IMG/VR virus record: IMGVR_UViG_3300020578_005105
Coordinates: 1 to 64,000 of that record
Source of the DNA: a virus
Direction: 5' to 3' (one strand)
Length of the DNA: 64,000 nt
Below are positions 1-64,000 of this stretch, piece after piece (position 1 is the first letter of the stretch; the number at the start of each line of letters is the position of its first letter). Made by a program: the position numbers and the translations under genes. Below the pieces are notes generated by a model that saw only the letters and a list, made by a program, of their open reading frames with translations, was not told the origin of the DNA and did not search any database.

Positions 1-348
1 GCAGGATTGAGTTGTGTGTACCATGACCGAGACAATCAGAAACATTCAGGAGAATACCTGTTCACGTTGGACTGGGCCCAGGGAGATTATTCAGAATTGC
101 GCTATGGCTATGCCGAGACTCCTGACAATCACAAATGTGGTCATGTCATCAAACTGGAGTCAGGTCATTTTGCCATACAACCCAACAACAGAATGCGTTT
201 CTTTGACCCCAGCTTCACAGTGAAGAAAGACCTGGTGGTGCAACGGTTAATCAATCATCAGGTGTATCGTGTGGAAAATCACCCCAAGTACACCACAGAA
301 GATAGCAATCGCTTCTACTACGACATCATCTCAGATGCAACCCATTAG
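1..348 (+). CDS. Hypothetical protein, 5' end cut by the window
   Basis: The frame is open from the first base of the window to a TAG at 346-348. The only start inside the window is a TTG at 7 without a convincing ribosome binding site, so the true start probably lies upstream. The visible product is a soluble, charged protein of about 115 residues rich in His, Tyr and Asp, with no signal peptide or membrane segment. I do not recognise its family. Its last 14 bases overlap the next gene, so the two are probably co-transcribed and translationally coupled. Confidence 0.6.
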   Translation, partial: AGLSCVYHDRDNQKHSGEYLFTLDWAQGDYSELRYGYAETPDNHKCGHVIKLESGHFAIQPNNRMRFFDPSFTVKKDLVVQRLINHQVYRVENHPKYTTEDSNRFYYDIISDATH

Positions 349-1705
349 ACAAACAAAAAAAGGAAATCCAGAAAAATACGGATTGTATGCTCATGACATT
401 TGTGTTCGGAGCATGACAGAGCGCAATTCTGTTCCTGTTGTGAAACCAGGCACCTCGTCACCAGTGCAGTATCTGGTGGAAAACACCACAGACAACCAGA
501 AACAACTTCAACATTTTTTCACCTTGATGCAAGGAACCAAAGAAGAAATTAAAAATGCTTTGAGCATCACAGTCGCGGCCACACCACACTCTTTTCGTAT
601 GGGTGACATTGGCAAGCCCACGAAACTAGGGGACAAGGTGACATTCAACTTGCAATCAGTACACATGGTGAAAGGGGCACCACAACAATCCATGAATCTC
701 ATGGGATTTCAAAATGTGCCATGTGCTGTGTTCACTGATGCGGCATTGTTACGAAAAACCATGTTGAACAACTTCAAAACCAAAGTATCAGAAACACAGT
801 TTCCTGAATTCTATTATTCTGTTGAACAATATTTGTTGAAAGATGATGCATCCAAGGTCACCTGGCAAAAACTTGTGCCAGCTTCAGCCAAAGCTGAGTT
901 TGGTAAATATCTAGGTGAATTGTTAATTGGTATTTCCGTGATGGAAAAGGCCAGTAACATCACAGGAACCAATCCCTTCATGGGAAAACGCATCAAACAA
1001 TTTGCTGTCCCTTTGGATGATGCCTTCCCCACAATTGATAGTTTTTTCATCACCACAACCCATGAGTACATCCCTATTAGTAGTAAGGCGGGTGCAGGAG
1101 CTGCAGCCAGCTTCTTCACAGGAATTTTTTCAACCATCATGAAAAATCCAAGTGTCCTGGGCAACGGTAACAGCTATTTGAAAACCATTTACAATCATGC
1201 CATTGACATGGGCATGAAAACTGATGCCTCGGTGAAATCAAAACAATTGGTATATGAAATAGGCGTCAGAAAAATTTTAGGAATTTCTGAAACTGTGATT
1301 TCTGACACATATGAAGTGTATGAAGAATTCAAAAAACCAGGACATGGTAAATACACCAATGTAGGCGTGCAACAGGTCTACAACAAGTTGGTGGAAAAAA
1401 TTAAACAGGAAAAAGATACCACAGCAGAGCGAAGCATTGACGCATCTGCCACGGTGTTTTTCTGTAAGTTGATTGCACGCAATTTAAGTGATGATACTGC
1501 AAGTATGAACATCATGAAAAACATTTTAGGTGGTAAAAATTACTTTCAAGCCAACTTGAATACCACCAAACTGGACAAAGGTGAAATATCCTTTAACATT
1601 GTGAAATCAGGTGAATCTGTTTTGGAGTTGACAGGTACCAAATCACCATATACTGACATCACTGCAGCAAACGGTCTCATCAATTATAAATTGACAGCAA
1701 AATAA
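335..1705 (+). CDS. Hypothetical protein, 456 aa
   Basis: I chose the ATG at 335, which overlaps the end of the upstream gene by 14 bases, over a GTG at 269 that would overlap it by 80. The product is a soluble mixed alpha/beta protein without signal peptide. A central stretch with Asp, then FPTIDSFF, then ISSKAGAGAAAS faintly recalls the D...ExK core of PD-(D/E)XK nucleases, because an SK-GxGA segment often carries the catalytic lysine there. That is only a resemblance and I assign no function. The gene ends just before a strong promoter, so it closes the upstream transcription unit. Confidence 0.75.
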   Translation: MQPIRQTKKGNPEKYGLYAHDICVRSMTERNSVPVVKPGTSSPVQYLVENTTDNQKQLQHFFTLMQGTKEEIKNALSITVAATPHSFRMGDIGKPTKLGDKVTFNLQSVHMVKGAPQQSMNLMGFQNVPCAVFTDAALLRKTMLNNFKTKVSETQFPEFYYSVEQYLLKDDASKVTWQKLVPASAKAEFGKYLGELLIGISVMEKASNITGTNPFMGKRIKQFAVPLDDAFPTIDSFFITTTHEYIPISSKAGAGAAASFFTGIFSTIMKNPSVLGNGNSYLKTIYNHAIDMGMKTDASVKSKQLVYEIGVRKILGISETVISDTYEVYEEFKKPGHGKYTNVGVQQVYNKLVEKIKQEKDTTAERSIDASATVFFCKLIARNLSDDTASMNIMKNILGGKNYFQANLNTTKLDKGEISFNIVKSGESVLELTGTKSPYTDITAANGLINYKLTAK

Positions 1706-1708
1706 CAC

Positions 1709-1737
1709 TTGACAAACAACTGATGTTGTAGTATATT
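1709..1737 (+). promoter_or_regulatory. Sigma-70-type promoter, probably early
   Basis: TTGACA at 1709-1714 is separated by exactly 17 bases from TATATT at 1732-1737. It lies in the intergenic gap before the DksA-like gene, whose ATG (1764) follows a strong AGGAGGG. Three other promoters of the same layout occur in this window. Confidence 0.8.
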
Positions 1738-1763
1738 TCCACTGTACCTTTTCAGGAGGGTGT

Positions 1764-1976
1764 ATGCGAACCTGTGCTCGATGCAAGTGTTTCATTCCAC
1801 AATCCCGGCTAGATGTGTTGCCTGACACTCAGACCTGTGTCACTTGTTCTGGTGTGCAGAAATATGTGGGTGCCATGGTGTATGACCACAAGACAGCAGG
1901 CCGTTTGGAATTTGTCCGTCCAGAAAACAAGCAGGCACTTCATACTTTAACTCGTTTTGTGAATCGAGGAAGATAA
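1764..1976 (+). CDS. DksA/TraR-type C4 zinc-finger protein
   Basis: This 70-residue protein has the zinc-finger signature of the DksA/TraR C-terminal domain. Cys4 and Cys7 are followed by IPQSRLDVLP and then Cys25 and Cys28, matching the C-x2-C ... IPxxRLxxLP ... C-x2-C pattern. It lacks the long coiled coil that DksA inserts into the RNA polymerase secondary channel, so it is a finger-only relative. Members of the family act with polymerase or ppGpp, but here that is inference. It is the first gene after a strong promoter, has an excellent AGGAGGG site, and its stop abuts the start of the Fe-S carrier gene. Confidence 0.8.
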   Translation: MRTCARCKCFIPQSRLDVLPDTQTCVTCSGVQKYVGAMVYDHKTAGRLEFVRPENKQALHTLTRFVNRGR

Positions 1977-2297
1977 ATGAATATTGTAGTAACTGAATTA
2001 GCATTGTCAGAACTTCGTCATGCCAAGGAGCATGATGTGCAGTACGTTCGTATAGGTGTGTTGCCTGGCGGATGTTCTGGATTCAAATACACGTTGCAAC
2101 TGGAAGATGCCACCACAGAAGGTGACATGGTGGTGGATGTGGCAGATGACATCAAGTTTCTGGTGGATCCTTTCAGCATTCAATATCTGGATGGGTTGAA
2201 TCTGGACTACATATCTACGTTGGAAGCTTCAGGCTTCAAGTTCAGTAACCCTAATGCAACTGGCGGCTGTGGGTGTGGGAGCAGCTTCAGCGCCTAA
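1977..2297 (+). CDS. HesB/IscA/ErpA-type iron-sulfur carrier
   Basis: The 106-residue length and three conserved cysteines identify an A-type Fe-S carrier: Cys33 in PGGCSGF, and Cys98 and Cys100 in the C-terminal GCGCGSSF. In this family the three cysteines hold a [2Fe-2S] or [4Fe-4S] cluster passed to client proteins. Such genes recur in marine T4-like phages. The start follows the upstream stop directly, with GAGGAAG as ribosome site. The three radical SAM enzymes encoded later, each with several cluster-binding cysteines, are plausible clients, but this link is inference. Confidence 0.92.
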   Translation: MNIVVTELALSELRHAKEHDVQYVRIGVLPGGCSGFKYTLQLEDATTEGDMVVDVADDIKFLVDPFSIQYLDGLNLDYISTLEASGFKFSNPNATGGCGCGSSFSA

Positions 2298-2306
2298 GGA
2301 TAAATT

Positions 2307-3332
2307 ATGATTCGTCATGCAGATATTGTGGTGGATTTACAAGCAGGTGACACAGGCAAAGGCAAAGTATCTCATTGGCTGGCCAAGACCTACAAGTATG
2401 ATGCTGTGCTCCGATACAATGGCGGAGCCAATGCAGGTCATACCATCTATCATAACGGACAGAAAGTGGTCACACACCAGGTGCCTGTGGGTGTGTTCCA
2501 CGGTGTTCCCAGCATCATTGGCATAGGATGTGTGGTGAATCTTCCCAAACTCCGAGATGAAATTGAGATGTTGGAAAACTTGGGATTCAAAGCACCCATC
2601 ATGATTGATGCTCGCTGCCATGTCACCTTGGAGAAACATCTGAAAGAAGATGGCAAAGACACCAAGATTGGCACCACCAAGCAAGGAATTGGCCCCACCT
2701 ATCGTGACAAGTATGCCCGAACAGGTACCAGAATCAAAGAAGTGTTGAAATACAACAGCTGGGATTTGCCTTATGACATGGTGGACACCTACAGCTATTT
2801 TCATGGTGATAATCGTGAGATGACGGTGTTGTGTGAAGGTGCACAAGGATTCCAGATTGACATTGATTGGGGTGATTATCCCTATGTCACCAGTTCACAT
2901 TGCACCTCAGGTGCTGTGGCATTGAATGGTGTACCTCCCAGAACCTGGAGGAACGTGTATGGCATCATGAAGGCGTACGAAACCTATTCAGGCTTCAAGA
3001 CATTCAATGACAAGGGTGACCAGGATGTTCTGGACCAGATACAAGTGGCAGGTGAAGAATTTGGTGCCACTACTGGCAGAAAGCGCCAGGTGCGTTGGAT
3101 GCATCTTGACGGCGTGATTCAAGCCATGTATATTAATGATGTCACAGACCTCATCATCAACAAAGTGGATGTGATGCAACAAGTAGGGAAGTTTGGTGTG
3201 GTGTTTCGTGGCATCCGCCATATGTTTGACACGGTGTCCGCATTCAAGCAATTTGTGGAAGACACCATCAAGTGGCATTATCGTTCAGAATTGAATACAA
3301 TAATATGGTCCACCACTCCGGAGGGAGTATGA
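2307..3332 (+). CDS. purA: Adenylosuccinate synthetase-like enzyme (PurA/PurZ family, short archaeal-type)
   Basis: The family joins aspartate to IMP using GTP (PurA), or to dGMP in phages with 2-aminoadenine DNA (PurZ). The protein is 341 aa, close to archaeal PurA and phage PurZ and well below the ~430 aa of bacterial PurA. Visible motifs are GDTGKGK (residues 14-20), NAGHT with His45, IGTTKQGIGP (121-130), CEGAQG, YPYVTSS, TTGRKRQVRW (255-264) and NKVD (285-288). The PurA catalytic Asp is kept (D15), and D288 of NKxD predicts GTP use. The residue after D15 is Thr, where PurA has Glu, and to my recollection Thr is usual in phage PurZ (GSTGKG). It may therefore be a PurA or a PurZ0-like intermediate. 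Its stop overlaps the next start (ATGA). Confidence 0.9.
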   Translation: MIRHADIVVDLQAGDTGKGKVSHWLAKTYKYDAVLRYNGGANAGHTIYHNGQKVVTHQVPVGVFHGVPSIIGIGCVVNLPKLRDEIEMLENLGFKAPIMIDARCHVTLEKHLKEDGKDTKIGTTKQGIGPTYRDKYARTGTRIKEVLKYNSWDLPYDMVDTYSYFHGDNREMTVLCEGAQGFQIDIDWGDYPYVTSSHCTSGAVALNGVPPRTWRNVYGIMKAYETYSGFKTFNDKGDQDVLDQIQVAGEEFGATTGRKRQVRWMHLDGVIQAMYINDVTDLIINKVDVMQQVGKFGVVFRGIRHMFDTVSAFKQFVEDTIKWHYRSELNTIIWSTTPEGV

Positions 3333-4093
3333 GAATTCTAGTGATGGGACTACCTGGGTCAGGCAAGTCCACGTTGGCAAAGGTGTTGGCAGACAAGTTG
3401 AATGCTGTTTACTTGAATGCAGATGATGTTCGCAAACAATACAATGATTGGGATTTCACAGAAGAAGGGAGAGTTCGCCAAGCCCAACGCATGGCAGACC
3501 TGGCTTGGGTGGCAGAAGATTACCAGAAGCATGTGGTGGCAGACTTTGTGTGTCCCACAGAACAAACTCGCCGGCGTTTTTCTGCTGACTTTGTGGTGTT
3601 CATGAACACCATTCAAGAAGGACGATTTGAGGACACCAACAAGGTGTTTGAATGCCCCCTATATCCTGATTATGAAGTTACCGCATGGGGAGATGTGGAA
3701 CAACAGGTCAAGGACATCATGTGGAGAATCAACATGGGTGTGGCATTTCAATCCCAGAAGCCTACAGGATTGATGATTGGCAGATTCCAACCTTTTCATG
3801 ATGGGCATAAAAAGTTATTTGAAAAGATTTTGGAAAAGCAGGGACAAGTGATGATTATGGTTCGTGATACTTATGGGTTGGATGAAAAGAATCCATTCCA
3901 GTATGCAGATGTGGTGAGAGGTATCAATGAAGCCCTTCAGGAATATCATAATAAATATATCGTCATTCAAGCACCCAACATCTGCGGTGTCTACTATGGG
4001 AGGGACGTGGGATATGAAGTGGAAAGAATTCACCTGGATGCGGAAACTGAGAGCATTTCTGCGACTGATATTAGGAAAAAGATGGCTCAGTAA
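3329..4093 (+). CDS. APS-kinase-like / nucleotidylyltransferase fusion protein
   Basis: Two domains are visible in 254 residues. Residues 1 to about 125 resemble adenylylsulfate kinase (CysC), with P-loop GLPGSGKST and a NADDVRKQYNDWDF segment. From about residue 145 there is a nucleotidylyltransferase of the HxGH type, with GRFQPFHDGH and a closing ISATDIRKKM that matches the ISxTxIR motif of NadM/cytidylyltransferase enzymes. The first half may phosphorylate a nucleotide-linked substrate and the second may adenylate one. PAPS or NAD metabolism are both possible. The start is the ATG overlapping the upstream stop behind GGAGGGAG, not an upstream in-frame codon at 3272. Confidence 0.82.
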   Translation: MRILVMGLPGSGKSTLAKVLADKLNAVYLNADDVRKQYNDWDFTEEGRVRQAQRMADLAWVAEDYQKHVVADFVCPTEQTRRRFSADFVVFMNTIQEGRFEDTNKVFECPLYPDYEVTAWGDVEQQVKDIMWRINMGVAFQSQKPTGLMIGRFQPFHDGHKKLFEKILEKQGQVMIMVRDTYGLDEKNPFQYADVVRGINEALQEYHNKYIVIQAPNICGVYYGRDVGYEVERIHLDAETESISATDIRKKMAQ

Positions 4094-4280
4094 CCGAGTG
4101 TTGTTTGCCAAGGCAGTCATCTATCGCTTTTTTTCTGTGATTGTGACATTTCTGATTTCTTTTGCTGTGACAGGAAGCCTACAACTCAGCTTGGGAATTT
4201 CAGCCTTGGATTTCATTGGCAAAACATTTCTGTACTTTGTTTTTGATGTCAGTTGGAACAATTTTATGAAGAAGATGTAA
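4038..4280 (+). CDS. DUF2061 small membrane protein
   Basis: The segment KAVIYRFFSVIVTFLISF, then ISALDFIGKTFLYFVFDVSWN, fits the DUF2061 family: two hydrophobic helices, a Arg-containing first helix and a terminal Trp-Asn. The product is about 80 residues if translation starts at ATG 4038, which overlaps the upstream gene by 56 bases. A GTG at 4098 would avoid the overlap, so the start is uncertain. The function of the family is unknown. A second DUF2061 protein is encoded at 22925-23137. Confidence 0.7.
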   Translation: MRKLRAFLRLILGKRWLSNRVLFAKAVIYRFFSVIVTFLISFAVTGSLQLSLGISALDFIGKTFLYFVFDVSWNNFMKKM

Positions 4281-4900
4281 TGTATTGCATCATTTCTTTA
4301 CCCAGAACTGCTTCCACCAATCTATGGCATCTTATTCAAGCTCCATTGGTGCTGCAGGATGTAAAATATCGTGCATTATCCTCGCACTCTATGTTCAATC
4401 CACGATATAACACACCGGAACAGATTGAAAAGAAATACCATGATATAATGCAAGGTGATTTTATTACGTTGTTCAAAGTTATATCCAATCAAAATTTTTC
4501 CATGGTGGAAAGTATCATTGAAACAAAAAGATTCAAAACAATTTTTTTGAAACCCAAAGATGTCAGAAAACAAGTGTTGAAAGCTCTTGTGGCCAAGAAA
4601 ACTGATTCTTTTGCCAACAAAGAAGCCAGAAATCCCTATGTGGGAACATTAGTGGTCACAGAAGGTGAGATTGCTGAAAGATTGACATTTTACAGAAAGC
4701 ACATGGAGTTTGAACATCAATGTGATTATTCTTTTTTTGATGAAGATGTGTTGTTACGTCCAGAATATGTTTTGGAAACATTACATCTGCCATATGTGAA
4801 AAGTAGATATAAGTATCACCCTCCCAAGTATTCAGATGAAGAAATGTTACAAGATGTAAATGATTTCAACCATAAATTCGAGAGTTTATATGAACGATAA
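4280..4900 (+). CDS. Sulfotransferase-like P-loop protein
   Basis: The 206-residue product begins with YCIISLPRTASTNL, which resembles the 5'-phosphosulfate binding loop of PAPS-dependent sulfotransferases (P-R/K-S/T-G/A-S/T). A later helix-rich part (KPKDVRKQVLKALVA) may carry the 3'-phosphate site but is not a clear match. The ATG shares its A with the upstream TAA stop, which argues for this start. The neighbouring APS-kinase-like fusion would make its cofactor if that gene makes PAPS. The family call is moderate. Confidence 0.55.
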   Translation: MYCIISLPRTASTNLWHLIQAPLVLQDVKYRALSSHSMFNPRYNTPEQIEKKYHDIMQGDFITLFKVISNQNFSMVESIIETKRFKTIFLKPKDVRKQVLKALVAKKTDSFANKEARNPYVGTLVVTEGEIAERLTFYRKHMEFEHQCDYSFFDEDVLLRPEYVLETLHLPYVKSRYKYHPPKYSDEEMLQDVNDFNHKFESLYER

Positions 4901-5102
4901 AGAAGATGCGTTTGTAAAGAAAGAACAAATGTGTGAGTACAGTGGATTACCGAACACAGATACATATAAATCAGCAAATGAATTAACTGCATTTTCACAG
5001 GAGATAGGATTATATGATGCACCCAAACGAAGTGAAGTTGACATCACAGAATTTCCCAGAGTGGATGAAGATGGCTACAGAATTGAGTGGACAGCATGTT
5101 GA
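4890..5102 (+). CDS. Hypothetical protein, 70 aa
   Basis: The chosen ATG (4890) overlaps the end of the sulfotransferase-like gene by 11 bases, a common arrangement in this genome. The product is small, acidic and soluble (EDAFVKKEQM near the start, ITEFPRVDEDGYRIEW near the end) without recognisable motif. Its reality rests on position, coupling and absence of a better frame. Confidence 0.55.
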   Translation: MNDKEDAFVKKEQMCEYSGLPNTDTYKSANELTAFSQEIGLYDAPKRSEVDITEFPRVDEDGYRIEWTAC

Positions 5103-5157
5103 GGCTCTGAAAGAACAAGCCACCCGTCAAGGAGTGAATCATGCCACATCCGCATAA
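5071..5157 (+). CDS. Possible 28-aa small protein
   Basis: An ATG at 5071 opens a frame of 28 codons ending at TAA 5155-5157. It lies mostly in the 38-base gap between two stronger genes and overlaps both. The predicted peptide starts MATELSGQHVEALKEQATRQ, which looks protein-like. The upstream GGATGAAG is a weak ribosome site. It could equally be chance. Confidence 0.25.
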   Translation: MATELSGQHVEALKEQATRQGVNHATSA

Positions 5158-5233
5158 GAACCGCCCACGCCGTGGCCGTAGAAAAATTGGTAGCAAAAAA
5201 AGAAAAGCCAGGTCAAATCGCCATAAGAGATGA
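5141..5233 (+). CDS. Tiny Arg/Lys-rich protein, 30 aa
   Basis: Thirty codons from ATG 5141 to TGA 5231-5233 encode a peptide in which more than half of residues are Arg, Lys or His (RPRRGRRKIGSKKRKARSNR). GGAG lies 7 bases upstream. The stop overlaps the ATG of the QueC-like gene as ATGA, the coupling seen at many real junctions here. Its charge suggests nucleic-acid binding, but I know no family for it. Confidence 0.6.
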   Translation: MPHPHKNRPRRGRRKIGSKKRKARSNRHKR

Positions 5234-5787
5234 ACATCACAGAACATAGAATAGGTGTTTTTCTATCTGGTGGCATGGATAGTGCATTGCTTTTATATCT
5301 TGTGGCCCAACAAACACCATCATGTATTCAAACTTTCACAGTTCCGAAGCATGATGGTGCCGCCACTTATGTACAACCCATCATTGATTGGGTGACCAGT
5401 AAAACTGAATGTTGTATTCACACACCCATCATACTAGGTGACCCTGACCTGCCACATCAGCGTATTCTAGGTGATGCCATAAATCGGGTGATTCGACATA
5501 ATCTATGTGATTATTTTTACATTGGTGATAATAGTTATCCAGAACATGAACTACCTGATGGGCCAAAAAGAATTAAAATGTCCAGTGAAAAAGCCAGATA
5601 TCCATTTTTTCATATGACGAAAATTGACATTCTTAAATTGTATCTGAAACATGATATCATGGATTTGTTACCATTAACTCATACTTGCACCGAACAATCC
5701 TTGGGACGTTGTGGTAGATGTTGGCAGTGTCGAGAACGCGCCTGGGCTTTTGAAAAATGTGATATTCAGGACTTGACATCCACGTAA
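5230..5787 (+). CDS. queC: QueC-like PP-loop ATPase, copy 1
   Basis: QueC converts 7-carboxy-7-deazaguanine to preQ0 with ATP and ammonia. The product (185 aa) has the PP-loop SGGMDS near residue 14 and the C-terminal zinc site with spacing C-x7-C-x2-C-x2-C followed by RERAWAF, which closely follows QueC (CGRC..CRxRAxAF). It is shorter than bacterial QueC (about 230 aa), and the middle diverges. Together with a paralogue at 31002 it shares the unusual segment H-D/N-I-hydrophobic-DLL-x-LT just before the zinc site. No QueD, QueE, FolE or transglycosylase is visible here, so its substrate is uncertain. Confidence 0.85.
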   Translation: MNITEHRIGVFLSGGMDSALLLYLVAQQTPSCIQTFTVPKHDGAATYVQPIIDWVTSKTECCIHTPIILGDPDLPHQRILGDAINRVIRHNLCDYFYIGDNSYPEHELPDGPKRIKMSSEKARYPFFHMTKIDILKLYLKHDIMDLLPLTHTCTEQSLGRCGRCWQCRERAWAFEKCDIQDLTST

Positions 5788-5801
5788 CAAAGTGTTATAT
5801 T
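5773..5801 (+). promoter_or_regulatory. Sigma-70-type promoter, probably early
   Basis: TTGACA at 5773-5778, 17 bases, then TATATT at 5796-5801. The -35 box lies inside the 3' end of the QueC-like gene. It drives the UV-damage endonuclease gene, whose ATG at 5827 follows TGAGGTG. Confidence 0.8.
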
Positions 5802-5826
5802 ACAGTATGACTTCAAGTGAGGTGTT

Positions 5827-6723
5827 ATGCCACATCAAGTTGGGTACTGCTGTATCAATCTGACACTGGGCAAACAGAAAATCACCACAGGCAGGACGTT
5901 ACGTCAGGCTTCGTTCCGTCAGGACACAAAACTGGAACGGACGTCCTTGCTTACTTTGCAGAATGCCCAAGACCTGGTGACCATTCTGAAATGGAATGTT
6001 ACCAACAACATTCGTGTGTTTCGGATTGGCAGCAACATCTTTCCTTGGTTTGAAGAATATCATGAAACAGACCTGCCAGATTATCAGCAGATCCTGTTGG
6101 CATTGCGTGAGGCAGGTGAAATCATCATGGCAAGTGGTATGCGTGTGAGTTTTCATCCTGACCATTTTGTGAAACTGGCATCCAACAAGCCTTTGGTGTT
6201 GCAACGCAGCATCAAGAATTTACATCATCACAACTTACTGTACCAGATGATGGGAATTCCTGGTGGTCATTATTATCCCTTGAACATTCATGTAGGCATG
6301 AACTATTCGCAGGATGTGGCGAGCAAGTTTTGTGAACAATTTCAGAACTTGAACACTTCCACACAACAGCGGTTGGTGGTGGAGAATGATGACAAGGCCA
6401 ATTCCTTCTCAGTGAAGCAGTTGTATCAGGACATCTATACTCATATCAAAACACCCATCACATTTGATTATTTTCATCACACATTTCACACTGATGGGTT
6501 GTCCTCACAACAGGCAGCTGAACTGGCAGCATCCACATGGGACACCACGCCTTTGTTTCATTACAGTGAAAGCAGGAATCTGAATGAAAATGTAGGTGGC
6601 AATCCTCGCGCACATTCTGATTACACTTTCTGCAAGATTGATGATTTCGGTCTAAATATAGATGTTGATTTGGAGGCCAAGGGCAAAGAGTTGGCCTATT
6701 TCAAATACCTGGAGGTAGCATGA
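5827..6723 (+). CDS. uvsE: UV-damage endonuclease (UvsE/UvdE family)
   Basis: The family nicks DNA 5' of UV photoproducts. The 298-residue protein shows the UVDE TIM-barrel motifs in order: GYCCINLTL at the N terminus, NNIRVFRIGSNIFPW, RVSFHPDHFVKLAS, NIHVGM, RLVVENDDKANSF, TFDYFHHTFH and PLFHYSESR. These hold the metal-binding His, Glu and Asp residues. Size matches family. Repair of UV damage would suit a surface-water phage. It follows its own promoter and ends in an ATGA overlap with the PspC gene. Confidence 0.93.
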   Translation: MPHQVGYCCINLTLGKQKITTGRTLRQASFRQDTKLERTSLLTLQNAQDLVTILKWNVTNNIRVFRIGSNIFPWFEEYHETDLPDYQQILLALREAGEIIMASGMRVSFHPDHFVKLASNKPLVLQRSIKNLHHHNLLYQMMGIPGGHYYPLNIHVGMNYSQDVASKFCEQFQNLNTSTQQRLVVENDDKANSFSVKQLYQDIYTHIKTPITFDYFHHTFHTDGLSSQQAAELAASTWDTTPLFHYSESRNLNENVGGNPRAHSDYTFCKIDDFGLNIDVDLEAKGKELAYFKYLEVA

Positions 6724-6977
6724 CACAACGCTGGTATCGCATCAGCAAAGAAGGAAGATTGGGAGGAGTATGTGCAGGGTTGAGTGAAATGTTGAACGTA
6801 GATGTGACTCTGATTCGTTTCTTGTGGTTCATATCCATCTGGTCACCCCTTCCTGCTGTGGTGGGATATGTTATAGCATGGTTAATTGTACCTGACAAGG
6901 AGAACATACATGCTAACACTGGCACTAACACTACAACTTCTGGCACCACCGGTAATAAAGAATTTCTTGCCGGGTAA
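6720..6977 (+). CDS. PspC-domain membrane protein
   Basis: The first 60 residues are a PspC domain: GRLGGVCAGLSEMLNVDVTLIRFLWF followed by a second hydrophobic stretch ending YVIAWLIVP. The tail (about 25 residues) is Thr/Asn/Gly-rich and polar. Bacterial PspC is an inner-membrane sensor or partner of the phage-shock system. A phage copy could guard the membrane or dampen the host envelope stress response, which is inference. It sits directly before and overlaps the endolysin gene, a position suggesting a link with lysis timing. Confidence 0.85.
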   Translation: MTQRWYRISKEGRLGGVCAGLSEMLNVDVTLIRFLWFISIWSPLPAVVGYVIAWLIVPDKENIHANTGTNTTTSGTTGNKEFLAG

Positions 6978-7440
6978 AATATTACGGGACACCACTCGTA
7001 ATTACATTGTGATACACAATGATGGAGCTGGATTGAATGCACGATCCACACGGTATGTGTTGCAAAGAAGAAGATTGGCATACCATTATTTCATTGCCCG
7101 AGATGGTGTGATACATCAATGGAAGGATTTGAAATATGTGGCATTTCATGCGGGTGTGAGTTTATGGCAAGGTATACGAGATTGGAATGATTTTAGTATT
7201 GGTATTTGTTTGCAAGGCACCAATCTGTTGGGATACACAGATGCACAATATCAAGCCTTGACATTGTTGAAGAATTACATTAATATGCGGTATCCGGATA
7301 GTCGGGACAAACCCATCCTGGGTCATTCCGACATTGCCTATCCTAAGAAACGTAAAAAAGACCCAGGTGAACACTTTGAATTATGGAGATTGTATGACGC
7401 CTTTACCTACGACACCAGCCGACAAGCTAAAACTCCTTGA
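6910..7440 (+). CDS. N-acetylmuramoyl-L-alanine amidase endolysin with N-terminal export signal
   Basis: This is an Amidase_2 (AmpD/T7 lysozyme-like) zinc amidase that cleaves the peptide from MurNAc. Predicted zinc ligands are His36 in IVIHNDGAG, the His of LGHSDIAYP and the Asp of KKDPGEHF; YHYFIARDG is also typical. I chose ATG 6910, 8 bases after AAGGAG, rather than 6886. The resulting N terminus, MLTLALTLQLLAPPV, is a hydrophobic signal or signal-anchor, so export may not need a holin. The gene starts inside the PspC gene in another frame. Confidence 0.9.
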   Translation: MLTLALTLQLLAPPVIKNFLPGKILRDTTRNYIVIHNDGAGLNARSTRYVLQRRRLAYHYFIARDGVIHQWKDLKYVAFHAGVSLWQGIRDWNDFSIGICLQGTNLLGYTDAQYQALTLLKNYINMRYPDSRDKPILGHSDIAYPKKRKKDPGEHFELWRLYDAFTYDTSRQAKTP

Positions 7441-7654
7441 TGCGCTCAAGGAAATTTCTTCCAGCATGACTCGCATGGAAGCAGAACGTGATTTGATTAA
7501 GAATGTGAAGAAGGATGTGTGTGATGATTTACAACTGAACCGTAAGGTGTTGAACAAGTTGGCCAAGACCTATCACAAGGGTAATTACAATGAAGAGGTG
7601 GAGCTACACAAGGATTTTGAATCTTTGTATGAAACGGTAACCAAGAAGGTGTAA
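7394..7654 (+). CDS. dsbA: Probable DsbA-like double-stranded DNA-binding protein (T4 DsbA family)
   Basis: The 86-residue protein is Lys- and Leu-rich. It contains RDLIKNVKKDVCDDLQLNR, then a KTYHKGNYNEEVELHKDFE segment, a layout like T4 DsbA, which binds DNA near late promoters and assists late transcription. I recall the resemblance from family features and cannot align it here. The ATG at 7394 follows GGAG and overlaps the endolysin by 47 bases. Confidence 0.5.
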   Translation: MTPLPTTPADKLKLLDALKEISSSMTRMEAERDLIKNVKKDVCDDLQLNRKVLNKLAKTYHKGNYNEEVELHKDFESLYETVTKKV

Positions 7655-7656
7655 TC

Positions 7657-8673
7657 ATGACGGCGAAGCTGGATTTCGATGATGTGTTGATTGTCCCACA
7701 ATTCTCTGACATCACTTCACGACAACAAGTAAAAGTGGAAACCAACATCCAAGGCAAATGGGGCGCCAGAATTTCTGGTGTTCCCATCATTGCTGCCAAC
7801 ATGGATGGTGTGGGAACCTTCAGCATGCATCATGCTTTGAAGAAATTCAATGCCTTCACAGCCATTACTAAACATCATACACTGGCAGATTGGGTGCATC
7901 AACATGATGTCAGCCATGCTTTCATCACTATAGGAATGAATGATGATGAAATGGAGATGGCCTTTGATGTTGTGAAGGCATGGAAGAACAAAATTGATGG
8001 CTTCACCCCTAAAATTGTCATTGATGTGGCAAATGGATACATGAATTCCTTCTATGATTTCATTTCCAAGGTGAGAAATTACATTCCTGATGCCTTCATC
8101 ATGGCAGGAACCGTGGTGACACCTGAAGCAGTTGAACGGTGCATCATGTCCGGTGCTGATTTAGCCCGTGTGGGCATCGGGACCGGCGCTGTTTGCACCA
8201 CTCGACGTGTAACAGGTGTGGGTTATCCACAATTTTCCGCCTTGCAAGAGTGTGTTCCTGCCGCAGAATCAGTGGGAGGTGGTGTGCAAAGTGATGGAGG
8301 ATGTGTTTTTCCCGGAGATTTTTCAAAAGCTTTGGCTGCAGGCGCTAAAATGGTGATGGCCGGCAGTGTTTTTGCGGGTCATGATGAGTCAGAACAAGAA
8401 ATTCGTGATGGAAAGGTGACTTTTTACGGGATGAGCAGTCATGCAGCCCAACAACGTCACAACCAAGTGAAAAATTATCGTGCTTCTGAGGGAAGAGTGG
8501 TGCAAATTCCTTACAAAGGCTTGGTGGAACACACCATGTCTGACATTTTAGGTGGAATTCGTTCAACTTGTGCCTATGTAGGGGCACTAAATATTTCTGA
8601 ATTGACACAAAAAGCAAAATTCATTCAAGTTAACAACGTCCTTAACCGCTCTTTAGAGCAATACACGGTGTGA
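7657..8673 (+). CDS. guaC: GMP reductase (IMPDH/GMPR family)
   Basis: GMP reductase turns GMP into IMP and ammonia with NADPH. The 338-residue protein has the family N terminus LDFDDVLIVP, the catalytic-loop Cys180 in GIGTGAVCTTRRVTGVGYPQ, the FYGMSS flap and YKG before the C terminus. It lacks the CBS pair of IMP dehydrogenase, and CTTRxxTGVGxPQ favours reductase over dehydrogenase. With the PurA-like enzyme at 2307 it could send guanine nucleotides through IMP toward adenine nucleotides. Confidence 0.9.
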   Translation: MTAKLDFDDVLIVPQFSDITSRQQVKVETNIQGKWGARISGVPIIAANMDGVGTFSMHHALKKFNAFTAITKHHTLADWVHQHDVSHAFITIGMNDDEMEMAFDVVKAWKNKIDGFTPKIVIDVANGYMNSFYDFISKVRNYIPDAFIMAGTVVTPEAVERCIMSGADLARVGIGTGAVCTTRRVTGVGYPQFSALQECVPAAESVGGGVQSDGGCVFPGDFSKALAAGAKMVMAGSVFAGHDESEQEIRDGKVTFYGMSSHAAQQRHNQVKNYRASEGRVVQIPYKGLVEHTMSDILGGIRSTCAYVGALNISELTQKAKFIQVNNVLNRSLEQYTV

Positions 8674-8675
8674 TA

Positions 8676-8786
8676 ATGAAAATTCTAGACAAAATCGTAG
8701 ACTTCTTGTTAAAAAAATTAATGGCCTATAAAACCAAAAGAAAATTACAAGATTTGAAGAAACGGGACCCATTCATCTACAACTGA
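8676..8786 (+). CDS. Conserved-looking small protein, 36 aa
   Basis: ATG 8676 to TGA 8784-8786 encodes a very basic peptide: an amphipathic N-terminal helix (MKILDKIVDFLLKKL) and a tail ending KKRDPFIYN. It fills exactly the gap between GuaC and the next gene, with 2-base spacing on both sides. I recall small T4-like phage proteins ending in a DPFIY-like motif, which supports it, but no function is known. Confidence 0.7.
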   Translation: MKILDKIVDFLLKKLMAYKTKRKLQDLKKRDPFIYN

Positions 8787-8788
8787 TT

Positions 8789-9670
8789 ATGATAAAACAC
8801 TTGATAACTGGAGGTTGTAGTTTTAGTACCTTCACAGATGATACCAACTGGAAGGGATATTTAACACAATATCTCCAAAAAGTGAATCCGACTATGAGTT
8901 ACAACCATACTGGTTACAATAGTCAAGGGCAAGAATTGATTCAGAAGAAGGTGATGTTAGCAATAACTGAAGCATTGAATGCTGGGTATAAATCAGATGA
9001 AATTTTAGTGGCAGTTATGTGGAGCGGGACGTTTCGCAAGGCATGGTACATTGACAACTCAAAAATCATAGAAAGAATGGTGAAACTCTGGCCTAATTTC
9101 AAGGGAGGAATGTGCAATCAATTCCTCGACCTAAAAAATCAAGGACCAGAGATTCCTGCATATTTTAAAACTGCATATGGCGATGATTTTGTGTATAACC
9201 CAGACGGAGGGTGGTATTATACCGTCAATGGGAGCGATTGCCAGATGGAATTTGTGCAGCAACATTATGACTTAGATGGGTGGATGAATTCGGGCGTGGG
9301 AAAGGTTCATATTTCTCTAGAAAACATTGTCATGCTACAGAATTTTTGTAAGTTGCATGGAATACAGCTTGTAAATCAGTTTTTCATGGACCATGTATAT
9401 CAAGATTTTGTAGACAACCAACAGCATCAAATTATAGGTTACTTATTTCAGCAATTAGACAAGAACATGATAACCGAAGGAATGTTTGAATACCTGCATA
9501 AGTATTTGTCAGTTAGTAGACAAGGCGCAGGTGAACTAACCCACGATGAGAGAAAAAAATTGGACGCAGGTAGAGATATCTTTAATAAAGATGGGTTTCA
9601 TCCCGGAGCTATCGGAGCTAAGTTATGGTGTGAAGATGTCCTTATACCATTCTTGGAAAAACAATTATGA
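8789..9670 (+). CDS. SGNH/GDSL hydrolase-like protein 1
   Basis: The N terminus HLITGGCSFSTFT is the block-I nucleophile region of a divergent SGNH hydrolase (GCSFS replacing GDSL). The C-terminal DGFHPGAIGAKLW resembles block V with the Asp-x-x-His pair. SGNH enzymes are esterases, often acting on acetylated sugars. This 293-residue protein opens the sugar-like block, and three further GCSF proteins occur at 13282, 23115 and 33118. Its substrate is unknown. Confidence 0.7.
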   Translation: MIKHLITGGCSFSTFTDDTNWKGYLTQYLQKVNPTMSYNHTGYNSQGQELIQKKVMLAITEALNAGYKSDEILVAVMWSGTFRKAWYIDNSKIIERMVKLWPNFKGGMCNQFLDLKNQGPEIPAYFKTAYGDDFVYNPDGGWYYTVNGSDCQMEFVQQHYDLDGWMNSGVGKVHISLENIVMLQNFCKLHGIQLVNQFFMDHVYQDFVDNQQHQIIGYLFQQLDKNMITEGMFEYLHKYLSVSRQGAGELTHDERKKLDAGRDIFNKDGFHPGAIGAKLWCEDVLIPFLEKQL

Positions 9671-10365
9671 TGCCAACTAAAGTTTTGATACCCTCTGCAA
9701 GGGTCATTGCATGGATGAACGCTTTACGCCATCATACAGGCGAAACTCAATACAGAATACTAGAAAATTTTTGGGAAAGCCAAATTAAGAGTAAAGCTTG
9801 GATAATAACCATGTTGAAAGAACTGAATATTACCAGCGGCGGAGATGCTTATGTTTTTGGCGGCTGGTATGGTGTCATGGCGTCCATGTTAGCTGATAAC
9901 TGTGGATTCAGAAAGGTGTACAGCATAGATGCAGACTGTTCATGCAAGATATTTGGTGAAGAACTAGACCAACAAGAAACAAGTCTAAAGATAGAATTTG
10001 TTACATCGGCCATGGAAGATTTTACTTTTGATAATTACACCAATACTGAGAAGAGCTATGGGTTACATTATGGGTTACATAAGGTCTTTGTGTATTCTTC
10101 TCCTAGACTGATAATAAATACTAGTGTTGAGCATATAGCCACTGATGTTTTTAATCGGTGGTTGAGCAATGTTCCAGATGATGTTCCAATAGTGCTGCAG
10201 GGTAATAATTTAGATATTCCTGAGCATGTGCGCATTGCAACGAGTCTAGAAGATTTCAAAAAACAAAATCCTTTGCAAAAAATACTTTGGGAAGGAGAAC
10301 TAGATTGCGAAACTTTCACACGATATATGATTATAGGGTATAAAAATGAAGCTGCCGATATATGA
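9667..10365 (+). CDS. Class I methyltransferase-like protein
   Basis: The stretch DAYVFGGWYGVMASMLA, followed about 15 residues later by VYSIDADC, fits motif I (glycine-rich SAM loop) and the acidic ribose-binding residue of Rossmann methyltransferases. RLIINTSVEHI resembles a motif IV/post-I region. The length of 232 residues fits. The start overlaps the upstream stop (ATGATG), and the gene overlaps the first radical SAM gene by 20 bases. Substrate unknown, possibly a sugar or a glycan. Confidence 0.65.
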   Translation: MMPTKVLIPSARVIAWMNALRHHTGETQYRILENFWESQIKSKAWIITMLKELNITSGGDAYVFGGWYGVMASMLADNCGFRKVYSIDADCSCKIFGEELDQQETSLKIEFVTSAMEDFTFDNYTNTEKSYGLHYGLHKVFVYSSPRLIINTSVEHIATDVFNRWLSNVPDDVPIVLQGNNLDIPEHVRIATSLEDFKKQNPLQKILWEGELDCETFTRYMIIGYKNEAADI

Positions 10366-11839
10366 TGAAAAATTCTTTGATTCTTCCAACAATGTGCCCA
10401 GGTTTCAAGAAACACAAAGAGTATTGAATGAGGTGAGTGATAGTATGTGTCTTGCAAAGTGGAGTCAGGTAACTTTGCATCTAGGCACAGGGACTTCACA
10501 TAGTTGCCACCATCCTCCTCCACATAAAATTGAAGTTGAAGAAATCAAGAACAATCCAAAGGCTCTACACAATACAAGCTATAAAAAGAGCCAAAGAAAA
10601 TTGATGCTTGAAGGTAAACGCCCTAAAGAATGTGATTATTGCTGGCGTGCTGAAGATTCAAGTAAAAACAGCAATGAAGGCACAATTTTCAGTGACCGCG
10701 TAACCAAAAGTGCAGAAACTTGGTCATTGCCCTACTTAGAAAAAATTAAAGAAGCAGGGTATACAGGAGACATCAATCCCACATATCTGGAAGTAGACTT
10801 TGATACCACGTGCAATTTCAAATGTGCCTATTGCACGCCGTCATATTCAACAACCTGGCAGCAAGAAATAAAACAGCATGGGCCCTATAAGCTCACACAT
10901 AATATTCTTCATGACCTAGAATGGTTAAAGGAGAATAGAATTCTTCCTATTCCTCAATCAGAAGAAAATCCCTATATTGACGCATTTTGGGAATGGTGGC
11001 CTGAATTAATCAAGAGCTTGAAAGTATTCAGAATCACAGGAGGAGAACCTCTATTGTCTAAGCACACCTTCCGTGTTCTAGATTACATTATAGAGAATCC
11101 ACAACCCGAGCTGGAATTGGATATCAATAGCAACTTAGGTGCGCCTGATGAGGTTATTAATAAATTCATTGAGAAGATGAAGATTATTCAGGACAAACAG
11201 GCCGTTAAAGTGTTTAAAGTGTACACTAGTAACGAAGCCCATGGCAAACAATCCGAGTATGTACGTTTCGGTATTAATTATAAGAAGTGGATAAGCAACT
11301 GTCATCGTGTATTAGGTGAGATTCCTAATAGCCATTTAACCATTATGGCTGCTTTTAACATTTTTAGTTTACCATCATTTAAAAAAATGATGGAAGATAT
11401 TGTTGTGATGAAGCATCGCTATACTATTCAACCGATTCGAAAGCATCCAGTATCATTGGATATAGCATATGTCAGATGGCCTGAACATTTAGCTCCGTGG
11501 ATATTACCTGCATCATTCCTTCGGTACATTGAAGATATTGTGTCATATGGGTACCTGAATCTACATCAATTAAACTGGCCACCTCTTTGTGGCAAGGGAT
11601 TTTTTGATTATGAGATGAACAGGATGGAGCGTCTTTATTATGTTGTCCGTGATGAGATGAAAAACATTGATAACAAGAAAAGAAATTTGTTGCGTAAACA
11701 ATTTGCAGAATATGTATTGGAATACGACAAGAGAAGAGGAACAAATTTCTCAGAAACTTTCCCAGAATACAGAGAATTTTTTGAAGAGTGTATGATATTA
11801 ATAAATGACGTGCATAATACTTTTCTATACGAGGATTAA
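10346..11839 (+). CDS. Twitch-type radical SAM protein 1
   Basis: The radical SAM CxxxCxxC is CNFKCAYC at Cys156, Cys160 and Cys163, and ITGGEPLL gives the SAM-binding GGE motif. Four further cysteines, Cys35, Cys54 and the pair Cys96/Cys99 (CDYC), precede it and probably bind an auxiliary 4Fe-4S cluster, here placed N-terminal rather than in the usual C-terminal SPASM/twitch position. The protein is 497 aa. Such proteins occur in marine T4-like phages and have no proven reaction. The next gene is a tandem paralogue. Confidence 0.88.
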   Translation: MKLPIYDEKFFDSSNNVPRFQETQRVLNEVSDSMCLAKWSQVTLHLGTGTSHSCHHPPPHKIEVEEIKNNPKALHNTSYKKSQRKLMLEGKRPKECDYCWRAEDSSKNSNEGTIFSDRVTKSAETWSLPYLEKIKEAGYTGDINPTYLEVDFDTTCNFKCAYCTPSYSTTWQQEIKQHGPYKLTHNILHDLEWLKENRILPIPQSEENPYIDAFWEWWPELIKSLKVFRITGGEPLLSKHTFRVLDYIIENPQPELELDINSNLGAPDEVINKFIEKMKIIQDKQAVKVFKVYTSNEAHGKQSEYVRFGINYKKWISNCHRVLGEIPNSHLTIMAAFNIFSLPSFKKMMEDIVVMKHRYTIQPIRKHPVSLDIAYVRWPEHLAPWILPASFLRYIEDIVSYGYLNLHQLNWPPLCGKGFFDYEMNRMERLYYVVRDEMKNIDNKKRNLLRKQFAEYVLEYDKRRGTNFSETFPEYREFFEECMILINDVHNTFLYED

Positions 11840-13285
11840 ATGTCTGAAGCATCTAACGAACTAGTTAACTGGAGGGAGAAACACCTAAATAGCATCAGTC
11901 CTAGTTTCTGTGCGGCTAAATGGTATAATGCTAGTTTACATTTAGGGCATGGATACACTAGTTCCTGCCATTTACCTTTACCCCACCCAGTAGACCTAGT
12001 ACAAATTCAACAAAATCCATCAGCACTACACAACACAGAGCATAAAAAGAAAGCTCGGCAAATGATGTTGAGTGGTGTGCGCCCTGCTGAATGTTCCTAT
12101 TGTTGGAAAATCGAGGACATCGGAAGAGGTAATGTTTCCGACCGAGTGTATAAGAGTCAAATTTACAAAGAAGAAGATATTGCTAAGCTGCGTGATGTAA
12201 ATTGGCAAGATGACGTACTGTTAAAAACTGTTGAGATAAGTTTTGATAGAACCTGTAATTTTGCATGTAGTTATTGCAATGCTGGATATAGTACAACGTG
12301 GGCTAAGGACATTGCTAAAAACGGAGCATATCAAAACTTCACATCTGAAGGTGGGGGCTCTTATCAAGCAGACGGGTCTTGGGCTGAGCCATATGGAAAA
12401 AACTCAGAAAATAATCCTTATGTAGAGGCATTCCTTCGATGGTGGCCTGAACTCTCACAAAGTTTGGAAGAATTGCGTGTCACAGGGGGTGAAGCATCCG
12501 TCAGTCATAACTTTTGGAAATTCATAGATGTCATGAAGCAGCATCCTTCACCTAACATGAGATTTGCTGTGAATTCCAACTTAGGTATGGACCGTGAGTT
12601 GTTGGAAAAAGTTGTGGCATTGACACATGAACTTCCCATCAAGGAATTCGACTTGTACACAAGCAATGAGTCGTTCGGACCCCATGCCGAATATATCCGT
12701 GATGGATTGATTTATGAAAAATGGCGCGATAATTTAGTATTCTTCATTGAAAATGCCAAATTCCGTGCAGTAACAATCATGATGACCATCAACAGCCTAT
12801 GTTTGTTTAGCATTACTGATTTCTTGGATGATATGATAGTGCTAAAACAGAAATATGGCTGGCATAAGCCCCACGTGGATTTGAACATCCTTCGTTGGCC
12901 TGGATTCATGAGTCCATTAGCACTACCTGACCACCTAAAAAATGAAGTTCGTGAAAAATTGAAGTGGTGGTATGACACTAATAGACATTCACCCCTATTC
13001 AACGATGGTGAAAAAGCCCAGATTGAACGATTGATTGATTATATTGAAGTTGTGAACAAAGGGCATAATAGTGTAAGTGATGACAAGAATGCCTTGCATC
13101 ATGACTTCAAGAGTTTCTATACTCAGTATGATATAAGGAGAAAAAAAGATTTTAGAAGCACTTTTCCACCCTCTGTTGTTCAATGGTATGACAGCTTACA
13201 GACTAGAAAATATTTTCACATCATTGATACATTGATTGACGGGTCCATCAAACACTATGAACCTGGGGTATATAATTCTCAATGA
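11840..13285 (+). CDS. Twitch-type radical SAM protein 2 (tandem paralogue)
   Basis: The 481-residue protein aligns by eye with its upstream neighbour throughout: N-terminal cysteines 24, 43, 85 and 88 (CSYC), radical SAM CNFACSYC at Cys139, 143 and 146, then VTGGEAS where copy 1 has TGGEP, and a shared segment LYTSNE. The start follows the upstream stop immediately. Tandem copies with different central residues suggest subfunctionalisation, for example acting on two sites of one substrate. Function unknown. Confidence 0.88.
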   Translation: MSEASNELVNWREKHLNSISPSFCAAKWYNASLHLGHGYTSSCHLPLPHPVDLVQIQQNPSALHNTEHKKKARQMMLSGVRPAECSYCWKIEDIGRGNVSDRVYKSQIYKEEDIAKLRDVNWQDDVLLKTVEISFDRTCNFACSYCNAGYSTTWAKDIAKNGAYQNFTSEGGGSYQADGSWAEPYGKNSENNPYVEAFLRWWPELSQSLEELRVTGGEASVSHNFWKFIDVMKQHPSPNMRFAVNSNLGMDRELLEKVVALTHELPIKEFDLYTSNESFGPHAEYIRDGLIYEKWRDNLVFFIENAKFRAVTIMMTINSLCLFSITDFLDDMIVLKQKYGWHKPHVDLNILRWPGFMSPLALPDHLKNEVREKLKWWYDTNRHSPLFNDGEKAQIERLIDYIEVVNKGHNSVSDDKNALHHDFKSFYTQYDIRRKKDFRSTFPPSVVQWYDSLQTRKYFHIIDTLIDGSIKHYEPGVYNSQ

Positions 13286-14079
13286 GATTCTTTGCATTTG
13301 GGTGTAGTTTCACTAGGTGGGCTTTTCCTACATGGGCAGATTACTTAGCTGTGGGTTTAAATTCGAAAGAATACTATAATTATGCTAAGGAAGGAGCATC
13401 TAACCAGTACATCTTGTACATGCTCGGTGAAGCTTTGGAAAACCAAAAAATCACTGAGAATGATTATGTAGCAGTGATGTTCACCACACATGCTCGTTAT
13501 TCTTTTTATAAACCTGATAGTGGATGGATCACAAATGGAGATGTGCTAAATGGATATCCAAGAGGTGATGAATGTCATCCATTATACCAAGAAAAGTACA
13601 AGTATCTAGATGAACATTTTTGGTCACCAGAGTTTGGACTTCAGCAATCTTGGCATAGTGCTTTCATTGTTAAAAAACTGCTGGAAACTCTTAATATAAA
13701 GCATACTCTGTTGCAAGGGCCCGCAAATTCTGAAATTTTTTATAACCGCATCACAGACCAACAACTAGCCTTAATGTATGAGAATAAATTCAACGCCATT
13801 GTTAATTATCCTGAAAATTTAGAATTATTTCAAGCCCAGCATAAGAATAATGTTCGAATATCCTGGAAAGGAGGGTCAGAAAATGATGGCCATCCGACCA
13901 CAGAAATACATTTTGATTATTTTAAGCGTAAGTTTCCACAATACAATAACGATACTGTGAATAGATACTACCAAGAAATAGTAGATAATATGACTCTGGA
14001 AACACAGAGAGAAACATCTCAGATATGTAACAGCATTCAAAGAAAATATGTGCCTAAAGTTGAATGGATGAGTTCATAA
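13282..14079 (+). CDS. SGNH/GDSL hydrolase-like protein 2
   Basis: The start MRFFAFGCSFTRWAFPTWADYLA carries the GCSFT nucleophile block. A block-V-like element is less clear than in the paralogues; GHPTTEIHFDYF, about 55 residues before the end, is the best candidate. The 265-residue gene overlaps its neighbour by ATGA. It probably acts with the sugar genes around it, but substrate and activity are not visible. Confidence 0.6.
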   Translation: MRFFAFGCSFTRWAFPTWADYLAVGLNSKEYYNYAKEGASNQYILYMLGEALENQKITENDYVAVMFTTHARYSFYKPDSGWITNGDVLNGYPRGDECHPLYQEKYKYLDEHFWSPEFGLQQSWHSAFIVKKLLETLNIKHTLLQGPANSEIFYNRITDQQLALMYENKFNAIVNYPENLELFQAQHKNNVRISWKGGSENDGHPTTEIHFDYFKRKFPQYNNDTVNRYYQEIVDNMTLETQRETSQICNSIQRKYVPKVEWMSS

Positions 14080-14092
14080 GCTTAATAAACCC

Positions 14093-15544
14093 ATGACATA
14101 CACGATTCCTTTTTTACATGATTATGTGTTCCCAAATTTAGTATTACCCAATGCAATAATAAATGAGTTGGGTATTATCAATTACATACACACCATGTAC
14201 ACGAATAGAATACAAAAGAATTCTTTTTTCGATTTCGGTAGTCAAGAAAACTTTTTGAATGGCAGTTCTTTTGGTAATCTTTCTAAAGTATTTGACTATG
14301 AACTAGGAAACTTCCCTAATAGCCAAGGATATGAAACCCACTTGCACTCAGGTGCCTATAGGCATATTTTAAACGGTGTCGAAGAATCGGTATACTTTGG
14401 TAAGAAAATGTATCCAAAGTATATTTACCCCATCCTTGTATCTCCACACTTTGATGAATTTACAGGTGTCAACGTTCAAAATTACCCAAAATTAAACGGT
14501 GAGTATTTCTGGAAGCATATTTCAGCGGAAGTGTTAGATGATGCTAGAAAAGGCACGGCTATAATTTTATTAGATTTTGGTCAAGAAAATTATGTTGAAA
14601 AAGAGAGCTATCATCGACTACATGAATGCCTAAGATATAGCAGAATACCTAAGGAAAATATTATATTGGCATTTAATAGTTTCAATTCGAAACAGATATA
14701 TGAAATGTGGTTTCCTGAAGAAGAAAGACGGTTAGAAGTACATAACTGGCCAGGTGTTGTTGCCAACACCTCGTTTCATTTTAATTCGATGATAGAACAT
14801 AAAGACCCCTCTTGTGTTCTTGAACAAGATTTCATAGAATCAAGGAACACACCAAGACCTAATAAATTTCTTTTCAAGATTCGCAGGCCCCGAGGGCACA
14901 GAATGGCATTGCTATTTTATATGGCATCTGAAAATCTTCTAGACCTAGGGGATTGGTCTTGTTTGTCTCCGTTAGATTATCGGCAGAATGAAATTGACTA
15001 TATGCGAAACTATTATGACCTTTACATGGATGAAAGTGTTGTCAAAACTCTGTATGATAAAATCCCACACAATCTCCAAGTCGAACCGTTGAGTAACTTC
15101 ACAAATGTCAGTGCATGGAACGACACCACTTCTGTGTCGTATCTCAATACCTATTTTTACATTTGCAGTGAAACGTTTACGCAAGTGCATGGCGATTATA
15201 AGTCCATCACAGAGAAAGTATTTAAACCTATGGTTAATTACCTGCCTTTTGTTTTTGTTGCATATCCAGGAGCATTACAGCTTTTACGCAATTTAGGATT
15301 TAAAACGTTTCATCCCTTCATTGATGAAAGCTATGATACAGAATTAAATGAAAGTAAAAGACTTAATATGCTAGGGAAAGAAATTAAAAGGATATGCTCC
15401 ATGTCAAAGGAAGAGCTTCATGTTTGGTATTGGAGTATGGAATCTATTCTCCGACATAATAGAAGCCATACACAATCATGGTATAAGAATGATGTTGTAA
15501 GTTTGGAGTTTATCAAGTACCTACACACAAGGGTTTCGACATGA
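14093..15544 (+). CDS. Glycosyltransferase-like protein A
   Basis: This 483-residue protein is the first of three related proteins. The diagnostic C-terminal region reads TEKVFKPMVNYLPFVF, then PGALQLLRNLGFKTF and HPFIDESYD. A TEK-x-x-KP core followed by a Gly-Phe-Lys-Thr-Phe turn is typical of GT-B-like transferases in phage and LPS clusters (GT10-like fold), where Glu and Lys contact the sugar nucleotide. I infer sugar transfer from this and from RmlC and SDR neighbours. The N terminus (FLHDYVFPNLVLPN) is shared with protein B. Confidence 0.6.
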   Translation: MTYTIPFLHDYVFPNLVLPNAIINELGIINYIHTMYTNRIQKNSFFDFGSQENFLNGSSFGNLSKVFDYELGNFPNSQGYETHLHSGAYRHILNGVEESVYFGKKMYPKYIYPILVSPHFDEFTGVNVQNYPKLNGEYFWKHISAEVLDDARKGTAIILLDFGQENYVEKESYHRLHECLRYSRIPKENIILAFNSFNSKQIYEMWFPEEERRLEVHNWPGVVANTSFHFNSMIEHKDPSCVLEQDFIESRNTPRPNKFLFKIRRPRGHRMALLFYMASENLLDLGDWSCLSPLDYRQNEIDYMRNYYDLYMDESVVKTLYDKIPHNLQVEPLSNFTNVSAWNDTTSVSYLNTYFYICSETFTQVHGDYKSITEKVFKPMVNYLPFVFVAYPGALQLLRNLGFKTFHPFIDESYDTELNESKRLNMLGKEIKRICSMSKEELHVWYWSMESILRHNRSHTQSWYKNDVVSLEFIKYLHTRVST

Positions 15545-15966
15545 AAATACCTGTGTTTTTCCTCTATGATTATGTGTTTCCAAACTTCATTCTACCGAAC
15601 GCTACACCACCTGAGATAGGTGTGATAAACTATCTCCACACGCTGTATTCTAATAAACTGCGCACAGAAAGTTTCTTTGATATCAATCTAGAAACACCGT
15701 CAAGCAACATGAAAATGATTTTTGATGAACAATTGGGAACTTGGCCTAATAGCGTACAACATAATGGCTCGTATTTCAAAAACAATTGTATGCACGATTT
15801 GATTGATGTTATTGAAAGCTCTGTATACTATGGAAAGAAAAAGGGACACAAGAAATACATCTATTCTATTAAAGTTACCCCACACTTTACTAAATTCACG
15901 GGTAAAGATTGGTCTGGAAGTAAGTTGAACGGTGAGTATTTCTGGAAGCATATTTCAGCGGAAGTG
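14495..15966 (+). repeat. 39-base identical tract shared by glycosyltransferase-like genes A and B
   Basis: Bases 14495-14533 and 15928-15966 are identical over 39 positions, starting AACGGTGAGTATTTCTGG. The flanking coding sequence of the two paralogues has diverged. The tract encodes NGEYFWKHISAEV. Such a short island points to recent gene conversion or strong selection on both DNA and protein. Confidence 0.85.
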
Positions 15967-16917
15967 CTAAACGATGCTAAACAGGGAAACGCCACTATAT
16001 TATTAGAATGGTGTAACGAAAGTGTTATTGACCGTGGTGATTTTCAATCACTAAACAATGCTTTAGCGCATAGCGGTATACCTAAAAATCAAATCATACT
16101 AGTCATGAATGGGTTAAATTCCCAAAAGGTGTATGAGTCTTGGTTTCCAGAAATTACACAACAATTCTTAGTAAGAAATATTTCTTTCTTAGCGCATGAC
16201 ATCTCACATTATTATGCACATAATCCACAGTATAGACTGACTGAAGAAACTTTTTCAAAATCAAAAGATGATATCAGGAAATATCATTTCACGTTTCCGA
16301 ACAGAAGAAACCGCCCATATAGAGTTAGATTATTATTGAACTTATACCGGGATGGATTGCTTGAAAAGGGAAACTGGTCATTACTTTCCAATATACCTGA
16401 CCACGCAGTAGAAGAAAGGTTTAGAGAGTTCATTTCTATGGTTCCTCGCAACCTAGAGGAAGAACAAGGAGTAGAATTTTTTAACGTGGCAGGGAATCAA
16501 GATAAAAGTAGCGCTTGGAACTTGTCATCATATTTCTACATAGCATCTGAGACTTTTATGGATGGGGAGTATAAAGCCTTCACAGAAAAGGTCTTTAAGC
16601 CGTTGGTAAATTTTCAACCGTTCGTTTTTGCTGCTTTCCCTGGAGCACTTGAACACCTAAGAAATATGGGGTTCAAAACTTTTCATCCCTTCATCGATGA
16701 AAGTTATGACAATGAACCTAGAACAGATGTTCGTTTAGAAATGCTATACCATGAGGTGCAAAAATTGTGTGGCATGTCGAAAGAAGAACTTCATAACTGG
16801 TATTGGCAGATGGAAGATATATTGGTACACAATCACAGGCATGCCTTAACACTCTATAAATATGATGATGCAACCTATATAAATTTTTTCCGTGAATTGG
16901 GAGAACGGTGTGTATGA
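15541..16917 (+). CDS. Glycosyltransferase-like protein B
   Basis: A 458-residue paralogue of protein A, overlapping it by ATGA. It shares the N-terminal DYVFPNFILPNA, the central GEYFWKHISAEVLNDA, and the C-terminal TEKVFKPLVNFQPFVF, PGALEHLRNMGFKTF and HPFIDESYD. No signal peptide is seen. The tandem arrangement suggests successive transfers in one glycan. The exact sugar nucleotide cannot be told. Confidence 0.6.
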   Translation: MKIPVFFLYDYVFPNFILPNATPPEIGVINYLHTLYSNKLRTESFFDINLETPSSNMKMIFDEQLGTWPNSVQHNGSYFKNNCMHDLIDVIESSVYYGKKKGHKKYIYSIKVTPHFTKFTGKDWSGSKLNGEYFWKHISAEVLNDAKQGNATILLEWCNESVIDRGDFQSLNNALAHSGIPKNQIILVMNGLNSQKVYESWFPEITQQFLVRNISFLAHDISHYYAHNPQYRLTEETFSKSKDDIRKYHFTFPNRRNRPYRVRLLLNLYRDGLLEKGNWSLLSNIPDHAVEERFREFISMVPRNLEEEQGVEFFNVAGNQDKSSAWNLSSYFYIASETFMDGEYKAFTEKVFKPLVNFQPFVFAAFPGALEHLRNMGFKTFHPFIDESYDNEPRTDVRLEMLYHEVQKLCGMSKEELHNWYWQMEDILVHNHRHALTLYKYDDATYINFFRELGERCV

Positions 16918-17459
16918 ACTATAAAATTAACCCTTGGCATCATTTTGATGTCTCACATCTAACAACATTTGGCACAGATGTTCCTGTGTATACTCCTTCG
17001 GTTTATCGGGAATATCGCGGTGAAATTTTCACTACCTATCACACAAAATTGCACCCAGTTAATAGTTTGCTACCCGCCAACACAGAAATCCATAATCGAT
17101 TTTCTAAATCATACAAAGGTGTGTTACGGGGCTTACATTATGATGACAAAACCTGGAAGATGGTGCAAGCAACGGTAGGAGACATTTATTTGGTTGTATT
17201 AGATGTGCGTGAACACTCTAAAACATACGGTAGATGGGAATCATATATAATAACAGATAAGTTGCAGCATCAAGTTTTGATTCCCCCCGGATTTGCTAAT
17301 GGGCATTTTGCTCTGACTGATTGTATGTTTCATTATACATTGTTCTACGCAGGTGACTTTGTAGATGAGTCTAAGCAAGGTGTGATAAAGTGGAATGACC
17401 CAAGATTCAATATAGAATGGCCTTCAACAACACCAGTATTACAGCGGCGGGATTCATGA
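16914..17459 (+). CDS. rmlC: RmlC-like dTDP-sugar 3,5-epimerase
   Basis: RmlC epimerises dTDP-4-keto-6-deoxyglucose during dTDP-rhamnose synthesis. The 181-residue cupin shows FSKSYKGVLRGLHYD with the catalytic His, KMVQATVGDIYLVVLDVREHSKTYGRW, QVLIPPGFANGHFAL and the closing WNDPRFNIEWP. I chose ATG 16914 (ATGA overlap) over GTG 16908. RmlA, RmlB and RmlD are not obvious here, so the substrate may come from the host or from the SDR proteins downstream. Confidence 0.88.
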   Translation: MNYKINPWHHFDVSHLTTFGTDVPVYTPSVYREYRGEIFTTYHTKLHPVNSLLPANTEIHNRFSKSYKGVLRGLHYDDKTWKMVQATVGDIYLVVLDVREHSKTYGRWESYIITDKLQHQVLIPPGFANGHFALTDCMFHYTLFYAGDFVDESKQGVIKWNDPRFNIEWPSTTPVLQRRDS

Positions 17460-18085
17460 TTAAAAATATTGACCAATATCCAATAATTCACGACAGCTAC
17501 CATGACAAGGAGAGTTTGCAAGCCTTTGAAACGTTGATTGTCTCTCATTGGGAAAATGCCAAGATTCGGGGACCTGTTCATTTGTCTGATGGGAATGAGG
17601 AACAGTTGATTGAAATATTCAAGCGCATAGACAAACACGACTGGGTATTTTCCACATGGAGGTCTCATTATCACGCAATGCTCAAAGGTATTGATTCTAA
17701 CTGGCTAGAAAATCAAATCCTAGAAGGTAAATCTATCACTATATGCAACATCGAAGAAAAGTTTTATTCTTCTGCGATAGTAGGGGCAACGTTGCCTATA
17801 GCGTTAGGTGTAGCTCAAGGAATTAAAAAAAATAACGGTACAGAAAAAGTATGGTGTTTCATAGGAGACATGGCGTTTGAGACAGGTGCTTTTTATGAAG
17901 TGCATAAGTATGCAAGAAATTTCGAGCTGCCATTGTATTTTGTTGTTGAGGATAACGGAATTTCTACATACACTCCCACCGAAGCTACGTGGAAAGTCAA
18001 AAGAGATATACCGTCAGACGTAATTCATTACTCATATAAATCAAAATATCCCCATTATGGTAACGGTAAATGGATAGCATTCTAA
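17456..18085 (+). CDS. Thiamine-diphosphate enzyme, alpha (PP-domain) subunit
   Basis: The protein resembles the TPP-binding domain of 2-oxoacid dehydrogenase E1-alpha. It has SAIVGATLPIALGVAQGIK, then GDM-x26-DN in place of the classic GDG-x(24-27)-NN, with GDMAFETGAFYE and VVEDNGIST. It ends YPHYGNGKWIAF at 209 aa, much shorter than usual E1-alpha (over 300 aa). Start ATG 17456 overlaps the RmlC stop. The matching pyrimidine-domain subunit is 6 kb away at 24052. It may make a carbon-carbon bond or decarboxylate a keto acid for a branched sugar. Confidence 0.8.
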   Translation: MIKNIDQYPIIHDSYHDKESLQAFETLIVSHWENAKIRGPVHLSDGNEEQLIEIFKRIDKHDWVFSTWRSHYHAMLKGIDSNWLENQILEGKSITICNIEEKFYSSAIVGATLPIALGVAQGIKKNNGTEKVWCFIGDMAFETGAFYEVHKYARNFELPLYFVVEDNGISTYTPTEATWKVKRDIPSDVIHYSYKSKYPHYGNGKWIAF

Positions 18086-19539
18086 AATGTGTTTACAGCA
18101 ACTGGTTCACTGATGAGTTGGGTAACAGATATCCTTTACCCAACGTAATGCCAGACCCGCTTATTAAGTTTGCTTATAAACACTTTCTAAATGAAGGTCA
18201 CAGGATTTTAGATAATAAAAATTTTTTAGAGAATGAGCTAAGCAAAGAGAATGACAAGGAAATATTGCGGTATTATCATTGCAATTTCTATAGCTTTTTT
18301 AAAAAACATAATGAAGCAAACAATCTTGTTGATGAAAATCAGATAGAAGAAAATTGTACTTACATCTATCCCATTGAATTGAAGAACTATGATATGTTGT
18401 GGATTCCACAAACATATACTCTAAATGGAGTAGAGCATACCTATACCGTCATAGATACTTTTTCTGACCGATTATTAACTTTACTTCGTGAGAAAAAAGT
18501 GAAGATTGTAGCTAGTATTCCGTTTGAGCCAATCAATGATGTGTCAGGAGTAGTGACCTTTCGTAAAACCTTACAAGAACATGGTATTTTTCATGATGAT
18601 GCCATTGTGTGTGTCGGCGGAAACGAGTACGTTAATACAGATAACATCAAGACCTATGAGGTTAATCTGCCATTAACACAAGCGGGCGTTGAACTCTACA
18701 AGTTCGAGAAAACGAAAGAATATTTTCGGGGTGGTCTTGGATATGAGTGTCAATATGTATTACCTGAAGATTTAGATGCGACCCAGATGCGAGATAAAAA
18801 ATTTCTTTCGTTCAACCGGTCTATGAAACGGTATCACAGAGTCGCATTGGCATATACTGCCTTAAAACATAATTTGCTTGATGACGGCATTTTTAGCTTT
18901 TTGGGAGGTGATTTATTGTTCCTAACAAATGATGCCTTTAATGATGTACAGCGGGATTTAAGTCATTATTTGGACAGTTATCTCAATCATGAAATTGTTT
19001 TAGTTGGTGCTGATATTAGCCCAGTTAACTACTACACAGAAAAAATAATTAACCTACTCCCATATGAAGTCGATACACAGCATCTATCTTTAGAAGCAAA
19101 ATGTGGATTTACAACAAACAACAACAAGAAAGAATTCTATTCTCAAACTTATGTTAACATAACAACTGAATCTAGATTCACTGCAAACAAAGGTGTATTC
19201 TTTTCAGAAAAAACATATCGACCTATAGCGAATCTACAGCCATTCATCATGCTAGGTGATGCAGGCACACTAAAAGAACTACACAAAATAGGATTTAAAA
19301 CGTTCCATCCATTCATAGATGAGAGCTATGACACAGTTGATGATGCCAGAACAAGATTTAAAATGATAAGTGAGGAGATATTGAAGTTACGCAAAATGTC
19401 TCTAGAAGAAATTCATAACTGGTATTATTCTATAACAGATGTATTGCAGCACAATCAAAATTTATTAATGAGTTATTATAATGTTAACCCCTTTGAAACT
19501 GCTTTGAAAAAGCTAGTGAGAGATACCAATGGAATTTAA
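18070..19539 (+). CDS. Glycosyltransferase-like protein C
   Basis: The 489-residue third member of the family keeps the C-terminal signature SEKTYRPIANLQPFIM, GTLKELHKIGFKTF and HPFIDESYD but has a diverged N-terminal half. FLSFNRSMKRYHR resembles the donor-binding region of related phage transferases. It overlaps the upstream gene by 16 bases and the downstream SDR gene by 11. By analogy with A and B it should transfer a sugar. Confidence 0.6.
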   Translation: MDSILKCVYSNWFTDELGNRYPLPNVMPDPLIKFAYKHFLNEGHRILDNKNFLENELSKENDKEILRYYHCNFYSFFKKHNEANNLVDENQIEENCTYIYPIELKNYDMLWIPQTYTLNGVEHTYTVIDTFSDRLLTLLREKKVKIVASIPFEPINDVSGVVTFRKTLQEHGIFHDDAIVCVGGNEYVNTDNIKTYEVNLPLTQAGVELYKFEKTKEYFRGGLGYECQYVLPEDLDATQMRDKKFLSFNRSMKRYHRVALAYTALKHNLLDDGIFSFLGGDLLFLTNDAFNDVQRDLSHYLDSYLNHEIVLVGADISPVNYYTEKIINLLPYEVDTQHLSLEAKCGFTTNNNKKEFYSQTYVNITTESRFTANKGVFFSEKTYRPIANLQPFIMLGDAGTLKELHKIGFKTFHPFIDESYDTVDDARTRFKMISEEILKLRKMSLEEIHNWYYSITDVLQHNQNLLMSYYNVNPFETALKKLVRDTNGI

Positions 19540-20512
19540 AGATAAAGTTGTACTAGTAACTGGCGCCAATGGTCTAGTTGGTATGCCGACTGTTAGAAAG
19601 TGTGTTGAAGCTGGTGCAACAAAAGTATATGCAGTAGATTTGAAATTTTCTGACCGCATGGTTAGAATGGCAGTAGATTCTTCTGGTGTGATAGAATTAC
19701 TGGAAACAGACTTGACGTACTATCATAATTGTGAGCAATTGTTCCGAAAAGAAAAAGTTGACATTGTATTGCACGTTGCCGGTGTCAAGGGGTCTCCATC
19801 TAGAACAGCCAAATGCCCTGCTGATTATGTGTTTCCAATGTTGATGTTCAATACAAACATGATTAAAGCCTCGTTCGAAGCTAGTGTCGAATGGTTTGTC
19901 TATGTCTCGTCAGTTGGTGTATATAGCCCTGCTGAAGTGATGTATGAGGATAGTGTTTGGGAAACCATGCCATCTAAAAATGATTGGCATCCTGGTTGGG
20001 CAAAAAGAATGGGCGAATTGGCATTAGATTCTTTAAAAGTCCAGTATGGCTGGAAAAAATGGTCAATAATCAGACCTTCCAACATCTATGGACCCAACGA
20101 CAATTTCTCTCCTGATGCTACTGTGATAAGTTCTAATATCTGGAAGGCATTCAATACTGAAGGTGATATGATTTGTTGGGGTGATGGTTCACCGCGTCGA
20201 GATTTTGTGTTTAGTGAGGATGTTGCAGACGGAATTTTAGATGTCGTGAGATATGAAGTAAATGATGTTATAAATTTTGGTTGTGGTGAAGCCATCACGA
20301 TTAAAGATACTATTGAAACCATTGTTTCAGCATATGAGGAATGTGCTGGGAAAGTTCGGACAATCGTATGGGATACCTCTAAGCCTAATGGGGACCTGCT
20401 TCGTTTGTTAAGCACTGAAAACCAGAAAAAATACAACATCGCAGCTAAAACTAGTTTATATGACGGTATAAAAGCCTCTATAAATAGTTACAAGTCTTTT
20501 TTAGACGAATGA
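19529..20512 (+). CDS. SDR nucleotide-sugar epimerase/dehydratase-like protein 1, atypical active site
   Basis: An extended SDR of 327 residues with the NAD(P) loop VTGANGLVG, VLHVAGVKG, YVSSVGVYS, RPSNIYGPND and WGDGSPRRDFVFSEDVA. It resembles GDP-fucose synthase and related epimerases. The catalytic YxxxK is altered: the sequence reads HPGWAKRMGE, with Pro where Tyr should stand four residues before Lys. Either another Tyr serves or the chemistry differs. Overlaps the upstream gene by 11 bases. Confidence 0.85.
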   Translation: MEFKDKVVLVTGANGLVGMPTVRKCVEAGATKVYAVDLKFSDRMVRMAVDSSGVIELLETDLTYYHNCEQLFRKEKVDIVLHVAGVKGSPSRTAKCPADYVFPMLMFNTNMIKASFEASVEWFVYVSSVGVYSPAEVMYEDSVWETMPSKNDWHPGWAKRMGELALDSLKVQYGWKKWSIIRPSNIYGPNDNFSPDATVISSNIWKAFNTEGDMICWGDGSPRRDFVFSEDVADGILDVVRYEVNDVINFGCGEAITIKDTIETIVSAYEECAGKVRTIVWDTSKPNGDLLRLLSTENQKKYNIAAKTSLYDGIKASINSYKSFLDE

Positions 20513-20546
20513 GATATGTATTTAGTATAACTTAGTATGGAGAGTA

Positions 20547-21521
20547 ATGATGACCAAAGATATGAAGATTTTAATAACCGGTGGTTCAGGATTAGTTGGA
20601 CAAAATTTAACAAATAGATTAGTAGAGCAAGGATACACAAATCTTGTCGTGCATTTGCACAAAAGAAGGGTGCGAAATCCTCTTAGCTCAGTAACATATG
20701 TCCATGGGAATTTAATGGACTATGAAACATGCCTAAACATCACAAAGGGTGTAGATGTTGTTATACATGCAGCTGCCAGCACATCTAATGCTGTAGACAC
20801 GGTTGTTGACCCTCTAGCGCATGTAACACCCAACGTTGCAATGAACAATTTCTTAATTGACAGTTCTTATCGCAACAAAATTAAAAAGTACATCTTTATT
20901 TCTTCTAATACAGTCTACCCGCCTAAGGGCGATGAGCCTGTAACAGAATCCGATTTTCTGTTTGACCCACCATACCCCGTGTATTTTCCTGTAGGGTGGA
21001 TGAAGCGATATGCTGAAGTACAATGCGAACTATACGCTAAGTATCTACCAAATCCCATGACAACAGTTGTGGTGCGCCCAGCAAATCTATATGGGCCTCA
21101 TGATAAATTTGACTTTAATAAATGCCATGTAACGCCTGCAACTATACGAAAAGTGGCTGATAACATGAATCCTATTCCCATATGGGGAGATGGTTCAGAA
21201 CTGCGAGATTTAGTGTATATTGATGACTTTGTAGAGGCTATTCAAATAATCATGGAACAGCAAAACACTTATGATGTTTTCAATGTGGGGTCTAACAAAG
21301 TATACTCGGTGAACGAGGTGCTTGATGTGATGAAACAGTTAGTCAACAATTCCAATCCTGTTGAATATGTTCAAGGTAAACCTTCCATGATACCGGTAAG
21401 AAAAATTGATTCTAGCAAAATCAAGACACTATTGGGTTGGGAAGCGAAAACGAGTTTAGAAGATGGATTACTTAAAACCCATGATTGGTATCTGAGACAT
21501 AAAGATGAATTTAGGGGATAA
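20547..21521 (+). CDS. SDR nucleotide-sugar epimerase/dehydratase-like protein 2, atypical active site
   Basis: A 324-residue extended SDR with ITGGSGLVGQN, VVIHAAAST, FISSNTVYP, RPANLYGPHDKFD and IWGDGSELRDLVYIDDF. As in its neighbour the YxxxK Tyr is missing: FPVGWMKRYAE places Val four residues before Lys. Its two-part likeness to SDR 1 suggests a duplicated pair that may form a heterodimer or do successive steps. A GGAG ribosome site lies before ATG 20547; ATG 20550 is also possible. Confidence 0.85.
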   Translation: MMTKDMKILITGGSGLVGQNLTNRLVEQGYTNLVVHLHKRRVRNPLSSVTYVHGNLMDYETCLNITKGVDVVIHAAASTSNAVDTVVDPLAHVTPNVAMNNFLIDSSYRNKIKKYIFISSNTVYPPKGDEPVTESDFLFDPPYPVYFPVGWMKRYAEVQCELYAKYLPNPMTTVVVRPANLYGPHDKFDFNKCHVTPATIRKVADNMNPIPIWGDGSELRDLVYIDDFVEAIQIIMEQQNTYDVFNVGSNKVYSVNEVLDVMKQLVNNSNPVEYVQGKPSMIPVRKIDSSKIKTLLGWEAKTSLEDGLLKTHDWYLRHKDEFRG

Positions 21522-21563
21522 TGTTTTTACACACATCAAGACAAATTTTTTGGGGTTTAAGAT

Positions 21564-22502
21564 ATGACCAAGGTATTAATCACAGGAGGAGCGGGATATT
21601 TAGGTTCTACTATAGCCGAGCATCTATTATCGGCGGGGTATAGTGTATCCATTCTAGATAACTTGTTGTACAAACAAATATCCATACTGCATCTTTTCAA
21701 GAACCCAAACTTCCAATTCATGTTAGGTGATGTGCGTGATGTTTCTTTGTTACAAAAGTTAGTAAAGGAACATGAGGTGATTATTCCATTAGCTGCAATT
21801 GTAGGGATGCCGGCATGTAAAAAGAATCCCCAGTTAACTATTGATGTAAACTATAAACAGATTGAAAACATACTAGCTGTGCTGACAGACGTTCAGAAAT
21901 TGATTCTCCCTAACACCAATAGTCAGTATGGGTCATCCGAGCATATCATAACCGAAGAAAGCCCATTCAAACCTTTGTCACTATATGCAGAAACCAAATG
22001 CGATGCTGAATCTGCTATGCTAAGAAATGGCAATGGAGTTTCACTACGCTTAGCAACGGTGTTTGGCGTTTCACCAAGAATGCGTCAAGACCTATTGGTA
22101 AACGATTTCGTATACAAATCCATCGTCGATGGATATTTGGTCTTGTTTGAGGGGCATTTCAAACGAAACTATATCCATGTTCAGGATATTGCGAGAACGT
22201 TTCAATTTGTGATTGAAAACTATGATAAATGTAAAGGGCAGGCGTTTAATGTGGGGCTTTCAACAGCCAACTTGAGCAAGCTAGAATTAGCAGAAAAAAT
22301 TAAGCAGTATATCCCTTCGTTGGTCATTAAACAAGATGAGTTCAAGGAAGATTTTGATAAGAGAAATTACATCGTGTCCAACGAGAAACTGGAAAAGTTA
22401 GGATGGCGTCCTGCCTTTGATTTAAATTATGGAATCAAACAGTTAATACATGCATATCAAGTTGTTATAACCCATAATAATAGAAATTTCACAAACCTAT
22501 AA
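21564..22502 (+). CDS. NAD-dependent nucleotide-sugar epimerase/dehydratase
   Basis: A 312-residue extended SDR with a complete catalytic set: ITGGAGYLGS for NAD, PNTNSQYG for the Ser/Thr step, and LYAETK as YxxxK. RLATVFGVSPRMR and FKRNYIHVQDIA fit substrate-binding loops of GalE/RmlB-like enzymes. Unlike the two SDR proteins before it, its active site looks normal. The exact sugar is not readable from sequence. Confidence 0.88.
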   Translation: MTKVLITGGAGYLGSTIAEHLLSAGYSVSILDNLLYKQISILHLFKNPNFQFMLGDVRDVSLLQKLVKEHEVIIPLAAIVGMPACKKNPQLTIDVNYKQIENILAVLTDVQKLILPNTNSQYGSSEHIITEESPFKPLSLYAETKCDAESAMLRNGNGVSLRLATVFGVSPRMRQDLLVNDFVYKSIVDGYLVLFEGHFKRNYIHVQDIARTFQFVIENYDKCKGQAFNVGLSTANLSKLELAEKIKQYIPSLVIKQDEFKEDFDKRNYIVSNEKLEKLGWRPAFDLNYGIKQLIHAYQVVITHNNRNFTNL

Positions 22503-22511
22503 GGAGTTATC

Positions 22512-22928
22512 ATGCCAGAAAGAAAGTATTTGCACACACTAGGTGATTTGATTGACCGGTTGAGTATCGTACAGCTAAAAGAAGTCTTTATTCCTGAATT
22601 CAAAGAAGAATATTCCAAAGAAATCCAGGACATTACTCACGACATTCAAATTGTATTGGATGAACATAAGGGCGTCATTGACGCTGAAACCATCCGAGCA
22701 ATTGTGGTAGTTGCACAAATGAATCTTCACATCTGGCACAATGAATCGAATTATCGGAGAGGAATCAAAAATGGTAACAATCTTGAATTAACGCACGGGC
22801 TGAACGGTATTCGCAACACTGCTAAAAATGTAATCCAGGAAGCTGTTGGTGGAAGAAAAGATTACAAAGTGGATTGTTTAGCTGCTGACTTCAAGGATTG
22901 GGAAATTAGCTGGAAGAAGAAAGCATGA
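22512..22928 (+). CDS. Hypothetical protein in sugar block, 138 aa
   Basis: A helical, charged protein starting MPERKYLHTLGDLIDRLSIV with strong AAGGAG 8 bases upstream. LGDLIDRLSI and LHIWHNESNYRRG look like conserved motifs; I have an impression of similar proteins next to glycosyltransferases but cannot name the family. It couples by ATGA to a small membrane protein. Confidence 0.7.
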   Translation: MPERKYLHTLGDLIDRLSIVQLKEVFIPEFKEEYSKEIQDITHDIQIVLDEHKGVIDAETIRAIVVVAQMNLHIWHNESNYRRGIKNGNNLELTHGLNGIRNTAKNVIQEAVGGRKDYKVDCLAADFKDWEISWKKKA

Positions 22929-23137
22929 AGGTAATAGAAACCAAAAAAAGAACCACGGTGAAAACCGTCACATGGAGAATTGTGGCTGTTTTCAATTCGT
23001 GGCTTATATTGACATTAGATGTGGGGAACACTAACTTTCACAATGCAGTGTTAATGAACATAACCGGGTTTTTTGCGTTTTATTTTTTTGAACGTGTTTG
23101 GAGTAATATAAAATATGAGCGATATACAGTTAAATAG
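22925..23137 (+). CDS. DUF2061 small membrane protein, copy 2
   Basis: The 70-residue protein has KTVTWRIVAVFNSWLIL and then a second helix ending FFAFYFFERVWSNIKY, the two-helix DUF2061 layout (TWR near the start, ExxWxxIK at the end). It differs strongly from copy 1 at 4038. Its place among sugar genes may point to a membrane step, but no function is known. Confidence 0.8.
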   Translation: MKVIETKKRTTVKTVTWRIVAVFNSWLILTLDVGNTNFHNAVLMNITGFFAFYFFERVWSNIKYERYTVK

Positions 23138-24059
23138 GAAAGAATTTTATAAGAGATTTCATGGTATTAACTTACCCATCGATCACCCCAATTATTCCCA
23201 TGTCAGTATGTTAAGAGATTGGAGAATTGACCACGATTATCCTTGGACCAAGTGCCATAAGGAAAAAACTCCTATCAAAGGAATGATTTTTTCTGGTTGC
23301 TCGTTTACTTGGGGTCAGGGGTTATACTATTATAGCAATCTAGATTCTTTACGCGAACCTCCCCCAGATTGCTTTGATTCACTGTTGGTGAATCCTAGTC
23401 ATATCAAATTCATGGAAACAGTAAGATATCCCCGCCTAGTTGCCAAACATTTCAACACCTTTGAGCAAGTGGCACCTTTTAACGGCGGTTCTAATGAATC
23501 AGCTATAGAATACTGCATGCAAAAACTTTTCTTAGATCCTGACAATTATTACAAACCAGCTGATTTTAGTGATTATTCGCATTGTGTGTTTCAGATGACG
23601 CAATGGCAACGTAAGCATATTTTCATCAACTATAAAGGGCAACAATTAGATATCCACAATAACATACACAAAAGTTCTGACATTTTAACTGATTATTTGT
23701 TAGAAAATAACATAACGATTGAGGATTGGGAAGAATATGGGATACAGTTGAACGTGCATGATGTTAAGACTCATTTACAATTTCTAGAAAGTAAGGGAAT
23801 CAAGACATATCTTCTTACATGGCCAGATTATTACGTCAAATACATAGAAAAGGATTCTTGGTTGAAAGAAAGACACATCGTGTTTGATGTTTTGGGATAT
23901 AGCTACAACTCATTGGAGAGTCTTATGAATGCTGTACGAACTATGACTATTAAATATGATTTTCAGGAATTTAACAACACACCAAAAGACCATCACCCTT
24001 CCTTAAGATGCCATCGGCTAATTGCTGACACTCTCATAAAGAGAATTGAAAATGAGTAA
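23115..24059 (+). CDS. SGNH/GDSL hydrolase-like protein 3
   Basis: The 314-residue protein has the nucleophile block GMIFSGCSFTWGQGLYY and a clear block V, KDHHPSLRCHRLIAD. FNGGSNESAIEY may be the Gly-Asn block. It resembles the 33118 protein most: both share GCSFTxGxGLxYY, FQxTxW and DxHPSxxCHxxIA. It overlaps its upstream neighbour by 23 bases. Confidence 0.68.
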   Translation: MSDIQLNRKEFYKRFHGINLPIDHPNYSHVSMLRDWRIDHDYPWTKCHKEKTPIKGMIFSGCSFTWGQGLYYYSNLDSLREPPPDCFDSLLVNPSHIKFMETVRYPRLVAKHFNTFEQVAPFNGGSNESAIEYCMQKLFLDPDNYYKPADFSDYSHCVFQMTQWQRKHIFINYKGQQLDIHNNIHKSSDILTDYLLENNITIEDWEEYGIQLNVHDVKTHLQFLESKGIKTYLLTWPDYYVKYIEKDSWLKERHIVFDVLGYSYNSLESLMNAVRTMTIKYDFQEFNNTPKDHHPSLRCHRLIADTLIKRIENE

Positions 24060-24591
24060 TCCTGTCCCGTCACCCTATAAAGATGCATTGTCTACAGCCA
24101 TGGAATCTATTGCTGCAATTGAGGACAGTATATTCATTGGTCAACAGATTGTGTATGCTGGAAACCCTATGAGCACAACTTTAGGGGGTGTTTCCAAGGA
24201 TAAAATGATTGAATTACCTGTCATGGAAGAAACCCAGATGGGCATGACGTTAGGATTGGCAATGACCGGGAAAGTTGTAGTATCTTTCTATCCTAGATGG
24301 GATTTCATCATCCTCGCCTCGAATCAATTGATTAACCATGTAGATAAATTCAAGCACATGACGGGCAAGGACGTTCATATAATGATTCGTCTAGGAAAAG
24401 GTAGTGATAAACCACTAGACCCTGGTCATCAACATAAAGGAAATTATTTTAGCGAGTATCAGAAAATGTGTCCCAACATAAAGTTTTACGACTTACGGAC
24501 ACCTGAGGACATCGCTACGTCATATCAATCTGCTATGGATAACTCTGGTATTCATGTGTTGGTAGAATACCCTGAATTATATTATGCCTAA
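24052..24591 (+). CDS. Thiamine-diphosphate enzyme, beta (pyrimidine-domain) subunit
   Basis: It resembles the pyrimidine-binding domain of E1-beta/transketolase: PYKDALSTAMESIA at the start and ELPVMEETQMGMTLGLAMTGKVVVSFYPRWDF, in which a Glu would activate the thiamine ring. The third, C-terminal domain of normal E1-beta is absent (179 aa). With the alpha subunit at 17456 it would form a minimal two-chain enzyme. I start at ATG 24052, overlapping the upstream stop by 8 bases. Confidence 0.78.
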   Translation: MSNPVPSPYKDALSTAMESIAAIEDSIFIGQQIVYAGNPMSTTLGGVSKDKMIELPVMEETQMGMTLGLAMTGKVVVSFYPRWDFIILASNQLINHVDKFKHMTGKDVHIMIRLGKGSDKPLDPGHQHKGNYFSEYQKMCPNIKFYDLRTPEDIATSYQSAMDNSGIHVLVEYPELYYA

Positions 24592-24694
24592 GTACAAGGG
24601 GTATGAATATTTTTATGTGAATGGAAGTTCACATATTGAGTATGCAGCTATTGTTAACAACTGGTTGGATGATAATTTGGAGATGAGTAGATGA
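24584..24694 (+). CDS. Small protein, 36 aa
   Basis: ATG 24584 to TGA 24692-24694 fills the gap between two genes and overlaps both (8 bases upstream, ATGA downstream). The peptide starts MPKYKGYEYFYVNGSSHIEY and ends in an acidic helix. Overlaps at both ends in the manner of its neighbours argue that it is translated. Function unknown. Confidence 0.6.
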   Translation: MPKYKGYEYFYVNGSSHIEYAAIVNNWLDDNLEMSR

Positions 24695-26142
24695 TAATAT
24701 GGGGTATTTCCGCCAACAGTCATGATGCAGCCATCTCGGTTATTAATGACCGCGACATATTATTTGCGTCGCAATCTGAGCGATATTCAGGGGTGAAAAA
24801 TGATGCTCACCTGAACCCTGGAATTATTTCTGACGCTAAACAATACGGTGAACCTGACCTAGTAGTATGGTATGAGCGCCCGTTCATGAAATCGTTGAGG
24901 CAATTGCGCGCTGGACAGGGGTGGATAAACAACAACATCAAGCAATATCTACATAGCTATAACATCACGGCGCCTATCACAACAGTTGACCACCATAATA
25001 GCCATGCGGCAGGTGGATACTATACCTCAAACTTTGATGAAGCCGCTGTGTTGGTGATAGATGCCATCGGTGAGTTTGATACCACAACGATTTGGCATGG
25101 GCAGGGCAAGAAACTGGAAAAGAAGTTCTCTATCAAATATCCACACAGCCTAGGGTTGTGGTATTCTGCCATGACACAACGGGTGGGGCTGAAACCAAAC
25201 GAAGAAGAATACATCTTAATGGGTATGGCAGCATATGGTGACCCATTGAAATACACTTCTATTATTCTGGAAGATTTTTTTGATACCCGAGAAACATTGA
25301 AGTTGACTCATAATCTACATCGTGGATGCCTTTGGTGGCGACCTGAATTGACCACACAACAGGATATGTATGATATTGCAGCAGCCACACAATTTGTGTA
25401 TGAGTTGTATCTACATGATTTGTTGGATAAAGCTAAGAAATTGACTGATAGTAAAAATCTAGTGTTGGGTGGAGGATGTGCGTTGAACTGTGTTGCCAAC
25501 AGTATAGCTTTTCAGTACTTTGACTGTGTGTGGATTATGCCTAATCCAGGAGATGCGGGTAATAGTCTTGGAGCAATCGCGGCCTATCAACAAGAGTTTT
25601 TAAATTGGCAGGGACCATACCTTGGACACAAGATGGGAACAAAATACCCCACAAAACAATTAATTGAAACTTTACAAAAACAAAAAATTGTCGGTGTAGC
25701 ATCTGGCAGAGCTGAGTTTGGTCCCAGAGCGTTAGGTCACAGAAGTTTGTTGGCGGATCCGCGCGGTGATGACATCAAGGATGCAGTGAATGCCATTAAG
25801 AAGCGTCAGAAGTTTCGTCCTTTTGCTCCTGCTATTCTGGCTGAACATGCTTATAAATATTTTCATATGCCCACCGCTGAAACGCCGTATATGCAGTATA
25901 CTGCTTTATGTAAACAACCCCTAGCCTTTCCTGCCATCATTCATGCTGATGGCACCTCTAGAGTTCAAACAGTATCCAAGACAGACTCCCCTGACTTTTA
26001 TGAGTTTCTGCAAGAATGGTACCGGGAAACCGGGTGCCCTATGGTGTTGAACACAAGTTTAAATGTCAAAGGGAAGCCTATGGTAAATGACAGAAAGGAT
26101 GCTTTGATTTTCGAAAACACTTATAACGTTACTGTTCTATGA
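24691..26142 (+). CDS. Carbamoyltransferase (NodU/CmcH/TobZ family)
   Basis: The family transfers carbamoyl from carbamoyl phosphate via carbamoyl-AMP to hydroxyl groups of sugars or antibiotics. The 483-residue protein has the ASKHA-type N terminus WGISANSHDAAIS, metal-binding VDHHNSHAAGGYY, LGGGCALNCVAN, and the C-terminal part with GRAEFGPRALGHRSLLADPR and NTSLNVKGKP. It likely decorates the sugar made by neighbouring enzymes. Both ends overlap genes by ATGA. Confidence 0.93.
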   Translation: MIIWGISANSHDAAISVINDRDILFASQSERYSGVKNDAHLNPGIISDAKQYGEPDLVVWYERPFMKSLRQLRAGQGWINNNIKQYLHSYNITAPITTVDHHNSHAAGGYYTSNFDEAAVLVIDAIGEFDTTTIWHGQGKKLEKKFSIKYPHSLGLWYSAMTQRVGLKPNEEEYILMGMAAYGDPLKYTSIILEDFFDTRETLKLTHNLHRGCLWWRPELTTQQDMYDIAAATQFVYELYLHDLLDKAKKLTDSKNLVLGGGCALNCVANSIAFQYFDCVWIMPNPGDAGNSLGAIAAYQQEFLNWQGPYLGHKMGTKYPTKQLIETLQKQKIVGVASGRAEFGPRALGHRSLLADPRGDDIKDAVNAIKKRQKFRPFAPAILAEHAYKYFHMPTAETPYMQYTALCKQPLAFPAIIHADGTSRVQTVSKTDSPDFYEFLQEWYRETGCPMVLNTSLNVKGKPMVNDRKDALIFENTYNVTVL

Positions 26143-27377
26143 AAAAAGAATTATTCGTGATGGAAAATAAAACCATGTGTCTTTTTCCATGGACACATAT
26201 GTATGTACATACTAGCGGTGATGTATATCCATGTTGCATTGCAGAAACTACCAGGAAAGAAATGTCGTTAGGCAATGTGAAACAAAATTCTATTGAAGAA
26301 ATATGGAACAATGAGAAATATCGTGAATTACGAAAAAATATGGTTGAGGGTACTCCTGTTTCGCAATGTAATCAATGCTATACACGAGAACTCACCGAAC
26401 GGCGCAATTACAGACACGCTAGTTTTGATATGTTTCGACACCATGCCCCCTCACTTATAGAAAATACCAATGATGATTATTCTCTCAAAGAAGTTGATAT
26501 AAAATATTTTGATGTTCGATTTAGTAATCTTTGTAGCTTCAAGTGTCGCTATTGTTCTGAAGAATTCTCTACCAGTTGGGCAGCTGAAAACCGAAAGTAT
26601 GGAGAACAGTCAGGACTACCTACTTTGCGCCATGTGAGTAATGAGGTCCCCACATTTCTAGAAAATCTTAAATCTCACTTACATGGTGTAGAACATATGT
26701 ATTTTGCTGGCGGTGAACCTTTAATGACAGAAGAACATTATGAGGTGTTAGAGACTCTAATCAATGAAAATAAAACCGATGTGAAACTCAGATATAGCAG
26801 TAATTGCAGCACTATAACACACAAGCACTATAATGTGATTGATTTATGGCAGAAATTTAAGTCTGTAGATTTTCGAGCTAGTTTGGATTCAGTTGGTACT
26901 AGAGCTGAGTATATGAGAAAAGGTACTAAGTGGGATGAAGTGGTGGCTAATATTTTAGAGATAAAGAAAAACGTACCTCATGTTAATGTTGGTATTAATT
27001 GTGTCGTGAGTGTCTATAATATCCTGACACTTTCTGAATTCCTACACTCACTAAATGCCTCTGGAGTATTAGATTGGGAAAAAACTAGCGTTATTCTTTA
27101 TCCCATCAGCTCTTATAATTTCCTGGATGTTAATGCATTACCTGTTGATTTAAAGAAAAAAGCCAAAGAAAAACTCGACGTGCTATTACAAACTATGCCC
27201 CCTTACAGTTGTGTAGGTCCCGATATTAACATCATCAGAAATTACATTAATTATGATGAAGTGGACCCTACTGTATGGAAAGACTTTAAAATGTTCAACG
27301 AGTCGTTGGACGAGATACGAAACGAGAAATTCGTGACCATTTTCCCAGAACTAGCAGAATGGTATCAGTCCATTTAA
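26139..27377 (+). CDS. Twitch-type radical SAM protein 3
   Basis: The radical SAM core is CSFKCRYC (Cys132, 136, 139), followed by FAGGEPLM. An N-terminal module CLFPWTHMYVHTSGDVYPCC with Cys14, Cys32/33 and the CNQC pair Cys77/80 resembles a SPASM/twitch auxiliary cluster domain moved to the front. At 412 aa it is shorter than copies 1 and 2 and less similar to them. Last gene of the accessory block; a promoter follows. Confidence 0.88.
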   Translation: MKKELFVMENKTMCLFPWTHMYVHTSGDVYPCCIAETTRKEMSLGNVKQNSIEEIWNNEKYRELRKNMVEGTPVSQCNQCYTRELTERRNYRHASFDMFRHHAPSLIENTNDDYSLKEVDIKYFDVRFSNLCSFKCRYCSEEFSTSWAAENRKYGEQSGLPTLRHVSNEVPTFLENLKSHLHGVEHMYFAGGEPLMTEEHYEVLETLINENKTDVKLRYSSNCSTITHKHYNVIDLWQKFKSVDFRASLDSVGTRAEYMRKGTKWDEVVANILEIKKNVPHVNVGINCVVSVYNILTLSEFLHSLNASGVLDWEKTSVILYPISSYNFLDVNALPVDLKKKAKEKLDVLLQTMPPYSCVGPDINIIRNYINYDEVDPTVWKDFKMFNESLDEIRNEKFVTIFPELAEWYQSI

Positions 27378-27381
27378 GGAC

Positions 27382-27410
27382 TTGACAAATCGCCTATAGT
27401 CTATTAGATT
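27382..27410 (+). promoter_or_regulatory. Sigma-70-type promoter for ligase gene
   Basis: TTGACA at 27382-27387, 17 bases, TAGATT at 27405-27410. The leader then carries CTAGGAGG before ATG 27434. The -10 is weaker than in the other three. Confidence 0.65.
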
Positions 27411-27433
27411 CCATAGTAACTCTAGGAGGAACT

Positions 27434-28729
27434 ATGGAATCTATTTTTATGGCGCTGGCAGCTACTTCCAGTCGGTTGGAAAAAGAGGCCATTTTGAAGC
27501 AACATTACGCGGATACAACATTTCAGCGTGTGTTGTTTCTTGCTCTTGATCCATATACACAATTTTACATTCGAAAGATTCCCACCTACACCAATGCAAC
27601 TGTAAACTACACCAAAGGCACCATGAGTTTGGAAGGTGCTTTGGATAATTTAAGCAACATCATCAATCGTGTGGTGACCGGTAACGCTGCCATCCATCAT
27701 CTGAAAATCATTTTGGAAAGTGTCACAACTGATGATGCCAAAGTGATTGAACGCATCATTGAGAAAGATTTGCGCTGTGGTGTGTCTGAAGCCACTGTGA
27801 ACAAGATTTGGCCTGGATTGATTCCCACCTATCCTGTGATGTTGGCATCTGGCTTTGATGAAAAAATCATGAACAAGATGACCTATCCTGCCTATGTGCA
27901 ATTGAAACTAGATGGTATGCGTTTCAATGCCATTGTGAAGAACAGAACCGTGGAGTTTCGTTCCAGAAATGGCAAGCAAATTGATTTGTTGGGGCATCTG
28001 GAACAGGAATTCTTGGAGTTGGCAGGAAACCATACAATAGTGTTTGATGGTGAACTGGTGGTGTTGGATGGCACTGGCATCATGAATCGTCAGAAAGGCA
28101 ATGGCATCCTGAACAAGGCGGTGAAGGGCACCATCACAGACAAGGAAGCTGGCATGGTTCACGCCACCATCTGGGATGTGATTCCTTTCACAGATTTCCA
28201 GACTGGACATTGTGACACACCTTATGGTGACCGGTTCCACATGCTGGAACAAATGGAACTGCCTGTTCGCATCTCGTTGATTGAGAACATTGAAGTGGCC
28301 ACTGAGGATGAGGCACATCACATCTTTGAGGAATATTTTCAGAGGGGTGAGGAAGGCATCATTTTGAAGGACATCAATGCTCCTTGGGAAGACAAGCGTG
28401 TGAAACACCAGGTGAAGTTCAAGGGAGAATTGGAATGTGATTTGAAGTGTGTGGATTGGCAGGAAGGAACTGGTAAAAATGTGGGCAAGTTGGGTGCCTT
28501 GGTTCTGGAATCTGATGATGGTGTAGTGAAAGTGAACGTGGGCTCTGGTTTCACTGATGAACAACGTGATAAATACACAAGAGAAGAAACAGTAGGTAAG
28601 ATTGTGGCGGTGAAGTACAATGCCAGAATTCAGGACAAAAAGACTTTGCAACACAGTTTGTTTCTTCCAGTATTTCTTGAACTTCGTGAAGATAAGGCAA
28701 TTGCTGATGCTTCATCTTCCATCAAGTAG
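27434..28729 (+). CDS. 30: ATP-dependent DNA ligase
   Basis: Seals nicks during phage replication and repair. Motif I is KLDGMR with Lys158 as the adenylated residue; FRSRNGKQI, FDGELVVLD, EEGIILKD and KHQVKFKGE follow as motifs III, IIIa, IV and V in order, then an OB-like domain. The length (431 aa) is somewhat below T4 gp30 (487 aa). It has its own promoter and an ideal ribosome site. Confidence 0.95.
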   Translation: MESIFMALAATSSRLEKEAILKQHYADTTFQRVLFLALDPYTQFYIRKIPTYTNATVNYTKGTMSLEGALDNLSNIINRVVTGNAAIHHLKIILESVTTDDAKVIERIIEKDLRCGVSEATVNKIWPGLIPTYPVMLASGFDEKIMNKMTYPAYVQLKLDGMRFNAIVKNRTVEFRSRNGKQIDLLGHLEQEFLELAGNHTIVFDGELVVLDGTGIMNRQKGNGILNKAVKGTITDKEAGMVHATIWDVIPFTDFQTGHCDTPYGDRFHMLEQMELPVRISLIENIEVATEDEAHHIFEEYFQRGEEGIILKDINAPWEDKRVKHQVKFKGELECDLKCVDWQEGTGKNVGKLGALVLESDDGVVKVNVGSGFTDEQRDKYTREETVGKIVAVKYNARIQDKKTLQHSLFLPVFLELREDKAIADASSSIK

Positions 28730-28737
28730 GGGGAGTT

Positions 28738-28917
28738 ATGGAAAAGCATGAAGAATATTATGAAGAAGTTGACAATAGAATAAGATATTTTGTGACAGAC
28801 ATTCATGAAGAACTGGACAACATTGAACGGTTGGTACATGGCAATGAGTCTGCTGTGTTGCTGTTGCAATGGGTTCGTGATACTGTTCAACGTGTTGCAG
28901 AAAACTACGAAAGATAA
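28738..28917 (+). CDS. Small helical protein, 59 aa
   Basis: ATG 28738 follows GGGGGAG, 8 bases after the ligase stop, and runs to TAA 28915-28917. The product is a very acidic, Glu-rich helical peptide (EEYYEEVDNRIRYFV ... VLLLQWVRDTVQRVAENY). It fills the whole gap between ligase and the FmdB-like gene. Function unknown. Confidence 0.75.
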   Translation: MEKHEEYYEEVDNRIRYFVTDIHEELDNIERLVHGNESAVLLLQWVRDTVQRVAENYER

Positions 28918-28925
28918 ATAAAAAT

Positions 28926-29192
28926 ATGCCAACATATGAGTACCAGTGTGAAAAATGTGGGGAGTATTTCACGAAGTATCTAAGTATACCTAACATGAAT
29001 CAGCCTACGGAGGAACCCTGTCCAAAGTGTGGTGAGATGAAGGTGCAAAAAGTAATGTTCACAGCACCTACCATCGGAGATGCCGTTCGACTACGAGTTC
29101 GTCGGCCCGATAATGGATTCAAAGAGGTACTACAAAAGATTCATGAAAAAACTCCCGGCTCAACACTTAAAAACAACAGCAGTTACATCTAA
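28926..29192 (+). CDS. FmdB-family zinc-ribbon protein
   Basis: The N terminus MPTYEYQCEKCGEYF and the later PCPKCGEMKVQKVMF form the CxxC...CxxC zinc ribbon of FmdB-type proteins. The second half of the 88 residues is basic and probably disordered. FmdB-like proteins recur in marine T4-like phages, with an unproven regulatory role. A terminator follows. Confidence 0.9.
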   Translation: MPTYEYQCEKCGEYFTKYLSIPNMNQPTEEPCPKCGEMKVQKVMFTAPTIGDAVRLRVRRPDNGFKEVLQKIHEKTPGSTLKNNSSYI

Positions 29193-29211
29193 GGACTCTC
29201 CGTCCTATTCA

Positions 29212-29247
29212 AATCCCGTCTGGGCTTCGGCCTTGGCGGGATTTTTT
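29212..29247 (+). terminator. Rho-independent terminator
   Basis: AATCCCG at 29212-29218 pairs with CGGGATT at 29237-29243 around a GC-rich loop containing GCTTCGGCC, and TTTTTT follows. It closes the ligase-FmdB unit 20 bases after the FmdB stop, just before PhoH. Confidence 0.9.
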
Positions 29248-29270
29248 ACCCCCAACCCAACGAGCATTTC

Positions 29271-30026
29271 ATGTCCAGAAAAAAGCGCCTTAAGTTGGTC
29301 ACGTCCCAAACTTATATTCTTCAAGAGGATCAGGAATCCAAACACAAAGTACGTGGTTCAGATTTAAAAGAAATCTGGGCCCTCACAGAAAATCAGGAGA
29401 ACTTTTTCAACTACTATCGTAAAGGACACAAAGCCATTCTATGTCATGGAGTGGCAGGGACAGGAAAAACCTATATTGCTATGCACAGCGCTTTCAAAGA
29501 GGTTTTGGAAAATTCAGGTTACAAAAAAGTGGTGGTGGTTCGCTCAGCAGTACCATCTCGGGATATTGGATTTCTTCCCGGCAATGAAAAAGAAAAAGTG
29601 GAGGTGTATTCACAACCTTATCAAGAAATTTGCGCAGATTTGTTCCCTAGATTTGGAGAACGCGCCTACAACAAACTGAAAGAACAAAGTTTAATTCATT
29701 TCATGGTCACTTCCTATGTTCGTGGGTTGACCTTGGACAACTGCATTGTGATTGTGGATGAGGCTCAGAACATGAATGACATGGAACTGAACAGCATCAT
29801 GACCCGGGTTGGTACCAATACCAAAATCATTTTCTGTGGTGATTTTCGCCAAACAGATTTACAGAAACGGTCAGATATGTCCGGGTTAAAGCAGTTCATG
29901 ATTATCGCTCACCATATGCCTTCCTTCCGTCACGTGGAATTCGGGGTGGAGGACATTGTTCGTGGACCCTTGGTGAAGGAATACATCCTGGCTAGAATGG
30001 CGTGCGAGGGCATGGCTGTGGCTTAA
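29271..30026 (+). CDS. phoH: PhoH-family ATPase
   Basis: A 251-residue P-loop protein with Walker A GVAGTGKT, VRSAVPSRDIGFLPG, Walker B IVIVDEAQN and CGDFRQTD, all typical of PhoH. It is a common marine phage marker gene with unclear role (possible RNA helicase or ribonuclease partner). It has only a weak ribosome site. The start is the first ATG after the terminator. Confidence 0.95.
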   Translation: MSRKKRLKLVTSQTYILQEDQESKHKVRGSDLKEIWALTENQENFFNYYRKGHKAILCHGVAGTGKTYIAMHSAFKEVLENSGYKKVVVVRSAVPSRDIGFLPGNEKEKVEVYSQPYQEICADLFPRFGERAYNKLKEQSLIHFMVTSYVRGLTLDNCIVIVDEAQNMNDMELNSIMTRVGTNTKIIFCGDFRQTDLQKRSDMSGLKQFMIIAHHMPSFRHVEFGVEDIVRGPLVKEYILARMACEGMAVA

Positions 30027-30036
30027 ATAACAGAGC

Positions 30037-30065
30037 TTGACAAACAGGTCTAGGAATGTTATGTT
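30037..30065 (+). promoter_or_regulatory. Sigma-70-type promoter with possible leaderless transcript
   Basis: TTGACA at 30037-30042, 17 bases, TATGTT at 30060-30065. The expected start of transcription, about 7 bases on, coincides with the ATG of the nuclease gene at 30072. Confidence 0.75.
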
Positions 30066-30071
30066 TACAGT

Positions 30072-30731
30072 ATGAAAACATTCCTACATGACCCGGTAAC
30101 AATAGAAACCATTTCCGCTGTGAACCAGGAAGATGGAACCAGAGCCTATCAGACACCTGATGGTAGGCTCTATCCATCTGTCACCACAGTGTTGGCTGAG
30201 CACACCAAACAAGGCATCCAGGAATGGAGAGCCAGAGTGGGAGAAATGGAAGCCAACAAAGTGTCGCGACAAGCTGCCACGTGGGGTACCAGATTTCACA
30301 CCATCACAGAAAAGTATCTTCAGAACAATTTGTCTGGTGGTGATTTGTCACTTTGGGATTATGAAATGTTCAAGGTGGCCAATCCTGTGTTGGATAGAAT
30401 TGACAACATTCGAGCACAAGAAGTGGCCTTGTGGTCACATCATCTACGTTTGGCAGGACGTGTGGATTGTATAGCTGAGTTTGATGGCAAGTTGAGTGTG
30501 ATTGACTTCAAAACGGCACGCCGAGAAAAGGATCTGGAACATATCCAACATTACTTCATGCAGGCGGCTGCCTATGCCATCATGTTTGAAGAACGCACCA
30601 AGATACCAGTGAGCAGATTGACCATTCTGATAGCTGTGTCAGATGGATTCATGCAAGTGTTTGAAAGCAAACGAGACCATCACGTGGAACAATTGCTGTA
30701 CTATCGTGATGTGTACGAAGCCTATAAATAA
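30072..30731 (+). CDS. PD-(D/E)XK exonuclease (RecB/Cas4/MGME1-like)
   Basis: The catalytic core is visible as GRVDCIAEFDGKLSVIDFKTA: the Asp of GRVD, then D-F-K (D-x-K), with QAAAYAIMFEE as the downstream motif QxxxY. An N-terminal YPSVTTVLAEH and WGTRFHTITEKY (His) are also typical of phage and mitochondrial MGME1-like single-strand exonucleases. 219 aa. Likely processes recombination ends in phage DNA. No Shine-Dalgarno is seen at usual distance. Confidence 0.88.
   Translation: MKTFLHDPVTIETISAVNQEDGTRAYQTPDGRLYPSVTTVLAEHTKQGIQEWRARVGEMEANKVSRQAATWGTRFHTITEKYLQNNLSGGDLSLWDYEMFKVANPVLDRIDNIRAQEVALWSHHLRLAGRVDCIAEFDGKLSVIDFKTARREKDLEHIQHYFMQAAAYAIMFEERTKIPVSRLTILIAVSDGFMQVFESKRDHHVEQLLYYRDVYEAYK
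30723..30730 (+). promoter_or_regulatory. T4-type late promoter before tmRNA
   Basis: TATAAATA overlaps the last codons of the nuclease gene. T4 late transcripts start about 6-7 bases downstream, here at about 30737, which is where the tmRNA acceptor piece begins. Confidence 0.6.
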
Positions 30732-30736
30732 CTAAG

Positions 30737-30995
30737 TAGGATGGTAGTAGAACAGCTCAAATTGAAACATGGCTTGGACGAGGGTTCGATTCCCTCCATC
30801 TCCATTCAGGTACACCAATTTCGGGGATGACAGGTTTCGACAGGTTAAGGATTAGATGAGAGAGCTACCCGATAGGCGACTGCCGTAAGCAGAGCAAAAA
30901 CATCAACAGGCACAAATAATATGCCTCTTGCATTAGCTGCCTAATTAGGTAGCATGCCGGGTTCGGGGTTTCCCTGGGAACAGAAAACCCCACTA
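30737..30995 (+). ncRNA. ssrA: Circularly permuted two-piece tmRNA
   Basis: The acceptor piece comes first: T arm GAGGG-TTCGATT-CCCTC (30780-30796), then CATCTCC (30797-30803) and discriminator A. After an 18-base spacer the coding piece starts GGGGATG (30823-30829) and continues with ACAGGTTTCGACAGG, as at the tmRNA 5' end. GGGGATG pairs with CATCTCC over seven positions including G3-U70, the alanine identity pair. GAGCT (30862) pairs with AGCTC (30754). A tag frame from GCA 30894 to TAA 30942-30944 encodes AKTSTGTNNMPLALAA. An H-type pseudoknot follows (GTTC 30961 with GAAC 30978; GGGGTTT 30965 with AAACCCC 30985). CCA is not encoded. Exact ends and the resume codon are uncertain. Confidence 0.93.
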
Positions 30996-31001
30996 AATTT
31001 T

Positions 31002-31592
31002 ATGATTATAACTATTCCAGAACAAGCTGAACATATCAATGTTTTGATATCAGGTGGAGCTGACAGCACGCTGTTAGCGTATCTTGTGGCCACACAATCA
31101 AATAAACCAATTGTTTTACATACATTGAGTCCTGCAAAACACGTTTATCAGAATGTGATTGTTCCTATTTTAAATTATTTGGATCAACGTTTTGAAAGAA
31201 AGTTTCAGGTTGTGAACATCAGGAGACAGAAACTCCTTATTCGAGAAGCAGCTGAATATATTCTTAGTGTGTATCCTGGAGTAGTTTTGACAGGATGCAA
31301 CAAAGTGGTTACTCATTTTACTCCAACCGTGTATATTAAAGGAGATACACCTCCTATCCGAGGGGAAGTGAGTTCAGAAAACCATATACGACCTTTCATC
31401 AATTTGGACAAAATTGAAATACTAAGAATATATCAAGAGCATAATATACTAGATTTGTTAAGTTTGACACAATCTTGTGGGTTACGAAAACTAAAACGAT
31501 GTGGTGGGTGCTATTTCTGTATGGAAAGAGCCTGGGCTGTTGGTGCGCTTGGTATAAATGATATAAATAATACAGAAACTTCGACCATTTAA
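31002..31592 (+). CDS. queC: QueC-like PP-loop ATPase, copy 2
   Basis: The 196-residue protein has the PP-loop ISGGADST and the C-terminal zinc site C-x7-C-x2-C-x2-C ending in MERAWAV. It is paralogous to the 5230 copy (EILRIYQEHNILDLLSLTQSC against DILKLYLKHDIMDLLPLTHTC). I start at ATG 31002, because an upstream in-frame ATG at 30954 lies inside the tmRNA. No ribosome site is evident. It may have a substrate different from that of copy 1. Confidence 0.82.
   Translation: MIITIPEQAEHINVLISGGADSTLLAYLVATQSNKPIVLHTLSPAKHVYQNVIVPILNYLDQRFERKFQVVNIRRQKLLIREAAEYILSVYPGVVLTGCNKVVTHFTPTVYIKGDTPPIRGEVSSENHIRPFINLDKIEILRIYQEHNILDLLSLTQSCGLRKLKRCGGCYFCMERAWAVGALGINDINNTETSTI
31562..31569 (+). promoter_or_regulatory. 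T4-type late promoter for S8 protease
   Basis: TATAAATA lies in the last codons of QueC-like copy 2, 33 bases before the protease ATG, with AAGGAACT as ribosome site between. Confidence 0.55.
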
Positions 31593-31602
31593 AGGAACTT
31601 TC

Positions 31603-33111
31603 ATGAAAACATTTAATATTGCCTATTCTTCAGACATCAGTGCCACAACACTTCTAGAAACATTGACCGTTCAGGGCGCTCTTCTATATCATCTAGAAGG
31701 TGTTCGCGTTATCGGTCTAGAGGTGGAAGATGATTTTTCAGCAGAAACTTTGGAATCTATTGAAGGTGTTATTCTAGTTGAACTGGATGTAGAAACAACT
31801 GTGACATCTCATGCTGAGTGGCATCAATTTCGCTTAGTTACAGATGCGCTTCCCATGAAACAAAAATACAATCCTATTTCTGAAGGAGATAATTCTGTTG
31901 TGTATTTGATGGACTCAGGAGTGAATGATAGCCATTCAGAATTCGAAGGAGCTAACATTGAACACTTGTATTCGTTCAATGAAGATTTTTCTGATGTTAT
32001 AGGACACGGAACAGTTGTTGCCAGTGTGATTAATGGTCAAACTATTGGTGTGTCTAGAAATGCCGCCATCAAAAGTGTGAAAATTCCTTTCGGTTCAGTC
32101 ACCATAGGTAAATTGCTTATTGCATTCAATGCAGTTTTAGAAGACCATTTAATCACACCCGACGTGGTGAAAGTTGTGAACTGTTCCTGGAGTGTACCCA
32201 AGAGTGCATTGCTGGACAGCAAAGTAACAGAATTGCAAAATGCTGGACTGGTGGTTGTAGCTGCAGCAGGTAACACTGGAGTTGCAGCAGACACACTATC
32301 TCCTGTGGGATTGAACACTGTTATTGGTGTAGCAGCATCAGATGCCTATGACCGTGTGGTGTCTTGGGCTACAGGACTATCAAGCAACTATGGTCCTGAA
32401 GTGGACATAACTGCTCCTGGCGTAGATGTCACTGCAGCTTCCATCTATGGTGGCTATGCAACTGTTTCAGGTACTTCCATCAGTGCTGGTGTAGTGTCTG
32501 GTGTTCTAGCTCAATACATTGAGCAACATCCAGAAGCAGATGCTGAAACACTGAAGGATATGTTGTTGGAATATGCAGCAGAAGATATGTTGTTTCGTAA
32601 TGAAGCCATCTATGGAACAACACCCAACCGTCTGGTGAAGGCACTGTATATTGCCGGAACAAAAATTTGGAGTCCTAACATCTTCAGCATGTTCCCAGTT
32701 AAAAAACAAGAAACCACAACCTTGTCTTTCACCACAACAACACCAATAACAACAGCAGAATATGTGGATTGTCAACTTCAAACCAATTTCTATAAAAAAC
32801 TTCCCTGGGTGTCTGGTTCTTTTGCAGATGGAGTGCTCACACTAACAGTAGCACCAACTGAAGATGTTGTGGTAGGAAAATACCTGATTCAAATAACCTC
32901 AACTGATGCCAAAAATGAGAAGTATTTCACAGGATATTATCTGGGTGTGTATAATGAAGAAGTAAGTGAATTGGATACAGTAGAGATTGAAAAATACCTT
33001 ACAGAAATAGATGGAGTAGACACGCTAACAGTGGTTACTGGGGCATGCGTGTATAATGACGATTGTGCTAAGAATCAGGTATGTTTCGGTGGTTCTTGCG
33101 CTGATACATGA
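31603..33111 (+). CDS. Subtilisin-like (S8) serine protease
   Basis: The catalytic triad is complete: Asp104 in YLMDSGVND, His135 in GHGTVVAS and Ser292 in SGTSISAG, with Asn224 of AAAGNTG as oxyanion residue. The first 90 residues may be a propeptide-like domain. After the protease domain come a beta-rich region (about 365-475) and a Cys-rich tail, CVYNDDCAKNQVCFGGSC, with four cysteines. There is no signal peptide. The late promoter suggests a virion or lysis role. Confidence 0.9.
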   Translation: MKTFNIAYSSDISATTLLETLTVQGALLYHLEGVRVIGLEVEDDFSAETLESIEGVILVELDVETTVTSHAEWHQFRLVTDALPMKQKYNPISEGDNSVVYLMDSGVNDSHSEFEGANIEHLYSFNEDFSDVIGHGTVVASVINGQTIGVSRNAAIKSVKIPFGSVTIGKLLIAFNAVLEDHLITPDVVKVVNCSWSVPKSALLDSKVTELQNAGLVVVAAAGNTGVAADTLSPVGLNTVIGVAASDAYDRVVSWATGLSSNYGPEVDITAPGVDVTAASIYGGYATVSGTSISAGVVSGVLAQYIEQHPEADAETLKDMLLEYAAEDMLFRNEAIYGTTPNRLVKALYIAGTKIWSPNIFSMFPVKKQETTTLSFTTTTPITTAEYVDCQLQTNFYKKLPWVSGSFADGVLTLTVAPTEDVVVGKYLIQITSTDAKNEKYFTGYYLGVYNEEVSELDTVEIEKYLTEIDGVDTLTVVTGACVYNDDCAKNQVCFGGSCADT

Positions 33112-33117
33112 TATAGT

Positions 33118-33900
33118 ATGACAACAATTGGGTTTGCGGGATGTTCTTTCACTCATGGCGCAGGGTTAGATTATTATTTTGGAAGTAGAGAAACCACTAG
33201 ATTTTCACATCTAGTGGCTTCTCATTTTAACGCACATGCATTTAATCAGTCCTTTCCAGGCGGTTCTCATACTAAAATTATCAGTTGGTGGAAATCTTTT
33301 CTTGAGCACCAAACTTTAGACGCATTTGTTTTTCAATTTACCAGATGGACAAGAAGTGATAGTTTGCTTTTACCTGGTGTATCACATATTGACTTGCTTT
33401 CATCAACCCATGCAAAATTTTTTCATGAGTGGGCCAGGAAAAACAATAGTTCCGTAGATGATTACATTGAACAAGCCCAGGTACATGATGTTCTCACTGT
33501 TTTGAATTTTCTACAACAGCATGAGCATAAATTTCCCATCTACATCTTGTGCTGGCCTCACACTACATTATCTTACATCCAACCACATTCTTGGTTGATG
33601 GATAGATTAATTACATTGTCCTACCAAGGTGAGACCTATAAAACCATTGGTAATTTGATGGATACTCCACTAAAACCTATAGCAAGTTTCACCAAAATCC
33701 TAGGTGAATTTTTTGATATGCGAACCTCAAAATTTGATACCACTAATACATCCAGACCTGAGTTGACAATAGCCACAGACTATGTTAACTTTAAGAAGCC
33801 AAGAAACGACTACCATCCATCCAAACTGTGTCATGAGGTGATAGCCAGTAACATCATTGATAGGTTAACACATGATAATCTCTTCCAAAATAACAGATGA
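33118..33900 (+). CDS. SGNH/GDSL hydrolase-like protein 4
   Basis: A 260-residue relative of the 23115 protein, with TIGFAGCSFTHGAGLDYYF at the N terminus, GGSHTKIISWW and block V DYHPSKLCHEVIA. It lies outside the main sugar block, between a protease and a sulfotransferase-like gene. It may remove or add acyl groups on a host or virion glycan; that is inference. Confidence 0.68.
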   Translation: MTTIGFAGCSFTHGAGLDYYFGSRETTRFSHLVASHFNAHAFNQSFPGGSHTKIISWWKSFLEHQTLDAFVFQFTRWTRSDSLLLPGVSHIDLLSSTHAKFFHEWARKNNSSVDDYIEQAQVHDVLTVLNFLQQHEHKFPIYILCWPHTTLSYIQPHSWLMDRLITLSYQGETYKTIGNLMDTPLKPIASFTKILGEFFDMRTSKFDTTNTSRPELTIATDYVNFKKPRNDYHPSKLCHEVIASNIIDRLTHDNLFQNNR

Positions 33901-34489
33901 AAAATGGATATGGGTGAAGGTTCCCAAAACTGGCACCCGAGCTTATTTAAAAATGTTTTATCCAGATGTGGATTCCTCACTACATTTTCACTACACCTTC
34001 CACACCTTATATAACCACCATCAGAAGAAGCACTCAGGGTTCACGGTCATCAGACATCCCAGAACACGCTTCATTTCCGCGTTGAAACATTTGAGTCAAC
34101 TTGACCTGTTGGGGAATATGCCATCTGATACAATAGGGAATCTAGCAGATTTTTTATTCACCAACTTTGATAAAAATTGTGTACCCAAACATACGTTGGA
34201 AAACATTTTTTCAGTTGATTACCTTAAATACCATGAATCATTTTTTCAAACTCAGGTGTATTGGGCATATCATCCAAAAGTCACTTGGTTCAAGTATGAA
34301 AATCTACAACAGTTCAACAAATGGATTGAAACACACCTAGGATATGATACAACAAAACTGCAACAAATAGGAAAAACTGATAAACATCATTTGGACCATT
34401 TAGATTTTCAACACCCGGTATTTCAAAAAATTGTTCAACACTTGTTTCAAGATGATTTTCTACTTTTTGATTATCAGGAGGATTTATGA
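33872..34489 (+). CDS. Sulfotransferase family protein
   Basis: The 205-residue protein has WVKVPKTGTRAYLK as 5'-phosphosulfate loop and FTVIRHPRTRFISALKHL as 3'-phosphate motif (R-x-P-x-x-R-x-x-S), the pair of the carbohydrate sulfotransferase family (Sulfotransfer_2). It overlaps its upstream neighbour by 29 bases and couples by ATGA to the wall hydrolase. It would need PAPS, perhaps from the 3329 fusion. Confidence 0.82.
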   Translation: MIISSKITDEKWIWVKVPKTGTRAYLKMFYPDVDSSLHFHYTFHTLYNHHQKKHSGFTVIRHPRTRFISALKHLSQLDLLGNMPSDTIGNLADFLFTNFDKNCVPKHTLENIFSVDYLKYHESFFQTQVYWAYHPKVTWFKYENLQQFNKWIETHLGYDTTKLQQIGKTDKHHLDHLDFQHPVFQKIVQHLFQDDFLLFDYQEDL

Positions 34490-34971
34490 AAAGAATTGTT
34501 GCAATATTCATTTTGTTGTTGATGCTGTATCCTGTATCATTGAAAACCAACATGAACATTCCTGCAATAAAAGTCATTTCCATGACCTCTGAGAAGGAAT
34601 TAAGATGTCTGGCAGAAAACATTCATTACGAAGCTCCCATGGAACCCTATCTAGGTAAACTGGCTGTGGCCATGGTCACCATGAATCGTGTTCGGCATCC
34701 TGACTTTCCTAAAACCATTTGTGATGTGGTGTATCAGAGAAATTCCAGAGGGTGTCAGTTCTCCTGGACTTGTGGTGCTCGTATGAAGTTCAATGAAAAA
34801 ATTTACAATGAATCCATGAAAATTGCCAAAGCTGTCTTGACAAACCAAAGACAACTTGTTAGTTTAGAGAATGCACTATATTTTCACAACACCAAAGTGA
34901 CACCCAATTGGACATTTGCCCGACCTGTGGTACGTATCGGGGGTCACATTTTCTATGAGCCTAAAACATGA
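34486..34971 (+). CDS. SleB-type cell wall hydrolase with signal peptide
   Basis: An N-terminal signal (MKRIVAIFILLLMLYPVSL) precedes a Hydrolase_2 domain: LRCLAENIHYEA with the likely catalytic Glu, GKLAVAMVTMNRVRHPDFPKT and CQFSWTC. Such enzymes cut the glycan strand of peptidoglycan. It is the second free lytic enzyme of this phage besides the amidase. It is linked by ATGA overlaps to genes on both sides. Confidence 0.9.
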   Translation: MKRIVAIFILLLMLYPVSLKTNMNIPAIKVISMTSEKELRCLAENIHYEAPMEPYLGKLAVAMVTMNRVRHPDFPKTICDVVYQRNSRGCQFSWTCGARMKFNEKIYNESMKIAKAVLTNQRQLVSLENALYFHNTKVTPNWTFARPVVRIGGHIFYEPKT

Positions 34972-35237
34972 CTGATGAACAAGACCCGAAGCTTCTCACT
35001 GTGGAATATCTCATCACACGAGAGTTCACCAATTCCACAGATTTTTCCATACACATTGAACGAGAAGCTGTGAAAAGAAACATTGGATGTTTTGAGGCAC
35101 TTCTGGAATACTGTGAACAAAAGGGGATAGAACCTGTGGCGGTGGCCACCATGATTACCAGTTCATTGAAGGCCAAGATACAAGCAGAAGCCGAGGAAAT
35201 GAATCTGTTGAAGAAAACCGCCAAACTTCCTGTATGA
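34968..35237 (+). CDS. 33: Late transcription coactivator gp33-like
   Basis: In T4, gp33 bridges RNA polymerase and the sliding clamp at late promoters. The 89-residue protein has FSIHIEREAVKRNIG, FEALLEYCEQKGIE and SSLKAKIQAEAEEMNLLKK followed by AKLPV, which I recognise from gp33 of marine T4-like phages. Its place immediately before gp59 and gp32 is the T4 order. The many TATAAATA elements imply that the late system is present. Confidence 0.75.
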   Translation: MTDEQDPKLLTVEYLITREFTNSTDFSIHIEREAVKRNIGCFEALLEYCEQKGIEPVAVATMITSSLKAKIQAEAEEMNLLKKTAKLPV

Positions 35238-35815
35238 ACATATCTGACGCTTACAAGATTTACACTGCATTACGGCTTCACTTCACCACAGACAACTATG
35301 ACATCCGAAGTGGCATCACACCTCGGCCTCCCAAGTCAGGAGTCAAGGTCAACTTCAAAAAGAAGTTGGAAGTGTTGATGAAGCAATACAATTACAATCA
35401 GGATGAATTCATCAACTATCTGGTGGCCAATTTTCTGAATGGTAATGAGTGGGGTATTTTTGAAAACACAGGTCCAGAAATCTACACAGAATGGAAACGT
35501 ATCCAGGAAAGTTTGACCTACACCTACACACAAGATGTGAAAAATTTAGCCTGGAATGTCACCACTCTGGAAGATGCCTGGGATTGTTCCCAGGGACATC
35601 CTGTGATTCTCAGGGAGTATTGTGGTAAAAGATGTCGGTTGGAAACACTTGTAATTCTAAATAAATTGTATAGATTTACTACAGAGGTGGATGAACAGCT
35701 GGTGTTGGATCCAGTTTGGAATTCTGTCTCCAGAACCATACACAAGTACTCACCTTTCATCAAAGTGGAGAAGGATAAATTTTCAATGATTACACACAAG
35801 GCTTTCTATGAGTAG
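35234..35815 (+). CDS. 59: Helicase loader gp59
   Basis: gp59 places helicase gp41 on gp32-covered single strands. The product (193 aa; T4 217 aa) starts with DAYKIYTALRLHFTTDNYDI, like the T4 KxVYKLYxxIKxHxxxxYD opening, and ends with DEQLVLDPVWNSVSRTIHKYSPFI, similar to the T4 DEQTDNLVWNNYS region. FLNGNEWGIF resembles the middle conserved part. It lies between gp33 and gp32. Confidence 0.87.
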   Translation: MNISDAYKIYTALRLHFTTDNYDIRSGITPRPPKSGVKVNFKKKLEVLMKQYNYNQDEFINYLVANFLNGNEWGIFENTGPEIYTEWKRIQESLTYTYTQDVKNLAWNVTTLEDAWDCSQGHPVILREYCGKRCRLETLVILNKLYRFTTEVDEQLVLDPVWNSVSRTIHKYSPFIKVEKDKFSMITHKAFYE

Positions 35816-35993
35816 ACAGCGAGATTGGGACCATGAAGATGATTATCGTGATTTCAAACGTCCCAAGAAAATAGACAAAGACAAGTTTGGCAAGCATCGC
35901 AATGCCATCTTTGATATGCTTGACGATGATGATGAGGATGATTATTATTCAGAGAACAGAGCTGTAGAATATGATGATTTTGATGAGGAGTAG
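35808..35993 (+). CDS. Acidic small protein, 61 aa
   Basis: The ATG overlaps the gp59 stop by 8 bases. The N-terminal half is basic (RPKKIDKDKFGKHRN) and the C-terminal half is nearly all Asp and Glu (FDMLDDDDEDDYYSE). Such a tail resembles the acidic C terminus of gp32, to whose gene it is adjacent, and might bind replication proteins. No family known to me. Confidence 0.65.
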   Translation: MSRQRDWDHEDDYRDFKRPKKIDKDKFGKHRNAIFDMLDDDDEDDYYSENRAVEYDDFDEE

Positions 35994-36009
35994 TTTTGTT
36001 ATGGCAGGT

Positions 36010-36046
36010 CACACGTTACACACACCGTTACATACACCGTTATACA
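36010..36046 (+). promoter_or_regulatory. Triple repeat in the gp32 leader, possible autogenous operator
   Basis: Three copies of ACAC(C)GTTAYA stand in tandem in the leader of gp32: ACACGTTACA, ACACCGTTACA and ACACCGTTATACA, ending just before AAGGAG. T4 gp32 represses its own mRNA by binding an unstructured leader, so these repeats may be its target here. Confidence 0.55.
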
Positions 36047-36058
36047 AGGAGAAACACA

Positions 36059-36970
36059 ATGTCATTCAGTAGTCTATCAGATTTACGCAAGAATCGTGGC
36101 AACTTCGATAACCTCATGAGAGAGGTGGAAAAGATTGCAAAGCCCACAACTGAACGCCGTGATGATGACCGTTTCTGGAATCCGGCAGTGGACAAGGCAG
36201 GCAACGGCTACGCCGTGATTCGCTTTCTGCCTCCCTCCAAGGGAGAAGAGCTTCCTTGGGTACGCATCTGGAATCATGGATTCCAAGGTCCTTCAGGTCG
36301 CTGGTACATTGAGAACAGCTTGACCACATTGAATCTTCCTGATCCTGTGTCAGAATTGAACAATGAACTATGGAACTCTGGCGTGGAGAGCAACAAGGAA
36401 ATTGCTCGCAAGCAGAAGCGTAAGCTTCAGTACATCTCAAACATCCTGGTCATCAAAGACTCCGCCAATCCTCAGAACGAGGGCAAGGTGTTCTTGTACA
36501 AGTATGGCAAGAAGATTTTCGACAAGATTAAGGATGTGATGCAACCTCAGTTCGAGGATGAGGATCCCACCAATCCCTTTGACTTCTGGAAAGGTGCCAA
36601 TTTCAAGTTGAAGATTCGCAATGTGGAAGGATACAGAAACTATGACAAGTCAGAGTTTGAACCTGTGTCATCCATTGCTGAAGATGATTCTGCTATTGAA
36701 GTCATCTGGAATCAGCAACATTCTTTGAATGAATTCACAGATGCCAAGAACTTCAAGAGCTATGAGGAGTTGAAGCGTAAGCTGGACCTGGTGTTGAAGG
36801 GCGGTCCTGGCTCTGTGTCAGCCGACAAGATTTCCGAGAGTCGCATGGAAGCTGAGCCTGTGGCAGAAGCTCCTGCTCCACGTGCCGCCAAGCCAGCAGC
36901 TCCCAAGTCATCTGTGCCTGATGATGACGATGATACCCTGAGTTATTTCAGCAAGTTGGCTGAGGATTAA
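36059..36970 (+). CDS. 32: Single-stranded DNA-binding protein gp32
   Basis: At 303 aa it matches T4 gp32 (301). It has the N-terminal basic start LRKNRGNFDNLMRE, WNPAVDKAGNGYAVIRFLPP, WYIENSLTTLNLPDPV, FLYKYGKKIFDKI, NFKLKIRNVEGYRNYDKS and an acidic C-terminal tail DDDDDTLSYF. No cysteine is present, so the zinc site of T4 gp32 is missing. I chose ATG 36059 behind AAGGAG rather than an upstream in-frame codon. Confidence 0.96.
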   Translation: MSFSSLSDLRKNRGNFDNLMREVEKIAKPTTERRDDDRFWNPAVDKAGNGYAVIRFLPPSKGEELPWVRIWNHGFQGPSGRWYIENSLTTLNLPDPVSELNNELWNSGVESNKEIARKQKRKLQYISNILVIKDSANPQNEGKVFLYKYGKKIFDKIKDVMQPQFEDEDPTNPFDFWKGANFKLKIRNVEGYRNYDKSEFEPVSSIAEDDSAIEVIWNQQHSLNEFTDAKNFKSYEELKRKLDLVLKGGPGSVSADKISESRMEAEPVAEAPAPRAAKPAAPKSSVPDDDDDTLSYFSKLAED

Positions 36971-38740
36971 TTACATCACTCGAACCATGCGACGGTCCTG
37001 AAATCTCATGTGACTGTTTCGCATATCTCGAACCGTAGTAACTGCCCCACCGGTGTTGGCTTTCGGAGCCGCCTGTGGGGCAATTGTTTGTGGTGAGTTG
37101 TTCACAATGACCGGCGCGGCAGCAGCTACAGGAGCTGCCGCAGCTGCGGAAGCTGTTTCCACTTGTGCTGCTGCTCTTTGACTGCTTCTGAAGGGAGGTG
37201 TTCCTCCTGGAGGTTGAGCACTATCTCTGGCTTGACCCTCTATAGTAGCTCCTGGTGTGGTTTGACGAGATTGTGCTTGAGCTGATTCTTGCTGAGCCTT
37301 TTCTTCTTTGATGTCATTGGCAGATTTGCCTAGCAAACCAAAGCTGAAACTGTTCAACAAAGCACTACCTGCATTTTTAATTTTCTGTCCAGTGCTAGCA
37401 TCTGGATCTGCGCCGAATCCTTGTACGGCATCATAGGCACCCATACCCAAGGTTATGGCGGCACCCACAGGACCGGCAAATCTTGCAAACTTGGCAGCAC
37501 CTTTCAGAGCACCTTTCATTATTCCTTTACCGCCCCCGCTAACAACAGCACGGGAAGCACCACGAGAAGCAGTTCTGGCTGCACGTCTGGCACCTCTGCG
37601 TCCTCCTCGACGTGTCACCATGTCCAACGCATTGTCCATCAGACCACCGCCGCCACCACCGCCGCCCATGTCCTTGTTTTCCAGCGTGGTGTTCAGTTCT
37701 TCAATAGACATTTTCACTTCATCCAATTTATCTACAATGTCTCGGGTGCCAGTGTCCGTGGCAGTATCAGAACCGGATTCTCCTTCAAATATGCTACTAG
37801 CGGCAGGTCTAGCGGCCGTAGATGCTGTGGCTTTGGTTTCTGATGCTGGTGTATCATAGTCATATTTCTTTCCAGTGCTTTCATCCACCAGGCCCCCAAG
37901 CGTACCAAATTCAAATCTAGAACTTTTAGCACCAGATTCTTCAAACTCATCAATTCTAGAACCGGATTTTCCAGTTCGATAACGCATTCCAGTTTCTGGA
38001 TCCACCTTCACACGTAGATGGTCTGGCACATCCTTGATTTTTTCAGCAATCTCAGCCTTGCGTGCCTCACCTAAACTTGCTGAAATTTTTTCTTTGGCAG
38101 CTTGCTCTTGTTGCTCCCTTTGAATTTTTTCATCAACAGAAGGAATGAATGATTGGTTGAATTTATCTGGATCAGTGACGGCACCAATGTAATCTCTGGT
38201 ACCTTTGAATATAGATTTAGCTAAACCTTTTACGCCTCCCCCTTGTTCACGCATCATGGTGGGTTCCACACCCATGGCACGACCAAAAGTCTCACCTAAT
38301 GTTTTAGGTGCTGCGTCCAAGCTCTGTAAAGAAAGGTTTTGCTGAGTTTCAGCTTCACCACGAAGTGTGTCACGCAAGCCTTGCAACTTGCTGGCTTTTT
38401 CTGTGTCACCGGCTTCTGTTGCTTCCTCTATCTGTTTGTCCAACTTGACAATCACTTTGATGAGTTTTTCCAAAGTGTCTTGGGATTGTTTTTCCTGTTC
38501 TTCACGATTTTGTGGAATTTTTTCTAAAGCTTTCAGAATGTCCAACAACACCTCTTCTTGTGAGTCAGACATCACTTCAATGGCAGCTGCAACTGCAGCA
38601 ACATTTTGTGCTGTGTCTACGGATTGTGTGGGCTCTTCTTTTGCCGGCATATCTCTGGACTGCAAGATATCCGCTCGAATGGTTTTTGCCACTTCCTTTT
38701 TTGTCTTTTTTACTTTGCTAGCTGCTGTAGATTTGGCCAT
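36971..38740 (-). CDS. Probable tape-measure / hub protein (gp29-like)
   Basis: A 589-residue protein, practically the length of T4 gp29 (590). The N-terminal 160 residues are charged coiled coil (KALEKIPQNREEQEKQ and after). The centre has a run of eight glycines, an Arg-rich RRGGRRGARRAARTASRG and a hydrophobic segment GPVGAAITLGMGAYDAV typical of tape measures. The C-terminal part is Ala/Pro/Gln-rich. It lies with gp26, gp51-like and gp54. The gp29 call is by position, size and composition, not by motif. Confidence 0.5.
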   Translation of the reverse strand: MAKSTAASKVKKTKKEVAKTIRADILQSRDMPAKEEPTQSVDTAQNVAAVAAAIEVMSDSQEEVLLDILKALEKIPQNREEQEKQSQDTLEKLIKVIVKLDKQIEEATEAGDTEKASKLQGLRDTLRGEAETQQNLSLQSLDAAPKTLGETFGRAMGVEPTMMREQGGGVKGLAKSIFKGTRDYIGAVTDPDKFNQSFIPSVDEKIQREQQEQAAKEKISASLGEARKAEIAEKIKDVPDHLRVKVDPETGMRYRTGKSGSRIDEFEESGAKSSRFEFGTLGGLVDESTGKKYDYDTPASETKATASTAARPAASSIFEGESGSDTATDTGTRDIVDKLDEVKMSIEELNTTLENKDMGGGGGGGGLMDNALDMVTRRGGRRGARRAARTASRGASRAVVSGGGKGIMKGALKGAAKFARFAGPVGAAITLGMGAYDAVQGFGADPDASTGQKIKNAGSALLNSFSFGLLGKSANDIKEEKAQQESAQAQSRQTTPGATIEGQARDSAQPPGGTPPFRSSQRAAAQVETASAAAAAPVAAAAPVIVNNSPQTIAPQAAPKANTGGAVTTVRDMRNSHMRFQDRRMVRVM

Positions 38741-38745
38741 TTAAG

Positions 38746-38889
38746 TTACTCGTTATTTTTCTTTTCCAAGTATTTTAGTAGTAATCCTATGTAAGTCTCT
38801 CTTTCCCATGGCATCATGTTTTCAATTTCTGTCAAAGAATATTTGTGTATATGCATCAACAAGAAATTGGTCTTGTAGAAATTCACCAA
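38746..38889 (-). CDS. 51: Baseplate hub assembly protein gp51-like, non-ATG start
   Basis: A frame between gp26 and the tape-measure-like gene encodes LVNFYKTNFLLMHIHKYSL, then TEIENMMPWERETYIGLLLKYLEKKNNE, about 47 residues. NFYKTNF and MMPWERxxYI match what I recall for short gp51-type proteins of marine T4-like phages, and T4 has 26 and 51 adjacent. No ATG exists before this core; TTG 38889 or GTG 38886 are the candidates, and an ATA at 38910 would overlap the gp26 stop. Confidence 0.6.
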   Translation of the reverse strand: MVNFYKTNFLLMHIHKYSLTEIENMMPWERETYIGLLLKYLEKKNNE

Positions 38890-38906
38890 ATTGTCATGAG
38901 AAAGAG

Positions 38907-39605
38907 TTATCCGAAAAAATGATTGATTCCATCCACCACAAGGTTGTTGTGTTTGTTACAGGCCTTGCATGTGAATGAAATTTGTTTCCGCAACACAGGC
39001 ATATTCTTGTAAAATCCTTCAAACGGTGCAAACTGTTCAGGTGTCAGATTGTCAATAAATTCCAATAACTCTGCCTGACTGTTACCATCATTCACAAACA
39101 TTTCATCTTCATTGTACACCTTGGTGATGCAATCTGCCACCACAGCATACAACGTTTCTTCTGCATCTGTCTCAAACAAGGCAGCATAATGTTCCAATGT
39201 TGGATATCTCATCTCCACTTTAGTGGACGCATCCAATGCTATAGTTTTGCTCAATCCAGGATTCACCACCTCAAAATCTGCTACATTCAATGTGTAGGGT
39301 TGTTTGGCTTGGCATTCTCCACATACCAAATATAAATCTATTTCTTCACCTACAGACTTACCACGAATTTGTAAAAACAACCATTGCATGTCTGCCAAAC
39401 AATATTCATGTATATTCACCTTATCATAGGTACAAGACAACACCACATCTTTCAGTGCATGTATCACGTCCTCGGTGTTTTCACTTTCACTTGCCAACAA
39501 TAATATTTTTTCTTCCTTCACTAGAAAAGGTCTGAAGTTCACTTTCTCTCCTGTGACTGGCAGAGTGGTTGTGAATGTCGGAACTTTTACCTTAGGTATA
39601 CTCAT
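38907..39605 (-). CDS. 26: Baseplate hub subunit gp26
   Basis: The N terminus MSIPKVKVPTFTTTLP followed by FRPFLVKEEKILLLA is typical of gp26 of T4-like phages. The 232-residue protein also has two CxxC pairs (LVCGEC and FTCKAC), suggesting a zinc-binding site. It forms the tail hub centre with gp27, gp29 and partners. It lies between gp54 and the gp51-like gene. Confidence 0.9.
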   Translation of the reverse strand: MSIPKVKVPTFTTTLPVTGEKVNFRPFLVKEEKILLLASESENTEDVIHALKDVVLSCTYDKVNIHEYCLADMQWLFLQIRGKSVGEEIDLYLVCGECQAKQPYTLNVADFEVVNPGLSKTIALDASTKVEMRYPTLEHYAALFETDAEETLYAVVADCITKVYNEDEMFVNDGNSQAELLEFIDNLTPEQFAPFEGFYKNMPVLRKQISFTCKACNKHNNLVVDGINHFFG

Positions 39606-39619
39606 ATCATCTCCTTGTG

Positions 39620-40657
39620 TTAACCACGTCCAAATAATCTAGTTGCACTATTTTTTACTCCTGCCTTCAAATCTACACCCAACTTACTCAAATCAGTCTT
39701 GGGTATTTTGTCTGTGTACTTCTGCAATCCCTTGGCCATGTTCTTTGAAATGTTGTTTGCTGTGTCCTCACCTGACAATGCCACCTTGGCAATGGCGTAT
39801 TCATAATGATGATATGTGAAAGTGACGCTCAACCGTTGCACACCTACATTATCCCATCCTAGTGGCATCGTGACCACACTCTTGGGCCAGGCATCCACCA
39901 ATGTGACTTGACAAACAATCTGGTCAGCATCTGTCAACAGTTCCAATATAGGAGCTGCTATACTACGAACAGCACCAAATGCCTGAGACTTCAATTTAGT
40001 GAATTTATTGTCTAGAGTTCTTTTACCACGCATGAACAATTTGTCCACCGCAAGACTAGTTCCTTTGTTGCTGGTGGTGACTTTATCACGCAACCCCAAA
40101 TCCATTTGTGTTGGACTCCAGTTGAATAATGCTTCTCCTGGAATACCTGCAGGTATCAACACATTCAAAGTTATGTTTTTGACGTAATCGTTGTAGAATC
40201 CCACTTCATTGCTAGTATCCTTTTCAAAAGCTGACACACAGTCATTCATCCAGTTTTCCATCACAGCTCGCGGTGTGTAGTCTGTGTCCATGAGAAATTC
40301 CAATGTCATTTCTTGACCATAATCTGCTGTGTGCGCAAATTGTCTGTCCAATCCATTGATTCTGAGTGCTCTAGTAGCGATGTTTCTACCAGGCAAAGAA
40401 GCTTGATGACACAACAATGTGAGTGTTTCACCTTGGCTCACACCTGGAAAATCCACGAAAAATCTTTCAGAACGAGCCAAATTGTTTTGTTTGATGAATG
40501 CGATGAATTGTAGAAGTGAAGGAATCTTCACACTTTCAATTTGTTTCACCTGAGGGGCAGCCGTTCCTGTATCTCCTTCTGGTTTCACAGGTTTGGTAAG
40601 ATTTACTAAACCTTTAGCTGTATTCTTGATAACATTTCCTATCGCGTTAAGACTCAT
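39620..40657 (-). CDS. 54: Baseplate tail tube initiator gp54
   Basis: gp54 starts tail tube polymerisation on the hub. The 345-residue protein (T4 320) has RFFVDFPG, LCHQASLPGRNIATRALRIN, FAHTADYGQEMTLEFLMD and DAWPKSVVTMPLGWDN followed by LSVTFTYHHYEYA, the layout of gp54/gp19-type tube proteins. Its ATG overlaps the upstream stop by one base. Confidence 0.88.
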   Translation of the reverse strand: MSLNAIGNVIKNTAKGLVNLTKPVKPEGDTGTAAPQVKQIESVKIPSLLQFIAFIKQNNLARSERFFVDFPGVSQGETLTLLCHQASLPGRNIATRALRINGLDRQFAHTADYGQEMTLEFLMDTDYTPRAVMENWMNDCVSAFEKDTSNEVGFYNDYVKNITLNVLIPAGIPGEALFNWSPTQMDLGLRDKVTTSNKGTSLAVDKLFMRGKRTLDNKFTKLKSQAFGAVRSIAAPILELLTDADQIVCQVTLVDAWPKSVVTMPLGWDNVGVQRLSVTFTYHHYEYAIAKVALSGEDTANNISKNMAKGLQKYTDKIPKTDLSKLGVDLKAGVKNSATRLFGRG

Positions 40658-41265
40658 TAAATTTTGCTCCGTGCGTCGTTGAACACTTGATTACGTGAGG
40701 CTTTTTCGAAATTGTCAATGGGTAACATGATGGTTTTTCTCCAATCTTTAGGATAGATTTTCATAAATCTGGAACCCAGTTGTTCATACAAGTACCGTTT
40801 CACTGCCACATTGGCACCTGGATATCGTGTGAAATTACTCAACAACTTCCAAGTCACCATCATTCTGGTATCTTCACCCATGGTTTCATCATTTACCAGT
40901 TCCAACATTCTGTCCAACAACTTCATTCGAAACAATGGTGGAAGATAATGCATGTTCAATCCAAAAAATCCTTCAGGTACTTTTCTGAACACCACGACTA
41001 CAGGTAGTGTGTCATAGTATGGTAGTTTGGCAGACATCTTGGGATCGTACATGAACAAATACATTTGACCAGTGATGATGGTGTTGACAAATTCACCGAT
41101 GTCACTTTTCAATACTTTTTGTGGTTGGATATTGGTCATACCCAACTTTCGAATCATGTCCTGGTACCACCGGAACGTGCTAGTGGGTGTTTCTCGGTCT
41201 CGCAGTTGTTGAATGGATTTGTTTAGCATTATGGTGAAATTCAGGGCTTGACTACTACTTGACAA
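40657..41265 (-). CDS. Conserved T4-like structural or assembly protein, 202 aa
   Basis: Lies between gp4 and gp54. Its strongest segment is GQMYLFMYDPKMSAKLPYYD, followed by VVVFRKVPEGFFGLNMHYLPP. I recall this pattern from T4-like marine and enteric phages, but annotations differ, so I give no gp number. ATG 41265 is 46 bases downstream of a late promoter, and the gene is probably the first of a late minus-strand unit running to 36971. Confidence 0.75.
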   Translation of the reverse strand: MSSSSQALNFTIMLNKSIQQLRDRETPTSTFRWYQDMIRKLGMTNIQPQKVLKSDIGEFVNTIITGQMYLFMYDPKMSAKLPYYDTLPVVVVFRKVPEGFFGLNMHYLPPLFRMKLLDRMLELVNDETMGEDTRMMVTWKLLSNFTRYPGANVAVKRYLYEQLGSRFMKIYPKDWRKTIMLPIDNFEKASRNQVFNDARSKI

Positions 41266-41309
41266 GGTGATAAATTCACTATGTCCGGTATGAAGTTAAA
41301 AACTACTTA

Positions 41310-41768
41310 CTATTTATAAGTAGTCCCTAAATCCTTCTCTGTAATCAGCATAAACTCCCATCCGTTCTGAGAAGCAAAACGCCGTGCTGCTGTCCATTTG
41401 GCATTATTCACTCCCCACTGCTTCACTTCCGAGATGAAGCGTTGGGTTTTTCTTTGTGGAATGTTGGGTGGTACAGTGAAACGGTAGGGCTTCACTTCCA
41501 CCAGATATTTTTTTCGTTTGCCAGTTTTGTCCTGAACTTCTATGTAAAAGTCCACATAGTATCTGTGAACCAATCCATCTGCTGGACTGACATAGGGAAT
41601 GACAATTTCTTCACTGGCCCATCGTAACACAGCATCATTGTTGTCACACCATTTCATGAATTTCAATTCATAACTGCTGCGATAGATGATTTCCATGACA
41701 TCCCCGACATATTTCTTGGGGTTGTTCGGGATGAATCTTCCTTTGTATGTGTCTTTGGTATAAGCCAT
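41310..41768 (-). CDS. 4: Head completion nuclease gp4 (gp50)
   Basis: The 152-residue protein (T4 gp4 150) has KGRFIPNNPKKYVGD, IIYRSSYELKFMKWCD, WASEEIVIPYVSPADGLVHR and YYVDFYIEVQ ... YLVEVKP. The E-x-K/D patterns are those of a TnsA-like endonuclease fold. In T4, gp4 completes filled heads before tail joining. It is divergent from gp48 across a 36-base gap with late promoters. Confidence 0.95.
   Translation of the reverse strand: MAYTKDTYKGRFIPNNPKKYVGDVMEIIYRSSYELKFMKWCDNNDAVLRWASEEIVIPYVSPADGLVHRYYVDFYIEVQDKTGKRKKYLVEVKPYRFTVPPNIPQRKTQRFISEVKQWGVNNAKWTAARRFASQNGWEFMLITEKDLGTTYK
41311..41318 (-). promoter_or_regulatory. T4-type late promoter, minus strand
   Basis: TATAAATA on the minus strand, 46 bases upstream of the 41265 start, likely drives the 202-aa protein, gp54, gp26, gp51-like and the tape-measure-like gene. 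A CATAAATA at 41800-41807 minus may serve gp4. Confidence 0.6.
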
Positions 41769-41775
41769 ATAAATA
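41768..41775 (+). promoter_or_regulatory. T4-type late promoter for gp48 unit
   Basis: TATAAATA at 41768-41775, 29 bases before the gp48 ATG, with CAAGGAAA as ribosome site. Likely drives gp48, gp53, the gp27-like gene and gp5, which are nearly gapless. Confidence 0.65.
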
Positions 41776-41804
41776 TCTGTAAAGTATTCCCAAGGAAACT
41801 ATTT

Positions 41805-43016
41805 ATGGCCAAATATCGAAGTGCAAACACCCTGACACCTGGCAATGCCATTACAGGTTTAGAAGCCAATGAACTGACAGTGTACAGATATCCTCAGGAT
41901 GTGGGCAGTGAAACCACGCCGCATTACATGATGTTCTACATCTCAGAACGTTCTGGTGTCACTCCCAAGGAACAATTGGCAAGTGACAAGGCTGTGAAAG
42001 CATTAAATCTTGTGGAACCCAGCTCACAATTTCGTCCAGAAACACAAGTGGGTCCAGTTGCGGCCGCAGCTGTGTCAGGAGCTGCAGGTGCTGTAGGTGG
42101 TGCCAGTGTGGCTAGAGGAGTTGCCAGAAGAACTACTAGTTTCTTTGGGTTGAATCAAAAAACAGGTGTTAGGGTTATTGACACCACGAAACAAAATTTA
42201 GCCAACGTTGCCACAACTGGAGCTACTGTAGCAGGTGGTGTAGCCGGTGGTACCCTCGCCGCCACAGTAGCCACAGCTGAAGGTGGTTCTGCCAGAGATG
42301 CAAAATTTTTGAAATACGTTGTGGCATTGTACATGAACAACAAACCCAGAACTGAATACAATGCCACGTGGGCAGATGAAGATTTAGGAGCTTTAGGAGG
42401 CATGGCAAGTGAAGCTGCTGGTGCAATAAGAGGTATAATGACTGGTAACGGTGACGGTATGGCCGGCCGTGCCTCAGCTGCTTTGGACGCTATCAAAACC
42501 GCAGGTGGCGCAGGTGCAGCTATTGCATTGCAAAATGCTGACAGTGCCATGAATGAAATGGGATTGGGTGGCATGGGTAGTATTGCTTCTGCAGCCAGTG
42601 CATTTTCTGGAACTGCTGTAAATCCTTTCAAATCACAGTTGTTCAAGACCATGAATTTTCGTACCTTCAATTTTGATTACACATTCATTCCAAAAAATGA
42701 TTATGAAATGAATCAAGTGTTGGATATCATTGATTTATTCAAATACTATATGCATCCTACACTAGGTGACGAAAAATTTTTCGTGTCCTATCCTGCTGAA
42801 TTTCAGATTGAATATCACTTCAAAGATGAAGGAAGAAACACCAATTTGTTTAGAACCAGTAGCTGTGCACTCACCAACATGAAAGTGGAATATGGTGGCA
42901 GTGATTTCATATCTGTACGTGGTACTGGTGGTGCTCCTTCAGAAATTTCTCTATCATTGACTTTTTTGGAATTGGAATTGTTGTTTCGCGACCGCATTGC
43001 TACTGCTGGGTTCTAA
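41805..43016 (+). CDS. 48: Baseplate tail tube cap gp48
   Basis: Residues 1-75 and 250-403 are conserved-looking tube-cap parts (FNFDYTFIPKNDYEMNQVLD, YYMHPTLGDEKFFVSYPAEF, PSEISLSLTFLELELLF), close in layout to gp54. They are separated by a 170-residue Ala/Gly-rich insertion with membrane-like stretches (AAAAVSGAAGAVGGAS, VAGGVAGGTLAATVA). Length 403 against 364 in T4 agrees. Confidence 0.78.
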   Translation: MAKYRSANTLTPGNAITGLEANELTVYRYPQDVGSETTPHYMMFYISERSGVTPKEQLASDKAVKALNLVEPSSQFRPETQVGPVAAAAVSGAAGAVGGASVARGVARRTTSFFGLNQKTGVRVIDTTKQNLANVATTGATVAGGVAGGTLAATVATAEGGSARDAKFLKYVVALYMNNKPRTEYNATWADEDLGALGGMASEAAGAIRGIMTGNGDGMAGRASAALDAIKTAGGAGAAIALQNADSAMNEMGLGGMGSIASAASAFSGTAVNPFKSQLFKTMNFRTFNFDYTFIPKNDYEMNQVLDIIDLFKYYMHPTLGDEKFFVSYPAEFQIEYHFKDEGRNTNLFRTSSCALTNMKVEYGGSDFISVRGTGGAPSEISLSLTFLELELLFRDRIATAGF

Positions 43017-43018
43017 TC

Positions 43019-43723
43019 ATGGACTACTTTTCACGATTTCCTGCAGTACTGGTTCAAAGCAACAACAAACCCATCATCATCACGGATTTTCTTCGTCGAG
43101 TTTCCTTGTCAGAAAAATTTCGTGAAAACACAGTGTTCATGGATCAACATCTAGTGAAAGATGGTGAAACACCTGAAATGGTGAGCAATTTGTTCTACGG
43201 AAAACCAATGTATCACTGGTTGGTGTTGCTGGTGAATGACATCACCAATCCCAGAGAAGAATGGCCTATCCCAGATGCACAAGTTACAGACTTGGTGTAT
43301 CTGAAGTATGATTTCAAAATTGAAGTGCCGGATTCATCAGAATATGCTGCTGATGATGTCATCACCTCAGACAATGATGGAAAGTTTCTGGTAACTAAAA
43401 TTGTAGATGATGTTGTACACATGCGTTCTCAGGTGGGAAAAATTATTCTAACAACAGACAATGTGTTGAACAACATCACGCAAGAAACAGAAGATTTGCC
43501 TATCAGTTCTGTAACGGATCCAGAAGAAGATGTGCATCATTATTATGATACAGAAATAGGATACATTGTGGATGAAGGATATTCTGCCTCCACCAATCCT
43601 GTCACAAACTATCAACATGAAGTGGATGTGAATGATGCCAAAAGACCCATCAAAGTGTTGAGCAGCCTGTATGTAGAAGCTGTGGTACAACAATTCACTG
43701 ATTTAATTAATGGTGATGGATAA
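43019..43723 (+). CDS. 53: Baseplate wedge gp53
   Basis: The N-terminal half matches gp53: MDYFSRFPAVLVQSNNKPII, TDFLRRVSLSE, VKDGETPEMVSNLFYGKPMY and HWLVLLVNDITNPREEWP. A second half of about 120 acidic residues follows, longer than T4 (234 against 196). It ties wedge parts together in the baseplate. The gene directly follows gp48, as wedge and hub genes are interleaved here. Confidence 0.9.
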   Translation: MDYFSRFPAVLVQSNNKPIIITDFLRRVSLSEKFRENTVFMDQHLVKDGETPEMVSNLFYGKPMYHWLVLLVNDITNPREEWPIPDAQVTDLVYLKYDFKIEVPDSSEYAADDVITSDNDGKFLVTKIVDDVVHMRSQVGKIILTTDNVLNNITQETEDLPISSVTDPEEDVHHYYDTEIGYIVDEGYSASTNPVTNYQHEVDVNDAKRPIKVLSSLYVEAVVQQFTDLINGDG

Positions 43724-44979
43724 TGCCGGATGCAATTCTAGAAGCAGGTGATATCAAAATTGAAGAAATATCTGTAACTGCGGGCGGTAAAAAATTTGAC
43801 ATTCGTAACCTGGTGTTGGAAACATCCATCTACGAGGACATTTTTTCCAGTGTGATGACTGGATACATCGTGGTTAAAGACTCTGCCAGCTTCATCACAC
43901 AATTGCCCTTGGCAGGTATTGAACAAGTCACAATACAATTTCGAACACCGCAATTTCGAGAAAGTGTGTTTAAAAAGCAGTTCTATGTGAATGGTGTGGA
44001 AGAACGTATTATAGACAACACACAACAAATATACAGCATCAGTTTGATTTCATTGGAAGCATTAACAGACAACATCACACGTATCAGTAAACAGTTTTCT
44101 GGAAAAACTCATGAAATCATTCAGGCTGTGTTTAACAAATACCTGAAAGATAAAAAAGAATTAAAAATTCTAGAGGAACATCTGTCCAGCACTACTGTGG
44201 TGTCACCTTACTGGTCACCATTGAAATTAATCAACTGGATAGTCACCAGAAGTTACAAAAATGCTCCTAATGTGGTGTTCTTTGAAGGCAACAAAAATTT
44301 CTATTTGACTAGCATTGAACACTTGATTCGCCAGGGTGTAAGCAATCCATATGACACATTTCAATACAGTGCCACTGCGGCCACAGAAGAAGCATTGAAT
44401 GTTAGTGTTCAATTCAGAAGAATTTTGAACATCAGTCCTTCCACATTTTTTGACGTGTTTCAAGCTCAAGATTTTGGATACTATGCTAGCAATTTGATAA
44501 CTCATGACATCACGTTGAAACAATATTATGAAAATTTTCATAATCAGTTTGAATATCATAACAAAGTGTTGAATTTGCATGATACAGGAAAATCTCAAAC
44601 ATTTCCTCAAACAATACCAAGAAAACCAGATATGTTTCGTCGTGTAAGAACCAAACAATACAGCATGTTTGAAGAAACCAAGGATCCATTGTTTGAAAAA
44701 TGGGCAGCACAAAGAAACAGTTTGATGTATGAAGCCAGTAACTTTCATTTGATGGTTGAAGTCCTAGGAAGAACAGACATGGAAGTGGGAAAAGTAGTTG
44801 TTCTGAACATTCCGAAATCAACAGAACGTGATTTAAATCAAGCAACTGGTAGAGATTTAATAGACCAATATCTTTCAGGAAACTATCTGGTGACAGCTAT
44901 TCGGCATAGCATTGTGGCTAAAAAGCATACAATGTACATGGAAGTCATGAAAGATTCATATCAAAAGGAACTACCATAA
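43723..44979 (+). CDS. 27: Baseplate hub protein, gp27-like
   Basis: 418 residues (T4 gp27 391). IKIEEISVTAGGKKFDIRNL and YEDIFSSVMTGYIVVKDS, then LPLAGIEQVTIQFRTP, fit the hub-protein fold of gp27/VgrG-N type, and the C-terminal part GKVVVLNIPKS ... GNYLVTAIRHSIV fits its tube-like domain. Position immediately before gp5, its binding partner, supports the call. Start overlaps gp53 stop by one base. Confidence 0.72.
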   Translation: MPDAILEAGDIKIEEISVTAGGKKFDIRNLVLETSIYEDIFSSVMTGYIVVKDSASFITQLPLAGIEQVTIQFRTPQFRESVFKKQFYVNGVEERIIDNTQQIYSISLISLEALTDNITRISKQFSGKTHEIIQAVFNKYLKDKKELKILEEHLSSTTVVSPYWSPLKLINWIVTRSYKNAPNVVFFEGNKNFYLTSIEHLIRQGVSNPYDTFQYSATAATEEALNVSVQFRRILNISPSTFFDVFQAQDFGYYASNLITHDITLKQYYENFHNQFEYHNKVLNLHDTGKSQTFPQTIPRKPDMFRRVRTKQYSMFEETKDPLFEKWAAQRNSLMYEASNFHLMVEVLGRTDMEVGKVVVLNIPKSTERDLNQATGRDLIDQYLSGNYLVTAIRHSIVAKKHTMYMEVMKDSYQKELP

Positions 44980-44980
44980 T

Positions 44981-47509
44981 ATGGAAAACATTTACGGCAA
45001 TGGATTTTTCTGGTGGGTGGGTGTTGTTGAAGATAGAAATGACCCACTTTTTTTAGGTAGATGTAAAGTTCGCTGTGTTGGTTATCACACCGCAGACAAA
45101 GTAGAACTACCCACTTATAGTTTGCCATGGGCATATCCCATGCAACCCATCACCTCTGCTGCCATGTCAGGTATTGGAACCACACCTATAGGTCCAGTGG
45201 AAGGCACTTGGGTTGTGGGATTCTTCCGAGATGGTGAAGATTGTCAAGAACCTTTGATAATGGGAACCATTGGTGGTGTCATGGCTCGTTCCTACTATGA
45301 CAAGTTGAAAAACACCAGTAATTATGGATTCCAAGATCCCACCAACAAATATCCACTCCCTGAATACATCAATGAACCTGACACCAATCGTTTAGCCAGA
45401 AATCAAAAAGTACAAGAAACCATTGTTGAAAAAAAGAAGGAGGCACGTGTCACTTTAGTGGATGTTGCCAATAACGGTGGTACCTGGGAACAACCAGAAA
45501 TTCCTTACGGCCCGAAATATCCTTACAATCATGTAACACAAACAGAAAGCGGTCATGTTATTGAACTGGATGATAGTCCTGGTGCTGAAAGATTACACAT
45601 CTATCACACCAAAGGAACTTATGTAGAAGTGGATGGAGCCGGTACTATGATTCGTCATATTGTCGGTGATGATTATCACATCATTGATTGTAATGGTTTT
45701 GTTAATATCAAAGGTAAAGCCAATATCACTGTGGAAGGTAGTTGCAACATTTATGTGAAAAACAATTGCAATTTGCAGGTGGATGGAAACCTAAAAACAC
45801 AAGTACACGGTGATTATGAATTGAATGTGGCAGGAAAAATTGATATGATTGCAGGCAAAGATGTCAATGTTGATACCAAGGGATCTATTGATGTGGTTTC
45901 TTCTTCTGACATTAGCATAAATTCAGGATCCAATTTGAAATTGGAAGCTGCCACAAAAACTTCTCTCACCAGTCCCATCACATCAGGAAACATCATTCAA
46001 GGTACATTCAAAGGAGCCTTGTCAGTTTCTCCTCCAACACCTGTTCCTTACACCGCAGCCACACCTGCTGACGCAGTTGAGGAAAAAACACCGGAAGAAC
46101 CAGAAATCACACCTCCTGGATTCACACTGACACCTGAACAACGTGCTGCTTATTTTGCTGAAGCATTGGAAGCCAGAGCTTTAGATGACCCAATGTCCCA
46201 AGAATATGCATCATTGAAACAATCTGAAGGAGATGTGGCAGAAGTCATTTCTGCCCCTGCATCCAATCCTGAACCACAACAAGCCACATGTGAGCTTGCC
46301 AAGCAAGTTATTGAAGAAGCCATGAAACACGTTGGTATGTTGGAAACAGGTACTGGTGCAGGAGCAGCAAAAAACACAGGTGGTAAGGTAGGTGGCGGTG
46401 AACTACCCGCCGGGCAGTTAGGCATCATAGATGAAATGGTGAAGAGCACCACATCTTATGCATTCCATCAACAACAATTGAAAAACACAGGTAAAGGTGT
46501 TGAGTGGTGTGCTTCAGCTGTGACCTATTGGTGGAAAGCTGCAGGTGCTCCAACACCTCCCAAAGATCCAGCTGCCTGCCGTGGTTGGCATGAATGGGGA
46601 GAGGCTAAAGGTCTATTGTCTAATACACCCAAGTTGGGAGCTGCTATTTTATATTATGGTGATCCAGCCAGACCCAACCATGCCAATCACATAGGTATCG
46701 TGGCTGGCATCTATCCAGATGCAGCTCCTGACAAACGATTAAAAACTATTGAAGGAAACACCACTGGGGGAGCTGGATTCGATCGCTCAGGATGTGGATG
46801 TTTTGTGAAGTATCCTAATCCCGGCAGAAAGATGAAATTTGTTCATCTTCCAGATAGCTGTCAGGAACCCGCCCCCGCTGCAACAGTTACGGATGATTGT
46901 CTATCACCAGCAATGGCTACTTACATAGAAAAATTGAAGAACAAAATCCCAGAAACAGTGCGGCTACAGATTCCTGAAGTGGTGTGTAAATTCAAAATCA
47001 ACACACCACAACGTCTGTCTCACTTCCTGGCACAATGTTCACATGAGTCCGGTCATTTCAAAGCGGTGCAAGAAAATCTAAACTACAGCTGGAAAAGTTT
47101 AAGAGCTGTTTTTGGCAAATATTTCCCTACTGATGAGATAGCCAAACAATATGAAAGACAGCCTGAAAGAATTGCTAGTCGCGCCTATGCTAATAGAATA
47201 GGTAATGGCCCAGAAGCCTCAGGTGAAGGATTCAAGTATCGTGGTCGTGGTTACATTCAATTGACGGGTAAATCCAACTATATAGCATTCAGGAAGTTTG
47301 TTCCTGACGATGTGGTGGCCAACCCTGACCTGGTAGCCACCAAATATCCTTTGTTGTCAGCTGCCTGGTTCTGGAGCACCAGAAATCTTAACTCCAAGGC
47401 AGACGGAGGTCTGGAAGCTGTCTCTCCTGTAACTAAAGTTGTGAACGGTGGGTACAATGGATTGGCAGACCGTCAGAAGGAATTCAACAAGTTTATAGCC
47501 CTCGCATAA
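44981..47509 (+). CDS. 5: Baseplate hub spike gp5 with CHAP-like and GH19 muralytic domains
   Basis: 842 residues in four parts. Residues 1-100 form the gp5 OB-fold (GFFWWVGVVEDRNDP, FLGRCKVRCVGYH, FFRDGEDCQEP). Residues 185-340 form the triple-beta-helix spike (HIIDCNGFVNIKGKANITV and short beta repeats). At about 435-625 there is a CHAP/NlpC-like cysteine peptidase domain (GVEWCASAVTYWW, NHIGIVAG, EGNT). At 640-842 there is a GH19 lysozyme domain (CSHESGHFKAVQENLNYSW, AYANRIGNG, YRGRGYIQLTGKSNY). T4 gp5 has one GH24 lysozyme in mid-protein instead. Confidence 0.93.
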   Translation: MENIYGNGFFWWVGVVEDRNDPLFLGRCKVRCVGYHTADKVELPTYSLPWAYPMQPITSAAMSGIGTTPIGPVEGTWVVGFFRDGEDCQEPLIMGTIGGVMARSYYDKLKNTSNYGFQDPTNKYPLPEYINEPDTNRLARNQKVQETIVEKKKEARVTLVDVANNGGTWEQPEIPYGPKYPYNHVTQTESGHVIELDDSPGAERLHIYHTKGTYVEVDGAGTMIRHIVGDDYHIIDCNGFVNIKGKANITVEGSCNIYVKNNCNLQVDGNLKTQVHGDYELNVAGKIDMIAGKDVNVDTKGSIDVVSSSDISINSGSNLKLEAATKTSLTSPITSGNIIQGTFKGALSVSPPTPVPYTAATPADAVEEKTPEEPEITPPGFTLTPEQRAAYFAEALEARALDDPMSQEYASLKQSEGDVAEVISAPASNPEPQQATCELAKQVIEEAMKHVGMLETGTGAGAAKNTGGKVGGGELPAGQLGIIDEMVKSTTSYAFHQQQLKNTGKGVEWCASAVTYWWKAAGAPTPPKDPAACRGWHEWGEAKGLLSNTPKLGAAILYYGDPARPNHANHIGIVAGIYPDAAPDKRLKTIEGNTTGGAGFDRSGCGCFVKYPNPGRKMKFVHLPDSCQEPAPAATVTDDCLSPAMATYIEKLKNKIPETVRLQIPEVVCKFKINTPQRLSHFLAQCSHESGHFKAVQENLNYSWKSLRAVFGKYFPTDEIAKQYERQPERIASRAYANRIGNGPEASGEGFKYRGRGYIQLTGKSNYIAFRKFVPDDVVANPDLVATKYPLLSAAWFWSTRNLNSKADGGLEAVSPVTKVVNGGYNGLADRQKEFNKFIALA

Positions 47510-47512
47510 CCA

Positions 47513-47520
47513 TATAAATA
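47513..47520 (+). promoter_or_regulatory. T4-type late promoter for gp25
   Basis: TATAAATA in the 20-base gap between gp5 and gp25, 9 bases before the gp25 ATG. With a start about 7 bases downstream the leader would be almost nil. Confidence 0.6.
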
Positions 47521-47529
47521 TTCAATAAA

Positions 47530-47928
47530 ATGCCTATTCTTTCTCCCAACAAACTGTACAAAGATTTGGACTTGTCTTTTGCAGCACATCCACAAACTCA
47601 GGATGTGTTGAAAAAAATAGATGCCAATTCTATAAAACAATCTTTGAAATTATTGTTGAACACCAACTTGGGAGAAAGATTGTTTCAACCTAACATTGGG
47701 TCACCTTTACGTAATTTGTTGTTTGAGCCTGTGGATGCTATCACAACCATGGCTATAAAACGTAGTATTGAAAACACCATCAGTTTGTATGAGCCTCGCA
47801 TTGCTTTGGAACAAGTGGTGGTGTTTCCTTTTGAAGATGACAATGCCTATGAGATTTCTCTGTATTTCACTGTCATAGGTATCAATCAACCAACTTCCCT
47901 TACGGTTACTTTAGAGAGATTACGATAA
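47530..47928 (+). CDS. 25: Baseplate wedge gp25
   Basis: Same length as T4 gp25 (132 aa). KLYKDLDLSFAAHPQTQDVL, LLLNTNLGERLFQPNIGSPL and LFEPVDAITTMAIKRSI are the lysozyme-like wedge family signature, including the GERxFxPxxG motif. It builds the wedge core with gp6 and gp53. It overlaps gp6 by one base. Confidence 0.96.
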   Translation: MPILSPNKLYKDLDLSFAAHPQTQDVLKKIDANSIKQSLKLLLNTNLGERLFQPNIGSPLRNLLFEPVDAITTMAIKRSIENTISLYEPRIALEQVVVFPFEDDNAYEISLYFTVIGINQPTSLTVTLERLR

Positions 47929-49811
47929 TGGCTGAACTAAATGTCACAGAGCTAGATTTTGACACTATTAAAAACAATCTACGAACCTATCTGGCAGCAC
48001 AAACTGAATTCACAGATTATGACTTCAGTGGTTCTGCTTTGAGTTTGTTGTTGGATGTGTTGGCATACAACACACATTACAATGCTGTGTTGGCAAATCT
48101 TCAAGCCAATGAGATGTTCATTGATACAGCCATCAAAAGAACATCTGTGGTGTCATTGGCTAAGATGTTGGGATACAGTCCAAGGTCCACAACTTCAGCA
48201 AAAGCCACCGTGGATCTGATAGTAACAAAGGATGTCACAGCAGGTAACACATTAAGCATTACTAATAGCACTAAATTTAATGCAGCTATAAATGGAGAAA
48301 CCTACACCTTTAATGTGAATGAAAATCAAACAGCCACAGTAAGTGAAGGTGAGGTGTTTGTGTTTGAAGATGTGGAACTGATTGAAGGAATCTATCTTTC
48401 CAACACATTTTTGATTGGTTCAGACAACACATCTGGACCTTTGATTATTCCTAATGGAAACGTAGACACCACGACAATACAAGTTGCTGTTCAAACTTCC
48501 TCAGCCGACCTGTCATCAACAGATTGGTCCAAAACATCATCTATAGTAAATATAACTGACACCAGCAAAGTGTTCTTCGTGGAAGAAAACAATTCAGGTC
48601 AATATCACATTGTGTTTGGTGATGGCAATGTTGGTGCTACACTTATACCTGGAAACATTGTGACTGTGACCTACCTTGTGTCTGAAGGTTCTGCACCAAA
48701 TGGCGCCAGAGATTTTTCTCTTATTGGTGATATTGATGGAGAAACTGAGGTTACCATAACTTTGGTTTCACCCGCAACAGGTGGTTCTTTCAGAGAATCA
48801 GTTGATAGTATTCGTTTCAATGCACCCAAGTTCAATGCCAACAGAAACAGAGCTGTTACAGCAGCAGATTATCGAACATTAATCAAACAAAATTTTTCTA
48901 AAGCCAGAGAAGTCACTGTTTGGGGAGGAGAAGAAAATGATCCTCCAGTTTACGGTACCGTGTTCATTTCTGTTGATCCCATCACGAACGCAGTCATAAC
49001 TAATGCTGATAAAGACTTCATCAAAGAAACCATTCTTCGTCCACGAAGTGTGATGAGCATCAAACATGAGTTTGTGGATCCAGAATATGTTTATCTTGGT
49101 TTGCAAGGTATTGTGAATTACAATCCTAAATTGACCTCATTGAAAGCTTCAGAATTGAGTTCATTGGTGATTGCAGGTATTCAAGATTATTTTGACAATG
49201 AATTGGGTACTTTGGACAGAACGTTCTTTTTGTCTAAAATTTCAGAAACCGTGAAACAATTGAACACTTCCATTGTAGGTTCTGTGTTTCAAATTCGACT
49301 ACAAAAACGTGTTGTTATTGGAACTAGTGATACATCTGGATATTCTGAAACATTGAATTTTTTAACTGCTATTGAGCCAGAGACCTTCAGAAGCAGTAAC
49401 TTCATCACTACAGTAAATAACCTATCATATTTTGGACATCTACAAGATTTTGCCAATGATGTTATTGCAAATAGGGATGGAGAAGGAACTATAAAATTTG
49501 TGGACCAAGATACACGTTTACCTATTGCAAATGTAGGCACCATTAATTACAATCAAGGAATTGTAACACTGCGAAATGTTATTGTCACAGAATATGTGGG
49601 TAATGTAAATGAAGTGTATGTAAATGTACAACCTCAACCACTATATCAAAACATTTCCAGTAGTATTGTTCGTACAGCTGAGACAGCTACAAGTTCTATA
49701 GAAGCAACTCCTTCCAGAAATAACATTCTAACACTAGATGATAGTGAAAGCAATTCAGAAGCTAATATTTCAGCAGGTTTGATTATTAGCTGTCGTCCAT
49801 TCACACAATAA
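47928..49811 (+). CDS. 6: Baseplate wedge gp6 (baseplate J-like)
   Basis: The 627-residue protein (T4 660) starts with LDFDTIKNNLRTYLAAQTEF, then YDFSGSALSLLLDVLAYNTHYNA and MLGYSPRSTTSAKA, the standard opening of gp6. RFNAPKFNANRNRAVTAADY and IRQNF-like IKQNFSKAREVTVWGG follow in the J-like domain. Two gp6 per wedge form the iris ring around the hub. Confidence 0.96.
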   Translation: MAELNVTELDFDTIKNNLRTYLAAQTEFTDYDFSGSALSLLLDVLAYNTHYNAVLANLQANEMFIDTAIKRTSVVSLAKMLGYSPRSTTSAKATVDLIVTKDVTAGNTLSITNSTKFNAAINGETYTFNVNENQTATVSEGEVFVFEDVELIEGIYLSNTFLIGSDNTSGPLIIPNGNVDTTTIQVAVQTSSADLSSTDWSKTSSIVNITDTSKVFFVEENNSGQYHIVFGDGNVGATLIPGNIVTVTYLVSEGSAPNGARDFSLIGDIDGETEVTITLVSPATGGSFRESVDSIRFNAPKFNANRNRAVTAADYRTLIKQNFSKAREVTVWGGEENDPPVYGTVFISVDPITNAVITNADKDFIKETILRPRSVMSIKHEFVDPEYVYLGLQGIVNYNPKLTSLKASELSSLVIAGIQDYFDNELGTLDRTFFLSKISETVKQLNTSIVGSVFQIRLQKRVVIGTSDTSGYSETLNFLTAIEPETFRSSNFITTVNNLSYFGHLQDFANDVIANRDGEGTIKFVDQDTRLPIANVGTINYNQGIVTLRNVIVTEYVGNVNEVYVNVQPQPLYQNISSSIVRTAETATSSIEATPSRNNILTLDDSESNSEANISAGLIISCRPFTQ

Positions 49812-49813
49812 CA

Positions 49814-52705
49814 ATGTCTATCAAGAGAAAGTTACATCATCTGATTTCCGGGCAAATCCCGGAATTTGTGCGGGTGGAACACCCGCAGTTTGTAACATTT
49901 CTGGAATATTATTATAAATTTCTGGAACAAGAGGGTGAAGCTCATGATGTTCTGTTAAGTAATTCTGATTGGACAGATATTGACATCACACTAGATGCCT
50001 TCATTCCATATTTCAGAGCTCAATTCACTCATGATTTTCCCAGTGACACCGTCCTTGCCAACAGAAAATTAATCAAGTACATCAATCAGTACTATGAAGC
50101 CAAGGGATCAGAAACAGCCACGGAAATGTTTTTCCGTTTCATGTTCAATGACACAGCTGAAGTAAAATATCCAGGTGATTTTATCCTTCGCGCCTCAGAC
50201 GGTCGATGGAGCAGAAAACGTTTCATCAAAGTGGAAACCACCAGATTCCCTGATGAAAACATCTTTGAGTTGAAGGAAAAAATCATCACCTTGTCCTATC
50301 TGGAATTCATTTCAGGTGCAGGTAATTTCTCCAGAACCACTACAACACGATGTTTGGATGTGTATGAAACCTCTCGTCCCAACATCTATCAGTTGGAAGT
50401 GGACATCAATCCTGATTTTGTGTTTCCGGATGATATTTCTGCTGACACTGATTTGGCTGTCAGTCTGGGTAACTATGATACACACGTGTACGTGCAATTT
50501 GTTGGTGACACCACCACCACCTATGGCACCATTTCCAAACAGTTGACCCGTGTAGTAAGTGTTGATGAAGCAGGTAGCAGGTTCCGTCGAGATGACACCT
50601 TTTTCATCTCAGAAACAGGTATTGAAGGGTTGTACTTTGCAGGCGACTACACAGAAGTCACCACAGGTTCTGCTGCCTACGCCTTTGAATCTTTACAGAA
50701 CAACGCCATTGTTCGTGTGGTGAAAACTGAAAACACCTTTGCTGAACAATACTTCCTGGAAGATTACACTTTGTTTGGTGATTATGCTTCAGCTCCCACA
50801 CGTGGTAAAATCAAGTTGTTGTCCATTGTGGATAGTGGTGAAAAGTTCCTGGTTCGCAAGACAGGTGTGATTGAATCTGTCACCATTCTGGATGGTGGTT
50901 CTGGATATGCTGTGGGTGCCACAGCAGTAAATCTGGTGGGCGACGGTACAGGTGCTGAGTTCCGTGTGTTGGTGGCTGATGGAGAAATCACACAGGTCAC
51001 TGTGGTGAATGGTGGTGCCAACTATAGCAGTGAATTGGATCTCATCACAGGACTTCCATTGACCACATTGACAGCATCTGGTTCTGGAACAGGTGCTGTG
51101 TTGGAACTGAACATCTCCACAGACTTCACACCGGTGGAAACATTCACCGTGGATGTCAACAATGGTCGTTCTGGTTCCTCTACCGCCACCATCACCTTCA
51201 GCACAGGTCACATCTATCATGCACCAGGTGAGTATGTGGATAATGCAGGCTTCTTGTCTGACATCATTAAACTGCAAGACAATGACTACTACCAGCCTTA
51301 TTCCTATGTCATTGAAACCACAGAACAGTTGTCCAACTGGAAAAACATCTACTTAAAGAGCACACACCCTGCAGGGTTCAAGATGTTTGCCAATCTGTTG
51401 CTCACAGGTGACATCATACCTCCCACCGTCACAATAGAAGATGAATTTGACCAGGTGGATATTGAAGACCTCCCATACCGTGAACTGGAAGACACGGTCA
51501 CAGCGTCAGAACTGGTGCTCAAGACCATCAGCAAGCCATTCACTGAATCAGTAACCTTGAGTGAAACATTCAATGCTTCGCTCGTAATTCTAGAAACCTT
51601 AACAGACACCTTCAACAGTTCAGACTTGATGACATTCAACAACAGCATCAGTAAGACTGATACTGTTAACAGTGCTGATGTGTTGACCATTTCATTAGAG
51701 CCTATAGCCACAGATGGTGTCACTGTGTCTGAAAATGTGATACTCAGCAGTGCCATTGTGTTGGCAGATTCCGTGGGTGTCACAGACACATTGAATTACA
51801 ATTTCAATCAACAGAATGACGCCACATCTGATTTGCAAGATGATGTGTCCATGAATGATGCAACAGCATTCACAGTGACCAAGCCATTCTCTGATGATGT
51901 GGTAACCTCAGACGTGTCTGTGAATTCTGTGGAACCATTCAAGACTGATGCTATAGGCACGACAGAAATTGTCACCTTGAATACAGAAATGGCATTCACA
52001 GACACCCTTAATGTGTCTGACATCATGGTCAGAAACTTCAACCAACAGAATGACGCCACATCTGATTTACAAGAAGATGTGTCCTTCTCTGATGAGTTGA
52101 CATTGAACACCAATTATGTGTTCACAGACAGTTTCAACCAGACTGATGCCAGTGTTGTGAATGTGAATTTAAACAAGACAGACACCATCAGCACCTCAGA
52201 TGTATTGACCAAGAATGTTGATTACACGTTAGTTGATACACAAAACAACACGGATAATTTGTCTTTGGATGTCAGCACTCCATTGACTGATTCTGTTTCA
52301 ACATCAGACAATGTGAACTTGTTGATTGTGATTCCACTAACTCTGGCAGATAACGCCTCCATGTCTGACGTGGTTGTGAAGGAATTGGAATTCACCTTGT
52401 CGGATACTGTTACATTGTCTGACACCATGGTCAGAAACTTCAACCAACAGAATGATGCATCCAGTGACCTGCAAGAAGATGTAACAGTGGGAGATGATGT
52501 AGAATTGAATCTGGATTATGTGATTCCCACAGACACCATCACAATCAGTGACGCAGACGACAAAGATGTAGAAAAGGATGTCACAGACAGCATCACCCCG
52601 ACAGATGTTGGGGGAGATATAGTTCTAGAAAGTTATTTTGAGGCAAATTACACAACCACACAAACCACTACATCCACTTACGTGGGAACCACTAGCAGTT
52701 TCTAA
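49814..52705 (+). CDS. Large baseplate/structural protein after gp6, repetitive C terminus
   Basis: 963 residues. The N terminus, IPEFVRVEHPQFVTFLEYYY followed by FLEQEGEA, is a motif of large structural proteins in marine T4-like phages, in the place of T4 gp7. The middle has GGSGYAVGATAVNLVGDGTG-type beta repeats. Residues 560-930 consist of short Thr/Ser/Asp repeats (DTVTLSDTMV, DTVNSADVLT), including three copies of NFNQQNDAxSDLQ. The tail end is Thr-rich. A wedge or fibre-attachment role is likely but not proven. Confidence 0.8.
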   Translation: MSIKRKLHHLISGQIPEFVRVEHPQFVTFLEYYYKFLEQEGEAHDVLLSNSDWTDIDITLDAFIPYFRAQFTHDFPSDTVLANRKLIKYINQYYEAKGSETATEMFFRFMFNDTAEVKYPGDFILRASDGRWSRKRFIKVETTRFPDENIFELKEKIITLSYLEFISGAGNFSRTTTTRCLDVYETSRPNIYQLEVDINPDFVFPDDISADTDLAVSLGNYDTHVYVQFVGDTTTTYGTISKQLTRVVSVDEAGSRFRRDDTFFISETGIEGLYFAGDYTEVTTGSAAYAFESLQNNAIVRVVKTENTFAEQYFLEDYTLFGDYASAPTRGKIKLLSIVDSGEKFLVRKTGVIESVTILDGGSGYAVGATAVNLVGDGTGAEFRVLVADGEITQVTVVNGGANYSSELDLITGLPLTTLTASGSGTGAVLELNISTDFTPVETFTVDVNNGRSGSSTATITFSTGHIYHAPGEYVDNAGFLSDIIKLQDNDYYQPYSYVIETTEQLSNWKNIYLKSTHPAGFKMFANLLLTGDIIPPTVTIEDEFDQVDIEDLPYRELEDTVTASELVLKTISKPFTESVTLSETFNASLVILETLTDTFNSSDLMTFNNSISKTDTVNSADVLTISLEPIATDGVTVSENVILSSAIVLADSVGVTDTLNYNFNQQNDATSDLQDDVSMNDATAFTVTKPFSDDVVTSDVSVNSVEPFKTDAIGTTEIVTLNTEMAFTDTLNVSDIMVRNFNQQNDATSDLQEDVSFSDELTLNTNYVFTDSFNQTDASVVNVNLNKTDTISTSDVLTKNVDYTLVDTQNNTDNLSLDVSTPLTDSVSTSDNVNLLIVIPLTLADNASMSDVVVKELEFTLSDTVTLSDTMVRNFNQQNDASSDLQEDVTVGDDVELNLDYVIPTDTITISDADDKDVEKDVTDSITPTDVGGDIVLESYFEANYTTTQTTTSTYVGTTSSF
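51800..52485 (+). repeat. Three dispersed copies of a ~49-base coding repeat
   Basis: Copies begin at 51800, 52034 and 52436 with AA(C/T)TTCAA(C/T)CAACAGAATGA and encode NFNQQNDAxSDLQ(D/E)DV. Copies two and three are also alike upstream (TCTGACA-C/T-CATGGTCAGA). Between them run degenerate repeats of about 13 residues. Confidence 0.85.
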
Positions 52706-52711
52706 ATTTTG

Positions 52712-52719
52712 TATAAATA
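52712..52719 (+). promoter_or_regulatory. T4-type late promoter
   Basis: TATAAATA 7 bases after the stop of the large structural gene and 46 bases before the next ATG, which has AGAGGAA as ribosome site. Confidence 0.65.
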
Positions 52720-52765
52720 CTAGTATTGATTCGTAGTTTCATCAACTTAAAACCAGAGGAAAACA

Positions 52766-53224
52766 ATGGAAGAACTAATCAAAGCAACCGGTAAGGTGAA
52801 GATTGTAGTACATGATGAAAATGGTGTAGTAAAAGAAGAACGGAACATTGACAATCTAGTGGTGACTGTAGGTAAAGCATACATCTCTTCACGTATGATT
52901 GGCACATCTTCAGGTGTGATGTCACACATGGAAGTGGGTACAGACAACACAGCAGCAGCAGCTGGCAACACCACTCTAGGTGCAGCTGTGGCAGGCTCAC
53001 GTACTTCTTTGACATCATCAACACAAACCACCTCATCAACCGCCAACGACTCTGTGCAATATGTTTGTACATTCGCAGCCGGTACAGGTACAGGTGCTCT
53101 AGTGGAAGCAGGTATCTTCAATGCTTCATCAGCAGGTACCATGTTGTGCCGCACTGTGTTCTCAGTAGTGAACAAAGGTGCATCAGACGCTATGACCATC
53201 ACTTGGACTGTCACACTTTCATAA
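52766..53224 (+). CDS. Putative virion protein, 152 aa
   Basis: A beta-rich protein: KVKIVVHDENGVVKEERNID, then VTVGKAYISSRMIG, MEVGTDNTAAAAGNTTLGA and TITWTVTLS at the end. I recall similar proteins among tail genes of many phages, without known function. Own late promoter and strong ribosome site suggest abundant synthesis, as for a major structural or decoration protein. Confidence 0.7.
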   Translation: MEELIKATGKVKIVVHDENGVVKEERNIDNLVVTVGKAYISSRMIGTSSGVMSHMEVGTDNTAAAAGNTTLGAAVAGSRTSLTSSTQTTSSTANDSVQYVCTFAAGTGTGALVEAGIFNASSAGTMLCRTVFSVVNKGASDAMTITWTVTLS

Positions 53225-53234
53225 TTAAAAACTA

Positions 53235-55892
53235 ATGCCAGCATTATTGCCGATTAGGTTCCGGACGGAACTTGCACGCAGTTTTCACCGAGATATTGTA
53301 AACACATTGAATGTCCCTAGTGGAGAGTTGAACACTCTGAACACTTTGGACACCACAATGTACACCTATTCGGCAACTGCTGGAGACACTACATTCACAG
53401 GTGAGGACATCAAAGGTAAAACTTTGACATACACACCTGGAAGAATTGAAGTCTTTGTAGATGGTGACAAAGTGTTAACTGAGGACTACATTGCCACAGA
53501 TGGTACCAGTGTGGAACTTCTGACACCCATAGGTGAAGAAGTCACCACACTCACCATCAATGGAATAGAATTCGCGGCCGCTGATGTGGATGACGGTGCA
53601 GACACCATCACCTACGTGGATCATGGATTCAATGAAGGTGACAAGGTGATTTATTTCGAAAATGGCGCCGCAGCTGGCATCACCAATCTGGTGAACGCTG
53701 TGTCCTATTTCATTATTGTGATAGATGATGACACCATCAAACTGGCAACAAGTCGGGCATTTGCCATTGCATCCTCACCTACTGCCATCAATATAAATGC
53801 ATCCGCTGCATCAGGTTCTGCCTTTCAACTGATTCTTGTGGAAGAATACATTGAAGGTGCTGCAGTGGATGAACAACTGTTGAATTTACATGGTGTGAAT
53901 GTGTTAACCTCAGGTGTGAACACAGCCACAGAAACCATCACCAGTTCCTCCCATGGATTTTCTAACGGTGATATAGTTAGTTACTTTTCCAATGGTGGCA
54001 CTGCCATCGGAGGATTGGTAAATGAGACTGAATACTTTGTGGTGGGAGCCACCGCAAACACCTTCCAAGTGTCCTCGACATCTGGAGGATCAGCCATCAA
54101 TCTCACAGGCACAGGAAACAGTGCACAAGCATTTCTGAAAATTGACAACACATTCTATCTACCTGACCATGGTTTTGTGACTGGACAAGAAGTCACATAC
54201 ACGGAAGATTCTGGCTCAATTGCAACATTGACAGATAGCACTAATTATTTCATCATCAAAGTGACAGCCGATACCATCAAGTTGGCCACTACATTTGCCA
54301 ATGCTGATGCTGGTACTGCCATCAACATCACTCCTCTATTCGGACTGGGTGACACCACGTTGACAGGTCCCTTGGATCAAACTGTGACCATCAACACCTT
54401 CACCATAACCAATTTTCCCAACCCACATGATTTCTTCTACGTGTTCTTGTCTCGTCCTTTGGAATGGGCAACAGAACCTACAGCACCTACTCCTGTGGAC
54501 ACACGTTCTGAGGACAGTTCTGTAAAGAGAAACATTTTAGGTGTGAAGAAGGTGAATCCTAGTGATATTACATTGATGGCAAGAAGAATTGATTGGGAAG
54601 CTGACACCATCTATGTGCAATATGATGACACTGTGGATATATCAGATGAAGATTTCTATGCGTTCAACAGTAACAATTTCAGAATCTACAAGTGTTTGGA
54701 CAACAACAATGGCAATCCATCCACAGTGCTACCTGCCTTCTCAGAAGTGGGTCCTAAAACATTGTCTGATGGATACACCTGGCAGTTGATGTATGAAGTT
54801 CCTGCTGCAGACCGTGTGAAATTTCTGAATGATGATTACATCCCAGTGAAATTCTATGGTACATCCACACGATTTGACCATAACGGCACCATCAGTGAAA
54901 TAATTCTAGATTCCCAAGGATCCAGCTACACCACAACACCAACAGTCATCATTGTAGGTGATGGTGTTGGTGCTGAAGCCACAGCTGAGATATCCGCAGG
55001 TCTGGTTACAGAATTGAATCTCACTGATGGCGGTTCTGGATACAGCTTTGCATTTGTGTTGATTCTTGGTGGTGGTGGTACAGGTGCTTCAGGTTCTGTG
55101 GTTATTGAAACCACAGACTTGCCCAACATTGTGAATCAAAATGTTGCTGGATATGCTGTTGCCACCAACGGACAAATTGATTTCATAGAAATTGTTGATG
55201 GTGGTTCCGGATATGTTCAAGCCACCACTAGTGTGTCCATCAACGGTGATGGCACTGGAGCTGCAGCTGAGTTGACAGTGGTGGATGGTGAAATCACTGC
55301 CGTCACCATCACAGACCGTGGCACAGGATACTCATTTGCTGAATTGAACATCAGTGGTGATGGCACAGAGGGTGAACTTCGTGCCGTGATTTCACCTCAA
55401 GGCGGTCATGGTTCCAATATTCCACAAGAATTGTTTGCCACAACAATAGGCATCGCAGTAGCCATTGAAGATTTTCAAGAAGATTTTTTCCTAGAAAATG
55501 ATTTTCGTCAATATGGCGTCATCAAAAACATTAAGACATTTGACAATGAAACTTTGTTCTCTGCCAACACAGGTAACGCATGTTTCGTGATAACAGTGCC
55601 TGATGGAACCAAATACAATCTTGATGATGTTGTGACTACAGATAGTAATGGAGAGTACATCGTGGCATATGTGGACAACACAACTGTTTATCTGCTACCA
55701 GTGATAAATAATATCAGTGATGAATCCATATTGGAAAATGTCACAACAGGTGAATCTGGGTTGACCATCACCTCATTGGTTGAGCCTGAAATTTCTCAAC
55801 GTGCAGGTGAAGTTATCTATCTGAGTAATATCGCACCATTGGTGCGTCAGTCTGAACAAACAGAAACATTCAAATTGTTTATCAACTTCTAA
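53235..55892 (+). CDS. 8: Baseplate wedge gp8, greatly enlarged
   Basis: The gp8 core is seen at the N terminus (LPIRFRTELARSFHRDI) and in the middle: HDFFYVFLSRPLEW, RNILGVKKVNPSDITLMARR, YVQYDDTVDI, NNFRIYKCLDNNNGNPST and LSDGYTWQLMYEVP. Between the two lies an insertion of about 330 residues with VDHGFNEGDKVIYFENG-type repeats; after the core come GGSGY...GDGTGA repeats. Total 885 aa against 334 in T4. The additions may be surface or fibre-docking domains. Confidence 0.87.
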   Translation: MPALLPIRFRTELARSFHRDIVNTLNVPSGELNTLNTLDTTMYTYSATAGDTTFTGEDIKGKTLTYTPGRIEVFVDGDKVLTEDYIATDGTSVELLTPIGEEVTTLTINGIEFAAADVDDGADTITYVDHGFNEGDKVIYFENGAAAGITNLVNAVSYFIIVIDDDTIKLATSRAFAIASSPTAININASAASGSAFQLILVEEYIEGAAVDEQLLNLHGVNVLTSGVNTATETITSSSHGFSNGDIVSYFSNGGTAIGGLVNETEYFVVGATANTFQVSSTSGGSAINLTGTGNSAQAFLKIDNTFYLPDHGFVTGQEVTYTEDSGSIATLTDSTNYFIIKVTADTIKLATTFANADAGTAINITPLFGLGDTTLTGPLDQTVTINTFTITNFPNPHDFFYVFLSRPLEWATEPTAPTPVDTRSEDSSVKRNILGVKKVNPSDITLMARRIDWEADTIYVQYDDTVDISDEDFYAFNSNNFRIYKCLDNNNGNPSTVLPAFSEVGPKTLSDGYTWQLMYEVPAADRVKFLNDDYIPVKFYGTSTRFDHNGTISEIILDSQGSSYTTTPTVIIVGDGVGAEATAEISAGLVTELNLTDGGSGYSFAFVLILGGGGTGASGSVVIETTDLPNIVNQNVAGYAVATNGQIDFIEIVDGGSGYVQATTSVSINGDGTGAAAELTVVDGEITAVTITDRGTGYSFAELNISGDGTEGELRAVISPQGGHGSNIPQELFATTIGIAVAIEDFQEDFFLENDFRQYGVIKNIKTFDNETLFSANTGNACFVITVPDGTKYNLDDVVTTDSNGEYIVAYVDNTTVYLLPVINNISDESILENVTTGESGLTITSLVEPEISQRAGEVIYLSNIAPLVRQSEQTETFKLFINF

Positions 55893-55898
55893 TAACAC

Positions 55899-58800
55899 AT
55901 GGCCAAGCTTAATCTCAACACCTATCCATACTATGATGACTTTGATTTGAACAAGAACTTTCACAAGGTTCTGTTCAAACCAGGGTTTTCAGTTCAAGCT
56001 CGTGAGCTAACACAACTTCAAACCATCCTACAGGATCAAGTCAAGAGATTTGGTGACAACATCTTCAAGGAAGGTAGTGTGATTTCTGGATGTCCAGAAT
56101 CCACAAACTTTAGTGTGGATGTTGTGAAAATTCTTGATACTGATACTTCCGGTCAAGAAATCACAGACGAAAATTTGTTGGCATTGGAAGGAAAAACATT
56201 GGTAGGTGCTGATGATAATGTAAAAGCTGTTGTGAAGAAGGTGGCTACTGGTAGTGAAACCACCACATACAAGGCATTGTTCCTCCAGTACATCTCACAA
56301 GGTGATAGTGGTACCACAGAAACATTTGCTGCTGATGAAGTGCTCACCCAAGATGATGATGAAAACATCACAGTAATCATTGCTGACGTTTCAGAAACAC
56401 CTATCACCAAGGGTTCATTGTTCTCTGTGGGTGATGGTGTGGTGTATGCCAACGGCTTCTTCATTCGTCATTACGCACAAACCATCGTGTTGGAAAAGTA
56501 CAGTGAGACACCTAGCAAAAAAGTAGGTTTCTCAGTAAATGAAGAAATCATCACCTCTGATGATGATGAAACATTGTTGGATCCAGCACAAGGTGCATTC
56601 AATTACACTGCTCCAGGTGCTGATAGATTCAAACTGTCTACTGAATTGGTGGCTTTCCCTATCAATGAAACAGTGGAAGGATTCTTCATTCTGTATGAAG
56701 TGAATGCTGGTGCCATCAGCCGTCGGTATGACAGAACACAATTTGCAGAATTAAACAACACATTGGCACGTAGAACCTATGATGAATCAGGTGACTACGT
56801 GGTACGTCCTTTCAACTATCATATTCGTGAACATCTTGTGGATGATGACACTGATGGTGTGTACACATCAGGACAAGGTGGTGACAATGGCAAACTGGCC
56901 CTAGGAGTGGAACCTGGCAAAGCCTATGTACGAGGCTTTGAATATGAGCTGTTTGCCACCAAATATTTGGATGTTGAGAAGCCCACAAACACCCTTGAAA
57001 GAACAGCCGTCAGATTGTCCACAGCCTACGGCAACTATTTGATTGTGGATGAATTGTGTGGTAGTTTTCCTTCCAATGGTGCCTTGATTTCACTACGAGG
57101 AACAGCTGCAGGTGCTGTCACAGCCACAACATATTCAGCAACATCAGCTCCAGGTTCAGAAATTGGTACAGCACGTGTTGCCACTGTGGAATACATCACA
57201 GGCACACCTGGTGCCGCAGCCGCACAATATCGTGTGTACTTGTATGATATTGAAATGACTGGCGGTAGTGTGGCAGACATTCGTGGATTGTATCGTGATA
57301 ATGCAGCCAAAGACTTTCATGCTGACGTGGTAACTACTCCTGCTGTGTTGAAAGAATCTACATACTCACCTTACATCTTTCCCACCACATACAATTATGT
57401 CAAGACGTTGCAACCCAACACACTTGACAATTCATTCACATACAGAAAACATTTCACATCTGTGGCTGTAGCTGCTAACGGTTCAGCTTCCATCAGTGTG
57501 TCAGGTGATGAAACATTCGCTTTCACTTCTGCCACCAACGCCACTATTCTAGCTGAATTCATTGTGGTAGCAGAAACTGCGGTAAGCACAGGTAGTGCTG
57601 TTTACACAGCCGGTCAAGTCATCAACATGACTGGTGGCAACATGACTGTGACACCTGGCACCAACACCATCAATTTCAATATTCATACACCTGGTGGTTT
57701 GACTGGTTCACCCACGGTGTCTGTGTTGGCTTCAGTGTCACGTTCTGATGTCACTCCCAGAACCAAAACTTTGAACAAAGACCGATACATCAGAATTCAA
57801 GCCACCAAGAAACTAGGTTTTGTCAGTGGTAGCACCTACCTAGTGGCAACAGCAAGCACTGGTTCTGCCAACATCACATTTGCATATAACGCTGCTGTGA
57901 ACATCACTTCAGAAGATTGTCCAGCAGGCAGTAACATCTACACCTCCGCCAATGCTTTGTTGGGCACTGTGTCATCTGTGACAGCAAGAAATGATGGAAC
58001 TTCAACTGGTCCAATTGTAGTGTTGACAGCCAATTCCGCCGCTAACATCACCACTACAAGTAGCACACCTCTTCGTGTGGTGCATCCAAACTGGGATGTG
58101 GTGGCCAAGAAGTTCACCACCTCACCTTCATTGGGTCTGTGTGACATTTATGCGTTGGATTACATCAAGGCAGGTGACGTGGAAACCGCCTGGGCCACCA
58201 TTGATGCTTCAGGTGATGACTTTACAGGTCAATTCAAAATCAAAAACGGACAAACAGACAGTCATTACAATTTAGGAACTGTGAGTGGAAGCTTCCTGGA
58301 AGAACGTCGCTATGTGATTCGTGTGGATCACTTTGTACACAATGCAGGTGCCTTCTTCAATGTGGACAGCTATCCTTTGCCTACACAAGGTGATAGCCCT
58401 ACCGCCTCAGAAATTGATTGGCACAAGATGCCATTGTACGTAGGTAGTAATGGTAAGAAATATGAAATGAGAGATGTTTTGGATTTCCGTGTCACTGTGG
58501 CCAACGTGGCAACTTCCACCACCACACTGACTTCATCCAACATCAATCCTATTGGTTACACCGCATCCACAAAATCCTTCACAGGATTCACACCACATTT
58601 TCTTCCTCATCCACAAGAAGAATTCATCACAGATGTTGAATGGAATCTGCCGCGTGTGGACAGAGTGATTCTGGATGCTGATGGCAACTTCACAGTGATT
58701 GAAGGACAGGCATCTGAAAATCCCTTGACGCCAAGATTGCCATCCAATTGTATGGATCTAGGTGTGTTGCAACTACCTCCCTTCCCGGCATTGTCACCTA

Positions 58801-60107
58801 AAGCTGCCAAGTTGGCAGGTCGTCCCGCCAACGCTTCCAGTTTCAGCAAGGCAGCTTTACAACGTCGGTACACCATGGCGGACATTGGTGTGATTGACAA
58901 GCGTTTGGGTAATTTGGAAGAATTCACCAAGTTGTCCTTCTTGGAACAAAAGACCATCAACACTCTGATTTACAATGATTCAGGTGAAGAACGATTCAAG
59001 AATGGTGTGTTGGTGGATTCATTTGACAGAGCGGACAAAGTCAATATCAATAATGAAACCAATAACTGTTTGATTTTCCGAGGAGTTTTGTCACCTAGAT
59101 TGGACTCTGACCCAATTGACCTTGAAGTGTCTAGCACCAGCAGTGTGGTGTTGGCTCCTAAAGATGCTAAAATTGTGGTTCGTCAAACAGTAGGTGCCAC
59201 CAAATTTGCTGTGGGTGAAACAGTGTCACAAGCCACATCAAGTGCCACGGGTGAAATAGAACATATTGTGGAAATTGCACGTGGTGGAAACTTCAAGTGG
59301 TCAAGATTGTACTTGGTGAATTGCACAGGAACTTTTGTGGCCAACACGGCATTCACCGTCACAGGCACCACCACCAGCACCACAGGTCTCATCACCTACA
59401 CCAACATCACAGCAGCCATTTTGGCAGAAGATTTCCGTCCAGACCTGGTGAGTTATCCATCTGATGGTGAAATTGCTACGCTGCCATATGAACATGAAGT
59501 GTTCTCTGAAAATCCCTATGCCTCTGAATCTGTGTCTGTGACCAACAATGTGGTTTACGGTTATGAAGGTAGCATCGGATTGATTCCAGCAGAAGATGTT
59601 TGGTTTGAACACAGAACACAACCACAAATCATTAATAATTACAACACAGAAGTCATCATCAAGGAAGTGGAGAAACAAGTGGAAGTGGTTCGTCACTTGG
59701 AAAAAATTGTAGAAACTTTTGTTCCTACTTGTGTAGGTGTCACCGAGCCAATCATCCTTATCGAGCCCCCTCCTCCCCCTGTCAAAAAGGAAAGACCTCC
59801 TGTATTCATTGAACAGGATTGGAATTTGAAGCCCATCAAGATTAACGCTGTGGGTGGTGTTTTAGGACCTCCAGCCATCATTGAAGTCACACCAATAATT
59901 TTAGAAGAAGGATTCCCTATCTCCTTGCCAATAGATTCACCTGCTCCTGTAGAAGAAACACCATCAACCTACATCCCCGCAGACCTTGGCGGCGGAGGCA
60001 GCGGTGGTCGTGAACCCGTATCATACGGTGGCGGCGGGGTGCCCTCGCTCAGTGGAGAATTCGATCAAATATCTTCTTTTGCTTTCCAAGATGTTAACCA
60101 AATTTAA
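55899..60107 (+). CDS. Very large structural protein (DUF4815-like), 1402 aa
   Basis: The N terminus YYDDFDLNKNFHKVLFKPGF, then SVQARELTQLQTILQDQVKR and FKEGSVISG, matches the DUF4815 type of marine T4-like structural proteins. RRYTMADIGVIDKRLGNLEE near residue 990 is a second conserved part. After that come a short coiled coil (EVEKQVEVVRHLEKIVETF), a Pro-rich stretch and a Gly-rich end. Probably a baseplate-periphery or fibre-connector protein in place of T4 gp10. Confidence 0.85.
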   Translation: MAKLNLNTYPYYDDFDLNKNFHKVLFKPGFSVQARELTQLQTILQDQVKRFGDNIFKEGSVISGCPESTNFSVDVVKILDTDTSGQEITDENLLALEGKTLVGADDNVKAVVKKVATGSETTTYKALFLQYISQGDSGTTETFAADEVLTQDDDENITVIIADVSETPITKGSLFSVGDGVVYANGFFIRHYAQTIVLEKYSETPSKKVGFSVNEEIITSDDDETLLDPAQGAFNYTAPGADRFKLSTELVAFPINETVEGFFILYEVNAGAISRRYDRTQFAELNNTLARRTYDESGDYVVRPFNYHIREHLVDDDTDGVYTSGQGGDNGKLALGVEPGKAYVRGFEYELFATKYLDVEKPTNTLERTAVRLSTAYGNYLIVDELCGSFPSNGALISLRGTAAGAVTATTYSATSAPGSEIGTARVATVEYITGTPGAAAAQYRVYLYDIEMTGGSVADIRGLYRDNAAKDFHADVVTTPAVLKESTYSPYIFPTTYNYVKTLQPNTLDNSFTYRKHFTSVAVAANGSASISVSGDETFAFTSATNATILAEFIVVAETAVSTGSAVYTAGQVINMTGGNMTVTPGTNTINFNIHTPGGLTGSPTVSVLASVSRSDVTPRTKTLNKDRYIRIQATKKLGFVSGSTYLVATASTGSANITFAYNAAVNITSEDCPAGSNIYTSANALLGTVSSVTARNDGTSTGPIVVLTANSAANITTTSSTPLRVVHPNWDVVAKKFTTSPSLGLCDIYALDYIKAGDVETAWATIDASGDDFTGQFKIKNGQTDSHYNLGTVSGSFLEERRYVIRVDHFVHNAGAFFNVDSYPLPTQGDSPTASEIDWHKMPLYVGSNGKKYEMRDVLDFRVTVANVATSTTTLTSSNINPIGYTASTKSFTGFTPHFLPHPQEEFITDVEWNLPRVDRVILDADGNFTVIEGQASENPLTPRLPSNCMDLGVLQLPPFPALSPKAAKLAGRPANASSFSKAALQRRYTMADIGVIDKRLGNLEEFTKLSFLEQKTINTLIYNDSGEERFKNGVLVDSFDRADKVNINNETNNCLIFRGVLSPRLDSDPIDLEVSSTSSVVLAPKDAKIVVRQTVGATKFAVGETVSQATSSATGEIEHIVEIARGGNFKWSRLYLVNCTGTFVANTAFTVTGTTTSTTGLITYTNITAAILAEDFRPDLVSYPSDGEIATLPYEHEVFSENPYASESVSVTNNVVYGYEGSIGLIPAEDVWFEHRTQPQIINNYNTEVIIKEVEKQVEVVRHLEKIVETFVPTCVGVTEPIILIEPPPPPVKKERPPVFIEQDWNLKPIKINAVGGVLGPPAIIEVTPIILEEGFPISLPIDSPAPVEETPSTYIPADLGGGGSGGREPVSYGGGGVPSLSGEFDQISSFAFQDVNQI

Positions 60108-60119
60108 CAAAGATAAATC

Positions 60120-62351
60120 ATGACCGAACTCGGCGCCGGACTCCCAACTCTACAACTGCCAACAGATGTACCACTATCCTATATGCGCAGTGCCACCATC
60201 AACTTCACTGCCAAGGGATTGAAACCCAACACTCAGGTGTTTCCTTTCTTTGATGGACAGTCAGTCACAGACCATTGCCGTCCTATTGTTGCAACTGCGT
60301 TTGGTGGAAATCTTGTCACAAATAATAGCGGTGAACTTGATGGTGTGTTTCGTATTCCTGCTGAAACATTCAAAACTGGCACCAGATTGTTTACACTTAT
60401 CAATCATCCCACTGATCCAAATGCTCAGACAGATTGTGTAGCCATCACAACATATAATTCATACGGTGCCATCACCTACGATACAGGTAAGATTGCATCC
60501 ACCAGAGCACCCAACATCACATTCGCTCGTTCCACTTCTCCCAGAGAGTTGTCAGTGGAACGCACTGTTACAGTGAATCCATCCACAACCACCTTCAAGG
60601 ATCCAATAGCTCAAACCTTCTTTGTGTCTGGTTTGGACAATGGTATTTTCATCACAAAGGTGGATATATACTTCAAGACCAGGCCAACTTCTGCCACAGT
60701 GCCCATCACATTGCAAATTCGTACCACTACAAATGGAAATCCAGGTACAGAAATTATTCCTTTCAGCACTGTGACATTGAATCCTAAAGATGTGAATGCA
60801 TCAACTGATGCTACTGCACCTACACAGTTCACATTTTCATCACCTGTGTACTTGAAGAACAATGAAGAATATGCCATGGTGTTGTTGCCAGCAGGTGGTA
60901 GAGAAGGATATGAAGTATGGACTGCTGTGTTGGGTCAAAACAAAATTGGTACAGAAGAAAAAATTGACAAACAACCAGCTGCGGGTCGTTTCTATGTGTC
61001 CAGCAACAGCGTAAATTGGACCGTGTCAGAAACCAGTGACATGAAATTCACTATATATCGAGCCAACTTCACTGTGTCCAGCGGTAGTTTGATTTTGAAG
61101 AACAAAAAGATTGATTATCTTGGCATCAGTAGCAATTCTGTTGAAATTCTGGCGGGTGACACCTTGACAGGTGGCACCAGTGGTGCCATTGGTTCTGTGT
61201 TGTATTTTGACCGATACAACAAAGTGGCACATACAGAAATCACATCTGGTACATTCTCTGAAGGTGAAACTGTAACTATCAAGAGAACATCTACAGCTTC
61301 TAGCTCAGGAACTGCTGTGATAACTTTAGAACCATATGAAGATGACGTTGAAGGTAAATTGATTCATCAAATGTCACCTGGCATTTCCTATGTGGAATAC
61401 AATGATTCTTCTCTTTCATTTGAACATAAAATCTACAATTCTTCTGAAGTGCAACCTGCCGATTTCACACCGATGAAAAAAGAAGGTATTTTCACATTGA
61501 GCGAAGAAAAGACGGTGTATTCACACAGTTATGAAACACTGGCAGGTGGGTTGAACATCTCAGACGACACTTTGGGGTCTGTGTTGGTGAAAGTGAACTT
61601 TGCCACCAACAATTCCAACATCTCACCCATCGTGGACATCACCAAGTCACAGGTGATTGGATATGAGCATGTGATTCGTAGTGTACGTAGAACATTGTCA
61701 GGCACATCCACCTTCAACACTGGCAGCACCACCGTGACAGGTAAAACTTCAGGTGATGAAACTGCTTTCATTGACCAAGTTATCAATGGTTCAGTACTTC
61801 GTAATTCTGCAGGCAAGGTGATTGGCGTGGTTCGTGCGGTCACAGCCAGAGACGGCATCACATTGGAATCTAACGCAGCAATTGATGGCACAGATGACAT
61901 CATCACTGTGGATTACGAAGCCACAGACGTGCAAGGCAATTCCAAGTATCACACCAGACTGGTTTCATTGCCCACTGGATCTGATGCTGATGATTTGTTG
62001 GTGTTCTTGGATGCTGAAATTCCATCAGGAGCTGATATCAAAGTGTATGCAAAACTAATAGCACCAGGTGATACCACAGACCCCAAGAACCGTCCTTGGA
62101 CACAGATGATTGTAAGTGCCAACAGCAACAGTCTAGGTGCTGGAGAGCTGGTGTACAAGTTCAACAAAAATGGTCATGATGAGGACACGGTGGTAGGAGG
62201 ATTGAACAGCTCTGGTGTGTTTACCTACACATCCAGTGGTTCCACATTCAGTCAATTCACTGCATTTGCTGTGAAAATCGTGATGCTTAGTGTGGATTCC
62301 TACTACATTCCTGCGGTGAACAGCATGCGTGCTCTGGCTATAATGGCATAA
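60120..62351 (+). CDS. Structural protein, probably baseplate periphery, 743 aa
   Basis: The start PLSYMRSATINFTAKGLKPN and VFPFFDGQSVTDHC are typical of a protein that accompanies the DUF4815-like protein in marine T4-like phages. PIAQTFFVSGLDNGIFITKVD, followed by YFKTRP, is another conserved-looking part. It is all beta-rich, without signal or coiled coil. No gp number is assigned. Confidence 0.78.
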   Translation: MTELGAGLPTLQLPTDVPLSYMRSATINFTAKGLKPNTQVFPFFDGQSVTDHCRPIVATAFGGNLVTNNSGELDGVFRIPAETFKTGTRLFTLINHPTDPNAQTDCVAITTYNSYGAITYDTGKIASTRAPNITFARSTSPRELSVERTVTVNPSTTTFKDPIAQTFFVSGLDNGIFITKVDIYFKTRPTSATVPITLQIRTTTNGNPGTEIIPFSTVTLNPKDVNASTDATAPTQFTFSSPVYLKNNEEYAMVLLPAGGREGYEVWTAVLGQNKIGTEEKIDKQPAAGRFYVSSNSVNWTVSETSDMKFTIYRANFTVSSGSLILKNKKIDYLGISSNSVEILAGDTLTGGTSGAIGSVLYFDRYNKVAHTEITSGTFSEGETVTIKRTSTASSSGTAVITLEPYEDDVEGKLIHQMSPGISYVEYNDSSLSFEHKIYNSSEVQPADFTPMKKEGIFTLSEEKTVYSHSYETLAGGLNISDDTLGSVLVKVNFATNNSNISPIVDITKSQVIGYEHVIRSVRRTLSGTSTFNTGSTTVTGKTSGDETAFIDQVINGSVLRNSAGKVIGVVRAVTARDGITLESNAAIDGTDDIITVDYEATDVQGNSKYHTRLVSLPTGSDADDLLVFLDAEIPSGADIKVYAKLIAPGDTTDPKNRPWTQMIVSANSNSLGAGELVYKFNKNGHDEDTVVGGLNSSGVFTYTSSGSTFSQFTAFAVKIVMLSVDSYYIPAVNSMRALAIMA

Positions 62352-62355
62352 TACC

Positions 62356-62553
62356 ATGGATGAAATTAAAATTCGACGAGACAGTCACAGTTCTGCGGTT
62401 GTAAACACTGATTTAGAGGGGTTGGCAGCATATAAAGCCAGACGTTTCAGTAAAGACAAAATGAAAGAACTTGAAACTGATATAAATAGTGTAAAACAAG
62501 AATTAACAGATATTAAAAAAATGCTACAACTATTAATTGCCAATAGAGGATAA
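62356..62553 (+). CDS. Small coiled-coil protein, 65 aa
   Basis: The protein starts MDEIKIRRDSHSSAVVNTDL and ends in a helix with heptad pattern (MKELETDINSVKQELTDIKK). It lies 4 bases after the upstream stop and 2 before the tail fibre ATG. Likely a small fibre-associated or assembly factor; function unknown. Confidence 0.75.
   Translation: MDEIKIRRDSHSSAVVNTDLEGLAAYKARRFSKDKMKELETDINSVKQELTDIKKMLQLLIANRG
62481..62488 (+). promoter_or_regulatory. T4-type late promoter inside small gene, before tail fibre
   Basis: TATAAATA in the coding region of the 65-aa gene, 67 bases upstream of the tail fibre ATG. Could be chance, since the codons (Asp-Ile-Asn-Ser) are ordinary. Confidence 0.4.
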
Positions 62554-62555
62554 CG

Positions 62556-64000
62556 ATGTCCACATTAACCTTAAGAAACGTCAAAGGTACACCACTTACA
62601 AATACTGAAGTAGACACCAACTTTAGTAATTTGAACTCTGACAAACTGGAGAAAGATGGCAGTAACTCCATGACTGGTAAACTGACAACAGTTACCAGCA
62701 GTGCTTCCACAGCTAGCGTCCGTGTTGTAGCTGGTAGTGCCGACCCAACATCACCTGTTTCAGGTGACTTCTGGAACAATGCCGGTGATTTCAAGTTCTA
62801 CACAGGAGCTGCCACACGTGTTTTAACCACACTGGATGGTGCACAAACACTCACCAACAAGACTTTGGATGCTGCTATTGTCACCAACGGTTTGTTCTTT
62901 GAAGGTGCCACTGCGGATGCATTTGAAACCACATTGACTGTGGTGGATCCTACAGCAGATAGAGTGGTCACCATACCTGATGCTACCACAACCATGGTGG
63001 GCACTGACACTACACAAACATTGACCAATAAAACCATCAGCCTTGCCAGCAACACATTGACTGCCACATCAGCACAAATGCTTGCTGCTGTGTCTGATGA
63101 AACTGGTACAGGTTTGTTGGTGTTCAACAGTAGCCCAACCATCACCACACCCACCATTGCACAAGTGAATGCATCAGCAGATTTCACTCTGGATGCTGCT
63201 GCTGACATTGTTCTGGATGCTGATGGCGGTGACATCATTTTGCGAGACGGTGGCACAGAATTCGGTCGCTTCACACAATCTGGCGGTCAATTAGTTGTTG
63301 CCTCCAGCTCCAGCGCCACCACCGCCATCACCATGGCAGGAGCAGATGTTGCTATCACAGGTGATTTAACAGTCACAGGTAATGACATCAAGTCCTCAAC
63401 AGGTGCCACTGCCATCACATTGAATGCCGCTGATGTGGAAGTGAAGGGTGATTTAACTGTGACAGGTAATGACATCAAGTCCTCAACAGGCGCAGTTGCC
63501 ATTTCATTGAGTGGTAATGCTGTTACTATATCAGGTGACTTGACTGTGAACGGTACCACCACCACAGTGAACAGCACCACAGTTGATATTGATGATTTGA
63601 ACTTGACTGTTGCCAAGGGCAACGCCACAAACGCAGGTGCAGATGGCGCAGGTCTAACTGTGGAAGCCACAACTGCAGGTAACAAAACTTGGACCTACAG
63701 CAACGGCACTAACTCTTGGAGCAGTTCAGAACACATCAACATCCCAACCGGTAAGAACTATCTCATCAACGGTTCACAAATTGCTGCTTCCAACTTGAGC
63801 AATGGCACCACTGGTTCAGGTTCTGTGGTGTTGGCAACCAGCCCAACCCTTGTGACACCTGCTCTAGGCACACCTAGCTCAGGCACATTGACCAATTGCA
63901 CAGGTCTTCCAAACGGTGGCTTGGTGAACAGTGCAGTAACAGTCACAGCAGGTACTGGTATGTCAGGTGGCGGTTCAGTGTCACTTGGTGGTTCTGTGAC
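62556..64000 (+). CDS. Tail fibre protein, 3' end outside window
   Basis: The frame is open from ATG 62556 to the end of the window (over 480 codons). MSTLTLRNVKGTPLTNTEVD and NFSNLNSDKLEKDGSNSMTG are the usual opening of marine phage tail fibres. TLTNKTL/I motifs recur (at least twice), and GDLTVTGNDIKSSTG is repeated. The composition is Thr/Ser/Gly-rich and all beta, as in trimeric fibres. It should carry host recognition at the unseen C terminus. Confidence 0.88.
   Translation, partial: MSTLTLRNVKGTPLTNTEVDTNFSNLNSDKLEKDGSNSMTGKLTTVTSSASTASVRVVAGSADPTSPVSGDFWNNAGDFKFYTGAATRVLTTLDGAQTLTNKTLDAAIVTNGLFFEGATADAFETTLTVVDPTADRVVTIPDATTTMVGTDTTQTLTNKTISLASNTLTATSAQMLAAVSDETGTGLLVFNSSPTITTPTIAQVNASADFTLDAAADIVLDADGGDIILRDGGTEFGRFTQSGGQLVVASSSSATTAITMAGADVAITGDLTVTGNDIKSSTGATAITLNAADVEVKGDLTVTGNDIKSSTGAVAISLSGNAVTISGDLTVNGTTTTVNSTTVDIDDLNLTVAKGNATNAGADGAGLTVEATTAGNKTWTYSNGTNSWSSSEHINIPTGKNYLINGSQIAASNLSNGTTGSGSVVLATSPTLVTPALGTPSSGTLTNCTGLPNGGLVNSAVTVTAGTGMSGGGSVSLGGSV
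63358..63545 (+). repeat. Tandem repeat in tail fibre gene
   Basis: Two copies of a ~96-base unit beginning GGTGATTTAAC(A/T)GT(C/G)ACAGG at 63360 and 63456, with ACATCAAGTCCTCAACAGG identical in both. A third partial copy starts at about 63534. Encodes GDLTVTGNDIKSSTGA. Confidence 0.85.

Follow-up and report, generated by a model that had tools for sequence, protein, structure and literature searches.

A circularly permuted phage tmRNA behind a T4-type late promoter motif, in a genomic setting common to many T4-like phages

Introduction

A two-piece transfer-messenger RNA (tmRNA) in phage Melnitz was reportedly described by Buchholz et al. The part of the 2022 publication available to us presents the two-piece tmRNA (ssrA) of this Methylophilales phage (MZ577097) and counts 53 two-piece forms among 133 unique tmRNA structures from 402 phages (PMC9004378). 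The same part gives a permuted tmRNA in 17 of 47 contigs clustered with Melnitz and a Melnitz copy upstream of a coactivator gene. It places that copy behind an early promoter and proposes early action, with a promoter method that discarded non-intergenic promoters (PMC9004378). In the accessible portion of a second source, the tmRNA database holds 79 unique phage sequences (PMC11915505). That portion also describes a phage-encoded tmRNA relative in mycobacteriophage DS6A that is CDS-less and has no tag (PMC11915505), whereas the RNA described here is permuted and carries a conserved tag.

Here we analysed a window of 64,000 nucleotides (the whole stretch of DNA under study, positions 1 to 64,000 of the 69,019-base IMG/VR virus record IMGVR_UViG_3300020578_005105). 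It holds a real, conserved and probably functional phage tmRNA; the kind is already known, and the genomic setting is new and more general.

Results

The window encodes a circularly permuted tmRNA

An earlier note, made from the sequence alone, had read a permuted, two-piece tmRNA gene in the window and had proposed a covariance search as a check. The search placed two Rfam 15 models above cut-off, one permuted and one betaproteobacterial. RF04321 (tmRNA_permuted) matched 30743-30944 on the + strand with 111.1 bits (E 8e-21) against a cut-off of 47, which bears out the reading. RF01850 (beta_tmRNA) matched 30698-31011 (+) with 93 bits against a cut-off of 84, a margin of 9 bits. These were the two matches listed in all for the window, one overlapping match of the same clan being omitted by the tool. 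RF01850 is the best model of its clan here, by a narrow margin, and is best for one cyanophage too; its 3'-most hairpin fits the window RNA poorly. As a control, RF04321 gave signals in 5 of 14 named genomes, above cut-off in 1. ARAGORN reported no tRNA or tmRNA in the window; it does call a tmRNA in many close relatives.

In the DNA the 3' piece comes first, then a spacer, then the 5' piece, so that the acceptor strands pair across 18 nt plus the discriminator. The T arm, acceptor stem with G3-U70, 18-nt spacer, LALAA tag and pseudoknot described in the earlier note are all present, at coordinates that were exact or a few bases off. The late promoter that it named corresponds to a T4-type motif, TATAAATA, directly before the tmRNA gene.

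30723..30730, + strand: T4-type late promoter motif TATAAATA, which is also the exonuclease's last codons, Tyr-Lys-stop (motif count; fixed spacing in relatives)
30737..30804, + strand: upstream (acceptor) piece with P2 5' strand, T arm, acceptor 3' strand and discriminator A (Rfam match, sequence, structure; 5' end placed from the late motif)
30780..30796, + strand: T arm GAGGG TTCGATT CCCTC, stem 30780-30784/30792-30796 (Rfam; 2 of 5 pairs change on both sides in relatives)
30797..30803, + strand: acceptor 3' strand CATCTCC, partner 30823-30829 (Rfam, structure, covariation)
30805..30822, + strand: spacer between the pieces, 18 nt, predicted to be removed (length and sequence differ among relatives)
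30823..30829, + strand: acceptor 5' strand GGGGATG, predicted RNase P 5' end of the coding piece (Rfam, structure, covariation)
30841..30847, + strand: P2b 3' strand, partner 30770-30776 (RNAalifold consensus, structure, covariation)
30865..30869, + strand: P2a 3' strand CTACC, partner 30743-30747 in the Rfam model (Rfam; invariant; RNAalifold pairs the 5' strand elsewhere)
30909..30944, + strand: tag frame GTNNMPLALAA-stop, resume codon GGC at 30909 (sequence, alignment of relatives)
30936..30953, + strand: hairpin containing the tag stop codon (structure; one pair changing on both sides)
30957..30991, + strand: H-type pseudoknot, CCGGG/CCTGG and GGGGTTT/AAACCCC (alignment, structure)

The acceptor stem has 7 pairs, including G3-U70. 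The gene lacks CCA (A73 is followed by TTC), and CCA is likewise unencoded in 8 loci of the same subgroup (L073-L080, from the best 80 of at least 600 exonuclease loci, described below). The RNA therefore requires a host enzyme for this end. CCA is encoded in 35 of the 45 RNAs scored in a wider set built on the best 80 of at least 600 loci. Compared with the RF01850 and RF04321 families, the window RNA scores above both cut-offs but has no encoded CCA and resumes on a Gly codon.

The tmRNA recurs downstream of an exonuclease gene

The tmRNA follows an exonuclease gene, among these conserved neighbours.

29271..30026, + strand: PhoH-like gene, conserved upstream neighbour (annotation, synteny)
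30072..30731, + strand: PD-(D/E)XK exonuclease gene, immediately upstream of the tmRNA (profile match, synteny)
34486..34971, + strand: endolysin gene, conserved downstream neighbour (annotation, synteny)
34968..35237, + strand: gp33-type late-transcription coactivator gene (PF16805, phrog_254, synteny)
35234..35815, + strand: DNA helicase loader gene, presumably gp59 by its T4 name (annotation, synteny)

With the exonuclease protein as query we obtained at least 600 matching stretches and analysed the best 80 loci, which are the nearest relatives. Of these best 80 of at least 600 records, 43 scored above the RF04321 cut-off (28/40 and 15/40), and the 43 exonuclease-linked loci hold 39 distinct RNAs. 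All 43 tmRNAs lie on the exonuclease's strand, 15-2572 nt downstream, 32 of them within 1 kb. Among the 37 records without a tmRNA above cut-off, 21 have at least 3 kb of contig downstream, giving a rate of 43/64 among testable records of the best 80; weak partial matches below cut-off in 5 of the 37 were left uncounted. The common order in the best 80 of at least 600 loci is PhoH, exonuclease, tmRNA, endolysin, gp33, gp59. PhoH lies upstream in 37/43, gp33 downstream in 28/43 and the helicase loader in 18/43, with many loci ending early. In some tmRNA-less records of the same 80 (L126, L128, L132, L147) gp33 directly follows the exonuclease.

Exonuclease and tmRNA distances correlate (r = 0.61, 0/2000 permutations; 41 rows after 4 duplicates were dropped, best 80 of at least 600), but nearest neighbours by exonuclease and by tmRNA agree in only 19/41 rows. 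This combination suggests an RNA that was partly inherited in place and frequently replaced. Two relatives, L045 and L047, lack the tag end and 3' part from nearly the same point (about 10830 and about 3246, respectively). In both, the tmRNA runs into the next gene, by decay or assembly error; the RNA is thus either dispensable or mis-assembled there.

Three further IMG/VR contigs, one of them 100,967 bases long, contain the 380 nt of the tmRNA region without a difference. A BLASTN search of 50,697 phage records with the tmRNA as query gave no match. We found no report of the exonuclease-tmRNA-gp33 position in wider phages in the open-access literature, subscription journals being mostly outside the search.

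Other genes in the window were noted in passing. A QueC-like PP-loop gene (31002-31592) has its ATG 10 nt past the tmRNA pseudoknot and shows no obvious ribosome-binding site, and a second QueC-like gene lies at 5230-5787. A subtilisin-type protease gene (31603-33111), two genes past the tmRNA, has its own TATAAATA at 31562. Positions 2307-3332 and 10346-27377 hold a large block of metabolic genes, with an adenylosuccinate-synthetase-like gene, radical-SAM proteins, nucleotide-sugar epimerases and a carbamoyltransferase.

Related RNAs in named phages

Melnitz is a T4-like phage with a permuted tmRNA, the series PhoH, PD-(D/E)XK nuclease, tmRNA, late-transcription coactivator and helicase loader, and TATAAATA directly upstream of the tmRNA. 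It differs in that the alpha subtype model fits best (beta in the window), the spacer is 145 nt and CCA is encoded (18 nt and no CCA in the window), and a glutamine riboswitch lies behind its tmRNA. Its promoter is also a sigma-70 match, early according to its authors in the part of the report available (PMC9004378). We noted TTGACA-17-TATAAATA before the Melnitz tmRNA (MZ577097.1 45977-46007; L070:2478-2508), with TATAAATA falling inside the annotated tmRNA feature 45984-46436. This position, together with the discarding of non-intergenic promoters, may be why no late promoter was reported for Melnitz.

Pelagibacter phage HTVC008M also has a permuted tmRNA (NC_020484.1 145161-145370, +), between an exonuclease and a putative late-promoter transcription factor. 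Both it and Melnitz have the order PhoH, nuclease, tmRNA, late-transcription gene, as in the window. HTVC008M differs in having the alpha model as best, an encoded CCA and no late motif in the 501-nt stretch scanned. The Synechococcus cyanophage BUCT-ZZ01 carries a permuted tmRNA (ON615601.1 116952-117248, -) among hypothetical genes. The HTVC008M and BUCT-ZZ01 tmRNAs are above the Rfam cut-off and absent from the feature tables. As ARAGORN misses the window copy and these two copies are unannotated, such genes are probably undercounted. No permuted tmRNA was found in C48C1 and Cr30.

Pairing and reading frame are conserved

We aligned 13 sequences (A1), the window and 12 relatives found by pattern scans of IMG/VR. 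We omitted six identical sequences (L006, L007, L015, L018, L030 and L001, the last being the window's own entry), L044, which nearly duplicates L043, two relatives lacking the 3' part (L045, L047), two truncated at the end of their contigs (L050, L051) and two of a different type (L054, L055). Scored on a 46-pair structure drawn by hand, 98.5% of A1 cells pair. Both sides change in 6 of the 46 pairs, two each in the T stem and P2b and one each in the acceptor and the stop hairpin. Cells with both-side changes number 23, against a shuffled mean of 7.1 and 0 to 3 in slid controls. One measure on A1 points in the opposite direction: further pair types number 9, and shuffled alignments average 10.6. 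A single difference, common to 6/13 sequences (type A GGGGATG, type B GGGGGTG), makes up much of the T-stem and acceptor signal, which so counts as few events.

Three stems are invariant in A1 and uninformative either way, namely P2a, CTGC/GCAG and the first stem of the pseudoknot. The CTGC/GCAG stem was the one stem tried for the PK1 region upstream of the tag, where Rfam flags non-standard pairs in its own stem. The second stem of the 3' pseudoknot is 91.2% paired in A1, and by eye the G-run and C-run lengths match in 4 of the 5 relatives with a longer G-run. Support for the predicted pseudoknot rests on invariance and these matched lengths, not on column covariation. The RNAalifold consensus recovers the T stem, acceptor, P2b and stop hairpin; the program cannot draw pseudoknots. 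It gives GGTAG (the P2a 5' strand) a partner other than the one in the Rfam model, and its pairing of the 3' part also differs from the drawn structure.

In a set of 46 RNAs (the 43 loci from the best 80 of at least 600, with Melnitz, HTVC008M and BUCT-ZZ01), all seven acceptor positions pair in 45, in ten stem combinations; the script demanded TCC (hence U70) and a GG start and chose the best-pairing site, so full pairing was partly selected for. L134 shows 6/7 pairs and was probably mislocated. Position 3 is G in 44 of the 45 fully paired RNAs of this set.

The tag frame is open in 13/13 aligned sequences. The window tag, GTNNMPLALAA, and those of relatives (GAYNAPLALAA, GTYNAPLALAA, GTYNTPLALAA) follow the pattern G[TA][YN]N[TAM]PLALAA, with small hydrophobic residues at the end. 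In the tag frame 6 steps are synonymous and 4 change an amino acid; the other two frames each show 2 synonymous and 8 amino-acid steps and contain stops in 12/13 and 13/13 sequences. Translation would resume at GGC (Gly), and an A stands 4 nt before this codon in 13/13, corresponding to A86 of E. coli tmRNA. According to the accessible part of PMC2481249, A86 fixes the reading frame. At the best 80 of at least 600 exonuclease loci ARAGORN called 35 tags, duplicates included, of which 23 are distinct. They end in AA in 35/35 and LAA in 33/35, and 26/35 start with AND; ARAGORN itself favours tag-like ends. Another phage group (L003, L005, L013, L023, L041) has tags like GEQVELAMAA where ARAGORN calls one (none in L013), and in these loci TATTTAT(A/T), the reversed late motif, lies 48-49 nt before the T-arm match.

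A late promoter motif precedes the tmRNA

The motif TATAAATA occurs at 10 sites on both strands of the window, against 2.2 expected, and 0/100 shuffles reach 10. Of these sites, 7 are followed on the same strand by the start of a gene or tmRNA at most 80 nt downstream, a number matched in 0/10,000 rough simulations that used a gene list hand-picked from the window's ORF list. Counting a PHROG-supported ORF at 52766 gives an eighth. In 22/22 rows listed, NATAAATA (first base T, G or C) lies at the same distance from the tmRNA, followed by five variable bases and then GTAGGATGG; 15 of the rows are distinct over the 60-nt flank. All rows show ATAAATA at one and the same place. On the + strand we found no sigma-70-like pair adjoining the window's late motif. 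A sigma-70-like site lies at 30037-30065, before the exonuclease, and read-through from it could give earlier tmRNA expression.

A motif lies between 45 nt upstream of and 12 nt inside the match in 22 of the 43 loci (best 80 of at least 600), compared with 2.7% of random 64-nt windows. By the rule used, the 43 loci divide into 11 with the late motif only, 6 with it fused to a TTGACA-like box, 5 with it and a separate sigma-70 pair, 4 with sigma-70 only and 17 with none. The eight subgroup loci L073-L080 are all late only, and the L073 RNA is that of the window. Both marks of a T4-type late-promoter unit were found, TATAAATA shortly upstream and a gp33 gene. A PHROGs scan of 47 window ORFs, from a record that is a fragment, did not reveal the late sigma factor gp55. 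In L009, L042, L043 and L046 the promoter and RNA start look tandemly duplicated upstream of the tmRNA.

An acceptor cassette differs between similar phages

Within the subgroup, the acceptor/T-arm cassette differs between otherwise similar phages. Between the window and L049, identity is 91% and 95% for the two flanks, 91% for the RNA body and 57% for the T-arm-to-acceptor cassette. Between L009 and L046 it is 95% and 89% for the flanks, 98% for the body and 65% for the cassette. These two were chosen from nine compared pairs for their differing cassette type. The cassette contains the fast-changing spacer, which lowers its identity; the stem pairs nonetheless change together. From this arrangement we infer that permutation eases exchange of the T arm and acceptor strands. 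No report of such exchange was found in the open-access literature, with subscription journals mostly uncovered.

Predicted host dependence

The earlier note had expected the RNA to point to the host lineage, and this did not hold. The subtype model does not track the host: beta is best for both the window and the Synechococcus cyanophage BUCT-ZZ01 (94.5 bits), and alpha for Melnitz, whose host belongs to Methylophilales. We therefore rejected the subtype as a host indicator. Two DNA-pattern scans of 84,980 species genomes for the host, run without a positive control, gave 0 matches. No SmpB gene was found in the window's record or in any of 20 phage records, fragments among them. Lacking a phage SmpB and an encoded CCA, the RNA would, from the known pathway, rely on the host for SmpB, a CCA-adding enzyme, alanyl-tRNA synthetase, RNase P and ClpXP.

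Discussion

Two-piece phage tmRNAs are already known, as the part of PMC9004378 available to us documents, and are frequent in relatives of the window; the wider genomic setting is the new part. We think it likely, from sequence comparison, that the locus encodes a functional, circularly permuted phage tmRNA that frees ribosomes late in infection together with host partners. Transcription from the T4-type motif at 30723 would begin at about the start of the acceptor piece. Host RNases, including RNase P, would cut at the spacer to give an acceptor piece of about 30737-30804 and a coding piece from 30823 to about 30991. The two pieces would be held together by the acceptor stem and P2, a pairing backed by covariation. 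The host would add CCA, and its alanyl-tRNA synthetase would charge the RNA through G3-U70. Host SmpB and EF-Tu would then deliver it to ribosomes stalled on truncated mRNA. The ribosome would resume at GGC, add GTNNMPLALAA, terminate and be freed, with the LAA end routing the product to host ClpXP. The benefit may be free ribosomes for late structural proteins while phage or host nucleases cut mRNA; mRNA-cleaving defence toxins are a possible further source of cut mRNA.

An early-expressed tmRNA could instead tag host proteins for destruction and recycle their amino acids, one of two roles proposed for Melnitz. The accessible part of the Melnitz report does place the tmRNA behind an early promoter (PMC9004378). 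We read TTGACA-17-TATAAA in its sequence, and among the 43 loci (best 80 of at least 600) the late motif is fused to a TTGACA-like box at 17 nt in 6 and joined by a separate sigma-70 pair in 5, and 4 have a sigma-70 pair alone. However, the window and L073-L080 carry the late motif without an adjoining sigma-70 pair. tmRNA works on stalled ribosomes and makes no selection of host proteins, a textbook point against this role, which we consider unlikely here. A decoy that competes for host SmpB or ribosomes and so blocks host trans-translation is very improbable: the tagless form described for DS6A in the available part of PMC11915505 would suit it, but here the frame is kept in 13/13 sequences with synonymous changes, which a decoy does not need.

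The RNA might also be a passenger, a host tmRNA acquired by chance or as an attachment site and unselected in the phage. tmRNA genes are often integration sites, as the accessible part of PMC11915505 states, the L045 and L047 copies are truncated, and the neighbour disagreement noted above (19/41 agreeing, best 80 of at least 600) implies frequent replacement. Against this stand the compensatory changes and the conserved frame seen across the phage group, the same-strand position downstream of the exonuclease in 43/43 and the correlated distances (r = 0.61, 0/2000 permutations), both in the best 80 of at least 600. No integrase family was found among 47 of the 114 listed window ORFs scanned against PHROGs. 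With that result and the fixed position we set the attachment-site idea aside, and a passenger origin is quite improbable. Host contamination or chimeric assembly has a negligible probability and was rejected. Nothing was found in its favour; three other IMG/VR contigs share the 380-nt region without change, and the tmRNA sits between phage genes in an arrangement that recurs in the isolates Melnitz and HTVC008M.

Returning to a working rescue RNA, a broader reading is put forward tentatively, at somewhat less than even confidence. The permuted tmRNA may long have been a near-core gene in a large lineage of T4-like phages, kept at one locus between the exonuclease and gp33/helicase loader, with phage-specific tags, purely late expression in the subgroup and a cassette of about 55 nt exchanged without breaking pairing. 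In this reading permutation sets the T arm beside both acceptor strands, which would make them exchangeable as one such cassette with pairing intact. If true, these phages run their own ribosome rescue during virion-protein production, and the charging end can be swapped independently of the tag.

One published example, a methylophage and its cluster, thereby becomes a testable rule: a rescue RNA at a fixed place in many T4-like phages, with tags that differ among phages and a constant LAA end. The published idea of early expression in Melnitz would be called into question. Whether phages need trans-translation in late protein synthesis or against mRNA-cutting defences is now directly testable.
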